Part shown: positions 1 through 64,000 of the stretch, piece by piece | Layout: every line of letters starts with the position of its first letter | How positions within the stretch are numbered: position 1 is the first letter of the stretch | The notes under the pieces: model-generated | What the model was told of the DNA's origin: nothing | The model's input: the letters and a program-made list of their open reading frames with translations, nothing else | Databases searched by the model: none | Source: Promicromonospora sp. AC04 | GTDB taxonomy: Bacteria > Actinomycetota > Actinomycetes > Actinomycetales > Cellulomonadaceae | Length of the DNA stretch: 64,000 nt | Direction: 5' to 3' | NCBI RefSeq assembly: GCF_003058225.1 | Contig: NZ_QBUG01000003.1 | Span: 186,001-250,000, forward strand | Position numbers and translations under genes: made by a program

Positions 1-275
1 TTCCCGGGAAAGATCGCGACGAAGAACGCTGCAGCGAGCGCACCCACCCGACGTCGGGCAGGCTGCTTCCAGGTGGCGACGAGTGCGGCGCCCAGGCTGA
101 TCTCGACGATGCCTGATCCCACGACGACGACGTCGGGATCGACGGGCACCCAGGTCGGGACCTGCGCCTGGAACTCCTTTCGCGACCGTGTGAGGTGACC
201 GATGCCTGCGGTCAGGAGGAAGGCGCCGAGCGCCACTTGGCCAATGCCGCGGATGATGCTTCCTGTGGTCGCCAT
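1..275 (-). CDS. DoxX-like integral membrane protein, C-terminus beyond window
   Basis: Reading leftward from an ATG at 275, the frame stays open to the window edge (91 codons seen). Three hydrophobic segments are visible: the first after the start (GQVALGAFLLTAGIGHLT), a second around VVVVGSGIVEISLGAALVAT, and a third at the edge (ALAAAFFVAIF). The AGIGHLT...EFQAQVPTWVP pattern followed by a four-helix-like layout resembles the DoxX/DoxX-like membrane family, whose members are mostly of unknown function or linked to redox and thiol stress. The family call is from remembered pattern only. The C-terminal part is missing, so length cannot be compared. It lies downstream of the secreted repeat protein but behind a hairpin, so it is probably transcribed separately. 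Confidence 0.6.
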   Translation of the reverse strand, partial: MATTGSIIRGIGQVALGAFLLTAGIGHLTRSRKEFQAQVPTWVPVDPDVVVVGSGIVEISLGAALVATWKQPARRRVGALAAAFFVAIFPG

Positions 276-301
276 GGAATCTATCTTGCCCGCGGAGGTG
301 G

Positions 302-341
302 GGGTTGAGCCTGTCGCCACTGGTATCAACAGGCTCAACCC
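302..341 (-). terminator. Hairpin after the secreted repeat-protein gene
   Basis: A perfect 13-bp inverted repeat, GGGTTGAGCCTGT at 302-314 and its complement at 329-341, has a 14-nt loop. It starts 15 nt beyond the stop codon of the minus-strand gene ending at 356 and precedes the DoxX-like gene start at 275. There is no clear U tract on the minus-strand transcript, so it may act as a terminator or as an RNA-stabilising hairpin. Confidence 0.6.
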
Positions 342-355
342 ACGCCGAGCACCGC

Positions 356-2662
356 TCAGCGCACGAAGTACAACTCCCGCAGTCGCACCGGGGACGACGA
401 CGAGCTCACGAACCGCACCTTCGCGATCGCGACGCTTGGTAGCGAGAACTGCGCGGTCCTGACGGTGCTGGTCGACGACCTCGCGTTGACGCTGCCCATG
501 TACCTGTCGCCGATGTACACCTTCATAGAGCCAGAGGATGGCCCCGCGTTGTACCGAAAGCGGACCGTCCGTACAGCGACTCGATCCTCGGTCACTGTCG
601 ACAGTCCGGACTGCACAAGGGTCGTCAGGTTTCCACCGTGCGTAAGATTCCAGTGCAGGAATGGCGCGTTGCTACAGCGCCATGAAGACCAGGCGCCGAC
701 GTTGCCGACCGCGTCCTTGGCCCGGACCCGCGCACAGCCCTGCTCACTCGGATCGAGCCCCATATCGAGCGAGGTGCCCTTGTTTTCACCCCACGCCCAG
801 AGTGGCGCATCGGTCGATAGCATCCCCGCGTCCTGCGCAAACCGCGTCTGGAGCTGGTACGCAGCGACGCCGCGGTCGTCCTGAGCCGCGTACCGGAAGG
901 TCGGACTCCATGCGTAGTCATAGGTTGACGGCAACCACCGGTCCAACGCAGCGCTCGTAATCTTCGGTCCCGTGCCGTCCACATAGGTGCAGCGCGAGCC
1001 GGTCCACGCCGAGAGGTTCCCCGCGGCGTCGCGCGCTCGGACCGAGAAGCACACCCGGTACGACTTACCAGTGCCGACCGTGAACGACTTCGCCGTGATG
1101 CCCTGGCCTGTCGAGGGATACACCCACGGCCCGATCGATCCGCCATTCGGATCCTTGTGATAGCGGATGTCGTAGCTCGCGACCGCGCCGTTGTCGGTCG
1201 CGGAGTACTTGAAGGTCACGGGCGTTGCGGTGGCGGTGGCCTTCACTGCCGAGGGCGCGGCGGCCACCGATGCCGTGGGCTTGGTGCCGTCGATCGCCAC
1301 ACACTTTTCGGTAGCTGACCAACCGCTCTCGTTTCCGGCCATGTCCGTCGCCCGCACCGACCAGCACCGGCGTGACCCTGGCGGGGCGCTCGTGACGACC
1401 GCCGACTCAGCCCCAACTTGGACGTAGTCGCCGTACGTGCTGGATCCGAAGAGCTTCTGCCGGTACCGGAGTTCCTGAGTGGCAATCCCAATCGCGCGGA
1501 AAGGTATCGTGCCGGAGTCGACGGCCGCGCCCTGCACGCGGTAGTTCCGACTGACGGACACCCCCGAGCCCGCCGCCGTCCACGTCCCGTCGACGGTCAC
1601 GTTGAGCGACACGGGCGAAGTTTCGTCGTGAATCTCGGTCGCTCGATCGATGGTCCATTCGTGGAGGTCAGCGCTCCGCACGTCTCCGGCCGCATCGACG
1701 AACGCCACAGCAGTGGCGTCGTCATCCAGGTCGAACGACGTCACTTGGCCCAGGCTGCCTGCCGCTCCCCCGAATGCCGAGAGCACGGTTAACTCCTCGG
1801 CGCTACGCAGCGTGCCGAGAACGAAGCCCTCACCACCGAGGAAGTCGGCTTTCAAGGTTGTGCCCAGTCCGGTCCTGACGTAGATCCGGTCGCCGTCCAC
1901 GACGGTTGGCGGACTGCTGTTGCAGGAAGCGAACGCAAATCGACTTCGAGTGTCGCCAAGGATGTTGGTCGTTGTCCCGGAACTGCCGCAAGTCGCCACT
2001 CGGGCAACGACGGTGCCGGTGGAGATGTCGGTGAACTGCACGCCTCCGTCCGTCATCGTGACGAGATCGGCACCGGAAATTGCCATGCCGTCGTTCCCTT
2101 CGGCCGGGCCAAGCTGGATGGCCGGCATGACCTGGTCCGACGTCACTGTCTGAACCGTGGGACCGTTCACTGGGTCCAGGAATCCGACGTACTGAGCACC
2201 GTGTCCCAGGATCGTGTCGCTCGGGACAGGGCGGCTCCCGCCGCCGCCGCGCGTCCAAACCAGCAAGTCCGTCTCGCCCTGATCAATCTGCACGACGTCG
2301 GCCTCGGCCGCGACGAGCTCACCCGTGAGCTCGGTTCCGCCCCAGGTCCTGGACCATTCACCGCCGGTTTGGTTGCGCCAATAGATCGCGTTGTCGGATA
2401 CCTGGACGAACACCACGCCGTCGGTGAATGCGACGTCGGTCGCTGCACCCGGAAGTTCAGCGGCCGCGGCAAGGAGGCTGCTTGAGATTTGCTCCGCGGC
2501 CTGTGTACTCACAGTGGGGCCGACTGCCATGGCGGCGGCACCGGACGCAACAAGGGTCGAGCCCACGAGCGTCGTCACAGTCAATGACGCGGCCCGCGCC
2601 GCTGCCCTGCTCCCTCGGACCACACTTGGGTTCGGGCGCGCGAATGCCTCGCGAAGCTTCAT
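356..2662 (-). CDS. Large secreted repeat protein, function unknown
   Basis: This is a 768-residue protein. The N-terminus has a basic stretch followed by a hydrophobic alanine-rich segment (about residues 22-50) that looks like a Sec signal peptide with a long n-region. Residues of roughly 60-340 form a Gly/Val/Asp-rich domain without a motif I recognise. From about 350 to 690 there are at least three Ig/fibronectin-III-like repeats, each with the pattern C-x-V-R-A-x-D-x-A-G-N-x-x-x-W followed by a second Cys, suggesting one disulphide per repeat. The last 80 residues look like a beta-sandwich (FRYNAGPSSGSMKVYIGD). It is probably an extracellular or surface-attached adhesin or carbohydrate-binding protein. 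No catalytic motif, LPXTG motif or C-terminal membrane anchor is seen. It is transcribed alone and divergently from the HNH gene. Confidence 0.8.
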   Translation of the reverse strand: MKLREAFARPNPSVVRGSRAAARAASLTVTTLVGSTLVASGAAAMAVGPTVSTQAAEQISSSLLAAAAELPGAATDVAFTDGVVFVQVSDNAIYWRNQTGGEWSRTWGGTELTGELVAAEADVVQIDQGETDLLVWTRGGGGSRPVPSDTILGHGAQYVGFLDPVNGPTVQTVTSDQVMPAIQLGPAEGNDGMAISGADLVTMTDGGVQFTDISTGTVVARVATCGSSGTTTNILGDTRSRFAFASCNSSPPTVVDGDRIYVRTGLGTTLKADFLGGEGFVLGTLRSAEELTVLSAFGGAAGSLGQVTSFDLDDDATAVAFVDAAGDVRSADLHEWTIDRATEIHDETSPVSLNVTVDGTWTAAGSGVSVSRNYRVQGAAVDSGTIPFRAIGIATQELRYRQKLFGSSTYGDYVQVGAESAVVTSAPPGSRRCWSVRATDMAGNESGWSATEKCVAIDGTKPTASVAAAPSAVKATATATPVTFKYSATDNGAVASYDIRYHKDPNGGSIGPWVYPSTGQGITAKSFTVGTGKSYRVCFSVRARDAAGNLSAWTGSRCTYVDGTGPKITSAALDRWLPSTYDYAWSPTFRYAAQDDRGVAAYQLQTRFAQDAGMLSTDAPLWAWGENKGTSLDMGLDPSEQGCARVRAKDAVGNVGAWSSWRCSNAPFLHWNLTHGGNLTTLVQSGLSTVTEDRVAVRTVRFRYNAGPSSGSMKVYIGDRYMGSVNARSSTSTVRTAQFSLPSVAIAKVRFVSSSSSPVRLRELYFVR

Positions 2663-2853
2663 GGGTGTCCTCCGATAACGCCGCGCAACGCAGCGCAGGC
2701 GAGCTCAGGGGATGCTAACGGGCGAAAGGATCAGAACTGGCGCCGGCGGCGGGTGATCTTTCGGACGAGAGTCTCATCTCAGGCCATTAGCCGAGGGCCA
2801 CCTTGGGCGCCACGCCGCATCCCTTGCATCGGACGTAGCCTCCGACCTGGCAT

Positions 2854-2869
2854 GTTGCGTATATGCAAC
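2854..2869. promoter_or_regulatory. GTATAC-centred palindrome, copy 1 (putative operator)
   Basis: GTTGCGTATATGCAAC is a 16-bp palindrome with one mismatched pair. It ends 19 bp before the ATG of the HNH endonuclease gene. The same element occurs at 6298-6313 (perfect) and 8446-8461 (one mismatched pair), each next to another accessory gene start. The position so close to the start codon suggests a repressor operator or core promoter element. The regulator is not identified. Confidence 0.55.
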
Positions 2870-2888
2870 CCCTCCCCAGGACGGTGAC

Positions 2889-4043
2889 ATGACCGAGCCG
2901 GCGTCATCAGTGTCTCCACAAGCTCAGCGCGTTTTTGATGAAGTCGCGCAGATCGGTCTCAGCCGATTCGTCGCCAAGTACGCAGCGGACGGCTCGTCAA
3001 CGTTCCTCGTGCAGTTCGGGAAGGAGCTCATTCCCGCGCAATCAGCGGCGGCCGCAATCGGGCTGGACCCGCTCAACCTCACGACCGAGGCACATCGGCG
3101 TCATGCTGAGTTGGTCCTCCTCGAGCATGGGCTTCAGATGCTCTCGTACGCCGCGTATTCACCTCCGCAGCTCGGCGAGAGCCACCCCGATCGCACAGCC
3201 ATCAAGAAGCTCTACGGTGGCGATCTCGTTTCGGGAATCGTGAGATTCCCTGGGGACTCAGTCGTCAACTGTTTCGCAGATGAGAAGGGGGCTTATGCCG
3301 ACGATCCGCCAACCCGCGATTCGGCCTTTGGCTACCGAGGAGACGGCCTCAAGGGCCATCAGACGCTGGCGTCACCTGGAAACAAGCGGCTGGAGAGTGC
3401 GCGCCTCAACCGTACTGCGGTCCGGTTCTGGCATAGGCCTCGCGGCGGGGTCTTCACCTTTGAAATGTGGTGCGTGGTCGTTGACCGTCATTGGGGCTGG
3501 GGACAAGGGTCTGACAAGAAGGGCCGACGGGAAGTTGTATGGATGCTCAGCACCGTCGACGGTCCACAGTCGACGTTGCCAGGTGACTTCGCAGATGATG
3601 TCGCCCCAGATTTCGCTGATGACATGGACCAGTTGGTCGGACCGGAGGCTCAAGCCAATCCTTCCTACTCCGAGCTCGTTCGGAGACTGGAGATGCGCCC
3701 GCCTGCAAGACGCGTCAAGAACCGCATCCGCCAGGATCAAGCCCGGCGCCTCTCGGCCCGGCGGGCGGTGCTCGCTCGGGCAGGGGATCAGTGCGAAAGC
3801 TCGTGGTGCACGGGCATGGCCGCCGACAAGGCTCGAACGGGTGGCGCCCTTCTCGAAGTTGACCACGTCCAAGACCTCGCGCTCGGCGGTGACGACCACC
3901 CATCCAACATGGTCGCGCTATGCCCAAACTGCCACGCCACAAAGACACACGGCGATCAGGCCGACCGACGGCGCAAGCAGTTGATGAAAGTCGCGAGCGA
4001 GAGGCATAAGGCAGCTTTGGCACTCGATCCTCACGCCGACTGA
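2889..4043 (+). CDS. HNH endonuclease, possibly modification-dependent
   Basis: This is a 384-residue protein with ATG start. The C-terminal domain (about residues 300-360) is a clear HNH nuclease: a Cys pair (CESSWC), then LLEVDHVQDLALGGDDHPSN with the catalytic His, then ALCPNCHATKTHG carrying the second zinc-binding Cys pair and final His. The middle part (about residues 145-205: FGYRGDGLKGHQTLASPGN followed by a Phe/Trp-rich strand) is reminiscent of SRA/YDG-type domains that read modified bases, as in actinobacterial McrA-like enzymes. That part is inference. No methyltransferase gene lies beside it, which fits a stand-alone type IV-like restriction enzyme. It is monocistronic and convergent with the small Cys-motif gene at 4047. 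A GTATAC palindrome sits just upstream. Confidence 0.8.
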   Translation: MTEPASSVSPQAQRVFDEVAQIGLSRFVAKYAADGSSTFLVQFGKELIPAQSAAAAIGLDPLNLTTEAHRRHAELVLLEHGLQMLSYAAYSPPQLGESHPDRTAIKKLYGGDLVSGIVRFPGDSVVNCFADEKGAYADDPPTRDSAFGYRGDGLKGHQTLASPGNKRLESARLNRTAVRFWHRPRGGVFTFEMWCVVVDRHWGWGQGSDKKGRREVVWMLSTVDGPQSTLPGDFADDVAPDFADDMDQLVGPEAQANPSYSELVRRLEMRPPARRVKNRIRQDQARRLSARRAVLARAGDQCESSWCTGMAADKARTGGALLEVDHVQDLALGGDDHPSNMVALCPNCHATKTHGDQADRRRKQLMKVASERHKAALALDPHAD

Positions 4044-4046
4044 CAC

Positions 4047-4325
4047 TCACAACGCACCCGGCAGGAGCACCCCCGGAAACGAGCCAGGGTCCAGGGCACG
4101 CCATGTGAAGAGGACGCCGATCCCGACAGCGACGGATGCAACACCAAACCAATCAGAAGGCGTAACGCCTTGGCCGCTGTGGTTTTGGCACCTCTCCATG
4201 AACCCGGAACGCTTATTCCGGCACCGCGTGCCAGTGCGATTGCGAGCTCCACAAGGAACCATCGCTGTCACGCCCACCACGATCGGCCCCACAACGACCA
4301 ACAAGAACACCGCCAATGACGACAT
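4047..4325 (-). CDS. Small two-helix membrane protein with zinc-ribbon-like Cys/His motif
   Basis: This is a 92-residue protein supported by a strong ribosome site (GGAGGAGCTAG directly before ATG at 4325). An N-terminal helix (SLAVFLLVVVGPIVVGVTA) is followed by PCGARNRTGTRC...ERCQNH, a C-x9-C-x9-C-x2-H arrangement like the short zinc knuckles seen in many actinobacterial small proteins. A second helix (DWFGVASVAVGIGVLFTW) then follows. The Cys motif would be a loop between two helices. The function is unknown. It is convergent with the HNH gene, with 3 nt between the stops, and lies 164 nt downstream of the exported-protein gene ending at 4490. Confidence 0.6.
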   Translation of the reverse strand: MSSLAVFLLVVVGPIVVGVTAMVPCGARNRTGTRCRNKRSGFMERCQNHSGQGVTPSDWFGVASVAVGIGVLFTWRALDPGSFPGVLLPGAL

Positions 4326-4489
4326 CTAGCTCCTCCATGCTCAGCACACCCGGACATCCGAGCGTAGAAAGCATCGTGGGACTCGGCACACCCAGGTCGA
4401 AATCGCGGCGGGGCCTATTGCCGCACGGACACGTGGGCCCGGATGGAGCTCGAGCGCTCGTGGCGCGCTCAGCCCGACGACGACGGCGG

Positions 4490-5452
4490 CTACTGCTCGA
4501 CGAGGACCTGCAGTTCGCCGATCCTGACCGGGGCACTGTTCGACTGTGCCGGAACATCGATCTGACCGGTCTGTCCGCCGCCCTGCCACGCAACGGTCCA
4601 GTAGGCCGTGCCCGTTAGTGTGAGGTTGCCCGGAGAGTTGTTCAGGTCTGCTCCGAACCCGCAGGTGGGCGACGGCTCCGCACTGTTGCGGCCGTCGTAG
4701 GGCGTACCCGGAGCATTGGCTCCGTCGCAAGTAATGGCGCCAACTGTGATGCCATTCGCGTTGGTAAGTGTCCATTCGACACGGTCGAGCGTTCCAGTCG
4801 CGCTGACAGTCAGGCCGCCATCGCTCGCCTCCCGGGCGATCGGGCCGATCGTGTTCTCCGCGCGGTTCGCGATCCACAACCAGATCGGAAGCCCGATCGC
4901 GCCCACGGCGCTCGGATCCTTGGTGGACGCCGGCGGGGTGGAGCCGATCTCGCCCATGGTGAGCTGCATTGTGGCGACGGCGCGGCGCGCGAGTTCCTCA
5001 GGAGAAGGGCCCGCCGGAGCGGGTGCGTCCGGAGACCAATAGATGGTGTACCCCGGGCAGTTCGCCAGATCCCCGCCTTGCTGCGCGCACTGATATGGAG
5101 TGCACTCCACGATCACCCCATCCTCGTTACCCCGCCACTGTGGCGCATCTTTCGGGGGCTGAGGGTTCATTACCCGTTCGTAACAGCGGCCGTTCCAGGA
5201 GCCGTAGTTTGACGAGCACGGGACCTCGCGGCCGAGGTAGTTGCACTCCTGGACACCACCGTCACCGGGCCCATCACCGCCACCAGGATCGCCACTTTCA
5301 CCATCCTCCTCGCACGGAAGAGTGAAAGTACCGTCGGGATTGAGGATGGGGTCACAGTTCACATCAGCGGCCGCAGGCGCTCCGAGGAGCGTAATGGACA
5401 GAACTACTGCCCCAAAGACAGCAGAGATCGTTCGAAGCCGACCGGTCAGCAT
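4490..5452 (-). CDS. Exported Cys-rich protein of unknown function
   Basis: I chose the ATG at 5452, which overlaps the stop codon of the upstream gene (ATGCTGA arrangement) and directly precedes a good Sec signal peptide (TISAVFGAVVLSITLLGAPAAA). A longer frame opens at 5491 but would add a non-hydrophobic leader. The protein has 320 residues. After the signal comes an acidic Gly/Asp linker, a Cys-rich block (CNYLGREVPCSSNYGSWNGRC...CTPYQCAQQGGDLANC), a hydrophobic stretch around PSAVGAIGLPIWLWIANRA and a C-terminal beta-rich domain with a Cys pair. I do not recognise the family. It is probably translationally coupled to the membrane-anchored protein encoded upstream, so the two may form an extracytoplasmic pair. 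Confidence 0.75.
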   Translation of the reverse strand: MLTGRLRTISAVFGAVVLSITLLGAPAAADVNCDPILNPDGTFTLPCEEDGESGDPGGGDGPGDGGVQECNYLGREVPCSSNYGSWNGRCYERVMNPQPPKDAPQWRGNEDGVIVECTPYQCAQQGGDLANCPGYTIYWSPDAPAPAGPSPEELARRAVATMQLTMGEIGSTPPASTKDPSAVGAIGLPIWLWIANRAENTIGPIAREASDGGLTVSATGTLDRVEWTLTNANGITVGAITCDGANAPGTPYDGRNSAEPSPTCGFGADLNNSPGNLTLTGTAYWTVAWQGGGQTGQIDVPAQSNSAPVRIGELQVLVEQ

Positions 5453-6114
5453 GCCTGCTCCGGGTGGGGAACCTGCTCGTAAACGGTCCAAAAGCGATTC
5501 GCACCGGGGTGTGACATCACATACTCGAACTGATACCTGGTTGGTGCCCCAGCTTGTCGCGGGATGACCTCTCCATCATTCGAGAAGTTCCGCACTTGAC
5601 TGAAGTCAATGCATGCATCAATCGAAACTTCGGCGAACCCCTCCTCGGCTGATTGTTCGTAATTCACGACGCGCATCGACTCCACGCTTGCGGCGCCCGT
5701 CGTGTACTGCCCCTCTGCATCCAGGTTCGCGTACGACGTCGACAGCGGACCCCAGACATCTGGGTGCCCCCAGAACGGATCCAGCTTCTTGTTCCAGTCC
5801 CGGTATCCGTTGTTCGCCACCTGCGCCGTCGTCTCGTAGTACTTCACGAGCCGCGCCTTCGCGTCAGCGATGTTCTTCGCCTTGATCTGCTCCGGCGTCG
5901 TCGGCGACGGGGATGCCGCCGGAGGCGGCGGGGCCGACGGGCTCGCGGAGGCCGAAACCGAGGGTGACGATGAACCCGGACCGGGGATCGCGCCTTGGAC
6001 CGTGTCCGGCTCGAAAATGCCCGATCTCACGACCGCGAACCCAGCCACAGCGATGACTGCGACTCCGATGAGTACGGCGATCGTGCGGGTGGGCGTGATG
6101 GCGGACGAGACCAT
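5446..6114 (-). CDS. Membrane-anchored protein with NTF2/SnoaL-like extracytoplasmic domain
   Basis: This is a 222-residue protein. One N-terminal helix (RTIAVLIGVAVIAVAGFAVV) is followed by a Ser/Pro/Ala linker (about residues 45-72), typical of cell-wall-spanning anchors. A globular domain of about 145 residues follows, beginning TPEQIKAKNIADAKARLVKYY and ending in FEYVMSHPGANRFWTVYEQV. Its helix-then-curved-sheet look is like NTF2/SnoaL-type domains found in actinobacterial lipoproteins and in VirB8/TcpC-like proteins. That comparison is inference. It is the first gene of a two-gene operon with the Cys-rich exported protein, and the overlap of 7 nt implies coupled translation. Confidence 0.75.
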   Translation of the reverse strand: MVSSAITPTRTIAVLIGVAVIAVAGFAVVRSGIFEPDTVQGAIPGPGSSSPSVSASASPSAPPPPAASPSPTTPEQIKAKNIADAKARLVKYYETTAQVANNGYRDWNKKLDPFWGHPDVWGPLSTSYANLDAEGQYTTGAASVESMRVVNYEQSAEEGFAEVSIDACIDFSQVRNFSNDGEVIPRQAGAPTRYQFEYVMSHPGANRFWTVYEQVPHPEQAC

Positions 6115-6297
6115 CCGGCGGCTCCCTCAACTTCGGGCATAACTCAACGAACACGGCCGCCACCAAGGGTGCGCTATATCTGTCGCCACAGCAAGGTGCA
6201 GTCGTGATAATTCACAACATCTGGCCAACACTGGTCAACGATGGATCTCGGTTCAACCATGGCCCGGTCGATTGCGGGGTCTAGGACCTGTTTGTTC

Positions 6298-6313
6298 GTT
6301 GCGTATACGCAAC
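6298..6313. promoter_or_regulatory. GTATAC-centred palindrome, copy 2 (perfect)
   Basis: GTTGCGTATACGCAAC is a perfect 16-bp palindrome in the 289-bp gap between the divergent genes starting at 6114 (minus) and 6404 (plus). It matches the elements at 2854 and 8446. Nothing else recognisable is seen in this gap. Confidence 0.6.
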
Positions 6314-6403
6314 TCGGGTGGCGGATGCTGAAACCCCTCTACATGCTTGGAGCATGAACCTTCCACCTGCTCCACACGAACCCGTCCGCCAGGTCGGCGC
6401 AAG

Positions 6404-6928
6404 ATGAGCATCTTCCAGCGCACCGACTTCCGACCCGAGGGTTTCGAAGACCTCATCAGCGAGCTCGTCGACTCGATCCGCGGCACTTTCGCCGGCATCG
6501 TCGTCGACCATCTCGAGGACCTCCTCGCCGTGCCGCCTCGCCACATGTGCCTCGTCGATCGGCACTTGAGCCTCACAGAGGGCGAGCGCGACTACACCGT
6601 CGATCTGCTGCTGTTCCACGTGACCCAGATGCGCTACATCGCCATCCAGGTTCAGGTCGGCCGATTCGACCCGGCCCTCGTCGCCCGTGCCCGCTACGCC
6701 CTTGACCTCGTGGACGACCTTGTCCGCGTCCCCACGGTGCACGCCCCGACCGTCGGTGTCCTGCTCTGCACCGACGCCGCCGCTGACCAGCAGCCCGGCC
6801 CCGTCGCCATCACTCTCTACGGCGACCTCACCCCGGCCGAGCAGGCCGAGCTCCCGCTCTCCCTCGAGCTCACCGCCCTGATCGACCGCTGCCTCGACAC
6901 CACTGACGTCAGGACTGCGGATCTTTGA
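6404..6928 (+). CDS. Stand-alone YhcG-type PDDEXK nuclease fold, catalytic residues lost
   Basis: The start is taken as the ATG at 6404 (174 residues). An upstream in-frame ATG at 6347 adds only a Pro/Arg-rich leader. Residues of about 50-150 align by eye with the C-terminal PDDEXK domain of the YhcG/DUF1016 family: VDRHLSLTEGERDYTVDLLL, then a strand that in the family reads (E/D)-L-K, then a helix, then APTVGVLLCTD. The first acidic residue (Asp in YTVDLLLFH) is kept, but the E-x-K pair is replaced by Q-V-Q (IAIQVQVGRFDP). The N-terminal DUF1016 domain is absent. It is therefore probably a non-catalytic DNA-binding relative or a remnant. A GTATAC palindrome lies about 90 bp upstream. It is convergent with the PKD-domain gene. 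Confidence 0.7.
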   Translation: MSIFQRTDFRPEGFEDLISELVDSIRGTFAGIVVDHLEDLLAVPPRHMCLVDRHLSLTEGERDYTVDLLLFHVTQMRYIAIQVQVGRFDPALVARARYALDLVDDLVRVPTVHAPTVGVLLCTDAAADQQPGPVAITLYGDLTPAEQAELPLSLELTALIDRCLDTTDVRTADL

Positions 6929-6940
6929 TCGCGTGCTGGC

Positions 6941-7828
6941 TCATTCGTCGTACAGGTCTTCCACGAGCCGTGCCCTCGCCTCCAGGATCTCCAGGCTGCC
7001 CGACGACGACACCGTGGTTCCCTCTCCCGCCACGTCACGCCAGGTGGGCTCGCCAGCCAAACGGAACTGGCCATGCCACGTGGTCGTGAGCGAGATCGTG
7101 GCTGTGCCCTGCTTTGCATAGGCATGGGCGACCGTGTGCGCCGGGTAGGGAGCGCCGGGATCGGTGGTGGTCAGGGGCGTCGACCCATCGCCGAAGTTCC
7201 ACGAGTAACTGCTTGGCACGGCGCGGATCTCCACCGGGATGCCGAACAGGTTGGTGCTCATCGTTCGGGGATCCCGATCAGTGAACGCAATGGTGTCGAC
7301 GTTGACGAGCGTCCACCCGTCCGGCGGCTGCACGTTCACGTCCGACGGCGCAATCTGCATCTCCCGGAAAGCCCGCGCCGCGGCCGCCGGAATGTCGACC
7401 TGCTGGCGGCGCTGGGCGATGCAGGACTCCTCCTCGACCAGCGCGGCGTCCGACCACTCGCCCGACTCCCGGCGCTGCTCGAACAGGGCCCCGACAGCCT
7501 GCTCGTCGTCCTCGCACTCGATGCCGGCATAGGCGAGCTGATGGCCCTCGTCGCAGGACTCGGCGAACGCGGTGGCGCCGCCCAGATCCCGCAGGAAACA
7601 CATGGCGGGGGTGATGCGCCATTGGCGTATGGGCGGCGCGGGGACAGATGAACTGTCGCTTGCCGCTGATCCAACGGCTGGAACAGGTGCAGGAGCCGCT
7701 GCGTACTGTTCGGCGGCTACGTGAACAGATTCGTCCGCTGTCGCTCCTCCGAGAGTCACTCGCTCGTCGCCCGGGGATGGAGCGAATGCCAGCGCTGCGG
7801 CTAACCCAACTGCCGTCGTGATCATCAT
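6941..7828 (-). CDS. Exported PKD-domain protein
   Basis: The start is set at the ATG at 7828, which shares one base with the stop of the upstream lipoprotein gene (TGATG). The protein has 295 residues. It has a short hydrophobic N-terminus (MMITTAVGLAAALAFA), a low-complexity Ala/Pro linker, a Cys-containing middle part (MCFLRDL, SCDEGHQLAYAGIEC, ESCIAQR) and a PKD-type beta-sandwich near residues 195-260 (SYSWNFGDGSTPLTTTDPG, then HTVAHAYAKQGTATISL). PKD domains serve in extracellular protein or carbohydrate contacts. It forms an operon with the DUF6318-like lipoprotein, a pairing that to my knowledge recurs in related actinobacteria. Confidence 0.8.
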   Translation of the reverse strand: MMITTAVGLAAALAFAPSPGDERVTLGGATADESVHVAAEQYAAAPAPVPAVGSAASDSSSVPAPPIRQWRITPAMCFLRDLGGATAFAESCDEGHQLAYAGIECEDDEQAVGALFEQRRESGEWSDAALVEEESCIAQRRQQVDIPAAAARAFREMQIAPSDVNVQPPDGWTLVNVDTIAFTDRDPRTMSTNLFGIPVEIRAVPSSYSWNFGDGSTPLTTTDPGAPYPAHTVAHAYAKQGTATISLTTTWHGQFRLAGEPTWRDVAGEGTTVSSSGSLEILEARARLVEDLYDE

Positions 7829-8418
7829 CAGTCGTGCTCCGGAATCGGTGCGACTGTCACCATCACCCACTCGCCGTCCCTGCGGCCGATTTCAATTCGT
7901 CGCTCAAGGACCTCCTTGTCGGCGTCCAGCACAGTGCGACCGTCCGCTGCCGTGATGGTCTGCGCCTCCTGTGTGATCTTCGAGTCGAACGGATAGATTC
8001 CCGTGACTTCATCTCGCTTGTATTCCTTGGTGATCTGCACCGTCGTTGCACCACCAGCGAAGGTCTCGTCTGCGTCTTGGATCGCCGAAGCCTGGTTGGC
8101 AAGCTCGTCGCAGAACCCGCACGCCCGGTGCGACATCGCCTCGAACTCCTCGGTGTCCCCCGTCGCCATCACGTACGGGTAGAGCTCGATGAAGTACTCA
8201 GCCGCAGCCGCAGCCCCCTCCGCGTCCTCGCGCTCCATCGCCTCCGGCCGCTCCGGCTTCGCAGGGAACGACGGGGACGGGCTCGCAGACGCCGTCGGTG
8301 TCGGGTCCGCGGACGAGGATCCAGTTACGTCAGGATCCGGGGTCGAACCCGAACAAGCAGACAGCGCCAACCCGACTGCCACGACCAACCCCGCCATGCG
8401 CATAGCCGCGCCGCCCAT
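7828..8418 (-). CDS. DUF6318-like lipoprotein
   Basis: This is a 196-residue protein. The N-terminus carries a lipobox (GLVVAVGLALSAC), so the mature protein should begin at the Cys and be lipid-anchored outside the membrane. A Ser/Thr/Pro linker spans roughly residues 26-50. The domain that follows (EGAAAAAEYFIELYPYVMAT, then CGFCDELA, then a C-terminal strand WVMVTVAPIP) fits the DUF6318 family. The function is unknown. The ATG at 8418 has a purine-rich GGGGGACG ribosome site. A GTATAC palindrome lies 27 bp upstream of this start. It is first in an operon with the PKD protein. Confidence 0.8.
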   Translation of the reverse strand: MGGAAMRMAGLVVAVGLALSACSGSTPDPDVTGSSSADPTPTASASPSPSFPAKPERPEAMEREDAEGAAAAAEYFIELYPYVMATGDTEEFEAMSHRACGFCDELANQASAIQDADETFAGGATTVQITKEYKRDEVTGIYPFDSKITQEAQTITAADGRTVLDADKEVLERRIEIGRRDGEWVMVTVAPIPEHD

Positions 8419-8445
8419 CCGCGTCCCCCGCCCTCAGGCCACACC

Positions 8446-8461
8446 GTTGCGTATCCGCAAC
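8446..8461. promoter_or_regulatory. GTATAC-like palindrome, copy 3
   Basis: GTTGCGTATCCGCAAC is a palindrome with one mismatched pair, flanked by CC/GG that extend the symmetry. It lies 27 bp upstream of the minus-strand lipoprotein start at 8418. It shares the GTTGCGTAT half-site with the copies at 2854 and 6298. The remaining space up to the asparaginase start at 8700 shows no other clear element. Confidence 0.5.
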
Positions 8462-8699
8462 GGCCGAGAAAAACGCTAGCCGGGCCCACGCGATCCGGAA
8501 AGTGGGCCCTGTGGACAACTTCGGGCCTCGGCAGGCCCGGCCCACGGCGCCCAGCAGCGTCCAGCGATCACCTCGGCCCAGTCCGCGCCCGGCAAACGCC
8601 CAACCCGCGCGGCCCCACCGCACTATCAACATCCGGGCAATCCCGCCGAAACTCCCAGCCCCTACGGTCGGCAACAAGCCGACCAAAGGGGAAGAACCC

Positions 8700-9944
8700 A
8701 TGCCCACAGTCATCGCCCTGACCAGGCGCACCATCGCGGCCGCGACAGCCGCCGTCGTCGGGACAGCGACGCTCGCCGGCGCCGTCGGCTGGAACATCGC
8801 TGCCGAGCGCAATCCCGCCCCCGTCAGTATTCAAGCCGCCGGAACCAACCCGCTCGGCATCCAGTCCGCCGCGTACGAGCAGGCCACCGCGCCGAAGCAT
8901 CGCAAGCCGAAGGTGGTTGTCGTGGCGACGGGCGGCACGATGGCCGGGAAGGCGTCCGGCCGCGACACCTTCACCAACTACCGCGCCGGGACCTTCCTCA
9001 TGGCGGACATGCTCGACACCCTGCGCCCCGAGCTCGACGCCGTCGCCGACGTCTCGGCGGTCCAGTTCGGCAACGCGGGGTCGTCGGGCTACACGATCGA
9101 ACAGTTCCACGCGCTGACGCTCGCGGTCGAGGAAGCGCTGGAGGACGCGGACGCCGTCGTCGTCACCACCGGGACCGACACCCAGGAGGAGTTCGCCTAC
9201 TGGCTCGACCTCACCGTCCGGTCCAAGAAGCCAGTCATCACCTCCGGCTCCATGCGCCCCTGGGGCGCGGGCGACGGCCCCGACTCCGACCTCGTCTTCG
9301 GCACCGACGCGCCCGCCAACCTCTACAACGCGATCAAGGTCGCGGCCTCGCAGCAGACCTACTGCTTCGGCACGGTCCTCATGCTGAACGACGAGATCCA
9401 GGCCGCCCGCGACGTCACCAAGACCAACTCGTACCGCACGGACACCTTCCAGTCGCGCGAGTACGGCGTCCTCGGCTGGATCGACGGCGACACCATCACG
9501 CTCGGCCGCGCCCCGGCCCGCGTGCTCGACTGCGACAGCCGCCGCTGGTACACACCCTTCGACCTGTCCGACGTCGACGCCGAGGACCTGCCGAAGGTCG
9601 AGATCGCGATGTCCTACCAGCAGGCCGGCGGCGAGGCGATCGCCGGGTTCCACGCGGCCGGAGCCACCGGCATCGTCACCGCCGGGACCGGGGCGGGCGG
9701 CATCTCTCGTGACATGAGCACCGCCCGTTCCGCGGCCGTGGCCGACGGCGTCTGGTTCGTCTCCACGACCCGCACCGGCTCGGGCGGCTCGTACGGGACC
9801 GGCGACGGCGTGATCGCGGGCGGCGATCTCACGGCCGTCAAGGCCCGGCTGCTGCTCCTGCTGTCCCGCGCCTTCACGGATGACATCGACGAGGCTCGCG
9901 ACTGGTTCGAGGACTACGGGACCCCGACCTTCGCCCAGGACTGA
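8700..9944 (+). CDS. Exported type II L-asparaginase
   Basis: The ATG at 8700 is preceded by AAAGGGGAAG and gives 414 residues. An earlier in-frame start at 8502 has no such support. The N-terminus (LTRRTIAAATAAVVGTATLA) is a signal sequence, with an RR pair that would also suit Tat export. Both asparaginase signatures are present: VVVATGGTMAGKA near residue 75 with the nucleophilic Thr, and VVVTTGTDTQEEFAYWLDL near residue 155 with the second catalytic Thr-Asp pair. The lysine of the catalytic triad is likely in VITSGSMRP and the sequences after it. It hydrolyses L-asparagine to aspartate and ammonia outside the cell. It is monocistronic, followed by a strong hairpin at 10035. Confidence 0.92.
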   Translation: MPTVIALTRRTIAAATAAVVGTATLAGAVGWNIAAERNPAPVSIQAAGTNPLGIQSAAYEQATAPKHRKPKVVVVATGGTMAGKASGRDTFTNYRAGTFLMADMLDTLRPELDAVADVSAVQFGNAGSSGYTIEQFHALTLAVEEALEDADAVVVTTGTDTQEEFAYWLDLTVRSKKPVITSGSMRPWGAGDGPDSDLVFGTDAPANLYNAIKVAASQQTYCFGTVLMLNDEIQAARDVTKTNSYRTDTFQSREYGVLGWIDGDTITLGRAPARVLDCDSRRWYTPFDLSDVDAEDLPKVEIAMSYQQAGGEAIAGFHAAGATGIVTAGTGAGGISRDMSTARSAAVADGVWFVSTTRTGSGGSYGTGDGVIAGGDLTAVKARLLLLLSRAFTDDIDEARDWFEDYGTPTFAQD

Positions 9945-10034
9945 CCGCCCTTCGCCGGCGGGGTCCTGAGCCCGTCGAACGTCGGCCCCTGACTCGCTGG
10001 TCGGGGCCGGTCGAGGCCTGAGCTGTCGAAAGTA

Positions 10035-10098
10035 GGCCCCGTCCGCCGGTCGGGCTGTCGAGACCTGGTCTCGACAGCCCGCCCAGCGGGACGGGGCC
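10035..10098. terminator. Nested bidirectional terminator
   Basis: The inner perfect 14-bp stem runs from 10052 to 10065 and from 10067 to 10080 with a single unpaired base. An outer stem GGCCCCGTCC at 10035-10044 pairs with 10089-10098. It separates the convergent asparaginase and LysM-BTAD genes and could stop transcription from both sides. Confidence 0.75.
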
Positions 10099-10120
10099 GA
10101 CGGCGCGACCGGCGAACCGC

Positions 10121-13100
10121 CTACCCCCGCGGGCTGTGCCCCGCGCCCGCACCCCGACGACGGTCCTGCTCGTCCACCTGCGCCAGCAGCTCCTCGGTGT
10201 CCGGCTCGGGCTCCATCGCAAGCTGCTCCAGGTGGTCCCGCAGACGGTCGACGAGCCGGCCGACGGCGTCCCGCCGCCCCGACGCGATCTCCGCGCGAAT
10301 CCCGTTGCGCCACGACCGCTCGTCCACCGGGTCGGCGAGCCGGCCCACCTGGGAAGCGTGCCGCGCCATCGCCACGTCACCCGCCAGCAGCGCGCGTCGG
10401 GCCACCTCGTGGGACACGTCCACCACGCCCGACGAGATCGTGTGCATCAGCTGCTCCGCCCACGCGTACTTGCGCAGCGGCACACCCTCGAACGGCCGGC
10501 CGCGCACCATGTCCAGCGCGGCGAGCAGGTCCGACGTCGGCGTCTGGCTGAGGTCCGAGCCCACCAGGTCGCAGAACTTGTGCCAGTCCGTCGTGACCCC
10601 GCGCAGCCGGTAGCCGGCGGACTCGAGGTCGGCCTGGCCGCCGTCGTCCGCGGACCAGTAGCGCGGCAGGTACTCGTGGCCGCCGGCGTCGGTGCCCAGC
10701 CAGCGGCGCGCCCGCGAGACCGCGGAGCGCCGCGTCGCCAGGTTCGGCTCGCGCGACGGCCACAGCGCCTTCGAGATGTCCGACCCGCGCGAACCCGGGT
10801 TGAACGCCAGGAACGCGATCAGCTCGGTCGCCTGCCGCTGATGCGTGGACGGCAGCTCGACGCCCGTCGTCCCGCCTAGCTCCACGTTCCCCAGCACACG
10901 CACGATCGGCGGCGCGGTAGTTTCGACAGGATCGCCCGGGCCGGCCTCGCCGACCCCCGAACCAGGCTTGGCTCCCGAGACGATCGGCATCCCCAGCGGC
11001 GGCGTCGCAACGCTCACCGCGGCCGTCGTCCACGGCGAGAAGCTCTCGGGGCGCCGCCCCGTCGTCGGACCGGCACCGACCCCGCCGCCCGCGTAACCCG
11101 GCGACGGCGCGAGGCCTGTGGCCTCGCCGACCACCACGTCCGAATCCGCGGCACCAGCGCGGACAGCTTCCACTGGGATCTCCTCGAGCGTAGGTTCGGT
11201 GCGGTCGATCGAACGGCTCCACTCGGGGCCGGGTGCGGTCTCCGGGTCGGCCAGCAAGGCCAGGGCTTGTGCGTACGTCTCGGCGTCGAGCTGCTGTGGC
11301 CGCACCGCGATGTAGGCCGGCATGAGGATGCCGCGGGTGGTGTCGCCGTTGGTGAGGTCGCCTGTCAGGTCGAGGACCCAGTCGCCGACCTCCGCGCTGG
11401 ACGTCACGGCAGCGATCCCCACGCCGGGCACGCGCTCGACCAGGCTCTCCAGCCGGGCGCGCTCGGCCAGGCCGAGCCGCTCGCCCACGAGCAGGATCTC
11501 GGGCGTCCAGGCGTCCGTCGCCAGCCCGCGGCCTCGCGCGTCCGCCACGGAGGTGGCGCCCACCTGGGCGAGCGTGCGGTCGACGTCGGACGCGCGGGCC
11601 TCCAGCTCGCGGAGGATCGCCGCGAGGTTGGGGACGTGCCGCACGCGGCCCGTGTCGACAACGCCTGGCAGCTCACCGAGGGTGCCGACCACGGTGACCT
11701 GCAGGTCGTCCGCCCACAGGCTCGTGGCCAGCTCCACCGCGAGCGCCGCGAGCGTGGCCTGCGCTGCGGCGTCCGTGCCGCGGATGTCGAGGCATGCGAG
11801 GTTCTCGAGGTCGAGCATGAGGTGCGCGTCCTCGTCGTCGTGGCCGACGGTGACGAGGGCCGGGTAGGGCGCTTCGCCGTCCTCGGTCTCGACGGGTTCC
11901 ACCGAACCGACCTGTGCCGCGGCGACGGCGTCGCCCGCCGCGAGCTGCCACACGAACCGGTCGGTGGTGCTGGCCCAGGGCTCGGGCAGGTCGGCGGCGC
12001 GGTCGAGGTAGAGCTCGACGAACTCGCCGCTCTTCAGCCGAGCGACGCGCACGCCCGGCAGCGGCAGGCCACGCTCGCGGTGCCACAGCGCGAGGCTGCG
12101 CAGCGCGCGGTCCACCTGGCTGCGCCCGAAGGGGTCCTCGACGGTGTGCAGGTCACGCTCGAGCGCGCCCGCCGCCGTCTCCGGTCCCGGCACGACGATG
12201 GTCTCGCCCGGCTCGCGGCCCTTGCGGGCGCGGCGCCGCTTCACGGCGACCAGGGCGAGCAGCCCTGCGGCGAGCAGCCCGCCGACGCCGGTCGCGGTGC
12301 GGACCTCTACCGACTCGTCGAGCTCGTCGCCGATGTCGGATACGACGTCAGCCGCCGTGTCCAGGAGGGACCCGCTTCCCCCGGCCGCCGTGGCGGCCGT
12401 CGTGGCCGTCGGAGCAGCCGCAACGGTGTCGGACCCGCCAACCGCGCCAGGCTCGGCGGTCTCGGCCTCGACCGGTGCGGACGCGTCGACCGGTGCGGAT
12501 GCGTCGACCGGCGGCGACGACTCGACCGCTACCTCGGGAACGCTGTCTCCAGCTACGGGCTCGTCGCCGACGGCCTCGTCCGGCAGCACCTCGTCGGTCC
12601 CCGAGCCGCCGATGGAGGTCGCCTCAACGGAGGACTCCGGAACTACCTGCGCCGGCTCCTCGATCAGTCCTCCCGCGCCGTTGCCGGTCGCCACATCGTC
12701 GTCCGACGCCGGGTCGCTGCCCCAGGTCGTGCCGCTCCCGGACGACGTCTCCTCGGCGGCCGGCTCGTCGGGCTCGTCCTTCGGCATGAGCTCGTCGGCG
12801 ATCAGCCCGCTCCCCGGAACCGTCTCGTCGAGCGAGCTGCCCTGCGGCTCCGACTCGTCCGGCTCGAGGTCGGGATCGTTCTGGAGGTCCTCGGGCGTGA
12901 CCTCGTCGTACTGCGGCTCGGACGTCTCCTGTGGCGCGGGCGGGGCCTGCGGGACGAGGTTCCCCTCCGCGGTCTCCTCGGGAGCGGGCTCCTCGCCGCC
13001 CGATCCATCGGATCCGCCGATGCCGGCCGAGCCGGTCGCGACGTCGGCGGGGTCGGGCGCGTCCGCGCCGTCCTGGCCTGCTCCGTCCCCACCCGCGGCG

Positions 13101-14557
13101 GGCGCCTTCGGAGCGGCATTCTGCCCCACACGGTTCGGATCCACGGAGGTCGGAACCTCACCCGCCGGACGTTCGCCGGCAGGCTGCTCGGCCGACGGCG
13201 TCTGCTCCTCGACGACGTCGTTCCCCGCGCCCCCCGGCTCCTCGATATCGTCCGGCTCGACCTCGACGGCGTCCTCGGGCGTCGCCTCGGTGGGGGGTGC
13301 GGTCTGCTCGGGAGCCGCGTCCTCGGCTGCCTCGTCCGTGGACTCCGCGGCGCCCGGCTTCTCGGCATCCGCCGAGTCCGACGTCTGCTCGCCGGAAGCT
13401 TCGCCGGACGGCTCGTCCGTGCCGTCGGACCCCTGCGCCGCACCATCGCCGCGCGCACCGTCGTTCCCGGTGTCCGACGTCGACTCCCCCGCACCCGGGA
13501 CCGTCACGGTCCAGCCGGGAAGTATGAGGTCGGGATCGGTGAGCTGCGCACCGCCCGGCTGCTCCGTGGCGCGCGACGCCTCGAACACCTCCGGGTACTT
13601 GGTCCCGTCGCCGAGCTCCTCCTCGGCGATCCCCCACAGGGTGTCGCCAGACTCGACGACGACCTCGGCCGAACCCGCCTCGGGGTTCGTGACGCCGACG
13701 GTGCCCTCCGACCCGCCGGTGGAGCTCTTCAAGGGCCCGATCTCGACGGGACCGTTCGGCGACCCGGTCTCCTGCTCGGCCGACGCCTCGGCGGGCAGCT
13801 TCAGCACCCAGCCCGGCTCGATCCAGTGCCCCGAGTCGAGCGCGCCGCCGCCTGCCTGCGGCACGCCGTAGTTCAGGTCGGCGATCTGCTTGAACCGGGC
13901 ACCGTCACCCAGGGTCTCCTCGGCGATCCGCCACAGCGAGTCGCCCGGCTGCACGGTGTAGGTGGCCGACGGCGGCGCGTCCGCATCGGCCCGCACGCCT
14001 GCCTTCTCAGCCGCACCGGTCGCACCGGTAACGCCAGCTGCACCGGCCGGAGCAGCGGTCCCCGGCAAGACCGGCGCGGTAGCCACGGTCCCGGTCTCGC
14101 CGACCTCGGCCGGCTGCGTCGCGGCCATCGCCGGCGACACCGACGGCGCCGCGACCAGCATCGTGATCACCGCGCCCACAAGCACGGCCGCGGCACGCTG
14201 CTGCGCCCCGAGCCCGCGCACGTGCGGCGAACGGCGGCCGCGCAGCGCCGCCACCACCTCGATCACGACGGCTGTCGCGAACGTCAGCCACGCGATCCAG
14301 CCGACGATCTTGACCAGCCCGAGCAGCACCGAACCGGTCACGTCGGGGCTGCTCAGCATCGAGATGATCTGGTTGAGGCTGACGGGTCCGGTCCATATCG
14401 GCCCCCCGAGCATCCACAGCCCCACCGGGATCCCGACGACGAGCGCGACCAGCAGCACCGCCGCACCGAGCCCTCTCACCACGCGTGCGCCCGCGCCCCG
14501 CTGCGGTTCGCCGGGCTCACCGGTCACCGCACGACCCTGGACTGTCGAGGTGCTCAT
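10121..14557 (-). CDS. Membrane-spanning LysM protein with cytoplasmic BTAD-type regulator domain
   Basis: This is a 1478-residue protein with ATG at 14557. In order: two or three N-terminal membrane helices (about residues 28-52, 75-100 and 120-145), LysM 1 (about 197-252, YTVQPGDSLWRIAEETLGDG), LysM 2 (about 299-352, VVVESGDTLWGIAEEELGDG), and a 390-residue acidic low-complexity linker. A further membrane helix (about 750-770, GLLAAGLLALVAVKRRR) is followed by a cytoplasmic part of 700 residues. The C-terminal part from about 1217 (VRVLGNVELGG, ATELIAFLAFNPG, ALWPSREPNLATRRSAVSRA, then alpha-helical repeats) looks like the winged-helix plus BTAD module of SARP/AfsR-type regulators. It is the last gene of the Tad operon. 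Its start overlaps the tadG-like stop. A wall-sensing regulator of pilus expression is a reasonable inference. Confidence 0.85.
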   Translation of the reverse strand: MSTSTVQGRAVTGEPGEPQRGAGARVVRGLGAAVLLVALVVGIPVGLWMLGGPIWTGPVSLNQIISMLSSPDVTGSVLLGLVKIVGWIAWLTFATAVVIEVVAALRGRRSPHVRGLGAQQRAAAVLVGAVITMLVAAPSVSPAMAATQPAEVGETGTVATAPVLPGTAAPAGAAGVTGATGAAEKAGVRADADAPPSATYTVQPGDSLWRIAEETLGDGARFKQIADLNYGVPQAGGGALDSGHWIEPGWVLKLPAEASAEQETGSPNGPVEIGPLKSSTGGSEGTVGVTNPEAGSAEVVVESGDTLWGIAEEELGDGTKYPEVFEASRATEQPGGAQLTDPDLILPGWTVTVPGAGESTSDTGNDGARGDGAAQGSDGTDEPSGEASGEQTSDSADAEKPGAAESTDEAAEDAAPEQTAPPTEATPEDAVEVEPDDIEEPGGAGNDVVEEQTPSAEQPAGERPAGEVPTSVDPNRVGQNAAPKAPAAGGDGAGQDGADAPDPADVATGSAGIGGSDGSGGEEPAPEETAEGNLVPQAPPAPQETSEPQYDEVTPEDLQNDPDLEPDESEPQGSSLDETVPGSGLIADELMPKDEPDEPAAEETSSGSGTTWGSDPASDDDVATGNGAGGLIEEPAQVVPESSVEATSIGGSGTDEVLPDEAVGDEPVAGDSVPEVAVESSPPVDASAPVDASAPVEAETAEPGAVGGSDTVAAAPTATTAATAAGGSGSLLDTAADVVSDIGDELDESVEVRTATGVGGLLAAGLLALVAVKRRRARKGREPGETIVVPGPETAAGALERDLHTVEDPFGRSQVDRALRSLALWHRERGLPLPGVRVARLKSGEFVELYLDRAADLPEPWASTTDRFVWQLAAGDAVAAAQVGSVEPVETEDGEAPYPALVTVGHDDEDAHLMLDLENLACLDIRGTDAAAQATLAALAVELATSLWADDLQVTVVGTLGELPGVVDTGRVRHVPNLAAILRELEARASDVDRTLAQVGATSVADARGRGLATDAWTPEILLVGERLGLAERARLESLVERVPGVGIAAVTSSAEVGDWVLDLTGDLTNGDTTRGILMPAYIAVRPQQLDAETYAQALALLADPETAPGPEWSRSIDRTEPTLEEIPVEAVRAGAADSDVVVGEATGLAPSPGYAGGGVGAGPTTGRRPESFSPWTTAAVSVATPPLGMPIVSGAKPGSGVGEAGPGDPVETTAPPIVRVLGNVELGGTTGVELPSTHQRQATELIAFLAFNPGSRGSDISKALWPSREPNLATRRSAVSRARRWLGTDAGGHEYLPRYWSADDGGQADLESAGYRLRGVTTDWHKFCDLVGSDLSQTPTSDLLAALDMVRGRPFEGVPLRKYAWAEQLMHTISSGVVDVSHEVARRALLAGDVAMARHASQVGRLADPVDERSWRNGIRAEIASGRRDAVGRLVDRLRDHLEQLAMEPEPDTEELLAQVDEQDRRRGAGAGHSPRG

Positions 14558-15039
14558 CAGGATTCCTCCTGTCCTATCCCGCGGACGGCCCGTGCCTCGG
14601 CGTCAGCCGTGACCCTGAGCGTGCTGATTCCGATCAACGTCAGGAAAGTGGTCTCGTAGGTGACCTCGGTGCCCACGCTGACGGTGGCGCCGTTGACAGC
14701 GGTCACCCCGCCCTGCACGCCCAGCGCGCCGAGGGTGTCGGCGGCAGCCTGTGTCGCGCGCGCGGGATCCACCTCGGGGGGCAGTCCCAGCTGCGCGCGG
14801 TCGATCCGGATCTGCTGCGCGGCGGCCCGCGCCGCCTGGTCGGCGGCATACTCGGCCTCGTCCTCGGCGTGCAGCCGCCCGCCGCCGTCGACCACGAGGC
14901 CGATAGCGATGATGAGGGCGGGCACCATGCCCGCCGCGAGGATGTTGACCTCGCCCCGCTCCCGCGCCGGCCGCCCACCCGACGGCAACCCGGCCTTCGG
15001 CCCGCGCCGCAACCACATCCGCCCGACCCCCCTGGTCAT
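14557..15039 (-). CDS. TadG-like pilus assembly protein
   Basis: This is a 160-residue protein with one N-terminal membrane helix preceded by RERGEVN (AAGMVPALIIAIGLVVDGGG), the layout of the TadE/TadG putative pseudopilins. The family-typical Glu five residues after the Gly is not present here. The helix is followed by AEYAADQAARAAAQQI, the usual amphipathic stretch of TadG-like proteins. It overlaps both neighbours by a few bases, so it is co-translated with the TadE-like gene upstream and the LysM-BTAD gene downstream. Confidence 0.85.
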   Translation of the reverse strand: MTRGVGRMWLRRGPKAGLPSGGRPARERGEVNILAAGMVPALIIAIGLVVDGGGRLHAEDEAEYAADQAARAAAQQIRIDRAQLGLPPEVDPARATQAAADTLGALGVQGGVTAVNGATVSVGTEVTYETTFLTLIGISTLRVTADAEARAVRGIGQEES

Positions 15040-15467
15040 GACCGCCCCCGGTAGGCGTCGAGCACCGACGTCCCGGTCGCGCTGATGGTGCGCGAGCCGG
15101 GTGCGCCCGGCAACCCGAGGTCACGCAGCGGCACCACGCACTCCACCTGCACGGTGATGGTCCCCACGGTCCCGAGCGGCAGGGCGAACGCGTCCGTCGT
15201 CGGCACCACCGACGTCGTCGCACACATCACCCCGGAGTTCACCAGCGTCGACGTCGCCGTCGACGTCGCCTGTACCCCGGCCACGGCCGCCGTCCGGCTG
15301 ATCGACGCCGCCCGCGCGGCCTCGTTCGCCGCCGACTGCACCACGCCCTCGGCCAGCACCAACCGCCCCGCCATCACAAGCAGCAGCCCGACGAGCAACA
15401 GCATGGGGAAGACGACGGCGGTATTGATGGCCACGTTCCCCCGCTCGCCGTCGGCCGCTGGGCTCAT
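15036..15467 (-). CDS. tadE: TadE-like pilus assembly protein
   Basis: This is a 143-residue protein. ERGNVAINTAVVFPMLLLVG is a TadE-type N-terminal segment in which the membrane helix follows a Gly and a short polar stretch. VQSAANEAARAASISRT is the characteristic amphipathic helix of TadE proteins. A Cys pair (MCATTSVV...VECVVPLRDLG) may form a disulphide outside the membrane. It overlaps the neighbouring TadE-like and TadG-like genes by 4 nt each. Confidence 0.85.
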   Translation of the reverse strand: MSPAADGERGNVAINTAVVFPMLLLVGLLLVMAGRLVLAEGVVQSAANEAARAASISRTAAVAGVQATSTATSTLVNSGVMCATTSVVPTTDAFALPLGTVGTITVQVECVVPLRDLGLPGAPGSRTISATGTSVLDAYRGRS

Positions 15468-15844
15468 GGCCCCACCACCGCCTGCGTGAACCGCTCGACC
15501 GGCCCGGTGGCCGACTGCTCCACGCGCAGCCCCCGGAACCCAGGAACGATCGACGGTGCCAGCCCGATCACGGTCGCGGTCGCCATCTCTTCCCCACGCG
15601 TCACCGACACCCGGACGGTCGCGAACGCGTCGCCCCCGCGGGCGAGCCGCGCGGCGGCCTCCGCGTATCCCGAGTCGATGCTGCCGCCCTCGACGCGCGC
15701 GGCCTGGACGGCCCCGTTGGCCACGGACTGGGCCGTGTTCTGCGCGTGGAAGTACAGCACGCCCTGCACCATCGCGAAGATGAGCATCAGGACGATCGGG
15801 TAGGTGAGGACTGTCTGGAGGGAGGCGGCACCGCGATCGTTCAT
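15464..15844 (-). CDS. TadE-like pilus assembly protein (second copy)
   Basis: This is a 126-residue protein. DRGAASLQTVLTYPIVLMLI places a Gln where TadE proteins usually have the Glu of the prepilin-like motif. The segment AQNTAQSVANGAVQAARVEG is the expected amphipathic helix. It is 3 nt from the pilin-like gene stop and overlaps the next gene by 4 nt, so it belongs to the Tad operon. The role is presumed minor pseudopilin or assembly factor. Confidence 0.85.
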   Translation of the reverse strand: MNDRGAASLQTVLTYPIVLMLIFAMVQGVLYFHAQNTAQSVANGAVQAARVEGGSIDSGYAEAAARLARGGDAFATVRVSVTRGEEMATATVIGLAPSIVPGFRGLRVEQSATGPVERFTQAVVGP

Positions 15845-15847
15845 GCT

Positions 15848-16141
15848 CTACCCCCCGAGCTGCGCCATGTAGCGGTCGACGAGCGCGCGGATCGCGATCC
15901 CGAGCCCGACGGCGATCCCGAGGCCCACGACGGACAGCACGACGACCTCGATGGACTCGAGGCCGGCCTCGTCGGGCTCACCCGCACGGCCGGCGGCCAG
16001 CCGTCGGCGCAGCTCGGCGGAGCGCTCCGCGAAGCGGGTGTGCAGAGCGTCGACGCGGCCGCGCACCGCAGAGGCGCGCAGCGACGCCCGTGCTGCGGCG
16101 CGCGACGCCGCCGATCGGCCCTGGCTCAGGTGCTGGTTCAT
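15848..16141 (-). CDS. Pilin-like protein with prepilin-type motif and long leader
   Basis: This is a 97-residue protein. The C-terminal third is a Flp-pilin-like core: GLESIEVVVLSVVGLGIAVG has a Gly followed by Glu at position +5, as prepilin peptidases require, then a hydrophobic helix. Unlike typical Flp pilins, the leader before the Gly is about 60 residues and rich in Arg/Ala. It sits where the pilin or a TadF-like gene is expected, between tadC and tadE. No prepilin peptidase gene is visible in the window. It is either an unusual major pilin or another pseudopilin. Confidence 0.65.
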   Translation of the reverse strand: MNQHLSQGRSAASRAAARASLRASAVRGRVDALHTRFAERSAELRRRLAAGRAGEPDEAGLESIEVVVLSVVGLGIAVGLGIAIRALVDRYMAQLGG

Positions 16142-16185
16142 GTTGACTCCCGGGGTGCTGTCGACTTCAACAAATGGGTAAGAAG

Positions 16186-16224
16186 CGGCTCGTGTGACAC
16201 CGCGGTGCCACCGGGGGCGAGCCG
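16186..16224 (-). terminator. Hairpin in the tadC to pilin-like gap (attenuator or processing site)
   Basis: CGGCTCG at 16186-16192 pairs with 16218-16224, and the loop contains the palindrome CACCGCGGTG. It begins 3 nt past the tadC stop in the only sizeable gap (85 nt) of the operon. It may limit read-through, or protect the 3' pilin part of the transcript and set different levels of assembly ATPase and pilin. Confidence 0.4.
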
Positions 16225-16226
16225 GT

Positions 16227-17147
16227 TCAGGGCGCAGTCTGAAACATTGTGACGCCGATGGGAAATATGAGCATCAAAAAGTACACAAAAACTGTCATAG
16301 TTCCGGGCACGGTCATCCGCACCGTCGCGTCGTGGGCGAGCTGTTGCTCGACGTCGAGCTGCGCGTCCCGCATCGCCGCGGCCTTGGACTGCAGCTGGTC
16401 GTGGATGGCCGAGCCCTGGGTGCCCGCCAGCTCCACGATGGCGGCGACCTCGCCGAGCGCGTCCACCTCGACCTCCTTCCCGAGCTCGCGCAGCGCCACC
16501 CACGGCGGCTGCCCTTCCCACCGGCTCCGTTCGAGCGCAGCGGCGATCCGCCGGAACGGCCACGACCCCGCGACCTGCGCCGCGGCGAACGTGGCCTGCG
16601 TGGCGCCGGCGCCGGAGATGCGCTCGATCGCCAGCAGCTCGAGGTACGTCGACACGGCCCGCGAGAACTCCTGCCGGGCGCGCCTGGCCTTGGTCCGCGC
16701 GTCGAGGTCGGGCAGGAACCAGGCGCCCAGCGCGAACACGAGCGACGCCCCGAGCGGCACCGACACCGGCATGCCGAGGTTGAGCAACCCCACGCACAGC
16801 CCGAGGAACGGTACGGCGACCAGCGCGATGACCGTGCCGAGCGCCTTCTCGCCGTAGTGGTCGGTGGCGGTCTTCCCGATCAGGTCGAGGTCCGCGCGGG
16901 TGGGGCCCCATCGGCCGAGCACCGCAACGGGCAGCCGCCGCTGCGCCCACGCCCCGAACATCTGGGTGTACCGCTGGGTGGCGGTGAGCTCGCCGCCTTC
17001 GGACACGGTGATGGGCTCGACCTTGTCGTCACCGCTCAGCCGGTCCAGCGCGGACTGGAGCCGCGGCGTCGACGGCAGGAGCTCGCGCACCACCAGGAAC
17101 AGGCCGAGGCCCGCGACCAGGCCACTTCCCACTGCCCATGGCCACAT
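16227..17147 (-). CDS. tadC: TadC-like type II secretion F-domain membrane protein
   Basis: This is a 306-residue protein. It starts with a membrane helix (AVGSGLVAGLGLFLVVREL), then a basic cytoplasmic part, further helices (TVIALVAVPFLGLCVGLLN and ASLVFALGAWFLPD), then the T2SSF domain (FSRAVSTYLELLAIERISGAG...) and two C-terminal helices (MTVFVYFLMLIFPIGVTMF). It forms the inner-membrane platform of the Tad pilus together with TadB. The start lies 1 nt after the tadB stop. Confidence 0.88.
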   Translation of the reverse strand: MWPWAVGSGLVAGLGLFLVVRELLPSTPRLQSALDRLSGDDKVEPITVSEGGELTATQRYTQMFGAWAQRRLPVAVLGRWGPTRADLDLIGKTATDHYGEKALGTVIALVAVPFLGLCVGLLNLGMPVSVPLGASLVFALGAWFLPDLDARTKARRARQEFSRAVSTYLELLAIERISGAGATQATFAAAQVAGSWPFRRIAAALERSRWEGQPPWVALRELGKEVEVDALGEVAAIVELAGTQGSAIHDQLQSKAAAMRDAQLDVEQQLAHDATVRMTVPGTMTVFVYFLMLIFPIGVTMFQTAP

Positions 17148-17148
17148 G

Positions 17149-18027
17149 TCAGGCCCCCCGCTCGTCGGGCAGGAACCGCGGGATCGGCTGCCCGAGGCTG
17201 ATGTTGCGCATCCACAGCAGGCAGATGACGTACGCGCAGAACAGCACGACCGCCACGACCTGGCCCACGGGCGAGTCGTACCCGCTGAGGTACCCGGACA
17301 TCGCCGTGGCCGCCAGCACCACGAGCGTCACGATCGTCACCCAGCGCACGGTCGCGCGGCCCGTCGCACGCTCGGTCTCGATCTCGCGCCGCGCCTTGGC
17401 CTGCGCCGAGAGGGACTCGGCGAGCTGCCGGAGCGCGGGCGCCACGGCGCCGGTGCGGTTGTCGGACTCCAGGATCATTGCCGACGCGATCATGTCCGCC
17501 GAGTAGTCGTCCATCTCGTCCGCCCAGCGGTACAGCGCGGGCTTGATCGGCTGGCGCGCCTCCAGGCGCGCCACGAGGCGCGCGAGCGACGGCCGCACGG
17601 ACGGCGCGGCACTGTGCAGCGTCGCGGCGATCCCCTGCTCCAACCCGACGGCGCCCCCGGACAGCACGCCGATCAGCGACCGGACCCAGGCGGTCAGGTC
17701 GGTCAGCTTCTCCACCTCGTTCGACTGCGTGGTCGTGCGGAACAGCGACGGCAGGCCGACGATCAGCACCGGCACGATCAGCACGAGCGACCACCAGCCG
17801 GTCAGGATCCCGATCACCAGTCCGGCAGCCGCGCCGATCCCCACCACCTTGCGCTGCGGGTACAGCGGCCCGCCCTTGGTCAGGCCGAGCAGGCGGAGCA
17901 GGCCGTGGAAGGGCGGGGTCGTGCGCGCCGGCTTCGGCGTCGGCTCGTACTTCTGCGCCCCGACGACGACGAACCACACCCCGAGGCCCAGGCCGAGCCC
18001 GGTCAGCACCGCGATCAGCGTGTTCAT
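17149..18027 (-). CDS. tadB: TadB-like type II secretion F-domain membrane protein
   Basis: This is a 292-residue protein with an N-terminal helix (IAVLTGLGLGLGVWFVVVGA), a helix pair near residues 65-105 (GIGAAAGLVIGILTGWW and LVLIVPVLIVGL), the T2SSF domain with LTAWVRSLIGVLSGGAVGLE and ADEMDDYSADMIASAMILE, and C-terminal helices (WVTIVTLVVLAATAMSGYL and VVAVVLFCAYVICLL). It is the partner of TadC in the pilus platform. It overlaps the tadA stop by 4 nt. Confidence 0.88.
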   Translation of the reverse strand: MNTLIAVLTGLGLGLGVWFVVVGAQKYEPTPKPARTTPPFHGLLRLLGLTKGGPLYPQRKVVGIGAAAGLVIGILTGWWSLVLIVPVLIVGLPSLFRTTTQSNEVEKLTDLTAWVRSLIGVLSGGAVGLEQGIAATLHSAAPSVRPSLARLVARLEARQPIKPALYRWADEMDDYSADMIASAMILESDNRTGAVAPALRQLAESLSAQAKARREIETERATGRATVRWVTIVTLVVLAATAMSGYLSGYDSPVGQVVAVVLFCAYVICLLWMRNISLGQPIPRFLPDERGA

Positions 18028-19673
18028 GCCGTCCCCCAGAGGCCGTCCCGGTAGTTCAGGAGGCTCGCGTCGAAGCCCTCGGCCTCCAGGTCGGCGAGGA
18101 ACGACGGCGTCGTCTTCGGCACCGCGCGGCCGTTCGGGCCCGGCTCGAACACGTCGGTGATCGCCACCGGGTTGCCGGCCTCGCCGCGCGACACCTCGAT
18201 CACCTCGGCGACGTAGCGGGTGCGGCGGCCGTCGCCCTCGGAGTCGACCCGGAGGAAGACGATGAGGTCGATCGACTGCGCGACCTGCCGGTACGCGTAC
18301 GTCTCGGAGAGCGTGGAGTCCTGCACGGCCATGCCGACCAGGCGTTCGACGACGTCCCGCGCGCCGTCGGCGTGCACCGTCGACAGCGAGCCGTTGCCCA
18401 TCTGCATCGCCTGGAACATGGACACGATCTCGGGCCCACGCACCTCACCGACGATCACGCGGGAGATGTTGTGCCGTAGCGACTCGTACACGTTGACGTT
18501 CGTGTTGATCTCGCCCACGCGGCGGCCGGACGTGTTCATCTCGCCCGAGCCCTCGCGCGTACGCAGCGCCACCACCCGCTTGTGCTTCTCGGGCTCGAGG
18601 TGCAGGTAGAGCTCGTAGTCGGTCTCGATAGTGGCGATGGACTCCCAGGGGTCCAGTCCGGCACACAAAGCGCGCAAAAGGGTCGTTTTACCGCTGCCCT
18701 GGCCCTGACCCGACACCACTATCGACTTGCGCGCCCGGACCGCCGCCGTCAGGAACTCGACCAGCACCGTGTCGATCGTGTCGTTCCGGCGCAGCAGCTC
18801 CAGGTCCACCGACTGCAGTCTCTGCAGCCGGATGGTCACGCGCGGCCACGGCACGACCCAGCCGACGGCGGCCAGCCGCACGCGACCGGGCAGGTCCAGG
18901 TTGAGGAACGGGTTGGCCCGCGTGAACGACCGCTCGTTCGCGGGGTCGCGCGCCGCGAGGAACTGCAGGAAGTCGATGAGCTCGGCGTCGGAGTCCGCGA
19001 TGGGCTCCGCGTACGTGCGGCGGCCGTCGCCCATCAGCATGAGCACGGGCGCGGTGCCCGTGATCTCGATGTTCTCCACGTCCGGGGTGTCGATGAGCGG
19101 CTGCAGCCGGCCCAGGCGGAACAGCGCGTCGAACAGCGCGCGCGTCACCTCGACCTGGTACTCGGTGGTCCAGTTGCGCTGGCCACCGGAGAGCAGTGCG
19201 TCGTTGTGGTCGCGCACGACCTGCTGGATCAGCTCCTGGCCGAGCGCCTCGCGCTGCTCCTCGTCCAGCTCGCGCGTCGCGAGCGCCGTCGTCAGCCGGG
19301 AGGACACCTCGCCACGCAGGCTGTTGACCTGACGCCAGAACTCGGAGTCGCGCAGCCGCGGGTTGCCGGGCTGGCCGTGGTACTCCCGACCGGCCCGGGC
19401 CAGCGCTCCGACCCAGGGTGAGGCGCCGCCTCCCGACGACGGCGCCCCGCCGGACGTGGTGCGCGCCGGCGCGGCGGGCTCGGCGGTGCGTGTCGTGCCG
19501 TTGCCCTGCTCCACCACCGGCGAGGCCAGGGAGTTCTGCGCCGAGGCGATGCGCCTTTCCGACGCTGCCTCAGCCTCGGCAGCAGGAGACCGGCGAGGTA
19601 GAGCGGCGGTCCGGTCGTCGGCGTCGTGGAAGATCGGCAGGGAAGAGAGGTCGGGGAACTCGGGCGTGCTCAT
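18024..19673 (-). CDS. tadA: TadA/CpaF-type pilus assembly ATPase
   Basis: The start is set at the ATG at 19673. It overlaps the stop of the tadZ-like gene (ATGA) and follows GGGAGGGGAG. That gives 549 residues; an in-frame start 24 nt upstream is less likely. The N-terminal 120 residues are low complexity. The GspE/PilT-type ATPase core follows: Walker A SGQGQGSGKTTLL near residue 324, the Asp box around SIATIETDYELYL, Walker B region NISRVIVGEVRGPEI, and the His box MGNGSLSTVHADG. It powers pilus assembly from the cytoplasmic face of the TadB/TadC platform. Confidence 0.93.
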   Translation of the reverse strand: MSTPEFPDLSSLPIFHDADDRTAALPRRSPAAEAEAASERRIASAQNSLASPVVEQGNGTTRTAEPAAPARTTSGGAPSSGGGASPWVGALARAGREYHGQPGNPRLRDSEFWRQVNSLRGEVSSRLTTALATRELDEEQREALGQELIQQVVRDHNDALLSGGQRNWTTEYQVEVTRALFDALFRLGRLQPLIDTPDVENIEITGTAPVLMLMGDGRRTYAEPIADSDAELIDFLQFLAARDPANERSFTRANPFLNLDLPGRVRLAAVGWVVPWPRVTIRLQRLQSVDLELLRRNDTIDTVLVEFLTAAVRARKSIVVSGQGQGSGKTTLLRALCAGLDPWESIATIETDYELYLHLEPEKHKRVVALRTREGSGEMNTSGRRVGEINTNVNVYESLRHNISRVIVGEVRGPEIVSMFQAMQMGNGSLSTVHADGARDVVERLVGMAVQDSTLSETYAYRQVAQSIDLIVFLRVDSEGDGRRTRYVAEVIEVSRGEAGNPVAITDVFEPGPNGRAVPKTTPSFLADLEAEGFDASLLNYRDGLWGTA

Positions 19674-20593
19674 GCGTCTCCCCTCCCGCCCTGCCACGGC
19701 CCGCCGTTCTGCGCGCTCCGCGCCGCGGAGCGGGCGTCCATGCCGGAGTGCTCGGGCGGACGCCTCTGGCCGGTCCCGCTGCCCACGTCACGAGGGCCGG
19801 TGGCGAACCGGGCTCGCCGCTTCTCCGTACGGTCCTGGAGCCGCGAGATCACGGGCCCGGCCGAGCGCACGAGCGGCGACGTCGAGTACCGCCGCCCGGC
19901 GGGCGCGCCCACGGACAGCACCTCCGCGTTCACCGGGTCCCAGGCCAACGAGCCCACGGTCCCGAGGCCGAGCGTCCGCGCGATCTCGTTCGCGTCGTAC
20001 GGCCGGCCGGGGCCGACGGTCAGGGCGGTGAGATTGGTGAGGTCGCGCGCCGCGGCGTCGACGACCGAGGTGCGGGACTTGACGAGCTCCCGCGTCACCG
20101 CGATGTCCGGCAGGCGCGAGCCGGTGGTGATCAGCACCTGGTCCGCGAGGCGGACTATCGGCTCCCGGTCCTCGCGCACGACGCCGCCGGTGCCGAGCCG
20201 GCCGAGGTCGACCAGGACGTCCATGCCACCACGCTCCAGCGCGACCAGCTGGTTGGCGAGCGGCCCCCAGAGGTTCGCGACGGCGGGCGCGGTGTGCGGG
20301 CTGACGATGCCGGGCAGCAGCTTCTTGTCCGGATCGTTTCGAACGAGCGGAATGGTCTGCTCCCAGAACGCTGCTTCGAGGTCACCGTGGGAGTGCGCGA
20401 TCGCCAGCGGCTGCAGGCCGCGGTCGTGCGGCAGCTGACCGCGGAAGTACCCGGCCAGGATCGACGATCCGGCGAGGTCCGCCTCCACGAGCAGCACGGG
20501 ACGGGGCCACTGGAGCGCCAGCACGAGGGCCGCCGTCGTGGTTCCCGGCGATCCCTTCGCATTGGCCAGGGCAACGAGGGCCACCCGGATCAC
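19670..20593 (-). CDS. TadZ/CpaE-like MinD-family ATPase
   Basis: This is a 307-residue protein. VALVALANAKGSPGTTTAAL is a deviant Walker A of the MinD/ParA superfamily in which the first Lys and the SPGTTT loop are present but the usual GK(T/S) Lys is replaced by Thr. RPVLLVEADLAGSSI and DVLVDLGRLG are the following strand motifs. This family localises Tad assembly machines to cell positions. The C-terminal 80 residues are basic and low complexity. It overlaps cpaB upstream and tadA downstream by 4 nt each. Confidence 0.85.
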   Translation of the reverse strand: MIRVALVALANAKGSPGTTTAALVLALQWPRPVLLVEADLAGSSILAGYFRGQLPHDRGLQPLAIAHSHGDLEAAFWEQTIPLVRNDPDKKLLPGIVSPHTAPAVANLWGPLANQLVALERGGMDVLVDLGRLGTGGVVREDREPIVRLADQVLITTGSRLPDIAVTRELVKSRTSVVDAAARDLTNLTALTVGPGRPYDANEIARTLGLGTVGSLAWDPVNAEVLSVGAPAGRRYSTSPLVRSAGPVISRLQDRTEKRRARFATGPRDVGSGTGQRRPPEHSGMDARSAARSAQNGGPWQGGRGDA

Positions 20594-21381
20594 CCCGCCC
20601 CGACGGCGTCGATCACGATGGCGACGCGACCGGTCGCGGCGCGAGCCGCGAGCCCTGCCGCGTTGGCCGAGGCGACCTCCACGTCGACGACCATCTGGTC
20701 GCCGAGCTCCGACTGCTTGCTGCCGATCACCGTGGCGGCGATCGCGAACGGCACCTCGACAGGCGGCTCCCCGCCACTCGCCGGGGTCTCCACCACGCGC
20801 ACGGCATCACCGGCGCGCAGCTCGTACGACGCGGGCATCTGGTTGGGCGCTAGGGCGATGCCCACGATGGACTGGCCCGCGGCAGGCTGGAGCTCGTCCA
20901 CGACGCTGGTGGGCGTCAGGAGCTGCCCCGCGTTGAGGTCGGCCGCGGCGGTCTTGCCCACCATCTGGTCGAGCTGGTCGGCGGGGACCGGCTTGAGCTG
21001 GGTCGGCCCGGTGGGCAGCTCGACGGTGGCGAGGTCAGTTGCCGCGATCACGGTGCCGCGCGTGATCTCGCCCTTGACCGCGAGAACCTGATAGGTCTGA
21101 CCGAGCGTGCTGGTCAGGTACACGCTCGCGAGCACGCTCAGGGCCACGAGCGCAAGGCCCAGGGCGATGAGCGCGGGCCGACGGCGGGCGCGCGTAGGTT
21201 TCAGCGGCCCGGGCGGTGCGGGTCGCTGGGGTTTCGACGCGGACCGGGCGTGCTGATCCTGGTTCGCGACCTTCGTGCCACTGCTCACCGTGCCGTCTCC
21301 TCCGGGTCCGTCGCCGGAGCCCGCCTCGGGTTCCCCCGGAGCGGGACCCATCGAGGTTCCCATCCGTGCGCCTGTCTCCAC
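20590..21381 (-). CDS. cpaB: CpaB/RcpC-like SAF-domain pilus protein
   Basis: The start probably is the GTG at 21381 (263 residues), with GGGAG a few bases upstream. ATG codons at 21363 and 21351 remain possible, and the longer frame from 21456 would put the promoter region inside the gene. The protein has a cytoplasmic low-complexity N-terminus, a membrane helix (RPALIALGLALVALSVLASV) and an SAF domain (QVLAVKGEITRGTVIAATDL, then GKTAAADLNAGQLLTPTSV). The C-terminus is beta-rich. It is the first gene of the Tad operon. Confidence 0.85.
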   Translation of the reverse strand: METGARMGTSMGPAPGEPEAGSGDGPGGDGTVSSGTKVANQDQHARSASKPQRPAPPGPLKPTRARRRPALIALGLALVALSVLASVYLTSTLGQTYQVLAVKGEITRGTVIAATDLATVELPTGPTQLKPVPADQLDQMVGKTAAADLNAGQLLTPTSVVDELQPAAGQSIVGIALAPNQMPASYELRAGDAVRVVETPASGGEPPVEVPFAIAATVIGSKQSELGDQMVVDVEVASANAAGLAARAATGRVAIVIDAVGAG

Positions 21382-21476
21382 CGTGCTCCCGCCCGTGCTG
21401 GTCGAGGACCTCCTGCGGATGTCATGCGTGTGACACCGCAGGTAATCCTTGTCCACACGGGCGGACCCGGCAGGTT

Positions 21477-21494
21477 GAACGCTAATCAGCGTTC
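21477..21494. promoter_or_regulatory. Inverted repeat upstream of the Tad operon
   Basis: GAACGCT at 21477-21483 and AGCGTTC at 21488-21494 form a perfect palindrome with a 4-nt spacer, about 96 bp upstream of the cpaB start. A weaker TTGAG-N5-CTCAA palindrome lies at 21547-21561. Both lie in the 414-bp gap between cpaB and the sigma-like gene, so they are candidate operators for the pilus operon. Confidence 0.4.
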
Positions 21495-21712
21495 AGGATG
21501 CCCGCTAGGTCAAGGAGACTTCAAAGTTGTGGAGATGACTTGAATATTGAGTGACCCTCAAACGATCCGCCGCTTACACGCCGAAACCACACCTGTGGTA
21601 TTGACTCCGCAGGTCAGGCCATGAGAGAAGCCTCTCGCACCACGCGGCTTGCGTGAAGATCGGCGGCACGACCTTTACGTTCGGCGTGCGATCGGGAGGT
21701 ATACGTACAGAA

Positions 21713-21745
21713 CGAGAGGACCCCGCTGGCGGTGGGGCCCTCTCG
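21713..21745 (-). terminator. Terminator of the sigma-factor-like gene
   Basis: A 12-bp stem with one mismatch (CGAGAGGACCCC at 21713-21724 against 21734-21745) and a 9-nt loop lies 51 nt beyond the stop of the minus-strand sigma-like gene. The minus-strand transcript continues with a short T-containing stretch (TTCTGT). Confidence 0.65.
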
Positions 21746-21795
21746 CGATGAGGCGGACTTCGGACGACTTCAGGGCATCACGCACCCCCCAGTGC

Positions 21796-22692
21796 TCAGC
21801 CCATCGGCCGTCGTCGTCCCTCATCGTCCCGTTCGCCCGGTTGTCCCCCAGACAGACCACCGGACTGAACGGCTTCCGCCAGCCGTCGCACTGCGCGACT
21901 CGCCCGCTGGCGCAAGGCTGCGTGCGAGATACCCAGCTCGTGGGCAACCCGCCGCTGATAGTTCCCGCGACCCGAGCCGAGCTCGGCGTACTCCGGGAGG
22001 TCGGGGTCCGGCGCGTACAGCCGCGCCAGAAGAGCTGACTCGTCCCGCGTCAGGACGCTCTTGTCGAGCCCCCACGCGATGACGTCGAGAACCTCGCCCG
22101 TGGCGCCGAGGGACATGCTCGCGAGCGAGTAGACCGCGTCCGGCCCGGGCTCGGGCGACGTCGGGCGCTCGAGGACGGTCAGCGTGCTCGTGTCGGTGGG
22201 GATCTCCGCGACCTGGGGGCCGCGGCTCGCCCGGCCGCCCCGCGCGTGCGGGGCCCGGTCGCCGACGACCCGCGTCAGGGTGTGCCCCTGCAGACGCATC
22301 GCCACCCGGCTGCTGCGGTCGAGGTCGTAGTGGGTGATCGCGTCCCACATCGCGGCGGCGGCCTCCTGCTCGAGGTCCTGCACGTCCGGGTAGTGCCGGC
22401 GTGACCGGCGCACGATGGTGCGCACCGCGGGAAGCATGCACTGCAGCACCGCACGCCCGGCGGCGAAGCTGCCCCCCGCGTGCTCGACGATGAGCGCGTA
22501 CAGGACCTCGTCCGCCTCGTCGGGCGCGAGCCGCACACCGTCACCGGTGCGCAGTCCCGCAAGCTGTGGGAACCGTGCGGCGAACCGCTCGATCTCGGTC
22601 GCGAACGACCGCGTGCGGACCAGGTCGGCCCAGTCGTGGTCAAGCTCTCGCATCAGCGTTCCTGATGCCTGTGCAGGTGTCCGTGCAGGCAT
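21796..22692 (-). CDS. Sigma-factor-like transcription protein
   Basis: The ATG at 22692 follows GGAGGGGGG and gives 298 residues; the frame is open to 22746. The middle part has a sigma region-2-like helix (SRRHYPDVQDLEQEAAAAMW) followed by DAITHYDLDRSSR, which resembles the region 2.3/2.4 melting and -10 contact area. Near the C-terminus, YQRRVAHELGISHAALRQRA is a region-4-like helix-turn-helix. The arrangement is that of small sigma factors, although both regions are divergent. It stands between the Tad operon and the divergent T4SS-like operon, so it is a candidate regulator of one or both. No anti-sigma gene is beside it. Confidence 0.75.
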   Translation of the reverse strand: MPARTPAQASGTLMRELDHDWADLVRTRSFATEIERFAARFPQLAGLRTGDGVRLAPDEADEVLYALIVEHAGGSFAAGRAVLQCMLPAVRTIVRRSRRHYPDVQDLEQEAAAAMWDAITHYDLDRSSRVAMRLQGHTLTRVVGDRAPHARGGRASRGPQVAEIPTDTSTLTVLERPTSPEPGPDAVYSLASMSLGATGEVLDVIAWGLDKSVLTRDESALLARLYAPDPDLPEYAELGSGRGNYQRRVAHELGISHAALRQRASRAVRRLAEAVQSGGLSGGQPGERDDEGRRRPMG

Positions 22693-22770
22693 GGCGATTC
22701 CCCCCTCCGTCAGCCCTGAGTCCACCGAGGGGGTGTTGCCCGCCACTGTTGCCCGCTCGTTCCGACCCTG

Positions 22771-22786
22771 TGTGACCTACGTCACA
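22771..22786. promoter_or_regulatory. CRP/GlxR-type binding site
   Basis: TGTGACCTACGTCACA is an exact TGTGA-N6-TCACA palindrome. It lies in the 190-bp region between the divergent sigma-like gene (start 22692) and the T4SS-like operon (start 22883), 97 bp before the latter. Actinobacterial Crp and GlxR regulators bind this consensus, so both transcription units may respond to cAMP. Confidence 0.65.
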
Positions 22787-22882
22787 GTTGGCCAAAACCC
22801 GTGGCAGACCGATGTCACACGAACGCTTCACCAGCCATTTGTGCTCAGCAGACGCAAGAGACGGATAAACGGGAGAGGCGAG

Positions 22883-23212
22883 ATGAGCAAGGACGAGCTC
22901 GACCAGGCGCCCGGCGCCGGACTCGGCAGCACCGACCTCGGCAGCGCGGACCTGCGCAGCGCGGACCCTGGGCCTTCGGCCTTCGACCACACGTGGTCCC
23001 TGCTGCGGGACACGGCCGAGGTACATGCGGCCCGCGGTGAGGTGGCGCCCGTGGTGCGCGACCTCATCGCCTCCCTCTCCGAGGACCCCCTCGGCGAGGA
23101 GGACACGACGGTCCGCCTGACGGAGGCGCTCGACAGCCCTCGCGTGCGCAGCGCACGCGAGGCGCGCGAGCGCATCCGGGCCGACCTGCAGAACGAGGTG
23201 CACACCCGATGA
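22883..23212 (+). CDS. Small acidic protein at the head of the T4SS-like operon
   Basis: This is a 109-residue protein starting at the ATG at 22883, preceded by GGGAGAGG. The frame is open further upstream, but those codons run through the promoter region. There is no signal or membrane helix. The N-terminus is low complexity with LGSTDLGSADLRSADPG-type short repeats, and the rest is helical and charged. The stop overlaps the next ATG (ATGA), so it is coupled to the TcpC-like gene. I do not recognise it. A cytoplasmic accessory or regulatory role in the secretion locus is inferred from position only. Confidence 0.7.
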   Translation: MSKDELDQAPGAGLGSTDLGSADLRSADPGPSAFDHTWSLLRDTAEVHAARGEVAPVVRDLIASLSEDPLGEEDTTVRLTEALDSPRVRSAREARERIRADLQNEVHTR

Positions 23213-24348
23213 GCTCGCTCCTCGTGCGCCGTCGGGGCAAGAAGGCCGCCAAGCCGGCCGAGCTGCCCGGCCCGGTCGACGGCGCCACCGGTACCGCCTC
23301 CCCGTGGGCCGGCGGACCCGATCAGCCCGCGTCGCCCCCGTCGTCGGGCGGCGGGGGCGACGGCGACCCTCCCCCGCAGGTGGTGGAGTGGTCCAACGGC
23401 CCCGCCCTGGCGACCAAGGCCTGGGGTGCCGTGCTCGCGCTGGCCCTGCTGGCCGGGCCCGCTGCCCTGGTCTGGACCGCGCTGCGACCCGAGCCCGCTC
23501 CCGTCGCCGCGGCCACCGGTGCGGCGAGCACGACGGAGACCGCCGCGGCGAGCGAGCGCGCGGTAGAGCTCGTCGAGACCTGGCTGCGCGCCGACAGCAA
23601 CGACCAGCAGCTGATCGCCTCCCTGACGAACGCCCCGGTCGGCTCTCTCCCCCAGGAGGGTCTGACCATTCGCGACTCGTCGGTGGCACAGGTCGAGCCG
23701 GCGGAGGACGGCGTGTGGTCGGTGACCGTCGGCGTGGACGTCGCGGAGCCGGCTCCGGGCTCGACGCCCGCGCCGTCGGGCCAGGCCAAGGGCGAAGAGG
23801 CGGAGATCGCGCTCGTGTGGGTGCGCCGCTACTTCCAGGTGCCGGTGCTCGTGGACCGCACGGACACGAAGTGGTCGGGTCCCGACCTGGCGGTCACCGC
23901 CCTCGCGCTGCCCGCACCCGTGCCGGGCCCCGCGGCCGACGCCGAGCCGCCGGACCTCGACTACCCCGAGACCATCTCTCCGACGTCGGCAGCGGGTCAG
24001 TCCGTTGCCGGGTTCCTCGCGGCCATGGTCGCGGGCGACGGCGAGATCACGCGCTACCTGCGCCCCGGCACCTCCGTCTCGGCAGTGACCCCGGCCCCGT
24101 ACTCGGCAGTGGCCGTGACGGGCATCAAGGGTTCGCACGAGGTCACGGAGGACCCGGCCGACGGCGACGGCACGCACGCCCTGACCACCGTCGAGCTCAC
24201 GCGGCTCGACGGCCAGAAGACCACCGCCCAGTACGTCCTCACGCTCGTTGCGCGGGACGGCCGCTGGGAGGTTGCCGGCCTCGAGCCGGCGGTCCGTATC
24301 GACACGACGCCATCCGGCACGATCGACCCCGGCACCGCCGGGGAGTAG
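23209..24348 (+). CDS. TcpC/VirB8-like conjugation-type membrane protein
   Basis: This is a 379-residue protein. A Pro/Gly-rich cytoplasmic N-terminus of about 68 residues precedes one membrane helix (AWGAVLALALLAGPAALVW). Two extracytoplasmic domains follow (about residues 115-245 and 255-375), consistent with the two NTF2-like domains of TcpC from Gram-positive conjugation systems (Orf13 of Tn916). Motifs are ERAVELVETWLRADSNDQQL and SAAGQSVAGFLAAMVAGDGE at the start of each domain. It would form the VirB8-like inner scaffold. It overlaps the upstream gene by 4 nt. Confidence 0.8.
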   Translation: MSSLLVRRRGKKAAKPAELPGPVDGATGTASPWAGGPDQPASPPSSGGGGDGDPPPQVVEWSNGPALATKAWGAVLALALLAGPAALVWTALRPEPAPVAAATGAASTTETAAASERAVELVETWLRADSNDQQLIASLTNAPVGSLPQEGLTIRDSSVAQVEPAEDGVWSVTVGVDVAEPAPGSTPAPSGQAKGEEAEIALVWVRRYFQVPVLVDRTDTKWSGPDLAVTALALPAPVPGPAADAEPPDLDYPETISPTSAAGQSVAGFLAAMVAGDGEITRYLRPGTSVSAVTPAPYSAVAVTGIKGSHEVTEDPADGDGTHALTTVELTRLDGQKTTAQYVLTLVARDGRWEVAGLEPAVRIDTTPSGTIDPGTAGE

Positions 24349-24362
24349 CGAAGGAGAGAACC

Positions 24363-24647
24363 ATGATCAGCGAGATCGTTATGGCCGACGGCTTCCTCGA
24401 CCTCATCACCGTGAAGTCCGAGGAGGTCAAGAGCGCAATCGAGTCCGTGACCTTCGTGGTCGTCATCCTCATGGTCGTCATCACCGCGGTGAAGACCAAG
24501 ATGTCGATCGCGGCGATCCTGATGTCCGCGATCGTCGGCGGCATCGTCCTGTGGCTCGTGAACGGTGGCATCAACGTCACCTCCGAGCTCGCCCGGGACG
24601 AGTTCGACTCCGCCCCGGCGATCGTCAGCTCACAGACAGTTCTCTGA
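24363..24647 (+). CDS. Small two-helix protein, VirB2-like pilin candidate
   Basis: This is a 94-residue protein with the ATG at 24363 behind AAGGAGAG. Two hydrophobic helices (VTFVVVILMVVITAV and IAAILMSAIVGGIVLWLVN) are joined by a short basic loop KTKMS, the hallmark topology of VirB2/TraA-type pilins. The N-terminal 25 residues are polar and could be a leader or an outside segment. It lies between TcpC-like and PrgI-like genes, where a pilin-type subunit is sensible. A stable hairpin follows at 24722. The function is inferred from topology and position only. Confidence 0.65.
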   Translation: MISEIVMADGFLDLITVKSEEVKSAIESVTFVVVILMVVITAVKTKMSIAAILMSAIVGGIVLWLVNGGINVTSELARDEFDSAPAIVSSQTVL

Positions 24648-24721
24648 CGGCCGCGAGACCCGCGGCGTCGGACACATCGGATGGGCAAGGCACTGAGGGC
24701 AAGGCACAGGGCTGGTCAGAT

Positions 24722-24739
24722 GGGCGCGTTCGCGCGCCC
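24722..24739 (+). terminator. Intra-operon hairpin with UUCG loop
   Basis: GGGCGCG and CGCGCCC flank a TTCG tetraloop. It lies between the 94-residue gene and the PrgI-like gene, just before the ribosome site of the latter, in the largest gap (116 nt) of the operon. There is no U tract. It may stabilise the upstream transcript end or reduce read-through, favouring expression of the small subunit. Confidence 0.4.
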
Positions 24740-24763
24740 TGCATGTGGTGAGGAGGGTGTCCG

Positions 24764-25504
24764 GTGACCGAGACCGCGAAGTTCTACACGAAGGCCCGCC
24801 GCATCCCCATGCTGGTGGGGAAGCTACCCAGCGGCGGGCGCATCTGGGGCGGCCCGTACACCATCACCCAGGTGGGGGCGGGCGCCGTGGTGGCGTTCGC
24901 CCTGTGGAAGACCGCTCCGTTGTGGGCGCAGCTGGGCGGCTTCATGAACATAGTGGTCGCCGTCGGGGTGGTCGTGGGTGTCGTCTGGGCCACGGGCAAG
25001 CTCCCGAGCTCCGGTCGTAACCCGGTCGCGTTCGTGATGGACGCGATGAACCTGACGTCCAGCCCGGGACGCCTGGTCGGCGGGCAGGTCGCCCTGCCCA
25101 AGCCGCGCCTGATGACGCACCGGGTGATGGTCGTGCTGCCCCGGACCGCAACCGGCCCCGCGCAACACACCGAACCGGCGGCCAGGCCGGCCGCACCGGC
25201 CAGACCGGTCGGAGCTGCCGAGCCGCCGCGCCCCGTGGTGGTCCAGCCGGTACCGACCGAGCTCCTGCCGGAGCTGACCGGCCGGGGGCCCGCCGACGCG
25301 ACCTTCGAGGGCCGACGGCTCCCGAGACCCGAACCGCAACCCAGACCCGTCACCGACAGACGCTCGCCCGCGGACTGGGCGGCAGCCGCCGCGAGAGCGG
25401 CCGCGGACCGCAAGAACACCGATCTCACCGGCGTCGGCCAGCTGCTCGCCGGGAAGCCGAAGAACACCGACCGCACAGCACCCACCACCCCGCGAGAGGA
25501 CTGA
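24764..25504 (+). CDS. PrgI-like T4SS membrane protein
   Basis: This is a 246-residue protein. The GTG at 24764 is preceded by AGGAGGGTGTCC. After a short N-terminus (TKARRIPMLVGKLPSGGRIW) come two adjacent helices (YTITQVGAGAVVAFALWKT and FMNIVVAVGVVVGVVWATG), as in PrgI/VirB3-like proteins of Gram-positive secretion systems. The C-terminal half is a Pro/Arg/Ala-rich cytoplasmic tail. Directly downstream is the VirB4 ATPase, the usual partner of PrgI. Confidence 0.75.
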   Translation: MTETAKFYTKARRIPMLVGKLPSGGRIWGGPYTITQVGAGAVVAFALWKTAPLWAQLGGFMNIVVAVGVVVGVVWATGKLPSSGRNPVAFVMDAMNLTSSPGRLVGGQVALPKPRLMTHRVMVVLPRTATGPAQHTEPAARPAAPARPVGAAEPPRPVVVQPVPTELLPELTGRGPADATFEGRRLPRPEPQPRPVTDRRSPADWAAAAARAAADRKNTDLTGVGQLLAGKPKNTDRTAPTTPRED

Positions 25505-25510
25505 GCCCCC

Positions 25511-28042
25511 ATGCTGAGCCACATCTCGGCCCTGACCGACGGCCTCATGTGGACCCGCACCGGGACCGTGTGGGCGGTCTGGCGCGTGTCACCTGTGCCG
25601 TACGCATTCCAGCCGGACGACAAGAAGCACGCGGCGCGGCGGCACCACACCGCGCTGTACCGCGCGCTGCGCGGCGAGTCCCTGCACCTCGGCCTGACGG
25701 CGGCCACCGACCCGGCGTCGGTGGTGCTCTCGATGATCGAGGGCGTCGACCTGGCCGAGCGCGAGGCGTGGGCCGCCGAGTGCGAGGCCACCCTCGACTT
25801 CCTGGAGCAGATCCCGATCGGGCGCCGCGTCCACTGGATCGCCGCACCCCTGGCGAACCCGGGCGCCAAGGCGTTCATGGAGCCGCTGCAGGCCAGCTGG
25901 ACCACCCTCCAGGACACGCTGATGATGCCGCGGTCCGTGCCGGGCCGGCACGCGATCGGCGAGCGGGCCGCCCAGGCGGAGGCGCTGCGTAAGGAGATGC
26001 CCTCGGCGTTCGACCCCCAGCCGGCGTCGGTGGCGGAGATGGCCTGGATGTTCGGCCACGCGATGCAGCGCGGCCTCGGGCTGGACACGGCGGTCCCGGT
26101 CGACGGGTCGCTGGACGCGGAGATGCACCTGTCCGGCCCCTCGGTCCTGCCGTCCGCGCTGGTGGACCCGGCCGGGCAGACGGACTCCGAGAAGAAGCTG
26201 GGCCCGCTGCAGATCCTGAAGCGGCCGTACGTGAAGGTGCTGGACCCGACCAACCCCGAGCTCGCGTCGTACCAGACGACGCTCGTGGTGAGCGACACGC
26301 CGTCGGGCGGGATCGTGTACCCGGGGTGCGAGTGGATCGGGCGTGTCGACGAGTCGGGTGTGCCGTGCGACTGGGCCATCCGCATGACGGTGCGCTCGCG
26401 CGACGAGGTGACCAACCGCAACCGGCGCGCGGTGCGCACCCTGAACGACCAGTTCGACCAGCGCTCCGAGGAGGAGCGGGCCGGGTCGTCCCTGGACACG
26501 ACGGCGCGCGCGCTGGGCGAGTACCAGGCGGTCATGGACGCGGACGAGCTCGAGGTCGAGGTGGACGCGACCACGATGTTCACGGTCTCGGGCCACACCC
26601 CGGAGCAGGCGCTCGACGACGCCCGCGACCTGACCAAGTACTTCGCCGCCATGCAGTTCTCGCTGCGCACGGACCCGACGATCCAGCCGACGCTCTTCGA
26701 CGCCACGCTGCCGGGTATGCCGACGCCACGCGCCGTGCGGGAGTACTCGCAGATCACGACGGCGCGGGCGTTTTCGGCGGCGGTGCCGTTCGCGACCACC
26801 GAGCTGGGTGACACCTCCGGTGCGCTGTTCGCCCTGGAGATCTCGAACGGGGCCGCGCGGCCCAACCCGGTGTTCGTGAACCTGGCCGGCGCCACCGACA
26901 AGCTGGACGTCGCGCTCGCGATGGGCTTCGTGGGCGAGCTGGGCTCGGGCAAGTCGGTGAGCATGAAGACCGTGGCCATGGACAACGTCGACATGGGCGC
27001 CACGCTCATGGCGGTGGACCACACCGAGATGGGCGAGTGGGGCATCGCCGTCTCCGAGATCCCCGGCTCGCAGGTTGTGGAGATCTCGGAGGACGCGACG
27101 GTGTCGATGGACCCGCTGCGGATCCTGCCGCCGGCGCAGGCGCCCCGCGTCGCCCGGGCCTTCATCACGGTGCTGCTGTCGGTGCAGACCAAGTCCGAGC
27201 AGAACGTGCTGCTGTCCAAGGTGCTGCAGACGGAGTACATGTGGCGGCACAAGATCACCTCGCTGGGGTCGCTCGCGCGACACCTGGAGGAGGACTGCGA
27301 GTACCCGGGCGCCAAGATGCTCGCCGACGAGATGCGCATCTTCTCCGAGCTCGACTTCGGGCGCGCCCTCTTCGACGACTCGCTGCCACCGCTCGACCTG
27401 AGCTCACCCGCGATCGTGCTGCACACGCACAAGATGCAGCTGCCCTCGCGAGCCGACATGGAGCACGGGCACCTGTTCGCCGAGCTCAAGGCGGAGAAGG
27501 TGTTCGGCCGCGCCACGTTCGCGCTGATCGCGGCCCTCGCCAGATACCGCTGCTTCGCGGACCGCTCCCGGCTCGACATCTTCGCCGCCGACGAGGCGTC
27601 CAAGACGATGTCGTCGCCCGAGGCGGCCGAGGAGATCGGCACGTTCATCCGGGACGGCCGTAAGCACAAGGCCGCCCTCCTGCTCGGCAGCCACGACGCC
27701 GAGGAGGACTTCGGCAACGAGGTGGTCCGTGGGCTGATCCCGTTCCGCGTGCTGCTGCGCCACCGCGACGCGAACCTCGCCCGCCGTGGTCTGCGCTGGC
27801 TGCACGGCCTGCCGACCGACGCATCGGTGGACGAGGGCCTGGTCAAGCTCGTCACCGAGGGCACCGCCCCGGTGACGGACGCCGCCGTCGGCGTCGTCGA
27901 GGAGCGCCGCGGGGAGTGCCTGATCCGGGACTTCCAGGCCCGTTACGGCCGGGCGAAGGTCATGGCGCCGCTGGTGGAGAAGCGCGCCGAGACCGTGAAG
28001 ACCACGCCGACCAGCTCCAGCGGTGCGGTGATCGGGGCATGA
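25511..28042 (+). CDS. VirB4-like secretion ATPase
   Basis: This is an 843-residue protein with ATG at 25511, 7 nt after the PrgI-like stop. The N-terminal half matches the VirB4/CagE N-domain style (GLMWTRTGTVWAVWRVSPVP). The C-terminal half has Walker A GFVGELGSGKSVSMKT near residue 474, Walker B RLDIFAADEASK near 687 and a conserved RDGRKHKAALLLGSHDAEED block. It is the conserved energy source of type IV secretion systems. Length is normal for the family. It overlaps the VirB6-like gene by 4 nt. Confidence 0.9.
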   Translation: MLSHISALTDGLMWTRTGTVWAVWRVSPVPYAFQPDDKKHAARRHHTALYRALRGESLHLGLTAATDPASVVLSMIEGVDLAEREAWAAECEATLDFLEQIPIGRRVHWIAAPLANPGAKAFMEPLQASWTTLQDTLMMPRSVPGRHAIGERAAQAEALRKEMPSAFDPQPASVAEMAWMFGHAMQRGLGLDTAVPVDGSLDAEMHLSGPSVLPSALVDPAGQTDSEKKLGPLQILKRPYVKVLDPTNPELASYQTTLVVSDTPSGGIVYPGCEWIGRVDESGVPCDWAIRMTVRSRDEVTNRNRRAVRTLNDQFDQRSEEERAGSSLDTTARALGEYQAVMDADELEVEVDATTMFTVSGHTPEQALDDARDLTKYFAAMQFSLRTDPTIQPTLFDATLPGMPTPRAVREYSQITTARAFSAAVPFATTELGDTSGALFALEISNGAARPNPVFVNLAGATDKLDVALAMGFVGELGSGKSVSMKTVAMDNVDMGATLMAVDHTEMGEWGIAVSEIPGSQVVEISEDATVSMDPLRILPPAQAPRVARAFITVLLSVQTKSEQNVLLSKVLQTEYMWRHKITSLGSLARHLEEDCEYPGAKMLADEMRIFSELDFGRALFDDSLPPLDLSSPAIVLHTHKMQLPSRADMEHGHLFAELKAEKVFGRATFALIAALARYRCFADRSRLDIFAADEASKTMSSPEAAEEIGTFIRDGRKHKAALLLGSHDAEEDFGNEVVRGLIPFRVLLRHRDANLARRGLRWLHGLPTDASVDEGLVKLVTEGTAPVTDAAVGVVEERRGECLIRDFQARYGRAKVMAPLVEKRAETVKTTPTSSSGAVIGA

Positions 28043-30006
28043 TCCGGCTGGCGCCTCTTCCGTTCGCCGATCCACAGGGTGGGCTGAACCTGGAAGACAC
28101 GCAGGGCGTGGACTACAACCGGTTCACGCTCCAGTGGGACACGGGCTCGCCGTGGAACCCGCTGAACGTCGACTCCGAGATCTTCTCGACCCTCGCGGGC
28201 ATGTTCTGGGTCTGGTACCGCGACATGGTCGCGGTGCAGATCTGGGTGCTCGACTGGGTGCTCGGCATGGACTGGCTCGGCTACATCCTGGCGCCGCTGG
28301 CCGGGCTGAGCATCATCGTGCAGGGCATGATCGCGCAGATCGGCCTGCTCAACCTGATGCTCATCATCCTGGCGTTCGTCGTGGGCTTCTGGCTGCTCAA
28401 GGGCCGGTACGCGGGCGGCTTCATGGAGCTCCTCATCGGCTGCCTCATTGCCGCCCTGGCCACCACCTTCCTCGCCAACCCCATGGCGACGATCGGCGGT
28501 GAGCAGGGCGTGATCATGCAGTCGCGGAACGCCGGCATGGACATCGCCACGGGGTTCGCGACCGAGGGTGCCTCATTCGAGCGGGACTCCACGGTGATCC
28601 GCGAGGGCCTCAAGGGCCAGCTCGTGGACACGCTGCTGCGCGCGCCCCACCAGATCATCAACTACGGCTCGGTCATCGACGGCACGGGCTGCGAGGACAC
28701 CTACACCGAGAACGTGGGTCGCGAGGACGCCGTCGACGCGATCGGGGGTTGCGACGAGGCCTACAAGGAGGCGGCGTCCACGGTCGACGCCGGCACCGTC
28801 GTCTCGACGCTCAGCCTGCTCACCACCGGGTTCGTGTTCCTCCTGCTGTCCGTGGTGATCGTGGGCGGCACCATCTTCGCGGTGCTGCTGCTGGGCTGGT
28901 CGGCGATCAAGCTGCTGTGGCAGCTCCCGGTCGGCGTCATCTCGAGCGGCACCCGAGCCCAGCTGTTCCGTACGTTCGCGAGCGTGGCCTTCGGCGCCGT
29001 CCTGGTGGCGATGGCCACGATGTTCCTGGTCGCGTGGATGAAGATGCTGCTCGGCTTCTACGACGCCACCAGCGGCCTGCCGTTCCTCGTGCGGCTGTAC
29101 CTGTTCAACACGCTGGTCATCGCGGGCGCCGTCTTCTACGTGCTCATGGGCGCGAGCGTGCGGCAGGGCCTGCGGGCGCTGGCCGACAAGCTCGCGGCCG
29201 CCGGCGTCCCCTCCCAGGTGGGCGAGCCGGCCGCGATGCCGTGGGACGGCACCGCGAAGTGGCGCGACCGGTACAACAAGGCCAGGGAGTGGGCAGGCGT
29301 CGGTCTGGGCCCAGCGCCCGTGCAGCGGCACGACACGGCGGTCGAGCTCGACGGCGCGGACGGCCCGCCCACGGACCCGTCCGCCATGGACGGCACACCG
29401 GGCGGCGGCTCGGTCGGCGCGGCCGCGGGCCGCCCGATGAACGACGACAACCGCACGGTCCCCATCCCGGTCGACGGCTCCGGCCAAGCCGCCGGGCCGG
29501 ACGGCGGACCCACCAGTGCGAGCAGTGGCGGCAACGCCTGGACCACCGCCGCCCGCACGGTCCAGGACGGATCGCCCGACGGCGGACGCGCGGGCGGCGA
29601 TCCGCTGCCGGACGGGACGAACGTCGGCGAGAAGGCGTCGAACGAGCCCGGCCCGCACCTGCCGCCCACGGCCGGCGAGCGGCTCGGCGACCGGCTGAAC
29701 AGCGCGCGCCGCGCAGGGACGTCGATAGCCCTGCAGGCCGGCGCGATGGTCGCGAGCGGCGGCACGTCCGCCGCCGCGGCCGGCGCCTCCAAGGCGCTCA
29801 CCGTGGTGGCCAGGGCCAAGCAGGCGAAGCAGGTGCTCGGCGCCGTGCGTGGCCTCGGTCGCCGGGGCGAGCGCTCGCAGAGCGCGGCCCGGCTGGCCCA
29901 GTCCCTCAACGCCGCCCGGCAGAGCGGGGCGCAGGGCGCAGGGCCGCAGCCCGCGGCCATCGTGCACAACCCGGGACGGCGTCAGATGCGAGAGCTGGGC
30001 CGCTGA
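28039..30006 (+). CDS. VirB6/TrbL-like polytopic membrane protein
   Basis: This is a 655-residue protein; the ATG at 28039 overlaps the VirB4 stop (ATGA). About seven membrane helices lie in residues 55-400, among them GLSIIVQGMIAQIGLLNLML, FVFLLLSVVIVGGTIFAVLL and SVAFGAVLVAMATMFLVAW. A Cys-containing loop (GTGCEDTYTEN...GGCDEAYKE) probably faces outside. The C-terminal 250 residues are a Gly/Pro/Asp-rich cytoplasmic tail. This is the layout of VirB6-like channel proteins such as Orf15 of Tn916. It lies between the ATPase and a small exported protein gene. Confidence 0.8.
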   Translation: MIRLAPLPFADPQGGLNLEDTQGVDYNRFTLQWDTGSPWNPLNVDSEIFSTLAGMFWVWYRDMVAVQIWVLDWVLGMDWLGYILAPLAGLSIIVQGMIAQIGLLNLMLIILAFVVGFWLLKGRYAGGFMELLIGCLIAALATTFLANPMATIGGEQGVIMQSRNAGMDIATGFATEGASFERDSTVIREGLKGQLVDTLLRAPHQIINYGSVIDGTGCEDTYTENVGREDAVDAIGGCDEAYKEAASTVDAGTVVSTLSLLTTGFVFLLLSVVIVGGTIFAVLLLGWSAIKLLWQLPVGVISSGTRAQLFRTFASVAFGAVLVAMATMFLVAWMKMLLGFYDATSGLPFLVRLYLFNTLVIAGAVFYVLMGASVRQGLRALADKLAAAGVPSQVGEPAAMPWDGTAKWRDRYNKAREWAGVGLGPAPVQRHDTAVELDGADGPPTDPSAMDGTPGGGSVGAAAGRPMNDDNRTVPIPVDGSGQAAGPDGGPTSASSGGNAWTTAARTVQDGSPDGGRAGGDPLPDGTNVGEKASNEPGPHLPPTAGERLGDRLNSARRAGTSIALQAGAMVASGGTSAAAAGASKALTVVARAKQAKQVLGAVRGLGRRGERSQSAARLAQSLNAARQSGAQGAGPQPAAIVHNPGRRQMRELGR

Positions 30007-30632
30007 TGAAGCGCATATTCGTCGTGGCGATAACGGTGATCGCCCTCGCGATCGGGACCTGGATCGGCTGGCCGCGCGAGGGCGGTCCCGTCGACCCGAC
30101 CGCACAGGAGAGCTCGGGCGCCGTCGCCCCCGGTGGTCAGGACGACTTCGACGATCCCGAGGGGACCTCCGACGAGACGGCCGACGACGCCGCCGCGACC
30201 GAGGCGGTCGACGGGCGGCCCGATGCCGGCGACCCCGCGGTCGAGGTGACGGCCGAGCCGGAGTTCGACGAGACGGCCCCCACCGAGCCCGTCGAGGCGA
30301 CGTGGGACGACACCGTGCGCAAGGCCGCGCGCGACGCGGCCCTCGCGACCATCACGGCGTTCGCCGCCACCGACAAGGCCGAGGACGCCTGGTGGGCCGG
30401 CCTGCAGCCGCTCCTCACGCCGCAGGCGCGGCCCGTCTACCAGGACGTCGACCCACGGCTCGTGCCGGTCACCGAGGTGACCGGTGACCCGGAGGTCACC
30501 GACGAGACGTCCACGCTGCTCGCCGAGGTGGCGGTGCCCACCGACATCGGCCCCTACACGGTGCTCCTGACCCGGGCCGACGGCGCGGCACCCTGGCTGG
30601 CGGAGCAGATCAGGCCGCCGGAGGGGTCGTGA
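30006..30632 (+). CDS. Membrane-anchored accessory protein of the T4SS-like operon
   Basis: This is a 208-residue protein whose ATG shares one base with the VirB6-like stop (TGATG). An N-terminal helix (IFVVAITVIALAIGTWIGW) is followed by an acidic Asp/Glu/Ala linker (about residues 30-95) and a C-terminal domain of about 110 residues (DDTVRKAARDAALATITAFA...LAEQIRPPEGS) that resembles small NTF2-like domains. The function is unknown. It may be a second VirB8/TcpC-like component or a partner of the hydrolase encoded next. Confidence 0.7.
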   Translation: MKRIFVVAITVIALAIGTWIGWPREGGPVDPTAQESSGAVAPGGQDDFDDPEGTSDETADDAAATEAVDGRPDAGDPAVEVTAEPEFDETAPTEPVEATWDDTVRKAARDAALATITAFAATDKAEDAWWAGLQPLLTPQARPVYQDVDPRLVPVTEVTGDPEVTDETSTLLAEVAVPTDIGPYTVLLTRADGAAPWLAEQIRPPEGS

Positions 30633-31936
30633 GCGGGCGGGACGCCGTCGGGCTCGCGACGCGGGCCGTCTCGCAGGCAGTCCGGTCCCGGGGCACGCGG
30701 CCCGGCAACGGCAGGAAGAAGGACGACGCGACCAGGCGCGCGGTACTCGTGCTCGCCGTGCTGACCGCCGCCGTCCTGGCGGTGCCTGCGGCGGTGATCG
30801 CGATGGTCGTGCTCGTGGGCGGCGCCGTGAGCGAGAACCAGTCGCAGAACGGCTGCAGCATGTCGGCGTCGGTGGTGCCGGCGGGTGGCCAGGCCACGTC
30901 CGCCGGCGGCTTCACGGGCGAGCAGCTGCAGAACGCCTCGGTGATCCTGCAGGTGGGTCAGGAGCGCGGGGTTCCGGCCCGGGCGCAGGCTATCGCGGTG
31001 ATGACGGCCCTCGGTGAGTCGGGTATGCGCAACCTCTCCTACGGCGACGACCGCTTCGGGGTGCGCAACCCCGACGGCACGCTGACCTCCTCGATCGGCA
31101 TGTTCCAGGAGCAGAAGTGGTACGGCACGGTCGAGGAGCGCCTCGACCCGGTGCAGTCGTCCGGCCGGTTCTACGACCGGCTGCTCGCGATCACCGGCTG
31201 GGAGACGCTGGAGCCGACGATCGCCGCGCACAAGGCGCAGCGGAACGCCGACCCGTACCACTACGAGCAGTACTGGGACCAGGCGCTCCAGGTCATCCAG
31301 CTGGTCAGCGGGGCCGACGCCGAGGACCTCGCGGCGCTGTCCGAGTCGATCCAGGGCGCCGCGGCCACGGCGCCGTGCATGACCGGTTCCATCGGGCGCG
31401 CCGCTGTCAGCGCAGGCGGGTGGGCCAACCCAGCCGTCGGGACGAAGGCGTCCGGGTTCGGACCGCGCAGCACCGGTATCGCGGGGGCGTCGACCTACCA
31501 CCTGGGCCAGGACATCGCAGCGGCCTGCGGCACCCAGGTGTTCGCGGCCGCGGCGGGGCGCGTGGTGATCTCCGGAGCGACCGGCTGGGGCACCGGCAAC
31601 ACGATCCGGATCGAGCACGGTCTCGGTCTCGACTCGACGTACGGGCACCTGCTCACCGGCACCAACCTGGTGCGGGTCGGCCAGACGGTGCAGGCCGGGC
31701 AGCAGATCGCCGCCATGGGCGGCGACTCGCGCATCGACCCGGCGGGGGCGGGCACGTCGTCGGGCTGCCACCTGCACTACGAGGTGCGGATGAACGGGCA
31801 GGCCGTGGATCCGGAGCCGTTCATGGCGCAGCAGGGCGTGACGCTCGGCGTCGCGACGCCGGTCACCGAGCCGGTCTCCCCCGCGGACGAGCCGTCGGAC
31901 GGCGGCGCGGCGCCTGCGGACGCGACGGGAAACTGA
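30629..31936 (+). CDS. Peptidoglycan hydrolase: transglycosylase-like plus M23 peptidase domains
   Basis: This is a 435-residue protein. The GTG at 30629 overlaps the previous stop (GTGA). An N-terminal helix (residues 38-67) anchors or exports it. Residues of about 95-215 resemble a lytic-transglycosylase-like domain (ARAQAIAVMTALGESGMRNL, then SIGMFQEQKW). Residues of about 285-395 are an M23 domain: STYHLGQDIAAACGTQVFAA supplies the His and Asp zinc ligands and SGCHLHYEVR the HxH. Such two-domain hydrolases (for example Orf14 of Tn916) open the wall for the secretion apparatus. It ends the operon. Confidence 0.88.
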   Translation: MSGRDAVGLATRAVSQAVRSRGTRPGNGRKKDDATRRAVLVLAVLTAAVLAVPAAVIAMVVLVGGAVSENQSQNGCSMSASVVPAGGQATSAGGFTGEQLQNASVILQVGQERGVPARAQAIAVMTALGESGMRNLSYGDDRFGVRNPDGTLTSSIGMFQEQKWYGTVEERLDPVQSSGRFYDRLLAITGWETLEPTIAAHKAQRNADPYHYEQYWDQALQVIQLVSGADAEDLAALSESIQGAAATAPCMTGSIGRAAVSAGGWANPAVGTKASGFGPRSTGIAGASTYHLGQDIAAACGTQVFAAAAGRVVISGATGWGTGNTIRIEHGLGLDSTYGHLLTGTNLVRVGQTVQAGQQIAAMGGDSRIDPAGAGTSSGCHLHYEVRMNGQAVDPEPFMAQQGVTLGVATPVTEPVSPADEPSDGGAAPADATGN

Positions 31937-32105
31937 CCTCGCGTATTCCCCCGGACCGATGATTTCTGCTCACCGCAGACGTCGGTAAAAACAGGTCGCG
32001 ATCGTCGCCGGGAATACCCGACGATGGTCCGGCGTCGTTAGACGTAGGTCGTGTGCAGTGTCGCCCTCGATCTCGGCCCGCGCACCGTACCGAGAGGGCA
32101 AGCCT

Positions 32106-33635
32106 ATGAGCACCGAAGTTCTTGACACTTCTGATCAGCTGAACGACCGACCGAGTACCCAGTCACCACCGGGCGGCACGCCGAGCGAGGCACCCGCCCT
32201 GGCGCGTGCCGACAAGCTCGCCCCCGGGCACTTCCGCGTCATCGCGCTGCTCATGGCGAGCGCGTTCACGGTGATCCTCAACGAGACCACGATGTCGGTG
32301 GCGCTGCCGCCCATCATGGACGATCTCGGTGTGACCGCCACGACCGGCCAGTGGCTCACCACGGCGTTCATGCTGACGATGGCGGTGGTCATCCCGGCGA
32401 CCGGATTCCTCATCAACCGGCTCGGCACGCGCGGTGCCTACCTGCTGGCGATGGCCCTCTTCACCCTGGGCACGGGCCTCGCGATGATCGCGCCGGGCTT
32501 CGCGATCCTCGTGACCGGTCGCGTGGTGCAGGCGACCGGCACGGCCATCATGATGCCGCTGCTCATGACGACGATCATGACTATCGTTCCGCCGCACATG
32601 CGCGGCCGCATCATGGGTAACGTCACGCTGGTCATCGCGCTGGCCCCGGCGCTCGGCCCGACGCTCTCGGGCGCGGTCCTGGAACCCCTGGGCTGGCGCG
32701 GGGTGTTCGGCGTCGTGCTGCCGATCTCGGCGCTCGCCCTGATCGCGGGCATCCTCTGGATCCGCGACGTCTCCGACAAGGACGAGCACCACCTCGACCC
32801 GCTGTCCCTGCTGCTCGCGCTCGTCGCGTTCGGCGGCATGGTGTGGGGCCTCTCGGGTCTGGGCGAGGCGGCGCAGCATGCCGCGCCGGTCAACCCGTGG
32901 ATCCCGCTCGGCGTAGGTCTCGCGGTGCTCGGCCTGTTCATCTGGCGGCAGATCGCGCGGCAGCGCACCGACTCCGCGCTGCTCGACCTGCGCACGTTCC
33001 TCGAGCCCAACTTCCGCGTCGCGGTCGGCATCATGGCGATCTCGATGATGGCGATGTTCGGCACCATGATCGTGCTGCCCCTCGTCCTGCAGGAGGCCGT
33101 GGGCCTGGCGCCGCTGGTGGTCGGCCTGATCATGCTGCCGGGCGGCGTCGCGATGGGCGTGCTCGGCCCGGTGATCGGCCGGCTGTACGACCGGGTCGGC
33201 CCGCGGCCGATCATGATCCCCGCGACCGCGGTGGTCACCGTGGCGATCGGCATGTTCGCGTTCATCTCGACCACGACGTCGGTGTTCTACATCCTCGGCG
33301 CGCACATCCTGCTGATGATCGGGCTGGCCTCCGTGTTCACGCCGCTGTTCAGTGCGGCGCTCGGGGTCCTGAAGCCGCACCAGTACTCGCACGGCTCGGC
33401 CACGATCAACACGGTGCAGCAGGTCGCGGGCGCGGCGGGCACCGCGCTGTTCATCGCGATCATGACGATCCGGTCGCAGTCCCTGGTCGAGTCCGGGGAG
33501 TCCGCCACGCATGCGATGGCCGGCGGTGCGGGCCTGGCCTTCGGGATCGGCGCCATCGTGATGGCGCTGACCATCGGGCTGGCGACGCTGATCAAGCGCC
33601 CGGAGACGGACGGCGAGTTCGCGGGCGGTCACTGA
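32106..33635 (+). CDS. DHA2-family multidrug MFS exporter
   Basis: The ATG at 32106 follows GAGAGGGCAAG; the frame opens earlier at 32058. The protein has 509 residues and, by hydropathy, about 14 helices. The motif C-like stretch of drug antiporters (VIALAPALGPTLSGAVLEPL) and the DHA2 start pattern (LNETTMSVALPPIMDDLGV) are visible. It exports an unknown, probably hydrophobic, compound using the proton gradient. It has no local regulator. A long hairpin follows at 33663. Confidence 0.9.
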   Translation: MSTEVLDTSDQLNDRPSTQSPPGGTPSEAPALARADKLAPGHFRVIALLMASAFTVILNETTMSVALPPIMDDLGVTATTGQWLTTAFMLTMAVVIPATGFLINRLGTRGAYLLAMALFTLGTGLAMIAPGFAILVTGRVVQATGTAIMMPLLMTTIMTIVPPHMRGRIMGNVTLVIALAPALGPTLSGAVLEPLGWRGVFGVVLPISALALIAGILWIRDVSDKDEHHLDPLSLLLALVAFGGMVWGLSGLGEAAQHAAPVNPWIPLGVGLAVLGLFIWRQIARQRTDSALLDLRTFLEPNFRVAVGIMAISMMAMFGTMIVLPLVLQEAVGLAPLVVGLIMLPGGVAMGVLGPVIGRLYDRVGPRPIMIPATAVVTVAIGMFAFISTTTSVFYILGAHILLMIGLASVFTPLFSAALGVLKPHQYSHGSATINTVQQVAGAAGTALFIAIMTIRSQSLVESGESATHAMAGGAGLAFGIGAIVMALTIGLATLIKRPETDGEFAGGH

Positions 33636-33662
33636 CCCTCCGCGCCAGTAGGTACGCGACTT

Positions 33663-33718
33663 CGGTCCGTTGCTTCGAGATCGGTCCATCAACCGACCGG
33701 CCTCGAAGCAGCGGACCG
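33663..33718. terminator. Bidirectional terminator
   Basis: The 17-bp arms at 33663-33679 and 33702-33718 pair with a single wobble. It separates the convergent MFS and SMI1/KNR4 genes and is symmetric enough to serve both. Confidence 0.75.
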
Positions 33719-33748
33719 GAGTCGTTTCGGCTGGCGAGCGGCCCAGAG

Positions 33749-35107
33749 TCAGCGGCTGAAGAGCCGGCCGAACAGCCCCTCGCGCTTCTGCTGAGCCGGG
33801 CGCGTGAGCCGGGTGACCTCGATCGGCGCCAGACCGCGCAGCTCGAGCAGCCGGTTCGCCACCGAGATCGCGTCGGTCAAGGCCGGCGGGTGCGTCCGAT
33901 CGGGCACCAGGCCGGCGGCCTTGAGGGTGGTCGGCACCGTCCCGGCGTCGAGCCGCTCGGCCCAGGCGGCGGGGTCGAGGTTCAGGAACTCGGGCTCCGC
34001 CGACGGACGCGAGCCAGGCTCCCGCTGACCGGTTCCATCCCCCCGCTGACCCGGTCCGTCTCCCCGCTGGTCCAGCTCGTCCCCTCGATGGCCGGCCTCG
34101 TCACCCCGCCGGTCTGCCTTGTCGAGACCGATCCGGTCGGGACCGACCTGCCCCGCGAGCAGTGCCGCGAGGCTCTCCGCGCGGTACGCCGCCCCGGCGC
34201 GCAGCTCGTGGTAGAGCAGTACGACCTGCCCCACATGTCCGTTCGCCGCCGGGGCAAGATCGACGGCGTAGACGTTCCCGGCGCCGTCGGTCCCCACGGG
34301 AAACCAGAGTGGCGAACCGATCGCCGCCTGTACCCGGCCGGCGGGGTCCTCGGCGGCGAACGCGTCGGCGTCGGCCGTCCAGGTGCTGAAGCGGGCGGCG
34401 GGCAGGAACGCCTCGCGCAGGAACCCTCCGTTCAGCGGCACTATCTCGAACCCGCCGAACCGGCCCTCCTCGGCCGCGAGCTTCAGGTTGCCCGACCCGG
34501 CCGCGGTGTACAGCGCACGCACCTCGCCCGGCAGAAGCACGCCGTCGGGCAGGGCCGCCTCGGCGGCGGTGATCTCGTCGGGCGCCGCGCCGACGGCGTC
34601 GGGCATCCGTTCCACGATCACCCGGGTCACGGCGTCCGGATCGGCCGACGGCGCGGGCGCGGCGCCGGGCAACGGCGCGATCGTCGCCAGGTGCTGCGCG
34701 GGAAGCGCCCCGGGCTCCAGCACCACCTCGAGCACCGGCGTGACCGGCCCGGACACGACGGCGGGCGGCAGCGTGACCAGCTCGACGACGTCCTCACCGG
34801 ACCGGGCGCCTGCGCGGACCCGCACTGGCTGCTCGACGTCGGGCGAGAGGCCGGCGACCGCCCGCAGCGCATCGTCGAGGTCGGCCTTGGGTCCGCGCCC
34901 ACCCGTCCGTGCCGCCTCGCGCGCGAGCTCGCGGTAGTGGTCGCGGCGGACGTCGGCGGCGCCGTCGTCCAGGTAGGTGCCCTGCCAGGCGCCGCGGCCG
35001 ATCATGCCCACGAACTCGCTGACCTCCGTCCCCGGTGGCGCCGACCGACGCAGCGCGTCGACGAACGGTTCCCAGGTCTGCCACTCGGTGAGGCTCACGG
35101 CCCACAT
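33749..35107 (-). CDS. SMI1/KNR4 (SUKH)-type protein
   Basis: This is a 452-residue cytoplasmic protein. The region around residues 185-310 (LPDGVLLPGEVRALYTAAG, then FGGFEIVPLNG, then WFPVGTDGAGNVYAVDLAP) fits the SMI1/KNR4 fold, found in bacterial toxin-immunity proteins and in proteins with regulatory roles. A 7-residue repeat of the form RGDxxxQ occurs four times around residues 328-360 (34018-34120). No toxin gene is adjacent, so an immunity role is not supported here. The C-terminus ends in a basic GLFGRLFSR tail. Confidence 0.75.
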   Translation of the reverse strand: MWAVSLTEWQTWEPFVDALRRSAPPGTEVSEFVGMIGRGAWQGTYLDDGAADVRRDHYRELAREAARTGGRGPKADLDDALRAVAGLSPDVEQPVRVRAGARSGEDVVELVTLPPAVVSGPVTPVLEVVLEPGALPAQHLATIAPLPGAAPAPSADPDAVTRVIVERMPDAVGAAPDEITAAEAALPDGVLLPGEVRALYTAAGSGNLKLAAEEGRFGGFEIVPLNGGFLREAFLPAARFSTWTADADAFAAEDPAGRVQAAIGSPLWFPVGTDGAGNVYAVDLAPAANGHVGQVVLLYHELRAGAAYRAESLAALLAGQVGPDRIGLDKADRRGDEAGHRGDELDQRGDGPGQRGDGTGQREPGSRPSAEPEFLNLDPAAWAERLDAGTVPTTLKAAGLVPDRTHPPALTDAISVANRLLELRGLAPIEVTRLTRPAQQKREGLFGRLFSR

Positions 35108-35159
35108 GATGCCCGTTCCTGGCTAGGCGTGCGGGGTCGACGTTCCGTAGACTCCAGCC

Positions 35160-36110
35160 ATGGCCGAGGTGCGGGTCTTTGCTGGTACCGGGGGTCAGCG
35201 CTTCGCTCGGGAGATGTGCGCTGATCTCGACGTCCCGTTGAGTCCGATCAACATCCAACGCTTCGCGAACGACTGCCTCCAGGTCCAGCTGATGGAGAAC
35301 TGCCGCGAGCGCGACGTCTATCTGGTGCAGTCCGTCGTGCGTCCCGCGCAGGAGAGCCTCATGGAGCTCCTGCTGATGATCGACGCCGCCAAGGGTGCGT
35401 CGGCAGCCCGGATCACCGCCGTCATGCCGCACTTCGCGTACGCGCGCTCGGACAAGAAGGACGCGCCGCGCATCTCGATCGGCGGCCGCCTCGTCGCGGA
35501 CCTGCTGGAGACGGCGGGCGTGAACCGCATCCTCACGATGACGCTGCACGCTCCGCAGGTGCACGCGTTCTTCCGAGTGCCGACCGACCAGCTCAACGCG
35601 TTGCGCGAGCTCGCGGCGCACTTCCTGCCGAGCGACCTCTCGAAGGCCACGGTGGTCTCCCCCGACCTCGGTAACGCGAAGAGCGCGTCGGCGTTCGCGA
35701 AGATGCTCGGGGTCCCGGTCGCGGCGGCCGCGAAGGAGCGGTTCGACGGCGACCGCGTCGTGATCTCTTCCCTGATCGGCGACGTCGCCGGCCGGGACAT
35801 CATCGTGCTCGACGACGAGATCGCGAACGGGTCCACGATCCTGGCCATCCTCGACCTGCTCCGCGAGCACGGCGCGCGCACCGTCCGGATCGCCTGCACG
35901 CACGGCATCTTCGCCAACGACGCCGCGCACCGCATCGCCGCGGACCCCGACGTGGTCGAGATCGTCACCACCGACACGGTGCCGTCGACCGTGCTCCTGG
36001 CCCACGACAAGCTGACGGTGATCAGCGTGGCCCCGGCCTTCGCGGAGGCGGTGCGCCGCATCCACAGCGGCGAGTCGGTCAGCGCGCTGTTCGACCCGAC
36101 CCACGTGTAG
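35160..36110 (+). CDS. Divergent PRPP synthetase-like protein
   Basis: This is a 316-residue protein, normal length for ribose-phosphate diphosphokinases. The family's regions are present but altered: the flexible loop reads HFAYARSDKKDAPRISIGG (usually YARQDRK), the Mg/ribose-phosphate part VVSPDLGNAK (usually SPDxGG), and the PRPP-binding loop IIVLDDEIANGSTIL (usually DDxxDTGGT). It may be a true but divergent enzyme making PRPP from ribose-5-phosphate and ATP, or a relative with another substrate. A canonical prs elsewhere in the genome would support the second view. It starts 52 bp from the divergent SMI1 gene and converges on cca, whose stop directly adjoins its own. Confidence 0.75.
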   Translation: MAEVRVFAGTGGQRFAREMCADLDVPLSPINIQRFANDCLQVQLMENCRERDVYLVQSVVRPAQESLMELLLMIDAAKGASAARITAVMPHFAYARSDKKDAPRISIGGRLVADLLETAGVNRILTMTLHAPQVHAFFRVPTDQLNALRELAAHFLPSDLSKATVVSPDLGNAKSASAFAKMLGVPVAAAAKERFDGDRVVISSLIGDVAGRDIIVLDDEIANGSTILAILDLLREHGARTVRIACTHGIFANDAAHRIAADPDVVEIVTTDTVPSTVLLAHDKLTVISVAPAFAEAVRRIHSGESVSALFDPTHV

Positions 36111-37547
36111 CTACCGCTCGGCCCACCACTTCTTCAGCTCCTCCGTCGCCACGTCCTCGCCCAGCGGGCCCCGCTCCATGCGCAGGCTCAGCAGGTACTT
36201 GTACGCCTCCCCGACCTCGCGCGACGGCGAGATCCCGAGGACCGCCATGATCTGCGTGCCGTCGAGGTCCGGTCGGATCGCGTCGATCTCCTCCTGCTCG
36301 CGCAGCGCGGAGATCCGGTCCTCGAGGTCGGTGTACGCATCGGACAGGCGCTTGGCCTTGCGCTTGTTGCGCGTCGTCGAGTCGGCACGGGTGAGCCGGT
36401 GCAGCCGCTCGAGGAGCGGGCCGGCGTCGGTCACGTAGCGGCGGACGGCGGAGTCGGTCCACGCTCCGTCGCCGTACCCGTGGAACCGCAGGTGCAGCTC
36501 AACGAGGCGGGACACGTCCTTGACCACCTGCTTCTCGAACTTGAGCGCCTTGAGCCGCTTGGCGGTGAGCTTGGCACCGACCACCTCGTGGTGGTGGAAG
36601 CTCACCCCACCGCCGGGTTCGAAGCGCCGCGTGGCGGGCTTGCCGATGTCGTGCAGCAGCGAGGCGAGCCGCAGCACCAGGTCGGGCGCCGGCACCGCGC
36701 CGTCGGGCCCGGTCTCCTGGGCGATGGCCTGGTCCAGCACGGTGAGCGAGTGCTGGTAGACGTCCTTGTGCCGGTGGTGCTCGTCGATCTCGAGCTGGAG
36801 AGCGGGCAGCTCGGGCAGCACCTGGTCGGCGAGGCCGGTGTCGACCAGCACCTCGAGCCCGGCCCGCGGATTGTCGCTCAGGATCAGCTTGGTGATCTCC
36901 GCCTGGACCCGCTCGGCGGACACGATCTCGATCCGCCCGGCCATCGCGACCAGCGCGGCGAGCGTCCCCGGTTCCACGTGAAACGACAGCTGGGCCGCGA
37001 ACCGCGCGGCGCGCATCATGCGCAGCGGGTCGTCGTCGAACGAGCGCTCGGGCGCGATGGGGGTGCGCAGCACCCCCGCCGCGAGATCGCTCAGCCCGTT
37101 GAACGGATCGACGAAGACCAGGTCGGGCACACGCACCGCCATCGCGTTCACGGTGAAGTCGCGGCGCGACAGGTCACCGTCGAGCGTGTCGCCGAACTCG
37201 ACGAGCGGCTTGCGCGATGCCGGGTCGTACTTGTCGGTCCGGTACGTCGTCACTTCGACGACGACGTCGCCCCGGCGCGCCCCGATGGTGCCGAACTCCC
37301 TGCCGATGTCCCAGTTCGCGTCGCCCCAGCGCGCGAGAATCCGCTGCGTCTGGTCCGGCGAGGCCGACGTCGCGAAGTCGAGGTCGTTGCTCGCACGGCC
37401 GAGGAACGCGTCCCGCACCGGACCGCCGACGAGCGCGAGCTCGTGGCCCGCGGCACGAAACTGCTCGCCCAGCTCGAGCGCCGCGGGCGCCATCTCGGTC
37501 AGCACGCCGAGCGCACGACGCAGCAGATCCTGTTCAGGGGTAGACAC
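36111..37547 (-). CDS. cca: CCA tRNA nucleotidyltransferase with HD domain
   Basis: The start is set at the GTG at 37547 (478 residues); a longer frame to 37619 lacks support. The N-terminal nucleotidyltransferase core has ALVGGPVRDAFLGRASNDLD with the metal-binding Asp residues, then RRDFTVNAMAV and SFDDDPLRMMRAARFAAQL. An HD domain follows (LVLRLASLLHDIGKPATR...HHHEVVGAKL). It adds or repairs CCA ends of tRNA. It corresponds to pcnA at the left end of the conserved actinobacterial origin block. A parS variant is embedded in frame at 36971. Confidence 0.92.
   Translation of the reverse strand: MSTPEQDLLRRALGVLTEMAPAALELGEQFRAAGHELALVGGPVRDAFLGRASNDLDFATSASPDQTQRILARWGDANWDIGREFGTIGARRGDVVVEVTTYRTDKYDPASRKPLVEFGDTLDGDLSRRDFTVNAMAVRVPDLVFVDPFNGLSDLAAGVLRTPIAPERSFDDDPLRMMRAARFAAQLSFHVEPGTLAALVAMAGRIEIVSAERVQAEITKLILSDNPRAGLEVLVDTGLADQVLPELPALQLEIDEHHRHKDVYQHSLTVLDQAIAQETGPDGAVPAPDLVLRLASLLHDIGKPATRRFEPGGGVSFHHHEVVGAKLTAKRLKALKFEKQVVKDVSRLVELHLRFHGYGDGAWTDSAVRRYVTDAGPLLERLHRLTRADSTTRNKRKAKRLSDAYTDLEDRISALREQEEIDAIRPDLDGTQIMAVLGISPSREVGEAYKYLLSLRMERGPLGEDVATEELKKWWAER
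36971..36984. other. parS: parS-like site 1 (variant)
   Basis: GTTCCACGTGAAAC differs from the perfect parS palindrome at one position. It lies inside cca, about 22 kb from oriC, and encodes FHVEP on the cca strand. The reverse complement, GTTTCACGTGGAAC, is the same variant as at 53266 and 62613. Confidence 0.6.
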
Positions 37548-37698
37548 AGCCCCAGATTCTCCCAGACCCGACAGGCCACCACTCACCGAAAGAGCGAGGC
37601 GGCGCGGAGGCGTTCCCACCCGCCGACCGAACTCGTGCCCGAAACCGCCGAACCCTCACCTGACCAGACCAAGCGTGCTCAGTCGGTAGTGTTGGGGC

Positions 37699-38334
37699 AT
37701 GTCCACCCCTTTTCCGGCGAGCGACCGTCCTGACGGTCGTCCGGAGGTGCCCACGCCGCCCGGCGGGGCCCCGCTGCGGGTGAACCCTGCCCGGCGTGCC
37801 GCAGCGACGAGCACCCCGACCCATCTGCCCATCGTGGACGAGACGTCGGCCGGCGGACTGGTGCTGCGGGCGGAGTCCGAGCATCCCGGGGACTTCAGCG
37901 CCGCCGTGCTGCTGCGCCGCAACCGTACGGGCCGCCTGGAGTGGTGCCTGCCGAAGGGCCACCTCGAGGGTCGCGAGACGCCGCAGGAGGCCGCGATCCG
38001 CGAGATCCGCGAGGAGACGGGGATCCGCGGCTCCATCCAGGCGGAGCTGGGCGTGATCGACTACTGGTTCACCGGTGAGGACCGGAGAGTCCACAAGGTG
38101 GTGCACCATTACCTCTTGCGCGCGGAGGGCGGTCACCTGACCGTGGAGAACGATCCGGACGGCGAAGCCGAGGACGCTCTCTGGGTCAGGGTCGACGAGC
38201 TTTCCGAGCGCCTGTCGTACCCGAACGAGCAGCGACTGGCCGCGTCCGCCCTGGATCTCCTCGAGTCGTCGAGGAACCTCCGGGACGCGTTGCGTGCCGA
38301 CGCCTTCCCCACGGAGCGCCCCGACCTGCCATGA
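37699..38334 (+). CDS. Nudix hydrolase (MutT4-like)
   Basis: This is a 211-residue protein with a complete Nudix box: GHLEGRETPQEAAIREIREE followed by TGI, with the conserved Gly, REU and EE residues. The N-terminal 45 residues are Pro-rich. The substrate is unknown; the family hydrolyses nucleoside diphosphate derivatives. The position between cca and the DUF6049 gene matches mutT4 of mycobacteria. It overlaps the DUF6049 gene by 4 nt (ATGA). It is divergent from cca. Confidence 0.88.
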   Translation: MSTPFPASDRPDGRPEVPTPPGGAPLRVNPARRAAATSTPTHLPIVDETSAGGLVLRAESEHPGDFSAAVLLRRNRTGRLEWCLPKGHLEGRETPQEAAIREIREETGIRGSIQAELGVIDYWFTGEDRRVHKVVHHYLLRAEGGHLTVENDPDGEAEDALWVRVDELSERLSYPNEQRLAASALDLLESSRNLRDALRADAFPTERPDLP

Positions 38335-40583
38335 CGCAGCACCCCGACTTCCCCCGCAGTCCCGCCCGCGACCGGGCGGCCCGCCGCACCGGCAAGATCA
38401 GCGCCGTGCTCCTGGCGGGCGCGGTGCTCGTCGGGTCGGCCATGTCTCCAGCAGCCGCCACCGGTCCGACGACGGCGCGCACTCCCGCGAGCACGACCAC
38501 CCCCGCGACGACCATTCCCGCGACGGCCTCCGCCGAGGGTTCGCTGGACGTCGACGTCGTCGACGTCTCGCACCCGGTCGCGAGGCCGGGCGACGAGGTG
38601 ACCATCAAGGCGAAGGTCACGAACACGACCGACGCCCCGGTGTCCGGCGCCGTGGCCGAGCTGAGCGTCGACTACGCGGCGCTCACGTCGCGCGCCGATA
38701 TCGCCGCATGGTCCACGGCCGACCTGCTCGACCCCGTCTACGGCAACAACCCGCTGCAGGACTCGGTCCCGGACCTGGCACCGGGCGCTTCGACGACCGT
38801 CTCCTTCACCTACGACCCGGGCGCCGAGTACCTGCGGGGTTTCGGCGCACGCCGGCTCGCGGTCACCGTCGGCGACGCCACAGGCCGCCTCGGCATCGCC
38901 CGTTCCTTCCTCATGTACGACGCCGACGGCCTCGAGCGCGAGCCCGTGAGGCTCAGCATCCTCGCCGCGGTCACCAGCCCCGCCACCGATCCGGCCGACC
39001 CGAGCGCGGCAGAGATCGAGCTGGCGCAGCGAACCGCCACCGGCCAGCGGCTCGACGGCGTGCTGCAGGTCGCGGAGAACACGAACCTGTCGCTCGCGAT
39101 CGACCCGGACGTCATGGGCGTCGCCTCGACGTCGAGCGACCCGGCGCTCACGGAGTGGTCCGAGCGCATGCTCACCGCCGCCGCGAACACCGCCACCTAC
39201 ACGCTTCCCGACCATGACCCCGACCTCGGCGCGCTCGCGCACGCCAACGTGCGCACCACCGGCTCACGGAGCTTCCTCCACGCCCCCCGCACGGCCGACT
39301 GGGAGGTGCCGGCGTCCTGGAGCTCGAACCTGGCATGGCCCGCCGACGGCATCGTGCCCGACCTCGAGACCGTCGACCTCGCGGTCGCCGCCGACCGGCC
39401 GAACGTGGTGGTCAGCAGCGGCGGACTGGCGTACGAGGGCGTCGGCACCGTGACGGGCCGGGCCGACGTCGACACCCCGTCGGGCACCGCGCGCACCGTC
39501 GTGACCGACACGATCCTCACGCAGGCCTTCCTCTCCGCGACCGACCTGTCGAGCGCGGAGACCGCGTCGTCCACGGAGAGCACCGCGGGCGCAGCCGCGG
39601 TCACGACCAGCTCCACGACCGCCGAGGGCGTGCAGCGCCTCCTCGCGGAGACCGCCGCCGTCGTGAGCCAGGCGCCGTTCGACCCGCCGTCCCTGTCGAT
39701 CGTCGCGCCGCGCAGCTGGACGCCCGACGCCGAGGGCGCGACCGCGATCCTGGACGCGCTCGACGCCTCGGGCTGGGTCACCACCACGACGCTGAACACG
39801 CTGCTCATGCAGGAAGCGCAGGAAGTGCAACGCACTGCCCTGCCGGACCGACGAGTGTCCAAGGCCGAGCTCGGCGCCACCGAGGTGGCGGAGCTGGAGC
39901 GCGCGCGCGACGCGGTGGTGACGTTCTCGTCGGTCGCCACGGACGCCTCGTTCCGGGTCTGGCGGCCGGGCGTCGCCCGCCTGGCCGCCCCGCTCGCCGT
40001 CGCGCACCGCAGCGACCCCGGCGTCCGGGACCTGTTCGTGCGGCAGGCCCTGCGCTCGACGAACAAGCTCACGCAGGAGTCCGTGACCGTGGTTCCGCGT
40101 GAGGACATCAACTTCATCACCGACGCCGGCGACATCCCGGTGCGCGTGCGCAACAACCTCGACGTCGACGCGACGGTCACCGTGGTGCTGCGCCCCGACC
40201 ACCCGCGTCTCACCGTCGACGCCCGCAGCACCGAGACCATCCCGGCAGGTCAGGAGATGGACGTGCAGGTGCCTGTGCGTGCGATCGGCTCGGGCGACGT
40301 CGAGGTGACCGCCCAGGTCCTCACGCCGACCGGCGCCAAGATCAGCGACGACTCGTCGTTCCAGGTCCGGGTCCGCGCGGGCTGGGAGGAGGTCGGCACC
40401 TGGATCGCCGCCGGCCTCGTGGCCCTGCTGTTCCTGTCCGGGATCTGGCGCACGGTGCGCCGCGGGCGTTCCCCGTACCGTGCCACCAGCAAGGACGTCG
40501 AGGAGGCGACCGGAGCCGTGCCCGAGGTCCCGGAGTCCCTGCCGATGGCGTCCGCGGACTCCGCGGCCGTCCGGGCAGAGTAG
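38331..40583 (+). CDS. DUF6049-type large exported protein with C-terminal membrane helix
   Basis: This is a 750-residue protein. It has an N-terminal signal (ISAVLLAGAVLVGSAMSPAAA), a Thr-rich stretch, then a large extracytoplasmic region starting SLDVDVVDVSHPVARPGDEV, an Ig-like domain (VTNTTDAPVSGAVAEL), a central domain and a late beta-domain. One C-terminal helix (WIAAGLVALLFLSGIWRTV) and a short basic/acidic cytoplasmic tail follow. It corresponds to Rv3909-type proteins upstream of murJ. The conserved link to MurJ suggests a cell-envelope role. It is translationally coupled to the Nudix gene. Confidence 0.85.
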   Translation: MTQHPDFPRSPARDRAARRTGKISAVLLAGAVLVGSAMSPAAATGPTTARTPASTTTPATTIPATASAEGSLDVDVVDVSHPVARPGDEVTIKAKVTNTTDAPVSGAVAELSVDYAALTSRADIAAWSTADLLDPVYGNNPLQDSVPDLAPGASTTVSFTYDPGAEYLRGFGARRLAVTVGDATGRLGIARSFLMYDADGLEREPVRLSILAAVTSPATDPADPSAAEIELAQRTATGQRLDGVLQVAENTNLSLAIDPDVMGVASTSSDPALTEWSERMLTAAANTATYTLPDHDPDLGALAHANVRTTGSRSFLHAPRTADWEVPASWSSNLAWPADGIVPDLETVDLAVAADRPNVVVSSGGLAYEGVGTVTGRADVDTPSGTARTVVTDTILTQAFLSATDLSSAETASSTESTAGAAAVTTSSTTAEGVQRLLAETAAVVSQAPFDPPSLSIVAPRSWTPDAEGATAILDALDASGWVTTTTLNTLLMQEAQEVQRTALPDRRVSKAELGATEVAELERARDAVVTFSSVATDASFRVWRPGVARLAAPLAVAHRSDPGVRDLFVRQALRSTNKLTQESVTVVPREDINFITDAGDIPVRVRNNLDVDATVTVVLRPDHPRLTVDARSTETIPAGQEMDVQVPVRAIGSGDVEVTAQVLTPTGAKISDDSSFQVRVRAGWEEVGTWIAAGLVALLFLSGIWRTVRRGRSPYRATSKDVEEATGAVPEVPESLPMASADSAAVRAE

Positions 40584-40667
40584 TGTTTCGGCCGCCGCAC
40601 ACATCGGCCGGACAGCGCCGGGCGAGGCCGAGACCACGGGAGTAGTCGCTTGACCCAGGAGAACGCC

Positions 40668-42386
40668 GTGACCGCACCGACCGACCCAGCGTCGGACCCC
40701 AGCTCTGCAGCCGCGAGCGGTCCGGACGCGCCCGTGACGCCGTCGTCGACCAGCAGCCTCGGACGCAACTCGATAGTGATGGCGGCCGGCACGGCCGCCT
40801 CCCGCCTCGGCGGCCTGGTGCGCAACCTGATGCTGGTCGCCGCCATCGGCTCCGCGGGCACCGTCGCGAACGCGTTCGACGTCGCGAACAAGCTGCCCGG
40901 CGTCCTGTTCGCCATCCTCGCGGGCGGCATGCTGAACGCCGTCCTGGTCCCGCAGATCGTCAAGGCGTTCCGCGCGCACAACACGCAGGAGCGGATCGAC
41001 AAGCTGCTCACCATCTCTGCGGTGGGCATCCTCGCGGTCACCGCCGCCCTCACCGGCGCCGCCGCGTGGGTGGTGATGCTCTACACGGACGGCTGGACCG
41101 CGGAGCAGCTCGCGCTCGGCACAGTCTTCGCGTACTGGTGCATCCCGCAGCTCTTCTTCTTCGGCCTGTACACGCTGCTCGGCCAGGTGCTGAACGCGCG
41201 CGAGCAGTTCGGGCCGTTCATGTGGGCCCCGGTGGCGAACAACGTGGTCTCGATCCTCGGGTTCGGGATCTTCCTGATCCTGTTCGGCAGCGCGCCCGAG
41301 CTCGGGATCAACGACCTGTCCGAGTGGGACACCCCGCGTACGCTCCTGCTGGCCGGCACGGCCACCCTCGGCATCGTGACGCAGGCGCTGGTGCTGCTCG
41401 TCCCGCTGCTGCGCTCGGGCTTCCGCTGGAACTTCCGTCTGGGTTTCCGCGGCGTCGGGCTGCGCTCGGCCGGCTCGGTGGCCCTGTGGACCCTCGCCGC
41501 GGTGGTCCTGGAGCAGGCCGGTGTCCTGTACCTGACCCGGGTGACGTCCGGTGCCGCCGTCTCCGCGGAGGAGATCGCCGGTAACGCCTCTTACACGCAG
41601 GCGCTCCTGATCTACCTGCTGCCGCACTCCCTGGTCACGGTCTCCATCGCCACCGCCCTGTTCACCGGGATCAGCAAGGCCGCCCAGGAGGGTGACACCG
41701 ACCGTGTCCGCGCCGACCTCTCCCTCGGGCTGCGCACCATCGGCGTGTTTACCGTGTTCGCCACCGCGGCCCTCGTCGTGCTGGCCGGGCCGCTCACGGC
41801 GTTCATCGTCCCGACGGCGCGCGAGGCCGGCACGGCCCTCATCTCACCTGTCCTGGTCGCGCTCGCGTTCGGCCTGGTGCCGCTCGGCGGCCAAGCCCTC
41901 ATGAAGTGGGTCTTCTACGCCTACGAGGACGGCCGCTCCGTGTTCTGGATCACCGTGCCGTCCACGGTCGCCCTCGTGGCCGGCCTGATCTCCGCGCAGA
42001 TCTGGCTGGAGCCGCAGTACTGGGTCATCGCCGCAGGTGGCGCCTACGCCCTGTCGAACTGGATCACCGTGCTCCTGCGTACCGGTGGCCTCAGGAAGAA
42101 GCTCGACGGGCGGCTCGACGGCGGACGCATCCTCCTCCTCCATGCCAAGCTGATCCTCGCCGCGGGGGTCTCCGGCCTCGCCGGGTGGGGCGTCTACCAG
42201 CTGGTCGGCGGGTTCGACGTGCTCGTGTTCGGCCGCGGCTGGGCGCTCACCATGCTCAGTGGCCTGTGGGTGACCGCACTCTGTGGCCTGGTCATGCTCG
42301 CGATCTACGTCCTCCTGCTCCGCCTGCTGCGCGTGCAGGAGCTCAACCGCCTGCTCGGCCCGGTGCTGGCACGCCTCAAGCGCTGA
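40668..42386 (+). CDS. murJ: MurJ, lipid II flippase
   Basis: The GTG at 40668 has AGGAG at good distance and is preferred over the TTG at 40650. This gives 572 residues with about 14 membrane helices. The N-terminal motif SIVMAAGTAASRLGGLVRNL and the VANAFDVANKLPGVLFAILA stretch are typical of MviN/MurJ. The protein moves the cell-wall precursor lipid II across the membrane. Unlike mycobacterial MviN, it stops after the membrane part. The pseudokinase and sugar-binding-like portions are encoded separately downstream. It is followed by a strong terminator. Confidence 0.93.
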   Translation: MTAPTDPASDPSSAAASGPDAPVTPSSTSSLGRNSIVMAAGTAASRLGGLVRNLMLVAAIGSAGTVANAFDVANKLPGVLFAILAGGMLNAVLVPQIVKAFRAHNTQERIDKLLTISAVGILAVTAALTGAAAWVVMLYTDGWTAEQLALGTVFAYWCIPQLFFFGLYTLLGQVLNAREQFGPFMWAPVANNVVSILGFGIFLILFGSAPELGINDLSEWDTPRTLLLAGTATLGIVTQALVLLVPLLRSGFRWNFRLGFRGVGLRSAGSVALWTLAAVVLEQAGVLYLTRVTSGAAVSAEEIAGNASYTQALLIYLLPHSLVTVSIATALFTGISKAAQEGDTDRVRADLSLGLRTIGVFTVFATAALVVLAGPLTAFIVPTAREAGTALISPVLVALAFGLVPLGGQALMKWVFYAYEDGRSVFWITVPSTVALVAGLISAQIWLEPQYWVIAAGGAYALSNWITVLLRTGGLRKKLDGRLDGGRILLLHAKLILAAGVSGLAGWGVYQLVGGFDVLVFGRGWALTMLSGLWVTALCGLVMLAIYVLLLRLLRVQELNRLLGPVLARLKR

Positions 42387-42402
42387 CCACTCCGCCGTCG
42401 TG

Positions 42403-42443
42403 CCAGAGAGCCCAGCTCACCCCTGGTGAGCTGGGCTCTCTGG
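42403..42443 (+). terminator. Strong terminator after murJ
   Basis: A perfect 19-bp stem (arms 42403-42421 and 42425-42443) has a 3-nt loop. It starts 16 nt after the murJ stop, with no U tract. The downstream pseudokinase gene therefore probably has its own promoter at 42444-42558. Confidence 0.85.
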
Positions 42444-42558
42444 CGCGTGGGGCCGACGTTTCGGCGGGCTGTCAGCCGTTCCGCGTAGCATGGCGACGGC
42501 GCGTGACCCCTGTGGTCACGTACCTGCTACTGTCCCCCGACCGAGCGAGGAGGTCCGT

Positions 42559-44424
42559 GTGAGCACCGTCGAGCCAGGCAGCGTGCTGGTCGAGAGATAC
42601 AGGCTGAGCCAGCAGGCGACCACCGACCTTGCCGCGGCTACCGCCTGGGAGGCGCACGACCTAATTCTGGACCGCGAGGTCCGCGTGACCCTCGTGACCG
42701 GGCCCTATGCAGGCGATGCCCTGGACGCTGCCCGGCGGGCGGCGCTCGTGACGGATCCGCGCCTGGCCCGCGTCCTCGACGCCGGGTCCGACGCCGACGG
42801 CCACAAGTACGTGGTCACCGAGCCGCACACCGGGACCACGCTGACCGAGGTCATCTCGAGCGGCCTCGTGGACGAGCAGCAGGCCCGGGCGATCGTCGGC
42901 GAGGCGGCCACGGCCCTCGGCGTGGCGCACGCCCGCGGTGTGCACCACACCGCGCTGCGCCCTGAGGCCGTGCGGGTCGACGGCCACCAGGTGCGGGTCA
43001 CCGGCCTGGGGCTGGACGGCGGCCTCGCCTCAGGCGATACGCTCAACGTCAAGCCCGCGCAGCTCGACGCCCAGGGGCTGGTGGCCCTCCTCTACTACGC
43101 GATGACGGCGCGCTGGCCCGGCCAGGACCTCGAGGCCGACTGGATCGCGAAGGACACCCTGATACCGCTGCCCGCGCAGCTCGACGATTCCGGCGCCGTG
43201 GCGCCCCTGTCCACGTTGGTACCCCATGTGGACGCCGACATCGATGCCCTGGTGGGCCGGACGTTCGACGCGTCCGGCGGCACCGAAGGGCCCATGAACC
43301 CCGACGACGTAACTGCGGCGCTCCAGCCGTGGGGAGAGGTTTCCGTAGTGGCATCGCTGCCTGGATTCGTGCAGCCCGAGCCGGAGGAGCCGCGACGACA
43401 GTCCGTCGCCGAAGCTTTCGGTGGCGAGGGAACGCCGCCCGTGCGGCGCCCCGTCACCGGCCGGATCGCACGCACCGACGAGACAATCGCGGCGGGGGTG
43501 GGCAACGTGCCCGCCGGCTACCCCGAACCGCAGAACGAGTACACCTACGAACCGCAGGCCTACGGGCAGCATGCCCCTGTGCCGCCCCCGCCGCCCGAGA
43601 GCGGGCCGACCGGCTACGACCAGTTCGGCCAGCCGGTCGCACAGGCCCAGCCCGGTTATGACCAGGCGCAGTACGCGCAGCACGCACAGCAGGCGCCGCA
43701 GCAGTACCCGCCGCAGTCCTACGCTCCGGGCGGCGTCGACCCGAACGGTGGCTACTACGACCAGGACGCCGGGTTCGCCACGCAACCGGCGCCCAAGCGC
43801 GGCGGCGTGAACCCGACGCCGATCGTGCTCGGCCTCGTCGGTGTCGCCGTCGTGGCCGGCCTGATCTGGGCCGTCAATGCCGTCCTCTCGCCGACCCCCG
43901 ACGTGATCGCCGATGCCCCCCCGACACCTTCGGTGTCCGTCTCCGCGGGTACCGAGGGCGAGGGCAGCGGCGAACCGTCCGCTCCCACGGAGACGGAGGC
44001 GCGCCCGGTGATCGACTCGGCCACACTGCTGGGCACGCTCGAGTGGGAGGGCGAGACCATCGACCACCCGGAGAAGGTCGAGCTGGCGTACGACACCGAC
44101 CCGGCCACCTTCTACTTCACGACCACCTACCAGGGGAAGCCGGCGTTCGGCGGGTTCAAGGACGCCCTGGGGATGGAGCTGAGGCTCCGCGAGCCGGCGT
44201 CGGTCAGCAAGATCGAGCTGCTCACCAACACCCCCGGCGGCAAGGTGCAGATCCTCAAGGGCGGCGAGGGCGGCGAGGTGCTCGCGGAAGGCACGTTCTC
44301 GAACACCACCACGTTCGAGCTGCCCGAGCCGGTCGTGAGCGACTCGTTCACGATCTGGATCACCGAGCTGCCGCAGGTCTCTGACGGTTTCCGGCTCGAG
44401 CTGAACGAGGTAGTGCTCAGCTAG
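42559..44424 (+). CDS. Membrane pseudokinase with discoidin-like extracellular domain
   Basis: The GTG at 42559 follows GAGGAGG and gives 621 residues. Residues 1-260 have a protein-kinase fold in which key residues are lost: the VAxK Lys region reads VRVTLV, the HRD loop reads HHTALRPEAV, and the DFG loop reads VTGLGLDGG. A Pro/Gln/Tyr-rich linker (about 265-410) and a helix (PIVLGLVGVAVVAGLIWAVN) follow. The C-terminal domain (about 490-621) is a beta-sandwich resembling F5/8 type C domains. In mycobacterial MviN the same parts are fused to MurJ, and the pseudokinase binds an FHA protein when phosphorylated. An analogous role here is inference. Confidence 0.88.
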   Translation: MSTVEPGSVLVERYRLSQQATTDLAAATAWEAHDLILDREVRVTLVTGPYAGDALDAARRAALVTDPRLARVLDAGSDADGHKYVVTEPHTGTTLTEVISSGLVDEQQARAIVGEAATALGVAHARGVHHTALRPEAVRVDGHQVRVTGLGLDGGLASGDTLNVKPAQLDAQGLVALLYYAMTARWPGQDLEADWIAKDTLIPLPAQLDDSGAVAPLSTLVPHVDADIDALVGRTFDASGGTEGPMNPDDVTAALQPWGEVSVVASLPGFVQPEPEEPRRQSVAEAFGGEGTPPVRRPVTGRIARTDETIAAGVGNVPAGYPEPQNEYTYEPQAYGQHAPVPPPPPESGPTGYDQFGQPVAQAQPGYDQAQYAQHAQQAPQQYPPQSYAPGGVDPNGGYYDQDAGFATQPAPKRGGVNPTPIVLGLVGVAVVAGLIWAVNAVLSPTPDVIADAPPTPSVSVSAGTEGEGSGEPSAPTETEARPVIDSATLLGTLEWEGETIDHPEKVELAYDTDPATFYFTTTYQGKPAFGGFKDALGMELRLREPASVSKIELLTNTPGGKVQILKGGEGGEVLAEGTFSNTTTFELPEPVVSDSFTIWITELPQVSDGFRLELNEVVLS

Positions 44425-44448
44425 CCAGACGCTAGCCAGCCACCGAGG

Positions 44449-44568
44449 TAGGACCGGGCACGAAGACGACGAATGCTCGCGCGGGAGTATCTGTTCCCGG
44501 AGTGGAGGGCGCCCTGGCGCCCGTGAACGCTCCCGCGCGAGCGTTCGTCGTCTTCGTGCCCGGTCCTA
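44449..44568. repeat. Very long inverted repeat (39-nt arms)
   Basis: The arm 44449-44487 is complementary to 44530-44568 with one mismatch. The 42-nt spacer contains the smaller palindrome GGGCGCCCTGGCGCCC at 44507-44522. It fills most of the gap between the pseudokinase and trxB. It could be an extra-strong terminator or a small palindromic mobile or structural element. No flanking target duplication was evident by eye. Confidence 0.75.
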
Positions 44569-44649
44569 TCCTCACTCCCACCCATCGAAATATGTCGATA
44601 TTGTGTGGCGAGACTCACGCCCACGACCGCGCCGTGGACGGCATCGGCT

Positions 44650-44675
44650 GGAACACTGGGACCCGCTCGCGTGTT
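44650..44675 (+). promoter_or_regulatory. SigR-type promoter for trxBA
   Basis: GGAAC at 44650-44654 and GTT at 44673-44675 are separated by exactly 18 nt, matching the disulphide-stress sigma SigR/SigH consensus GGAAT-N18-GTT except for one base. It ends 34 nt before the preferred trxB start. SigR control of trxBA is established in Streptomyces. Confidence 0.6.
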
Positions 44676-44709
44676 GTTGCGTGTGCCCATGGAACTCGAG
44701 GAGACCACC

Positions 44710-45684
44710 TTGACCGAACAGACCACCGCTCTGGCTGCCGGGACCACCGACGCCCCCGTGCTCGACGTAGTCATCGTCGGGTCCGGCCCTGCGGGATACA
44801 CCGCAGCCATCTATGCGGCGCGCGCCGGCTTCGCGCCGGTGGTCATCGCGGGCTCGGTCACCGCGGGCGGCGCGCTGATGAACACCACCGAGGTCGAGAA
44901 CTTCCCTGGCTTCCCGGCCGGGATCCAGGGCCCTGACCTGATGGAGGCCATGCGCGAGCAGGCGGAGAAGTTCGGCGCCAAGGTCGTCTGGGACGACGCG
45001 GAGCAGGTCGAGCTGACCGGTGACGTCAAGACGATCGTGACGGGCGGCGGCGACACCTACCGCGCCCGCTCCGTGATCCTTTCGACCGGTTCGGCGTACC
45101 GCGAGCTGGGCCTGCCCGACGAGAAGCGCCTCTCCGGACGCGGCGTCTCGTGGTGCGCCACCTGCGACGGATTCTTCTTCCGCGACCAGGACATCGCAGT
45201 GGTCGGGGGTGGCGACTCCGCGATGGAGGAGGCCACGTTCCTCACCCGGTTCGCCTCGAAGGTCACCGTCGTGCACCGCCGCGACGACCTGCGCGCCTCG
45301 AAGATCATGGCCGAGCGCGCCGTCGCGGACCCGAAGATCGAGTTCGCGTGGAACAGCGAGGTCGCTGGCATCACGGGCGACAGCAAGGTCTCGGGCATCA
45401 GCCTGCGCGACACGGTCACCGGCGAGATCCGCGATCTGGACGCGACCGGTCTGTTCGTCGCGATCGGCCACGAGCCCCGCACCGACCTGGTCAAGGGCCA
45501 GGTAGACCTGGACGAGGACGGCTACATCCTCGTCGAGGGCCGCAGCACTCGCACCAACCTTCCCGGCGTCTTCGCCTGCGGCGACGCCGTCGACCACACC
45601 TACCGCCAGGCGATCACGGCCGCCGGCTCGGGCTGCTCCGCGGCGCTCGACGCCCAGGCGTTCCTCGACTCGCTGAACGACTGA
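44710..45684 (+). CDS. trxB: Thioredoxin reductase
   Basis: The TTG at 44710 has GAGGAG 7 nt upstream and fits the promoter at 44650; an ATG at 44689 is the alternative. The protein has 324 residues. FAD-binding [20 protein letters not shown] is at the N-terminus, and the redox-active CATC pair is in [15 protein letters not shown]. The NADPH-binding part reads [17 protein letters not shown] with [12 protein letters not shown], and the C-terminal FAD part reads [20 protein letters not shown]. It reduces TrxA with NADPH. It is followed by trxA after 68 nt. Confidence 0.95.
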
Positions 45685-45752
45685 TCTCCCGGCCGGCGCC
45701 AACCGGCCCTGCCCATTCGGCCCCCAGGGGGCCACGAACAAGGAGATGCTGG

Positions 45753-46079
45753 ATGAGCACCATCAAGGTCACCGACGACACCTTCAAGACCGAGGTCCTC
45801 GACTCTGACATTCCTGTCTTCGTCGACTTCTGGGCCACCTGGTGCGGCCCGTGCCGCATGGTGGCGCCGATCCTGGAGGAGCTTTCCGACGAGTACGAGG
45901 GCAAGATCAAGATCGTCAAGCTCGACACCGACGAGAACCGCCAGACCGCCATGGACTACGGCATCGTGTCGATCCCGACGCTCAACGTCTACAAGGGTGG
46001 CGAGGTAGTGAAGTCGATCATCGGTGCCCGCCCGAAGCGCGCACTGACCGAGGAGATCGACGAGGTCCTCGCGGGCTGA
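45753..46079 (+). CDS. trxA: Thioredoxin
   Basis: This is a 108-residue protein with ATG at 45753 and AAGGAGATG ribosome site. The active site [19 protein letters not shown] and the cis-Pro loop [13 protein letters not shown] are exact for thioredoxins. It is the cytoplasmic disulphide reductase, recycled by TrxB encoded upstream. It has a hairpin terminator at 46101. Confidence 0.96.
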
Positions 46080-46100
46080 TCGCCCCACGCACCGCGCAGC

Positions 46101-46160
46101 AGAGCGTGTGTCCGGCCCACCTGGTCACGTCACCGGGTTCTGGTGCCGGGCACGCGCTCT
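46101..46160 (+). terminator. Terminator after trxA
   Basis: A 15-bp stem (46101-46115 with 46146-46160; two wobble pairs) is followed by TCTCGTTTC, a weak T-rich tail. It separates trxBA from the aminotransferase gene. Confidence 0.6.
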
Positions 46161-46244
46161 TCTCGTTTCGGAGCCGCGTAATCTCACCGTTTCGCCACGA
46201 ACGGCTACTGGGTCGCACACCGGCTGCGTGCGACACTGGGCCGC

Positions 46245-47555
46245 GTGAACGAGCTTCCCGAGACTGCCGGTAACCGCCTCGACCCGTGGTTCGGTTCGTA
46301 CGCGGCGCGAGCGCACGGCATGCGCGCCTCGGAGATCCGGGCACTCTTCTCGGTGGCGAACCGACCCGAGGTCGTGTCGCTGGCAGGCGGGATGCCATAC
46401 CTTGAGGGCCTGCCGCTCGACGTCATCGCCGACACCATGCAACGCCTCATCGCCACCAAGGGCACCACTGCCCTGCAGTACGGCTCGGGCCAGGGCGAGG
46501 AGGTGCTCCGCGAGCACATCACCCAGGTCGTCGCCCTCGAGGGCGTCTCCGCCCACCCCGACGACGTCGTCGTCACCACCGGCTCGCAGTCTGCGCTCGA
46601 CCTCGTGACCCGCATCTTTGTTGACCCGGGCGACGTCGTGATCGCCGAGGCGCCGTCGTACGTCGGGGCGCTGGGCGTCTTCCGGTCCTACCAGGCCGAC
46701 GTCGTCCACGTCCCGCTCGACGCCGACGGCCTCGTCCCCGCCGAGCTCGACGCGACGCTCACGCGGCTCGCTGCCGAGGGCCGACGCGTGAAGTTCCTCT
46801 ACACCATTCCGACGTTCCAGAACCCGGCCGGGGTGTCGCTGTCCGTCGAGCGACGTCCGCAGGTCCTGGAGATCTGCCGCCGGCACGGTGTCCTCGTCGT
46901 CGAGGACGACCCGTACGGCCTGCTCGGGTTCGACGACGAGCCGCTGCCCGCTCTGCGCTCCTACGACGCCGACGGCGTGCTGTACCTCGGCTCGTTCTCC
47001 AAGACGTTCGCCCCCGGCTACCGCGTCGGCTTTGTCATCGCGCCGCACGCGGTGCGCGACAAGCTGGTGCTCGCGAGCGAGTCGGCGGTCCTGTCACCGT
47101 CGAACGCCTCGCAGCTCGCCGTGGCGACCTATCTCGAGACGTGCGACTGGAAGGCCCAGATCAAGGCCTACCGTGAGATGTACCGCGAGCGGCGCGACGC
47201 TCTTGTGGGCGCGCTGGGCGAGCACCTCCCGAGCGCATCGTGGAACGTGCCCAACGGCGGGTTCTTCGTGTGGGTGCGGCTTCCCGACGGTCTTGACTCC
47301 CGCGCGATGCTGCCCCGCGCGGTCACCGCGCGCGTCGCGTACGTCCCGGGCACCGCCTTCTACTACGACGGCAGCGGCTCCGACCACATGCGCCTCTCGT
47401 TCTGCTTCCCTACGCCGGAGCGCATTCGCGAGGGCGTGCGCCGACTGGCCGGCGTCGTGAACGGCGAGTCCGAGCTGGTGCAGATCTTCGGCACGTCCGC
47501 ACGGCCCGACCCTGACACCGACGACGTCGAGAACCCTGCGCCTGACCTGGCGTGA
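46245..47555 (+). CDS. PLP-dependent class I/II aminotransferase (2-aminoadipate-transaminase-like)
   Basis: This is a 436-residue protein with GTG start at 46245. It is a fold-type I aminotransferase: VVSLAGGMPYLEGLPLDVIA and ALQYGSGQGEEVLREHI near the start, FLYTIPTFQNPAGVSLS in the middle, VVEDDPYGLLGF for the cofactor Asp, and the PLP lysine in LGSFSKTFAPGYRVGFV near residue 253. The whole resembles the aminotransferase half of MocR-type proteins, without the DNA-binding half. The substrate cannot be read from sequence. The place between trxA and the ParABS genes is shared with related actinobacteria. Confidence 0.9.
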   Translation: MNELPETAGNRLDPWFGSYAARAHGMRASEIRALFSVANRPEVVSLAGGMPYLEGLPLDVIADTMQRLIATKGTTALQYGSGQGEEVLREHITQVVALEGVSAHPDDVVVTTGSQSALDLVTRIFVDPGDVVIAEAPSYVGALGVFRSYQADVVHVPLDADGLVPAELDATLTRLAAEGRRVKFLYTIPTFQNPAGVSLSVERRPQVLEICRRHGVLVVEDDPYGLLGFDDEPLPALRSYDADGVLYLGSFSKTFAPGYRVGFVIAPHAVRDKLVLASESAVLSPSNASQLAVATYLETCDWKAQIKAYREMYRERRDALVGALGEHLPSASWNVPNGGFFVWVRLPDGLDSRAMLPRAVTARVAYVPGTAFYYDGSGSDHMRLSFCFPTPERIREGVRRLAGVVNGESELVQIFGTSARPDPDTDDVENPAPDLA

Positions 47556-47658
47556 CACGGCCGATCCGGGTCAGATGCGGGAGTCACCCGGTGATCCACG
47601 CGTCTGACACGATGGCAGCTGACCCGTTGACCATAGATCCCGACCGAGTGAGTCCTCG

Positions 47659-48696
47659 ATGACCAGTTCTGCCCCTGCCCCGTCCGCGCCGGCGTCGTCC
47701 GGTGCTCCCGCCGGCTCGCCCTCGGCCCCTGCCGGACCTGACGACCGCCATGGCGCACCCCTGGTCGTCGTCCTCGCCGGGGGCCTGTCGCACGAGCGGG
47801 ACGTATCCCTCCGGTCCGGACGTCGGGTGGCCGAGGCGCTGCGCGCCACCGGCCTGGAGGTCGTCCTGCACGACGTCGACGCCGATCTCCTGGCGTTCCT
47901 CCGCAAGACCCGGCCCGACGTCGTCTGGCCCCTGCTGCACGGAGCCTCCGGCGAGGACGGCTCGGTGCGCGACGTGCTCGACATGGTCGGCCTGCCCTAC
48001 GTCGGCACCGGCCCGCGCGCGAGCCGCATGGTGTGGAACAAGCCGATCTCGAAGGCCGCCCTGCTCGACGCCGAGCTCGCGACGCCGGACTACGTGACGC
48101 TCCCCCAGAGCCTCTTCCGGGATCTCGGGGCACAACCGGTGCTCGACACGATCGTGCGGCGCCTCGGGCTCCCGCTGGTGGTGAAGCCGACCGAGGGCGG
48201 CTCCGCGCTCGGCGTCACCGTCGTGACCCGCGCCGAGGACCTGCCCCGCGCGATGGTGGAGTGCTTCGCCTACGGCGAGACCGCGCTCATCGAGCAGGCG
48301 ATCGACGGGATCGAGCTCGCGGTCAGCGTGATCGACGGCCCGTCCGGGCCGGAGGCCCTCCCCGCGGTGGAGATCGTCGCCGAGGGCGGATACGACTACG
48401 CCGCACGTTACGTCGCCGGCGAGACCGAGTTCTTCGCGCCGGCCCGTCTCACCGAGGAGCAGACGGCCCTCGTGTCGGACGCCGCGGTGCGTGCCCACCG
48501 TGCGCTGCACCTGCGGCACCTCTCCCGCACCGACATGATCCTCGACCGGTCCGGCACCGCCCAGATCCTCGAGGTCAACGTCGCGCCGGGGATGACTGAG
48601 ATGTCACTTCTGCCCCAGGCCGCGGCAGCCAGCGGGCACCACCTGCCCACGCTGTACCGCACGATCATCGATACGGCCCTCGCGCCCGCGCGATAG
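47659..48696 (+). CDS. D-Ala-D-Ala ligase-like ATP-grasp protein
   Basis: This is a 345-residue protein. VVVLAGGLSHERDVSLRSGR is the N-terminal Ddl motif, followed by VWPLLHGASGEDGSVRDVLD and GLPYVGTGPRASRMVWNKP. The ATP-grasp core has LPLVVKPTEGGSALGVTVV and a metal site near ILEVNVAPGMTEMS. The place next to parB suggests a paralogue rather than the housekeeping ddl, so it may join other small acids. It is 103 nt downstream of the aminotransferase gene and could work with it. It ends before a strong terminator. Confidence 0.88.
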   Translation: MTSSAPAPSAPASSGAPAGSPSAPAGPDDRHGAPLVVVLAGGLSHERDVSLRSGRRVAEALRATGLEVVLHDVDADLLAFLRKTRPDVVWPLLHGASGEDGSVRDVLDMVGLPYVGTGPRASRMVWNKPISKAALLDAELATPDYVTLPQSLFRDLGAQPVLDTIVRRLGLPLVVKPTEGGSALGVTVVTRAEDLPRAMVECFAYGETALIEQAIDGIELAVSVIDGPSGPEALPAVEIVAEGGYDYAARYVAGETEFFAPARLTEEQTALVSDAAVRAHRALHLRHLSRTDMILDRSGTAQILEVNVAPGMTEMSLLPQAAAASGHHLPTLYRTIIDTALAPAR

Positions 48697-48711
48697 CGGG
48701 CAGCGGCCGCT

Positions 48712-48772
48712 ACGCAAACGGCTCCGGGCCGGCATCCCCGCTGTGGGGGCGCCGGCCCGGAGCCGTTTGCGT
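48712..48772. terminator. Strong bidirectional terminator
   Basis: A perfect 22-bp stem (48712-48733 with 48751-48772) with a 17-nt loop lies between the convergent ATP-grasp gene and parB, ending 12 nt from the parB stop. The arms contain AAACGG/CCGTTT. Confidence 0.85.
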
Positions 48773-48783
48773 GTACCGGCGCG

Positions 48784-50058
48784 TCAGGCGTCGGACGCAG
48801 GCTTGAGCAGGCCTCGCTCCTCTGGTGCCATGACGTTGAGGATGCGGTTGAGGTCCTCGACCGAGGCGAACTCGACGGTCATGCGGCCCTTGGTCTTGCC
48901 GAGCGCCACCTTGACTCGTGTCTCGAAGCGGTCGGAGAGCCGAGTGGCCAGCTCGTCCACCGCCTCGCTGCGCGTGCCGGCTCGCGGTGCCTTGCGCGTC
49001 TTGGTGCTGCCGCCGTCGGACTCGGTGAGCATCACGATCTCCTCGGTCGCACGGACCGAGAGCCCTTCCGACACGATGCGCTGCGCAAGCCGCTCGATCT
49101 CCGCGCCGTCGCTCAGGCCGAGGAGGGCGCGCGCGTGACCGGCCGACAGCACGCCCGCCGCGACGCGACGCTGTACCAGCGGGGGCAGGCGCAGCAGGCG
49201 CAGCGTGTTCGAGATCTGCGGGCGGCTGCGCGCGATTCGGTTGGCGAGCTCCTCGTGCGTGCAGCCGAAGTCGTCGAGCAGCTGGCGGTAGGCCGCCGCC
49301 TCTTCGAGCGGGTTCAGGTCGGAGCGGTGCAGGTTCTCCAGCAGCGCGTCCCGAAGCATGTCGCCGTCGTCGGTGTCGCGGATGATCGCCGGAATGGTGA
49401 CCAGCTCTGCCGCCTGCGTCGCGCGCCAGCGGCGCTCACCCATGATGAGCTCGAACTCACCGGGGTGCTCCTTGTCGGGGCGGACGACGATCGGCTGAAG
49501 GACGCCGATCTCCTTGATCGACTCGACCAGCTCATCGAGGTCGCCCTCGTCGAAGACGGACCGTGGCTGCCAGGTGTTCGGCCGGATCGCGGTGACGGGC
49601 AGCTCGGCGAAACGCGCTCCGGGGACGGGAACGAGTTCCGGTGTTTCACGTGAAACGCCGTCTGCCACATCCTGCTCGCGGCTGAAGAACGTGTCGTCCA
49701 GCGCCGAAGCGCTGCTGCCCTCCCCCGCCTCGTTGGAGACCGAGAGCCGGCCGTTGGCGATCGCGGAGTCCCACTTCACCGTGCTCGGGCGAGGACCCGC
49801 GTTCTTGACAGCCTTCTTCTCCGAGGAAGATTCCGTCGAAACCGTGCTTGCGGAGATGGTGCTCACCGGGACCTCGTCCGTCGGGGCGAGTGCCGGTGAC
49901 GGCCGCTCCTCGACGACGGTGGCGACGGAGCCGCCCAGCGCGCTGTCCGCGCCGTCCGACTCACCCAAGCCTCCACCGGGAACCTGATCGTCCAGCTCAG
50001 GACCCGTGGGGATCAGGGCGCCCAGGCCCCGCCCGAGCCCTCGTCGCTTCGCACTCAT
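48784..50058 (-). CDS. parB: Chromosome segregation protein ParB
   Basis: The ATG at 50058 is preceded by GAGGAGACACG and gives 424 residues. [18 protein letters not shown] is the ParA-stimulating N-terminus. After a low-complexity linker, the CTP-binding ParB/Srx domain starts [19 protein letters not shown], with [20 protein letters not shown]. The helix-turn-helix part reads [20 protein letters not shown], and the dimerisation domain is at the C-terminus. It binds parS and spreads to form the segregation complex. A perfect parS is embedded in the gene. The linker of about 120 residues is longer than in many ParB proteins. Confidence 0.95.
49643..49656. other. parS: parS site 2 (perfect)
   Basis: GTTTCACGTGAAAC is a perfect ParB-binding palindrome. 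It lies inside parB, where it encodes VSRET in the N-terminal linker. Confidence 0.9.
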
Positions 50059-50155
50059 CGTGTCTCCTCGTCGGTTCCGGTCCAACGCCGAGCGCGGACG
50101 GGCTTCGTCTCCATCATCACGGGGTGCATCTCTCCCCGTTCATCACTGCGGACCA

Positions 50156-52147
50156 TCAGTCCTGTGCTCCGACTGGCTCAGCCTTCATCGCGCGCCGGGG
50201 GCTGGAACCGCCCTGGCCGCGCTCCGCCAGCTCACGGGACGCCTGAAGATACGCGAGTGCGCCCGTCGATGTCGCGTCGTACGTCATCACCGTCTGCCCA
50301 TAGCTCGGCGCCTCCGAGATTCGCACCGATCGCGGAATCGTCGTCTTGAAGGTCTCAGCCGGGAAGTGCGACCGCACCTCGCCCGCGACCTGCTGCGCCA
50401 GGTTCGTACGACCGTCGTACATGGTCAGCAGGATCGAGGAGACGCGCAGCTCCGGGTTGAGGTGGGAACGGATCAGGTCGATGGTCTTGAGCAGCTGGCT
50501 CAAGCCCTCGAGTGCGTAGTACTCGCACTGGATGGGGATGAAGACCTCGCGGCCCGCCACGAACGCGTTGACCGTGAGCAGGCCGAGGCTCGGCGGGCAG
50601 TCGATGAGGACGTAGTCGATCCGCTCCTCACCCGCTGCGACGCGATCGGCGAGGTACTTGTCGATCGCCTTGCGGAGCCTCGTTTCACGTGAAACGAGAC
50701 TGACGAGCTCGATCTCGGAACCCGACAGGTCGATCGTCGCCGGCACGCCCCAGAGGTTCGGGACGTCCGGGCACTGCTGCACGGTGCTCGCCAGAGACTC
50801 CCCCTCGACAAGGATCTCGTAGACCGACGGCGTCCCCGCGCGGTGCTCGATGCCGAGAGCCGTCGAAGCGTTCCCCTGAGGATCGTTATCGATGACGAGC
50901 ACGTTCAGACCGGACTGCGCCAACCCGGCAGCGACGTTCACAGTGGTCGTCGTCTTGCCGACGCCACCCTTCTGATTCGCGACCGTGATGATGCGGGTCT
51001 TCGAAGGGCGAGGAAACTTCCGCCCCTGGAGTTCGATGCGCCGGCGAGCATCCATTGCGAGCTCGGCGGCGACAGGAGTGGTTTCGTCAACGGCAGGGAC
51101 GGTTGCGATGAGGGCCGACCGCCGCTCGTCATCGCTACCGTGCGGGCCGTCCGTGGGCTGCTGAGTGCCATTCGGCGTCTGCACGGACCCGGGTGTTTCA
51201 CGTGAAACACCGGGAGCGGAGAGGCTCTGCACAGGAATCGGATCCGTCACGCGGACACTGTAATCGCTGGCCGCGTCATCTGGCTCGGACTCCGGCTCAG
51301 TTTCTTCGCCGAAATGTGTGAATTCCGCATCGACGAAGGCCACCGCCTCGTCGTCGTCGATCATCGTGGAGGATCCGATCACCGCAGGGGCGGCGTTCAC
51401 CGCCGCGTCGAGCGCTTCGCTCGCCCGCTTGATCGCATCCACCGGGATTGGGCGATCCGAAGGCAGCTCGTCCATGAGATCGGGATCCTCGCCCGTAGCG
51501 CCCGCCGCGTCATCCTCGGCCGCTACGTCCACTGCCGAGTCCAGGGCACTCGCCACGTCGTCGACCTCCACTCCCTCTGCCACGTCGGTGGCCTCCTCTT
51601 GCCCGGCCGGCGCCACCTGCGTGACGGACTCGATCAGCTGGCTCAGCACGGCCACGTTCTTTCCTTCGGGATCGGGACGGTCTTGGCCCCAGACCTGGTC
51701 GCGAGGTCCGGCACTCACGATCTCGGACTGAGGTGGTGCCATGTCTTCGGACGACGGGACATCCGCAACCTCCGGGGCGTTCACCGCCGTTGGCGCAGTG
51801 GCTGGCGCGCCTTCCCCCGCGGGCTCTCCATCGCCCCGCGTCCCCGACGTCTCTGCTCGTCCTGGGATCGCACTCGCCTCGGTCGCTTCGTCCTGCGGCT
51901 CGGGTGCGGGTGCGGGTGCATCCATTGTCTGCTTCTCCGCCACCACGTCGGCGCCTGACGCCGGCCGATCGGTCAGCACGGCCACGGATGCCGCCGATGT
52001 GGACTCGGGCGCCATCTCAGTTCCGGACCCCTCCCTCGTGGAGGGCCGTTCCGAGGCGGACAAGTCAGGCTCCGCTGCCTTCGCGACCGGCGCCGCAACA
52101 GGCGCAGCTGCCGCTACTCGCTTGGACTTTCGTCTGAAGAAGCACAC
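50156..52147 (-). CDS. parA: Chromosome partitioning ATPase ParA with long acidic N-terminal extension
   Basis: This is a 663-residue protein. The C-terminal 290 residues are a normal ParA: IITVANQKGGVGKTTTTVNV with the signature Lys near residue 390, VLVIDNDPQGNAST, and DYVLIDCPPSLGLLTVNAF. The first 370 residues are Ala/Glu/Asp/Pro-rich, acidic and apparently disordered, starting with basic FFRRKSKRV. Typical ParA proteins are 260-330 residues, so the extension doubles the length. A short form starting nearer the core cannot be ruled out. Two perfect parS sites lie within the gene. It lies 97 nt upstream of parB on the same strand. Confidence 0.9.
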   Translation of the reverse strand: MCFFRRKSKRVAAAAPVAAPVAKAAEPDLSASERPSTREGSGTEMAPESTSAASVAVLTDRPASGADVVAEKQTMDAPAPAPEPQDEATEASAIPGRAETSGTRGDGEPAGEGAPATAPTAVNAPEVADVPSSEDMAPPQSEIVSAGPRDQVWGQDRPDPEGKNVAVLSQLIESVTQVAPAGQEEATDVAEGVEVDDVASALDSAVDVAAEDDAAGATGEDPDLMDELPSDRPIPVDAIKRASEALDAAVNAAPAVIGSSTMIDDDEAVAFVDAEFTHFGEETEPESEPDDAASDYSVRVTDPIPVQSLSAPGVSRETPGSVQTPNGTQQPTDGPHGSDDERRSALIATVPAVDETTPVAAELAMDARRRIELQGRKFPRPSKTRIITVANQKGGVGKTTTTVNVAAGLAQSGLNVLVIDNDPQGNASTALGIEHRAGTPSVYEILVEGESLASTVQQCPDVPNLWGVPATIDLSGSEIELVSLVSRETRLRKAIDKYLADRVAAGEERIDYVLIDCPPSLGLLTVNAFVAGREVFIPIQCEYYALEGLSQLLKTIDLIRSHLNPELRVSSILLTMYDGRTNLAQQVAGEVRSHFPAETFKTTIPRSVRISEAPSYGQTVMTYDATSTGALAYLQASRELAERGQGGSSPRRAMKAEPVGAQD
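50682..50695. other. parS: parS site 3 (perfect)
   Basis: GTTTCACGTGAAAC lies inside the ATPase core of parA, encoding VSRET in SLVSRETRLRKAI. Confidence 0.9.
51195..51208. other. parS: parS site 4 (perfect)
   Basis: GTTTCACGTGAAAC lies in the part of parA that encodes the N-terminal extension (GVSRETPGS). The flanks are also symmetric (TGTTTC...GAAACA), giving the full 16-bp parS. Confidence 0.92.
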
Positions 52148-52324
52148 CTGTGTAACGCTACGGTCGCGTGCCTGCTCAAGCGTGTCGAAACGCCGACCCC
52201 GAGGGGATCAGATCCGGTGTTCGACCCGAAACCTGCCTTCCGCTCCTGGTTCGACTTCACCGAGCCCCAGTTCGACACTTTCCTGGCCGCTCCCCACAGG
52301 ACAGGCCCCGCGAGGCACTCGCCC

Positions 52325-52338
52325 GTTTCACGTGAAAC
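52325..52338. other. parS: parS site 5 (perfect)
   Basis: GTTTCACGTGAAAC lies in the intergenic region upstream of parA, with C/G flanks that extend the symmetry. The 542-bp region 52148-52689 also holds parS site 6, a tandem repeat and an inverted repeat. Confidence 0.9.
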
Positions 52339-52414
52339 GGTCGCACTCTGAGTCCGTTGCTCTTCCCGGGCAGGGGTGGCTTCCCGGGCCGGATCGGATG
52401 GCGCGGTCCCGACC

Positions 52415-52428
52415 GTTTCACGTGAAAC
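52415..52428. other. parS: parS site 6 (perfect)
   Basis: GTTTCACGTGAAAC lies 90 bp from site 5 in the same intergenic region. The pair probably forms the densest ParB loading point in the window. Confidence 0.9.
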
Positions 52429-52493
52429 GGAACCCAGCACCCCGCACGAAGCAGATCCAGTCCGCAGCCGTCGATCTCAGCACCTCGCCCCAG

Positions 52494-52548
52494 CGTCGGC
52501 CCGACGTCGGCCGGGCGTCGGCCGGGCGTCGGCCCGACGTCGGCCGGA
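52494..52548. repeat. Five tandem 11-bp repeats
   Basis: Five contiguous copies of an 11-bp unit with the constant part CGTCGGCC. The units end CGA, GGG, GGG, CGA and GGA after CGTCGGC/C. The array ends exactly where the inverted repeat at 52549 begins. An inverted copy of the unit core, GGCCGACG, lies in the loop of that inverted repeat at 52571-52578. Confidence 0.85.
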
Positions 52549-52606
52549 CCATAGCGAGTGCGATTGGCCGGGCCGACGCCGGCCTGGCCAATCGCACTCG
52601 CTATGG
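52549..52606. repeat. Perfect 21-bp inverted repeat abutting the tandem array
   Basis: The arms 52549-52569 and 52586-52606 are perfectly complementary, with a 16-nt spacer. It lies between parA and the exported M15-like gene, 83 bp upstream of the TTG start at 52690. It may be a terminator or promoter-linked structure, or the end of an inserted segment. Confidence 0.85.
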
Positions 52607-52689
52607 CCGTTCTGATATGTCCCGGTATATCGGCGCACCACATATCCTCGATACGCCCAGGCACGTCTGACTCCACGCAGGGAGGCGTC

Positions 52690-53187
52690 TTGTCCAGACC
52701 CATCACCCGAGCCACCGCGCTGATCACAGCGTTCACGGCCGCACTCGTGCTCGCCTTCGCAGCGCCGGCCAGCGCTGCCACATTCCTCACCCACGCCCAG
52801 GCCACCAGTCAGCTGACCGCGGCCGGCATCAGCTGGACGTCGAGCGGAGGATGCAGCGACCGCAATGTCCCCACCTGCACCTCGTTCGAACAGGTGCGGC
52901 AGACGACGATCGACGGGATCCGAACTCTCCGCTCGGCCAGCGGATGCGCCATCACGATCACCGGCGGCACTGAGACCGGGCACTCCAGCGGCACCTACAG
53001 CCACTGGAACGGCTACAAGCTCGACATCCGCCCGACCACGTGCATCGACAGCTACATCACCAACAACTTCACGTACGTCGGGTACATCTCCGGCTGGGGT
53101 TATCAGTACCGCTCTGGCGCCGGGAACCTGTACACCGACGAGGGCAACCACTGGGACATCCTCTATTACAACTGCGGCGGCTGCTGA
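52690..53187 (+). CDS. Exported M15/LAS-like metallopeptidase
   Basis: The TTG at 52690 follows GGGAGG and directly gives a Sec signal peptide (ALITAFTAALVLAFAAPASA). Total length is 165 residues. The frame is open to 52558 but that part runs through the inverted repeat. The mature part has GTETGHSSGTYSHWNGYKLD, with His and Asp at M15-like zinc-ligand spacing, and a second His in EGNHWDILYYN. Four or more Cys residues (GGCSDRNVPTC, SGCAIT, TTCIDS, NCGGC) imply disulphides. It is probably a small peptidoglycan peptidase of D-Ala-D-Ala carboxypeptidase or endolysin type. It interrupts the usual parA-rsmG neighbourhood. Confidence 0.75.
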   Translation: MSRPITRATALITAFTAALVLAFAAPASAATFLTHAQATSQLTAAGISWTSSGGCSDRNVPTCTSFEQVRQTTIDGIRTLRSASGCAITITGGTETGHSSGTYSHWNGYKLDIRPTTCIDSYITNNFTYVGYISGWGYQYRSGAGNLYTDEGNHWDILYYNCGGC

Positions 53188-53231
53188 CGACACAGTCCCC
53201 CGCCGGGCACACGCAGGCCCACCAGAAACAA

Positions 53232-53269
53232 GAACGGGAGCGGTCGCCCTCAGGCGGCCGCTCCCGTTC
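53232..53269. terminator. Terminator between the M15-like gene and rsmG, overlapping a parS
   Basis: A perfect 12-bp stem (53232-53243 with 53258-53269) lies between convergent genes. The right arm overlaps the first 4 nt of parS-like site 7. Confidence 0.75.
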
Positions 53270-53279
53270 CACGTGAAAC
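53266..53279. other. parS: parS-like site 7 (variant)
   Basis: GTTCCACGTGAAAC has one change from the perfect palindrome. It is intergenic, between the M15-like gene and rsmG, overlapping the terminator stem. Confidence 0.7.
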
Positions 53280-53296
53280 ATCGCTCCCGGAGGGAG

Positions 53297-53986
53297 CTAC
53301 TTCCCCCGACGCACTCGAACGATGGTCGTCGACTCGACACCCGCCACGGTGGTTCCCTCCAGGATCTCCGGGTCACCAGCGGCGTACTTGCGCAGGACCT
53401 TGCGCGCCGGCTCAACCTCCTGCGCGACATTGCGCCCCTTGAGAATCACCATCTCACCGCCCACCCGGACGAGAGGCATGCTCATGCGGACCAGCTTCGA
53501 GAGCGCCGCGACCGCCCGGGACGTCACGGCATCGACCTCGAACGCACCGTGATACTCCTCGGCCCGCCCACGCTTCACCTGCACGTTCGTCAGCCCGAGC
53601 TCCGTCACGACCTCCGCGAGCCACGTCGTTCTCCGCTCCATCGGTTCCACGAGAATCACCTCGAGGTCCGATCGCATCACCGCGACCACCACGCCGGGCA
53701 GCCCGGCACCCGACCCGATGTCCGCAACGGCGCCCGTCGTCGGCAGATACGGCACCACGGCAGCCGAGTTCAGGATGTGCCGCTCCCAGATGCGGGGAAC
53801 CTCTCGGGGGCCGATCAGCCCTCGCAGCTCCCCCTGGTCACGGAGCAGCTCCGCGTAGTGCGCGATGCCGTCGTACGCGTCACCCAGGTGCGCCCTGACC
53901 GCATCGCTCGCGCCGAGCGTCTCGGCGTCGGGCACTCCAGCGATGGAGCCGAACTCCTCCTGACCTGCCACGTCCGAACCTTCCAC
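53297..53986 (-). CDS. rsmG: 16S rRNA (guanine-527-N7)-methyltransferase RsmG
   Basis: The GTG at 53986 has GGAGG at good distance (229 residues). Another GTG at 53971 is possible, and the frame opens at 54058. The fold shows the SAM motif GAVADIGSGAGLPGVVVAV, EVILVEPMERRTTWLAEVV, and VDAVTSRAVAALSKLV. The WERHILNSAAVVPYL motif is typical of GidB/RsmG. It methylates G527 of 16S rRNA. It is separated from jag by a terminator and so probably has its own promoter. Confidence 0.93.
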   Translation of the reverse strand: MEGSDVAGQEEFGSIAGVPDAETLGASDAVRAHLGDAYDGIAHYAELLRDQGELRGLIGPREVPRIWERHILNSAAVVPYLPTTGAVADIGSGAGLPGVVVAVMRSDLEVILVEPMERRTTWLAEVVTELGLTNVQVKRGRAEEYHGAFEVDAVTSRAVAALSKLVRMSMPLVRVGGEMVILKGRNVAQEVEPARKVLRKYAAGDPEILEGTTVAGVESTTIVRVRRGK

Positions 53987-54025
53987 GTCCGTCCTCCACT
54001 TGCCGTCGAATAGAAGCCAAACACA

Positions 54026-54068
54026 CCGAGGGCCGGTACACGTCCTCGGGACGCGCACCGGCCCTCGG
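54026..54068 (-). terminator. Terminator between jag and rsmG
   Basis: A perfect 12-bp stem (CCGAGGGCCGGT at 54026-54037 with 54057-54068) with a 19-nt loop begins 15 nt beyond the jag stop on the minus strand, upstream of the rsmG start. Confidence 0.65.
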
Positions 54069-54082
54069 CCGAAACCAGTGGC

Positions 54083-54637
54083 TCAGTCGTTGACCGCAGC
54101 CGGCGTCTCCGCAGGCTGGACCACCACAAATCGCTCAGGCTCTACACCCCGCGAGTCGCTGACCAGCCCTGCTGCGGCGACGGCGTCGTGCACGACCTTG
54201 CGCTCGAAGGCATTCAGCGGTTCGAGCTCGACCTCCTCGCCAGAGGCCCGCACCTGCTCGACCGCTTCGCCGGCGATCCGGGTCAGCTCTACCCGACGCG
54301 CCGCCCGATAGCCGCCGATATCGAGCATCAGGCGACTCCGCTCCCCCGTGCGGGTCTGCACGGCCAGGCGCGTGAGCTCCTGCATCGCGTCGAGCACCTC
54401 GCCCTCGCGACCGATCAGGTGCGTCAGCGACTTGGGGTCGTCGGCGACCACCTCGACCGCGGCGCGGTCATGCTTGATGTCCAGATCGATGTCGCCGTCG
54501 AGATCGGCGATGTCGAGGAACTCCTCGAGGTAGTCCGCGGCGATCTCGCCCTCCTCCTCGAGGCGCTTGGTGCGGTCCTCCGGATCCACGACCGGAGCCG
54601 CGGGATCGGGCGCGGCCGTACCTGTGCTCGCGTTCAT
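54083..54637 (-). CDS. jag: RNA-binding protein Jag/KhpB
   Basis: This is a 184-residue protein. KH-like domain: VEVVADDPKSLTHLIGREGE followed by VLDAMQELTRLAVQ. R3H domain: YRAARRVELTRIAGEAVEQV with PLNAFERKVVHDAVA. The N-terminus (EEGEIAADYLEEFLDIADLD) is the shorter actinobacterial form without the Jag_N domain. It binds RNA in the cytoplasm and is linked to envelope and division control. It lies 12 nt downstream of yidC. Confidence 0.93.
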   Translation of the reverse strand: MNASTGTAAPDPAAPVVDPEDRTKRLEEEGEIAADYLEEFLDIADLDGDIDLDIKHDRAAVEVVADDPKSLTHLIGREGEVLDAMQELTRLAVQTRTGERSRLMLDIGGYRAARRVELTRIAGEAVEQVRASGEEVELEPLNAFERKVVHDAVAAAGLVSDSRGVEPERFVVVQPAETPAAVND

Positions 54638-54649
54638 CGCGTCTTCCTC

Positions 54650-55816
54650 CTACTTCTTCTGCTTGCGCTTGCCCGACGACGCCGGGGTCGACCCGGGCGT
54701 GCCGGACTGCTTGGGCTTCGAGCCGGGCTGCTTGCCGGGCGTAGCACCGGTCTGCTTGCCTGGCGTGGTGCCGGTCTGCTTGGGCTTGGGACTCGGCTGG
54801 TTCCCGGGCGCCGCGTCAGGTGCGTCCTGCGGCGCCGACTGCGCGATGGCCGGGCGAGGGGGCAGCGCACCCTTCTGCCGGCTCTTCCGCTTCGGCTGCA
54901 CCCGCTGGCCGCTCTTCGGCTCCTCGACGACGGGGGTCTCGTCCTCGATGACCCCGCCGTTCTTCGTCGCCCGCTTCGCAGCCTTCGCCGCCTGCCGCTC
55001 CTTCATCTGCTTCTCAGCGACGGAGCCGGGCGTCGGCATCCGCCTGATCGTGTAGTACTGCTGGCCCATGGACCACAGGTTGGTCACCGTCCAGTAGATC
55101 AGCACACCGACCGGGAAGTTCACGCCGGAGATCGCGAAGACGATCGGCAGCATGTACAGCATCATCTTCTGCGTCTGCGCCATCGGGCCCTCGAGGGCCG
55201 ACGGCGGCATGTTCTTCATGGTCAGCTGGCGCTGCGTGGTGAAGGTCGTGACGCTCATCGCGACGATGAGCACGATCACCACGATGCGCGAGGTCATGGA
55301 GTCCGTCTGCAGGAAGACGTCGCTCAGCTGCGCGCCGAAGAGGGTCGACGACTCGATGTCACCGGCGACCGAGCGGGTGATCGGGCCGATGGGGTCCGCG
55401 GTGCCCTCGGAGATCTGCTTGAGGCTGTTCAGGACCCGGAACAGCGCGAAGAAGATCGGCGACTGCAGCAGGATCGGCATGCAGGAGGCGAACGGGTTCG
55501 TCCCGTGCTTCCGGTACAGCTCCATCGTCTCGCGCGTCATGTTCTCGCGGGACGCCGGGTCCGTCTTGCCCTTGTACTTCTTCTGCACGGCCTGCAGCTC
55601 GGGCTGGATCATCTGCATCCCGCGCGAGGCCTTGATCTGCTTGAAGAAGAGCGGGATGAGCACGATCCGGATCACGATCACCAGGGCGACGATCGACAGG
55701 ACCCAGGCCGTGCCGGGACCTGAGGACATGCCGAGCGTCGTGAAGAGCCAGTGCGACCCGTAGATGATCCAGGCGACGACCCATTCGATCGGCCAGAGGA
55801 AAGCGAAGAAGTCCAT
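54650..55816 (-). CDS. yidC: Membrane protein insertase YidC
   Basis: This is a 388-residue protein. It has the Oxa1/YidC core: first helix near IEWVVAWIIYGSHWLF, IVLIPLFFKQIKASRGMQMI with the hydrophilic-groove Arg neighbourhood, NPFASCMPILLQSPIFFALF, and further helices around IVVIVLIVAMSVTTF and MLYMLPIVFAISGVNFPVGV. The C-terminal tail of about 100 residues is basic and repetitive (GTTPGKQTGATPGKQPGSKP), consistent with ribosome or RNA contact. It inserts membrane proteins with or without Sec. It is in the conserved rpmH-rnpA-yidD-yidC-jag order. Confidence 0.94.
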   Translation of the reverse strand: MDFFAFLWPIEWVVAWIIYGSHWLFTTLGMSSGPGTAWVLSIVALVIVIRIVLIPLFFKQIKASRGMQMIQPELQAVQKKYKGKTDPASRENMTRETMELYRKHGTNPFASCMPILLQSPIFFALFRVLNSLKQISEGTADPIGPITRSVAGDIESSTLFGAQLSDVFLQTDSMTSRIVVIVLIVAMSVTTFTTQRQLTMKNMPPSALEGPMAQTQKMMLYMLPIVFAISGVNFPVGVLIYWTVTNLWSMGQQYYTIRRMPTPGSVAEKQMKERQAAKAAKRATKNGGVIEDETPVVEEPKSGQRVQPKRKSRQKGALPPRPAIAQSAPQDAPDAAPGNQPSPKPKQTGTTPGKQTGATPGKQPGSKPKQSGTPGSTPASSGKRKQKK

Positions 55817-55896
55817 CGGTCAAGAAGCTCCAGAGTCGGTAACGCAAAGTCTGCGGTGGGTGCGGGTGTCGTGTCAGCGGCACGGCCCGGGGCAGG

Positions 55897-56205
55897 TCAG
55901 CCCTCGGCGTGAGTGTGCGCGCCGCGCGCGGGCGGCACGTCGTCGACACCGCCGAGACTCCACGGGTTGCACCGCAGCAGCCGCCACAGCGCGAGACCCA
56001 GCCCGCGCAGCGCACCGTGGCGCCGCAGCGCGATCAGGGCGTACTGCGAGCAGGACGGGTAGTACTTACAGCTCGGAGGGCTCATCGGGCTGATGAACGC
56101 CTGGTAGAAGCGGACCATCCCCACGAGGATGGTGACCGGAAGCCGACCGATCAGCGAGGGCTCCCGCAGCGGTGCCTCACCCTCGGGTGCGGGGATGGTC
56201 GTCAT
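55897..56205 (-). CDS. yidD: Membrane protein insertion efficiency factor YidD
   Basis: The ATG at 56205 (102 residues) overlaps the rnpA stop (ATGA) and is preferred over an upstream start at 56250. VRFYQAFISPMSPPSCKYYP with SCSQYALIALRRHG and LRCNPWSLGGVDDVP are the family signatures, including the conserved Cys residues. It helps YidC-dependent insertion at the inner membrane. Confidence 0.93.
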   Translation of the reverse strand: MTTIPAPEGEAPLREPSLIGRLPVTILVGMVRFYQAFISPMSPPSCKYYPSCSQYALIALRRHGALRGLGLALWRLLRCNPWSLGGVDDVPPARGAHTHAEG

Positions 56206-56579
56206 CTCTTCCCGTCTCCGGATGCGCGTGCGACGGCGCGGCGTAAGCACGAGTTGAGGTCGCGATCGAGGTCGGCGTACGTGGCGCCGGCCGACGGCGG
56301 AAGTGCACGCACGACGGCCCGGGCGGAGCTGGGCAGCACTGACAGCTGCCCTGACGCGGCAGCACGGAGCCGGCGCTTCACCAGATTGCGCTGCACGGAG
56401 TTACCCACAGCCTTGGAAACGACAAAACCGACCTGTGGAGTTCCCGATCCTGGGTCCGAGACGTTTTCGTCCGATATCAGGAGGTGAACCACCAAGGTCG
56501 ATCGACCTGCACGCGTGCCGCGACGCACCGTCCGCTCGAAGTCGACGGAACGGCGCAGACGGTGCGCCGCGGGCAACAT
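56202..56579 (-). CDS. rnpA: Ribonuclease P protein component
   Basis: The ATG at 56579 gives 125 residues, a usual length; an upstream in-frame ATG at 56684 would overlap rpmH. LPAAHRLRRSVDFERTVRRG is the N-terminal RnpA motif, and AVGNSVQRNLVKRRLRAA is the RNR signature. It binds the RNase P RNA for tRNA 5' processing. It starts 5 nt after the rpmH stop codon. Confidence 0.94.
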   Translation of the reverse strand: MLPAAHRLRRSVDFERTVRRGTRAGRSTLVVHLLISDENVSDPGSGTPQVGFVVSKAVGNSVQRNLVKRRLRAAASGQLSVLPSSARAVVRALPPSAGATYADLDRDLNSCLRRAVARASGDGKR

Positions 56580-56583
56580 TGGC

Positions 56584-56721
56584 TCAGGCTGAGAGCTCGG
56601 CGCGACCCTTGCGACGGCGGTCCGCCAGGATGGCGCGGCCGGCGCGGGTGCGCATGCGCAGCCGGAAGCCGTGGGTCTTTGCACGACGGCGGGTGTTCGG
56701 CTGGAAGGTCCGCTTGCTCAC
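56584..56721 (-). CDS. rpmH: 50S ribosomal protein L34
   Basis: The gene is 45 codons and starts at the GTG at 56721, with GGAG 6 nt upstream. The protein begins [20 protein letters not shown] and continues [19 protein letters not shown], the full bL34 signature. It is too short for the usual ORF cut-off. It is divergent from dnaA. Confidence 0.97.
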
Positions 56722-57152
56722 GAGGTACTCCAAGAACGTCGGGGTAGGCACACCGTCTGTCCTCGACGATGCAGTGAATGGTGGCCGTTCAGTACAACAA
56801 TCGGCCGAGCCGACCCGGGGCCTGGTCCACTGGTCGCAGCCGACGTCAGAGGACGTGGCTCGAATCCATGTATGGGCGCGCAGAAGTACCTGGAACGGCT
56901 GTCTGACGTTACGCCGCCGGGACCCTCCGGGTCAAACCAGAACCGCAGGATCATGCGTGTCGGACGCGCCACATCGTGCAGCTCGGCGAGCCTCAGGGAT
57001 GCCTCCACGGCCCGCCCGCGTACCACTTACCCAGCCACGATCCGCACAATCCACAACCTGTGGACAACTGTGTGGACGGTGCTCCATCATGGCAGACTCC
57101 AACACACCCCCAGCACCGCGCACCACCCCGCGTACGAGACTAAGGAAAGCCA
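56722..57152. promoter_or_regulatory. rpmH-dnaA divergent promoter region with DnaA boxes
   Basis: The 431-bp gap carries a perfect actinobacterial DnaA box (TGTGGACAA at 57061-57069, the complement of TTGTCCACA), a near match CAATCCACA at 57047-57055 and TGTGGACGG at 57073-57081, all about 70-100 bp before dnaA. This suggests autoregulation of dnaA. No other element is recognised. Confidence 0.7.
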
Positions 57153-58589
57153 GTGGCCAACCCGGACGAGAACATCGGCGACGTCTGGGCACAGACCCTG
57201 ACGGCGCTCGAGGCCCGGCCCGACATGAGCCCCCGGCAGCTCGCCTTCATCCGTCTCGCCAAGCCGATGGCAGTGCTCGACGACATGGTGTTCATCGCCG
57301 TCCCCCACGAGCAGACGCGCACCTACCTGGAGACGGCGGTCCGTGACGACCTGGTCTCTGCCATGTCCTCGGTGCTCGGTCGCGACGTCCGCTTCGGCAT
57401 CACCGTTGATCCGGAGCTGAGCAGCAGCACTCTCGCCGGCCCGTCGCAGATCTCCGGCCCGGCCGCGCTCTCCCTCGAGCACGAGCCCCCGGAGCCCGAG
57501 CAGGCGCAGATGCCCATCGCGCCCCAGCCTGCACCCAAGCCGTCGGCCGAGCCCACCAGGCTGAACCCGAAGTACATCTTCGAGACGTTCGTCATCGGCT
57601 CGTCCAACCGGTTCGCGCACGCCGCGGCCGTCGCCGTGGCCGAGGCTCCGGCCAAGGCGTACAACCCGCTCTTCATCTACGGCGACTCGGGACTGGGCAA
57701 GACCCACCTGCTGCACGCCATCGGGCACTACGTCCACAACCTCTATCCACACATCCGCGTGCGGTACGTGAACTCCGAGGAGTTCACCAACGACTTCATC
57801 AACAGCATCGGCGAGGGCAAGGCGGGCGCGTTCCAGCGCCGGTACCGCGACGTCGACGTGCTCCTCATCGACGACATCCAGTTCCTGCAGGGCAAGGAAC
57901 AGACGATGGAGGAGTTCTTCCACACCTTCAACGCGCTGCACAACGCGAACAAGCAGGTCGTGATCACGTCCGACGTCCCGCCCAAGCAGCTCAACGGGTT
58001 CGAGGACCGGCTGCGCTCCCGCTTCGAGTGGGGCCTCATCACCGACGTCCAGCCCCCGGACCTCGAGACGCGTATCGCGATCATGAGGAAGAAGGCCGCG
58101 AGCGAACACCTCGACGTGCCTGCCGATGTCCTCTCCTACATCGGCTCCCGGATCTCGACGAACATCCGGGAGCTCGAGGGCGCGCTGATCCGTGTCACCG
58201 CGTTCGCCAACCTGAACCGGCAGCAGGTGGACCTGGCACTCGCCGAGATCGTCCTCAAGGACCTCATCACGGATGACGACGACACCGCGGAGATCACTCC
58301 TGCCGTCGTCATCGCACAGACCGCCGCGTACTTCGGCCTCACCATCGACGACCTGTGCGGCTCGTCACGGTCTCGCGTCCTGGTGACCGCCCGACAGATC
58401 GCCATGTATCTGTGCCGCGAGCTCACGGACCTGTCGCTGCCGAAGATCGGCCAGCAGTTCGGCGGGCGCGACCACACCACGGTCATGCACGCGAACAAGA
58501 AGATCGCCGGTCAGATGGCGGAGCGTCGCTCGACCTACAACCAGGTCACCGAGCTCACTAGCCGGATCAAGCAGCAGCAACGCGGCTGA
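57153..58589 (+). CDS. dnaA: Chromosomal replication initiator DnaA
   Basis: This is a 478-residue protein with GTG start behind AAGGAAAG. Domain I is at residues 1-85, with a Pro/Glu linker to about 140. The AAA+ domain III follows, with Walker A YGDSGLGKTHLLHAIGHY near residue 177, Walker B DVLLIDDIQFLQG near 237 and the sensor region ITSDVPPKQLNGFEDRLRSR. DNA-binding domain IV from about 365 ends with TDLSLPKIGQQFGGRDHTTV. It binds DnaA boxes at oriC and melts the origin. Length is normal. Confidence 0.97.
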   Translation: MANPDENIGDVWAQTLTALEARPDMSPRQLAFIRLAKPMAVLDDMVFIAVPHEQTRTYLETAVRDDLVSAMSSVLGRDVRFGITVDPELSSSTLAGPSQISGPAALSLEHEPPEPEQAQMPIAPQPAPKPSAEPTRLNPKYIFETFVIGSSNRFAHAAAVAVAEAPAKAYNPLFIYGDSGLGKTHLLHAIGHYVHNLYPHIRVRYVNSEEFTNDFINSIGEGKAGAFQRRYRDVDVLLIDDIQFLQGKEQTMEEFFHTFNALHNANKQVVITSDVPPKQLNGFEDRLRSRFEWGLITDVQPPDLETRIAIMRKKAASEHLDVPADVLSYIGSRISTNIRELEGALIRVTAFANLNRQQVDLALAEIVLKDLITDDDDTAEITPAVVIAQTAAYFGLTIDDLCGSSRSRVLVTARQIAMYLCRELTDLSLPKIGQQFGGRDHTTVMHANKKIAGQMAERRSTYNQVTELTSRIKQQQRG

Positions 58590-59232
58590 ATCGCGGGTCT
58601 GCGGGGCCTTCGCCGCCTCAAAATAGGACATCGCTCCCGGTTTCCACGCCTGTCCCCACCCCTGTGCACAACGTGACCTGTGCGCAGGGGTCTTGCGTAT
58701 ACGCACCTCCACAGGTCTATCCACATGCGGATCCCCGGAATCTAGAGGCTCCGTTCTGCTCGTCCCCAGCGCTGTGGACACAATCTGTGCAGAACTCGGC
58801 CCAGAGCGCTGACCTGCCCATACACACCTGGGGACAAGCCTGTGGACGGGTGTGGATGAACCCCCGATATCTGTGGGCAGGTACCCCCGAATCGGTGGAC
58901 AGCCTGTGTGTAGAAACTGGCCCTCCACAGGGGTCCCCAGTTCATGCACAGATCGACCCACAGCTCCTCCACAGGAGAAAATGGCCCCTGACCTGCGGAA
59001 AGACACGATTTCCCCAGTTTCCACAACACCGACTACTACTACGACATCTATCTCTAAGGGGGAATCCACACGCCTTCATCAGGCGGTTCGAGCGCTCGGC
59101 ACACCACTTCGAACACTAGTACTAGACCCCTCGAGAAGTCCATCCACAGGCCCGCCCTATCGAGTGCCGCCCGGTCGCCAACTCGCGTAGGGTTTCCCTC
59201 GACAGTCCAGGAACAAGAGGAGATGCAACGGC
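58590..59232. other. oriC: oriC: DnaA-box cluster between dnaA and dnaN
   Basis: The 643-bp gap is dense in TCCACA/TGTGGA motifs in both orientations. Clear near-matches to TTGTCCACA include CTATCCACA (58717-58725), TGTGGACAC (58773-58781), TGTGGACGG (58841-58849), TGTGGATGA (58851-58859), GAATCCACA (59062-59070) and CCATCCACA (59140-59148); more weak boxes lie between them. The least GC-rich stretch, a candidate unwinding element, is about 59031-59058. A palindrome TGCGTATACGCA lies at 58694-58705. The location between dnaA and dnaN is the standard actinobacterial origin. Confidence 0.9.
58694..58705. repeat. GTATAC-centred palindrome inside oriC
   Basis: TGCGTATACGCA is a perfect 12-bp palindrome identical to the core of the 16-bp palindrome at 6298-6313, here without the outer GTT/AAC symmetry on both sides. 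It could be bound by the same regulator or be chance. Confidence 0.45.
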
Positions 59233-60366
59233 ATGAAGTTCAGGGTCGAGCGCGACGTCCTCGCCGATGCCGTGACATGGACCGCTCGCACGCTCCCCAC
59301 GCGCCCGCCGGCTCCGGTGCTTGCCGGTGTCCGGATCGAGGCCGATGCGCAGGGCGTGATCAACCTCGCGAGCTTCGACTACGAGACGTCTGCGCGGTCC
59401 GAGATCCCCGCTGAGGTCGCGGAGCCCGGCACCGTGCTGGTCTCCGGGCGGCTGCTCGCCGAGATCTCTCGCGCGCTGCCCAACAAGCCTGTGGACGTTG
59501 CCCTCGAGGGCAACAAGGTGATCGTCACCTGCGGCGCCAGCCGGTTCACCCTCCTCACCATGCCTGTGGACGAGTACCCCGCGCTGCCCGGCCTGCCGGA
59601 AGTCAGCGGCACCGTCTCGGGCGACGCGTTCACCCACGCGGTCGCACAGGTGACCGTCGCCGCCAGCCGTGACGACACCTTGCCCCTGCTGACCGGCGTA
59701 CGTGTGGAGATCGAGGGTGAGCGCATCACCCTCCTGTCGACGGACCGCTACCGACTCGCGCTGCGTGAGCTGACGTGGACGCCGGCCACCCCGGGCTTCT
59801 CCGCGGTCGCGCTCGTGCGCGCACGCACGCTGAACGACGTCTCCAAGTCGCTCGGCTCGGGCGGCGGCCTCGTGAACGTCGGCTTGTCCACAGGCCAGGG
59901 TCTCGACCTTGTGGGTTTCGAGGCCGGCGGCCGACAGACCACGTCCCAGCTGGTCGACGGCGACTACCCCGCCGTCCGCCGGCTGTTCCCCGACAGCACA
60001 CCAATCCACGCCGTCGTCGCGACCGCTCCCCTGATCGAGGCCGCGAAGCGCGTGAGCCTTGTTGCGGAGCGCAACACGCCGATCCGCCTCTCGTTCAGCG
60101 AGGGTCAGGTCGTGCTGGACGCCGGGCAGGGCGACGACGCACAGGCGTCGGAGGCGCTGGAGGCTGTGCTGGTCGGCGAGGACATCGCGGTGGCGTTCAA
60201 CCCCCAGTTCCTGCTCGACGGGCTGGGCGCGCTGGGCACCGACTTCGTCCGGCTGTCCTTCACGCACCCGAACAAGCCGGTCGAGTTCACGGGTCAGGGC
60301 AGCCTGGACGGCGAGGACGACTCCGCCTACCGGTACCTGCTGGTCCCGATCCGGTTCACCGGCTGA
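59233..60366 (+). CDS. dnaN: DNA polymerase III beta sliding clamp
   Basis: This is a 377-residue protein with ATG at 59233 and AAGAGGAG upstream. Three clamp domains are visible in order: N-terminal FRVERDVLADAVTWTARTLP, the DEYPALPGLPEVSGTV link, TGVRVEIEGERITLLSTDRY with LALRELTW, and C-terminal AYRYLLVPIRFTG. It forms the ring that tethers polymerase to DNA. Confidence 0.97.
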   Translation: MKFRVERDVLADAVTWTARTLPTRPPAPVLAGVRIEADAQGVINLASFDYETSARSEIPAEVAEPGTVLVSGRLLAEISRALPNKPVDVALEGNKVIVTCGASRFTLLTMPVDEYPALPGLPEVSGTVSGDAFTHAVAQVTVAASRDDTLPLLTGVRVEIEGERITLLSTDRYRLALRELTWTPATPGFSAVALVRARTLNDVSKSLGSGGGLVNVGLSTGQGLDLVGFEAGGRQTTSQLVDGDYPAVRRLFPDSTPIHAVVATAPLIEAAKRVSLVAERNTPIRLSFSEGQVVLDAGQGDDAQASEALEAVLVGEDIAVAFNPQFLLDGLGALGTDFVRLSFTHPNKPVEFTGQGSLDGEDDSAYRYLLVPIRFTG

Positions 60367-60487
60367 CGGTCCCGGGCTCGCCCCCGTGGGGTCGAGGCTC
60401 GGCAACCGCAGCCACAGCATCGTCAGTCTGCATCAAGGACGGCCGCCACGAGCGTGCTCGTCGAACGACCCAGGAGGATTCACGCAC

Positions 60488-61384
60488 ATGGTCACCCACA
60501 TCGGCCTGGTCGGCCTGGGGAAGATGGGCAACAACATGCGGGCCCGTCTGCGCAAGGGCGGTATCGAGGTCACCGGGTTCGACCCGCGGCCCGAGGTGTC
60601 CGACGTCCCGACGCTCGCCGACCTGGCCGCCGCGCTCCCGCAGGAGAAGCGGGTCGTCTGGGTAATGGTTCCGGCGGGAGAGCCGACCCGGGGCGTCCTC
60701 GACGAGCTCGGTGAGATCCTGGCCGAGGGCGACATCGTGATCGAGGGCGGCAACTCGCACTACGTGGAGGACCAGGAGCGGGCCACGGAGCTCGCCAAGA
60801 ACGGCATCGGGTACCTCGACGTCGGCGTGAGCGGCGGCGTCTGGGGCCTCGAGAACGGGTACGGCCTGATGGTGGGCGGTGCGGCAGAGGACGTGGAGAG
60901 CGTCATGCCGGTCTTCGACGCGCTGCGCCCCGAGGGCCCCCGCGAGGAGGGCTTCGTCCATGCGGGCGGCGTCGGCGCCGGCCACTACGCGAAGATGGTC
61001 CACAACGGCATCGAGTACGGCCTCATGCAGGCGTACGCCGAGGGTTACGAGCTCCTGGCCGCCAAGTCGGACCTCATCACCGACGTGCACGGCACCGTGC
61101 GGGCGTGGAGCCGCGGCACAGTCGTGCGCTCCTGGCTCCTCGACCTCATGGTCAAGGCACTCGAGCAGGACCCGAAGCTTGCCCTGCTCGACGACTGGGT
61201 CGACGACTCCGGCGAGGGCCGCTGGACCGTGGACGAGGGCATCGACATGGCCGTGCCGCTTCCCGTGATCTCCGCCGCGCTCTTCGCGCGGTTCGCCTCC
61301 CGCCAGGAACAGTCGCCGGCCATGAAGGCCGTGGCCGCGCTGCGCCAGCAGTTCGGCGGGCACGCGGTGAAGTCGGCGGAGTAG
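60488..61384 (+). CDS. gnd: 6-phosphogluconate dehydrogenase, short form
   Basis: The ATG at 60488 gives 298 residues, the length of the short dimeric/tetrameric type. The Rossmann motif [20 protein letters not shown] opens the protein. [37 protein letters not shown] and [20 protein letters not shown] carry substrate and catalytic residues (Lys, Asn, Glu). It oxidatively decarboxylates 6-phosphogluconate to ribulose-5-phosphate. It lies between dnaN and recF, as in several other actinobacteria. Confidence 0.94.
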
Positions 61385-61410
61385 CGGCCGGGACGTACGA
61401 TCACCTACCG

Positions 61411-62649
61411 ATGTACGTCTCCCACCTCTCCCTGCTGGACTTTCGGTCGTACGCGTCGGCCGACATCGAGCTCGAGCCCGGAGTCAACGCCTTCGTAGGG
61501 CGCAACGGACGGGGCAAGACCAACCTCGTCGAGGCGATCGGCTACGTCGCGACCCTGGGTTCGCACCGCGTGGCCACCGATGCGCCGCTCGTTCGGTCGG
61601 GTGCGGACAGAGCCGTCGTGCGGACACGGATCGTGCGGGGCGACCGGGCGAGCACCGTCGAGGTGGAGATCACCCAGGGCAAGGCGAACCGCGCACGGAT
61701 CAACCGCGGCCAGCCGGTGCGGGCGCGAGACGTGCTGGGGGTGCTGCGCACGGTGCTCTTCGCGCCCGAGGACCTCGCACTGGTGAAGGGCGACCCGGAC
61801 GGCCGACGGCGGTTCATGGACCAGCTGCTCGTCCTGATGATGCCGCGGCTGTCCGCCGTGCTCTCCGACTACGAGCGGGTGCTGAGACAGCGTTCGGCAC
61901 TGCTCAAGTCGGCGCGGGCGACACGTCGTTCGGGCGGTTCGTCGCGGTCTGACAGCGCGGCGGCGGCCGAGCTGGCGACACTCGACGTCTGGGACGCCCG
62001 GCTGGCCGAGCTCGGTGCCGAGATCCTGTCGCTGCGGGTCCAGCTGGTCGACGCGCTCCGTCCCGCGGTCGCCGCCGCGTACGAGCAGGTGAGCGACGCC
62101 GACGGGCACGCGGAGATCGCCTATCGATCGTCGCTGCCAGCGCTCTCGCCGGGTAATCCACCGGAGTTGTCCACAGGCTCTGGGGATAACTTTTCGGACG
62201 TCGGACACCTCCGTGACCTGCTGTTGGAGGCTCTCGTCGCGGCCCGGCCGCAGGAGCTCGAGCGTGGAGTCAGCCTTGTCGGCCCCCACCGGGACGACCT
62301 CGTCCTGACCCTCGGCGGGCTGCCCGCCAAGGGTTACGCGAGCCATGGCGAATCCTGGTCGTTCGCGCTCGCGCTGCGGCTCGCGTCGTTCCGGCTCCTG
62401 GGCGGAGATCCGCAGAATTCGGCGGATTCACCCGCTTTCTGGGACCCCGATCTGGGCACCGACGCGGATCCCGTGCTGATCCTCGACGACGTGTTCGCCG
62501 AGCTCGACGTTCGGCGTCGGGAACGGCTCGCGGAGCTGGTGCTCCCCGCCCGCCAGGTGCTGGTGACGGCGGCCGTGCCCGAGGACATCCCCAAGGTCCT
62601 CGACGGCGTACGGTTTCACGTGGAACCCGGGACGGTGACCCGTGACTGA
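61411..62649 (+). CDS. recF: DNA repair protein RecF
   Basis: This is a 412-residue protein with ATG at 61411. [20 protein letters not shown] starts it, with Walker [21 protein letters not shown] at about 25-44. [20 protein letters not shown] and [20 protein letters not shown] are the signature and Walker B regions. It loads RecA at gaps with RecO/RecR. The stop is followed by the DUF721 gene, whose GTG overlaps the last codons. A variant parS is embedded in the last 20 codons (FHVEPGT). Confidence 0.96.
62613..62626. other. parS: parS-like site 8 (variant)
   Basis: GTTTCACGTGGAAC lies inside the 3' end of recF, on the other side of oriC from parB. It is the same one-base variant as sites 1 and 7 and encodes FHVE. 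Confidence 0.6.
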
Positions 62650-63184
62650 CGAATCTCCACAGGGGCCTGTGGATAACTCTGAGCCCAGTCTGACCCCGGC
62701 GTCGGAGGTGGCACGTGCCGCGCTGAACCGCGCCAAAGCGGCGGCTCGTGCCCGGGGGCTGCGGCCCGGATCGCCCTCGCGCCGCTCCCCCCTGGCAGAG
62801 CCCCGTTCGAGTGGATCCGGGCCCGGTGCGCGGGATCCGCAGCTCCTCGGTTCGGTGGTGGGCCGGCTCCTGCGCGAGAAGGGCTGGACCGAGGACGTGT
62901 CGGTCGGGGGAGTCATGGGCCGATGGCGCGAGGTCGTAGGCCCGGAGATCGCCGACCACTGCACGCCCGAGACCTTCGAGGACAAGGTGCTCGTGGTGCG
63001 CGCCGACTCGACGGCCTGGGCCACCCAGCTCCGGATGCTGGCGCCGACGCTCATCCGGCGCATGGCGGAGGAGATCGGTGAGGGCGTCGTCGAGGAGGTC
63101 ACGGTGCTCGGGCCGGCCGGACCCGGGTTCCGGCGCGGGCCCCGGTCCGTGCGCGGCCCCGGCCCACGGGACACCTGGGGCTGA
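62642..63184 (+). CDS. DUF721/DciA-like protein
   Basis: This is a 180-residue protein. The GTG at 62642 overlaps the recF stop by 8 nt. The DUF721 core is in the middle ([55 protein letters not shown]). Both ends are low complexity and basic. Members related to DciA help load the replicative helicase DnaB; a similar role here fits the dnaA-dnaN-recF context. In many actinobacteria gyrB follows, but here a convergent gene does. Confidence 0.9.
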
Positions 63185-63261
63185 CGCCGCGGGCCGCGTC
63201 CGACGGCCCAGGTGCACCGCTACGGGGCTCGTAGGCGAGAGCCTCGGCGGGAACGGCAAAA

Positions 63262-63289
63262 GGGCTCCCCGGCCGAAGCCGGGGAGCCC
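63262..63289. terminator. Bidirectional terminator
   Basis: A perfect 12-bp stem (GGGCTCCCCGGC at 63262-63273 with 63278-63289) closed by a CGAA loop lies between the convergent DUF721 and surface-protein genes. It is followed on the plus strand by CCTCTT and preceded by AAAA, so it would have a U tract on the minus-strand transcript. Confidence 0.85.
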
Positions 63290-63333
63290 CTCTTGGCTCA
63301 GCTACGCCGTAGCGTCAGCCAGGAGTCACTTGC

Positions 63334-64000
63334 TCACGCGTTCGACATGCGCTTGCGGGCCCAGACCAGTGCGATGCCACCGGCGGCGAGCAGCGCGGCG
63401 AACGCGATGGCGCCACCGACGGTCGCACCGGTCGCGGCGAGCACCGGGGGCTCCTCGGCCGAGGGGCTGGGGGAAGCCGACGGCTCGTCGACGGGGGCCA
63501 CGGAGGCCTCGTCGCTCGGCTCTACGACCGGCTCGCTCGGCTCGGGCGCGGGCTCGCAGTTCTCCTCGATGACGACGAGCTCGGTCGGCAGCAGCGCCGT
63601 GCCGTCGTCCTGGAGCAGGTAGGCACCCAGGTCCTCGGGGAATGCGAAGGCGTCCGAGTTGAGCGTGGCGATGATGCCGAGGTCGGACTTGGAGTAGGTG
63701 ATCGCCTCGGTGTTCTCCGGCAGGGCGACGTCGTCGAGGCTGGCGGCGCAGCCGGACACGATCTCGGGGGTCAGCGGGGACACGACCTCGGCGGGCGGCG
63801 GCGTCTGGCAGACGCCGATCGAGCCAGAGTCTGCCCAGTCGAACTGGTCGCCGTCATACGCGTCGACGGTGACGGACCACTCGTGCGCTGCGTCGAGCGC
63901 GAGGCCGTCATAGAGCCCCTGGAACCCATCCGAGAACTCGGCGTCCTCGACGGTCGCGCCGTCGATGACAACCGTGACCTTGGCCCCGGAGTAGTACTTG
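63334..64000 (-). CDS. LAXTG cell-wall-anchored surface protein, N-terminus beyond window
   Basis: The reading frame is open from the right window edge to a stop at 63334 (about 221 codons seen); a GTG at 63783 is internal. The visible part begins YYSGAKVTVVIDGATVEDAE and LDAAHEWSVTVDAYDGDQFD, beta-rich and probably Ig-like. An acidic Pro/Ser/Glu linker follows, then LAATGA as a class E sortase LAXTG signal, a helix (GGAIAFAALLAAGGIALVWA) and a basic tail RKRMSNA. Sortase would link it to peptidoglycan. The sortase is not in the window. It lies where gyrB often stands. Confidence 0.85.
   Translation of the reverse strand, partial: KYYSGAKVTVVIDGATVEDAEFSDGFQGLYDGLALDAAHEWSVTVDAYDGDQFDWADSGSIGVCQTPPPAEVVSPLTPEIVSGCAASLDDVALPENTEAITYSKSDLGIIATLNSDAFAFPEDLGAYLLQDDGTALLPTELVVIEENCEPAPEPSEPVVEPSDEASVAPVDEPSASPSPSAEEPPVLAATGATVGGAIAFAALLAAGGIALVWARKRMSNA

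What the first reader, a model, noticed from the sequence alone, without database searches (positions are those of the whole stretch)
22883..31936. Origin-proximal type IV secretion core without relaxase or coupling ATPase
The operon has TcpC/VirB8-like, VirB2-like, PrgI-like, VirB4, VirB6-like and a two-domain wall hydrolase, the same part list as Orf13-17 of Tn916. There is no relaxase, VirD4-type ATPase, integrase or att-like repeat nearby. It sits beside a Tad pilus locus and housekeeping genes about 27-36 kb from oriC. It may be a domesticated system for protein export, DNA uptake or adhesion rather than conjugation. This is the strongest candidate for an undescribed system in the window.
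Basis: partly seen in the sequence, partly recalled or inferred. Interest (0 to 1): 0.68.

Follow-up and report, generated by a model that had tools for sequence, protein, structure and literature searches.

The report
Secretion machine without its DNA motor
A plasmid-type DNA-transfer machine, together with a Tad pilus, has become a fixed part of the chromosome near the replication origin in a group of soil bacteria; it has kept its channel but lost the motor that pumps DNA out, so it probably now does a surface job such as DNA uptake or contact with other cells.

Summary
An eight-gene type IV secretion (T4SS) operon (22883-31936) lies beside a Tad pilus operon and a divergent sigma-like gene, 25-34 kb from dnaA; no relaxase or coupling ATPase is linked. 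The five plasmids examined (pXCEL01, pCPRO01, pFiD188, pAL1, pKRAD01) share its core gene order and sigma-like gene and carry a TadA; four have an FtsK-type coupling ATPase downstream. In Promicromonospora, Myceligenerans and Antribacter the block is syntenic, under purifying selection, and forms one VirB4 clade (100/100). None of 15 genomes of this clade has that ATPase (best 45 bits; independent controls 214-527). In Jiangellaceae a separate origin-proximal block keeps the ATPase with Walker A and B destroyed (6 of 6); 13 of 13 other copies from genome contigs keep Walker A. So the DNA motor was apparently lost twice, by deletion and by inactivation, with VirB4 intact. A CRP-type palindrome before the operon is perfect in all 18 clade rows tested and in none of 14 other loci. 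I read this as a domesticated, non-conjugative T4SS plus Tad surface machine. Its substrate is unknown; DNA uptake or contact-dependent delivery is most likely.

The parts
10121..14557 (-). 1478-aa LysM + BTAD-domain protein, end of the Tad operon
   Evidence: Pfam LysM 2e-11, BTAD 5e-5; the pXCEL01 Tad operon also ends in a LysM protein
14557..15844 (-). three TadE/TadG-like proteins (14557-15039, 15036-15467, 15464-15844)
   Evidence: Pfam Tad or TadE, 1e-9 to 2e-6
15848..16141 (-). Flp-pilin-like small protein
   Evidence: no Pfam match; named by position and its hydrophobic C-terminal stretch (inference)
16227..18027 (-). two TadB/TadC-type membrane proteins (16227-17147, 17149-18027)
   Evidence: Pfam T2SSF 0.0035 (below cut-off) and 2e-7
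18024..19697 (-). TadA/CpaF pilus ATPase
   Evidence: Pfam T2SSE 2.5e-24
19670..20593 (-). CpaE/TadZ-like protein
   Evidence: no Pfam match; named by position and ParA-like N-terminus (inference); conserved order
20590..21456 (-). CpaB/RcpC-like (SAF domain)
   Evidence: Pfam SAF 6e-9
21796..22692 (-). divergent sigma-70-like regulator shared by the T4SS module (open frame runs to 22746; start codon inferred)
   Evidence: Sigma70_r2 2.8e-5; predicted fold finds sigma factors, best E 6.5e-4, low TM scores; present in 24 of 25 non-clade loci with at least 8 kb upstream
22771..22786 (.). perfect TGTGA-N6-TCACA palindrome (CRP/GlxR type, name recalled) between sigma gene and operon
   Evidence: in all 18 clade rows tested (17 distinct); no exact match in 14 other loci, one with a single mismatch
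22883..23212 (+). orfA, 109 aa, unknown
   Evidence: ORF; conserved position in the clade
23209..24348 (+). TcpC/VirB8-like protein
   Evidence: PF12642 1.4e-5; family profile finds 3ub1
24363..24647 (+). small membrane protein, TcpD-like by position
   Evidence: NCBIfam TcpD 0.035; alignment across kin
24764..25504 (+). PrgI/TcpE-like by position
   Evidence: no profile match; conserved across kin
25511..28042 (+). VirB4 ATPase, Walker A and B intact
   Evidence: AAA_10 1.2e-36; GELGSGKS and IFAADE
28039..30006 (+). VirB6/TcpH-like membrane protein
   Evidence: weak NCBIfam match 0.0019; conserved in kin
30006..30632 (+). second VirB8-like protein (NTF2 fold)
   Evidence: model vs 3ub1 Z 11.3 (101 aligned, rmsd 2.9) and 4ec6 TraM Z 11.3 (98 aligned, rmsd 2.5); the first six rows are T4SS proteins, but an unrelated NTF2-like protein follows at Z 10.5; Foldseek alone gave nothing at E <= 0.001
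30629..31936 (+). M23 peptidoglycan hydrolase
   Evidence: Peptidase_M23 4e-25; HxxxD and HxH motifs

Best explanation
A plasmid- or ICE-type transfer module, consisting of a Tad pilus operon, a sigma-like regulator and a TcpC/VirB4-type T4SS, was captured in the chromosome near oriC in the ancestor of Promicromonospora, Myceligenerans and Antribacter. Its FtsK/TcpA-type coupling ATPase is gone, so it can no longer feed plasmid DNA into the channel. The VirB4-powered trans-wall channel, its wall hydrolase and the neighbouring Tad pilus have been kept by selection as a host surface machine. Shown here: homology, gene order, absence of the motor, purifying selection, related genera without the block, a separate motor inactivation in Jiangellaceae, and clade-wide conservation of a CRP-type site. 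Inferred: that Tad and T4SS work together, that the block is no longer conjugative, and what it moves. Split over tasks: DNA uptake 0.35, contact-dependent delivery to or killing of neighbours 0.3, adhesion only 0.2, other 0.15.
For: VirB4 at 96-99% in 10 of 12 congeners full length, in pieces in G001 (intein-like insertion) and G005 (broken), and 84-85% in two other genera. Block syntenic with Tad and sigma gene where the assembly covers it. One VirB4 clade, 100/100, grouping by genus inside. VirB4 dN/dS 0.04-0.06 in four full-length congeneric pairs, and like CCA and PRPP in the three pairs where all could be compared. FtsK profile: 15 clade genomes best 45 bits, against 214, 527 and 492 bits in three genomes not used to build it. 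Jiangellaceae block near dnaA with GKR and HH in the coupling ATPase in 6 of 6, GK[TS] and DE in 11 of 11 other rows; it is under purifying selection (dN/dS 0.12-0.37). Jiangella rhizosphaerae also holds a second module (L078) with an intact ATPase. CCA in 11 of 11 family genomes lacking this T4SS, MFS beside it in 4, Tad or T4SS in none of those stretches. CRP-type site. TraG/VirD4 in only 7 of 15 clade genomes. ComEC in 14 of 15.
Against: No experiment. TadA linked to T4SS is not one clade (6 label changes, at least 5 forced), so Tad and T4SS were joined or parted several times and need not act together. TadA was also found in 31 of 32 whole genomes searched, and no plasmids without this T4SS were searched for it, so the base rate on plasmids is unknown. 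Congener G005 lacks the front of VirB4 and any close TadA, so the system is dispensable there, unless misassembled. Five of 23 non-clade loci also lack an FtsK in the 8.5-10 kb held downstream. The CRP motif is not rarer than chance in the window and hardly so in the genome (5 sites against 3 for the control pattern). In the four genera with MFS beside CCA, SseB and PRPP are not there either, so the site is not cleanly empty.
Confidence: 0.72

Rival explanations
1. Still a DNA exporter: the machine borrows a coupling protein in trans, such as VirD4 from a resident ICE or another FtsK-like ATPase, and mobilises plasmids or AICEs.
For: TraG/VirD4 exists in 7 of 15 clade genomes and TrwC relaxases in 14 of 15, one only by a weak short match. 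The own genome holds two conjugative-element-like regions with a relaxase and a VirD4-type protein. Plasmid kin pAL1 carries a TraG domain as well as its FtsK.
Against: 8 of 15 clade genomes have no TraG/VirD4 domain; G007 has neither TraG nor TrwC. FtsK-profile hits in the clade reach only 45 bits. Jiangellaceae inactivated the cognate motor while conserving the rest.
Confidence: 0.12
2. ComB-like DNA uptake: Tad pilus captures DNA, the T4SS opens the wall, ComEC takes DNA across the membrane. This is one branch of the best explanation.
For: Coupling-free T4SS ComB takes up DNA in Helicobacter (PMC12857230, section 20 read). In Micrococcus luteus, Tad genes are needed for transformation, and mutations including one in an FtsK-family gene beside tad-1 lowered it at least 1000-fold (PMC8467076, passages). 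ComEC in 14 of 15 genomes. CRP-type site at the promoter region.
Against: No competence data for these genera. ComEC is widespread (10 of 14 control genomes), so it does not discriminate. M. luteus uses an FtsK-type ATPase, which is what is missing here.
Confidence: 0.3
3. Contact-dependent weapon or delivery device: Tad pilus plus a transport base act on a touching neighbour. Another branch of the best explanation.
For: Myxococcus kills prey with a Tad (Kil) pilus plus a needleless T3SS base (PMC12075869, abstract). TadA lies beside this T4SS in 12 of 25 non-clade loci with enough upstream DNA, nine of them Jiangella-type and three from other families, and on pKRAD01.
Against: No candidate effector was identified, and none was searched for beyond reading the neighbouring ORFs.
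Confidence: 0.25
4. Decaying remnant of an integrated plasmid without function.
For: G005 lacks the front half of VirB4 and a close TadA.
Against: Intact frames in the other covered congeners. Within the genus dN/dS is at most 0.31 for the T4SS genes and 0.53 for cpaB, the highest of the block. Promoter-region blocks are conserved. Three genera keep it.
Confidence: 0.05

Closest known systems
Transfer modules of actinobacterial plasmids pXCEL01, pCPRO01, pFiD188, pAL1, pKRAD01
   Same: core operon order, VirB4 38-42% identical, divergent sigma-like gene, TadA somewhere on each of the five
   Different: plasmid-borne; four of five have a downstream FtsK-type coupling ATPase (none found for pCPRO01 in the 32 kb held); Tad lies in the window's arrangement only on pKRAD01, where my profile did not detect the small membrane protein, G or M23
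Jiangellaceae chromosomal Tad + T4SS block
   Same: Tad, sigma-like gene and T4SS order, near dnaA, VirB4 about 45% identical
   Different: keeps the coupling ATPase homologue with destroyed Walker motifs; my M23 and G profiles found nothing there
Cutibacterium acnes plasmid with Flp pili, FtsK, VirB4 and TcpC (PMC5696575, passages)
   Same: conjugation-type locus next to a tad locus; the paper leaves a functional link open
   Different: plasmid with its FtsK; the window's version is chromosomal and lacks it
Tn916 Orf13-17 / pCW3 tcp locus (recalled; TcpC-type structure 3ub1)
   Same: TcpC, VirB4/TcpF-type ATPase and a wall hydrolase
   Different: order and hydrolase type differ (recalled); here no coupling ATPase, and Tad and a sigma-like gene are attached
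Coupling-free T4SSs of Gram-negatives: ComB, Ptl, Brucella VirB, Bartonella Trw (PMC12857230, section 20 read)
   Same: VirB4 and channel kept, coupling protein absent, non-conjugative task
   Different: diderm envelopes, other gene sets, no linked Tad pilus mentioned there
Myxococcus Kil Tad pilus with needleless T3SS (PMC12075869, abstract)
   Same: Tad pilus working with the base of another export system
   Different: T3SS rather than T4SS; a works-like analogy only

Membership tests
Gram-positive TcpC/VirB4-type T4SS core | VirB4 ATPase with intact Walker motifs | tested here: met
Gram-positive TcpC/VirB4-type T4SS core | TcpC/VirB8-like protein | tested here: met
   (just under cut-off); a second VirB8-like fold
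Gram-positive TcpC/VirB4-type T4SS core | VirB6-like membrane protein | tested here: inconclusive
   weak NCBIfam match E 0.0019; conserved position
Gram-positive TcpC/VirB4-type T4SS core | PrgI/TcpE-like and TcpD-like small proteins | tested here: inconclusive
   no or marginal profile matches; conserved position
Gram-positive TcpC/VirB4-type T4SS core | peptidoglycan hydrolase | tested here: met
   Peptidase_M23 4e-25
Conjugative element (plasmid or ICE) | coupling ATPase of FtsK/TcpA or VirD4 type belonging to the system | tested here: not met
   none linked; FtsK profile at most 45 bits in 15 of 15 genomes; TraG-D_C in 7 of 15 and, in the own genome, not on the window's contig
Conjugative element (plasmid or ICE) | relaxase | tested here: inconclusive
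   no TrwC on the window's contig; other relaxase families not searched genome-wide; the five plasmid kin lack TrwC too
Conjugative element (plasmid or ICE) | integrase and att repeats, or plasmid replicon | tested here: not met
   no att-like pair among the repeats shown; no integrase noticed on reading the ORFs; fixed synteny beside CCA and near dnaA
Tad pilus locus | TadA, TadB/C, TadE/G, CpaB | tested here: met
Tad pilus locus | prepilin peptidase TadV | not tested
   none noticed in the operon; genome not searched
ComB-like DNA uptake T4SS | coupling protein absent, ComEC present | tested here: met
   ComEC in 14 of 15
ComB-like DNA uptake T4SS | VirB4-dependent transformation | not testable with these tools
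   needs an experiment

The most novel reading that the evidence does not exclude
Tad pili and TcpC/VirB4-type T4SSs form one composite contact machine in Actinobacteria. Bacteria have domesticated it at least twice by disabling only its DNA motor (deleted in Promicromonosporaceae, kept as a conserved dead ATPase in Jiangellaceae), placing it next to oriC under host control, and using it for DNA uptake or contact-dependent delivery.
Probability: 0.35. Interest if true: 0.85.

Novelty: new variant of a known kind. Interest (0 to 1): 0.7.

Why it matters
The coupling-free T4SSs covered in the review section that I read (PMC12857230, section 20) are Gram-negative. A coupling-free T4SS fixed in chromosomes of monoderm bacteria, with motor loss in two lineages, would show that conjugation machines are domesticated in Gram-positives too, and by which step. 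It also turns the question whether Tad pili work with conjugation machines (left open in PMC5696575, passages) into a deletion test in soil bacteria.

Tried and rejected
Tad and T4SS as one inherited unit: the TadA tree (53 rows) does not support a single origin of the linkage, so I claim recurrent association only. VirD4 as the missing part: replaced by FtsK/TcpA once the plasmid kin were seen, though pAL1 also carries a TraG domain. CRP site as proof on its own: the window count is at chance level and the genome count is 5 against 3 for the control pattern; I rest on conservation. The other four exact sites did not point to a clear shared pathway; one lies before a cydA-like gene (gene name recalled). 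VirB4 profile against PDB: nothing at E <= 0.001. Foldseek for gene G: nothing at E <= 0.001. First FtsK search had no positive control and was repeated with controls; of its five controls two plasmids are in the profile, and the Jiangella control is the inactivated homologue. A VirB4 fragment suspected in the C15 element had no Pfam match. NCBIfam for the intein-bearing VirB4 (L037) and the dead FtsK (L067): no match at E <= 1e-10. Papers seen as passages without a chromosomal Tad + T4SS block of this kind: PMC12915292 (tad genes on Rhodococcus chromosomes), PMC6305408, PMC3218068, PMC8190616 (T4SS genes beside T7SS on mycobacterial plasmids). I know of no report of the window's system in print; that rests on searches of an open-access library only.
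Full report
What is there. The window is G000:C3:186001-250000 of a 6.85 Mb genome. Its named kin at 96-99% VirB4 identity are Promicromonospora species. The operon 22883-31936 encodes orfA, a TcpC/VirB8-like protein, a small membrane protein, a PrgI/TcpE-like protein, VirB4, a VirB6-like protein, a second VirB8-like protein and an M23 hydrolase. Divergent to it lie a sigma-like gene and a Tad operon from 21456 down to 10121. dnaA starts at 57153 (name by reading, the Jiangella homologue by profile).

Distribution. The VirB4 search covered 59 genomes, the own one included. It matched 12 of 12 other genomes of the genus, 4 of 24 other genomes of the family (two at 84-85%, two only weakly related: G027 and G034) and 0 of 22 other genomes of the order. 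In the genus 10 of 12 matches are full length; G001 is split by an in-frame insertion with intein signs, and G005 has only the C-terminal part. The Tad-sigma-T4SS block is syntenic where the assembly covers it. It is cut by a contig end in G007, by assembly gaps in G009, and by loss or rearrangement in G005. In 11 family genomes without this T4SS the downstream CCA gene was found in 11. An MFS gene like the window's sits beside it in 4, without SseB or PRPP, and no Tad or T4SS gene was detected in any of the 11 stretches of 20 kb. The Promicromonospora, Myceligenerans and Antribacter VirB4s form one clade with support 100/100 and a long stem.

Kin. tblastn finds matches in 457 of 72,556 plasmid records, all under 60% identity; 30 were listed and five of these examined. 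All five have TcpC, PrgI-like, VirB4 and VirB6-like genes in the window's order and a divergent sigma-like gene; the small membrane protein was not detected by my profile in pKRAD01. All five carry a TadA somewhere and none has TrwC; pAL1 has a TraG domain. Four have an FtsK-type ATPase downstream; for pCPRO01 none was found in the 32 kb held. In genome contigs 48 loci were returned by a pattern-based scan, so this is not a census: 15 belong to the clade and 33 do not, the nearest of these at 45-47%. TadA was seen in 14 of 15 clade loci (the miss is a 9.8-kb contig) and the FtsK in 0 of 15, of which 12 hold at least 8.5 kb downstream. Of non-clade loci with at least 8 kb upstream, 24 of 25 have the sigma-like gene and 12 of 25 a TadA (nine of these 12 are Jiangella-type). 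Of those with at least 8.5 kb downstream, 18 of 23 have the FtsK.

The missing motor. A profile of five coupling ATPases (A2) gave at most 45 bits in the 15 clade genomes; I take these hits to be housekeeping FtsK and other ATPases, without checking each. Three genomes not used for the profile gave 214, 527 and 492 bits; two plasmids used to build it gave over 1000. TraG/VirD4 domains occur in 7 of 15 clade genomes, one of them a weak fragment, so no coupling protein of either kind is common to the clade. TrwC relaxases occur in 14 of 15 clade genomes, in G004 only as a short weak match; G007 has none. None of the own genome's five TrwC hits lies on the window's contig.

A second case. In five Jiangella species and Haloactinopolyspora the same kind of block carries an FtsK homologue with GKR in place of GKT/S and HH in place of DE, in 6 of 6, against 11 of 11 intact in the other rows aligned. 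Among genome-contig hits better than 1e-50, 13 of 13 outside these six keep GKT; six of the 13 are close Rhodococcus relatives. One of the 13, L078, comes from Jiangella rhizosphaerae, whose other copy (L069) is inactivated. VirB4 keeps Walker A and B in all nine Jiangella-type loci checked. In the three genomes whose flanks were fetched, the block lies between mviN-trxB and parB-dnaA (gene names by profile in G059), with VirB4 about 26 kb from dnaA in G059. The dead ATPase is under purifying selection, dN/dS 0.12-0.37 in four pairs. In the VirB4 tree the Jiangella group joins other non-clade VirB4s apart from the window's clade with moderate support, 84/84, and the root is uncertain. This suggests but does not prove two separate domestications.

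Selection and control. Within the genus VirB4 dN/dS is 0.040-0.058 in four full-length pairs. In the three pairs where CCA and PRPP could be compared, VirB4 has 0.11-0.17 and CCA and PRPP 0.11-0.17, so it is constrained like housekeeping genes. Between the sigma gene and orfA a perfect TGTGA-N6-TCACA occurs in 13 of 13 aligned clade rows and in 5 of 5 further rows, 17 distinct loci in all; G005 and G009 lack the region and were not counted. It occurs exactly in 0 of 14 other loci, pKRAD01 having one mismatch. The name CRP/GlxR site is recalled. Motif frequency alone is not significant.

Against my reading. The TadA tree needs at least 5 changes of the T4SS-linked label. TadA is common in genomes anyway (31 of 32 searched), and no base rate for plasmids was measured. 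G005 has lost the front of VirB4 and any close TadA. Function is untested. Literature: C. acnes plasmids carry Tad, FtsK, VirB4 and TcpC, with the functional link left open (PMC5696575, passages). The coupling-free T4SSs in the review section read are Gram-negative (PMC12857230, section 20). T4SSs without a relaxase are argued to be often domesticated (PMC3158045, passages). M. luteus needs Tad genes for transformation, and a mutation in an FtsK-family gene beside them impairs it (PMC8467076, passages). A Tad pilus plus a T3SS base kills prey in Myxococcus (PMC12075869, abstract).

Conclusion. This is a chromosomally fixed, coupling-ATPase-free T4SS with a Tad pilus, derived from a plasmid-type transfer module, most likely a non-conjugative surface machine (0.72). 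It is a new variant of a known kind.

Noticed in passing
L037:12664-16500 (G001), L064:9965-13837 (Myceligenerans pegani), L091:9851-13837 (Actinopolymorpha pittospori): Intein-like in-frame insertions at the same point inside the VirB4 Walker A motif, each starting after GELGAGK. A LAGLIDADG domain is matched in L037 and weakly in L064; L091 was not scanned.
   Followed up: partly
L006:8588-10876, L006:16438-19998, L007:609-6149 (own genome C1, 1143-1183 kb): Conjugative-element-like region with a MobL relaxase, a VirD4-type coupling protein and an 1847-aa protein with matches to RNA polymerase Rpb2 domain 6 (3.5e-7) and Rpb1 domain 2 (1e-4).
   Followed up: no
own genome C15, about 52-119 kb (L166, L193, L004, L005): ICE-like region with a TrwC relaxase, its own Tad locus, an M23 protein, a TraG/VirD4 protein and an integrase-like gene beside suf-like genes (last two named by reading); another possible mobile element combining Tad with conjugation genes.
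   Followed up: partly
L065, L067, L068, L069, L077, L094: Conserved FtsK/TcpA-like protein with destroyed Walker A and B motifs in Jiangellaceae, a likely pseudo-ATPase under purifying selection.
   Followed up: yes
window 22700-22880: Besides the CRP-type palindrome, a repeated TGTTGCCCG block and a GTCACACGA-like block are conserved across the clade alignment; their binding factors are unknown.
   Followed up: no
L158, L159, L160, L178: Tad loci with an adjacent sigma-like gene but no T4SS in the 20 kb held, in three Jiangellaceae genomes and one genome of the window's order.
   Followed up: no
window 4721-4811: tRNA-Ala (anticodon cgc) predicted by ARAGORN, the only tRNA in the window.
   Followed up: no
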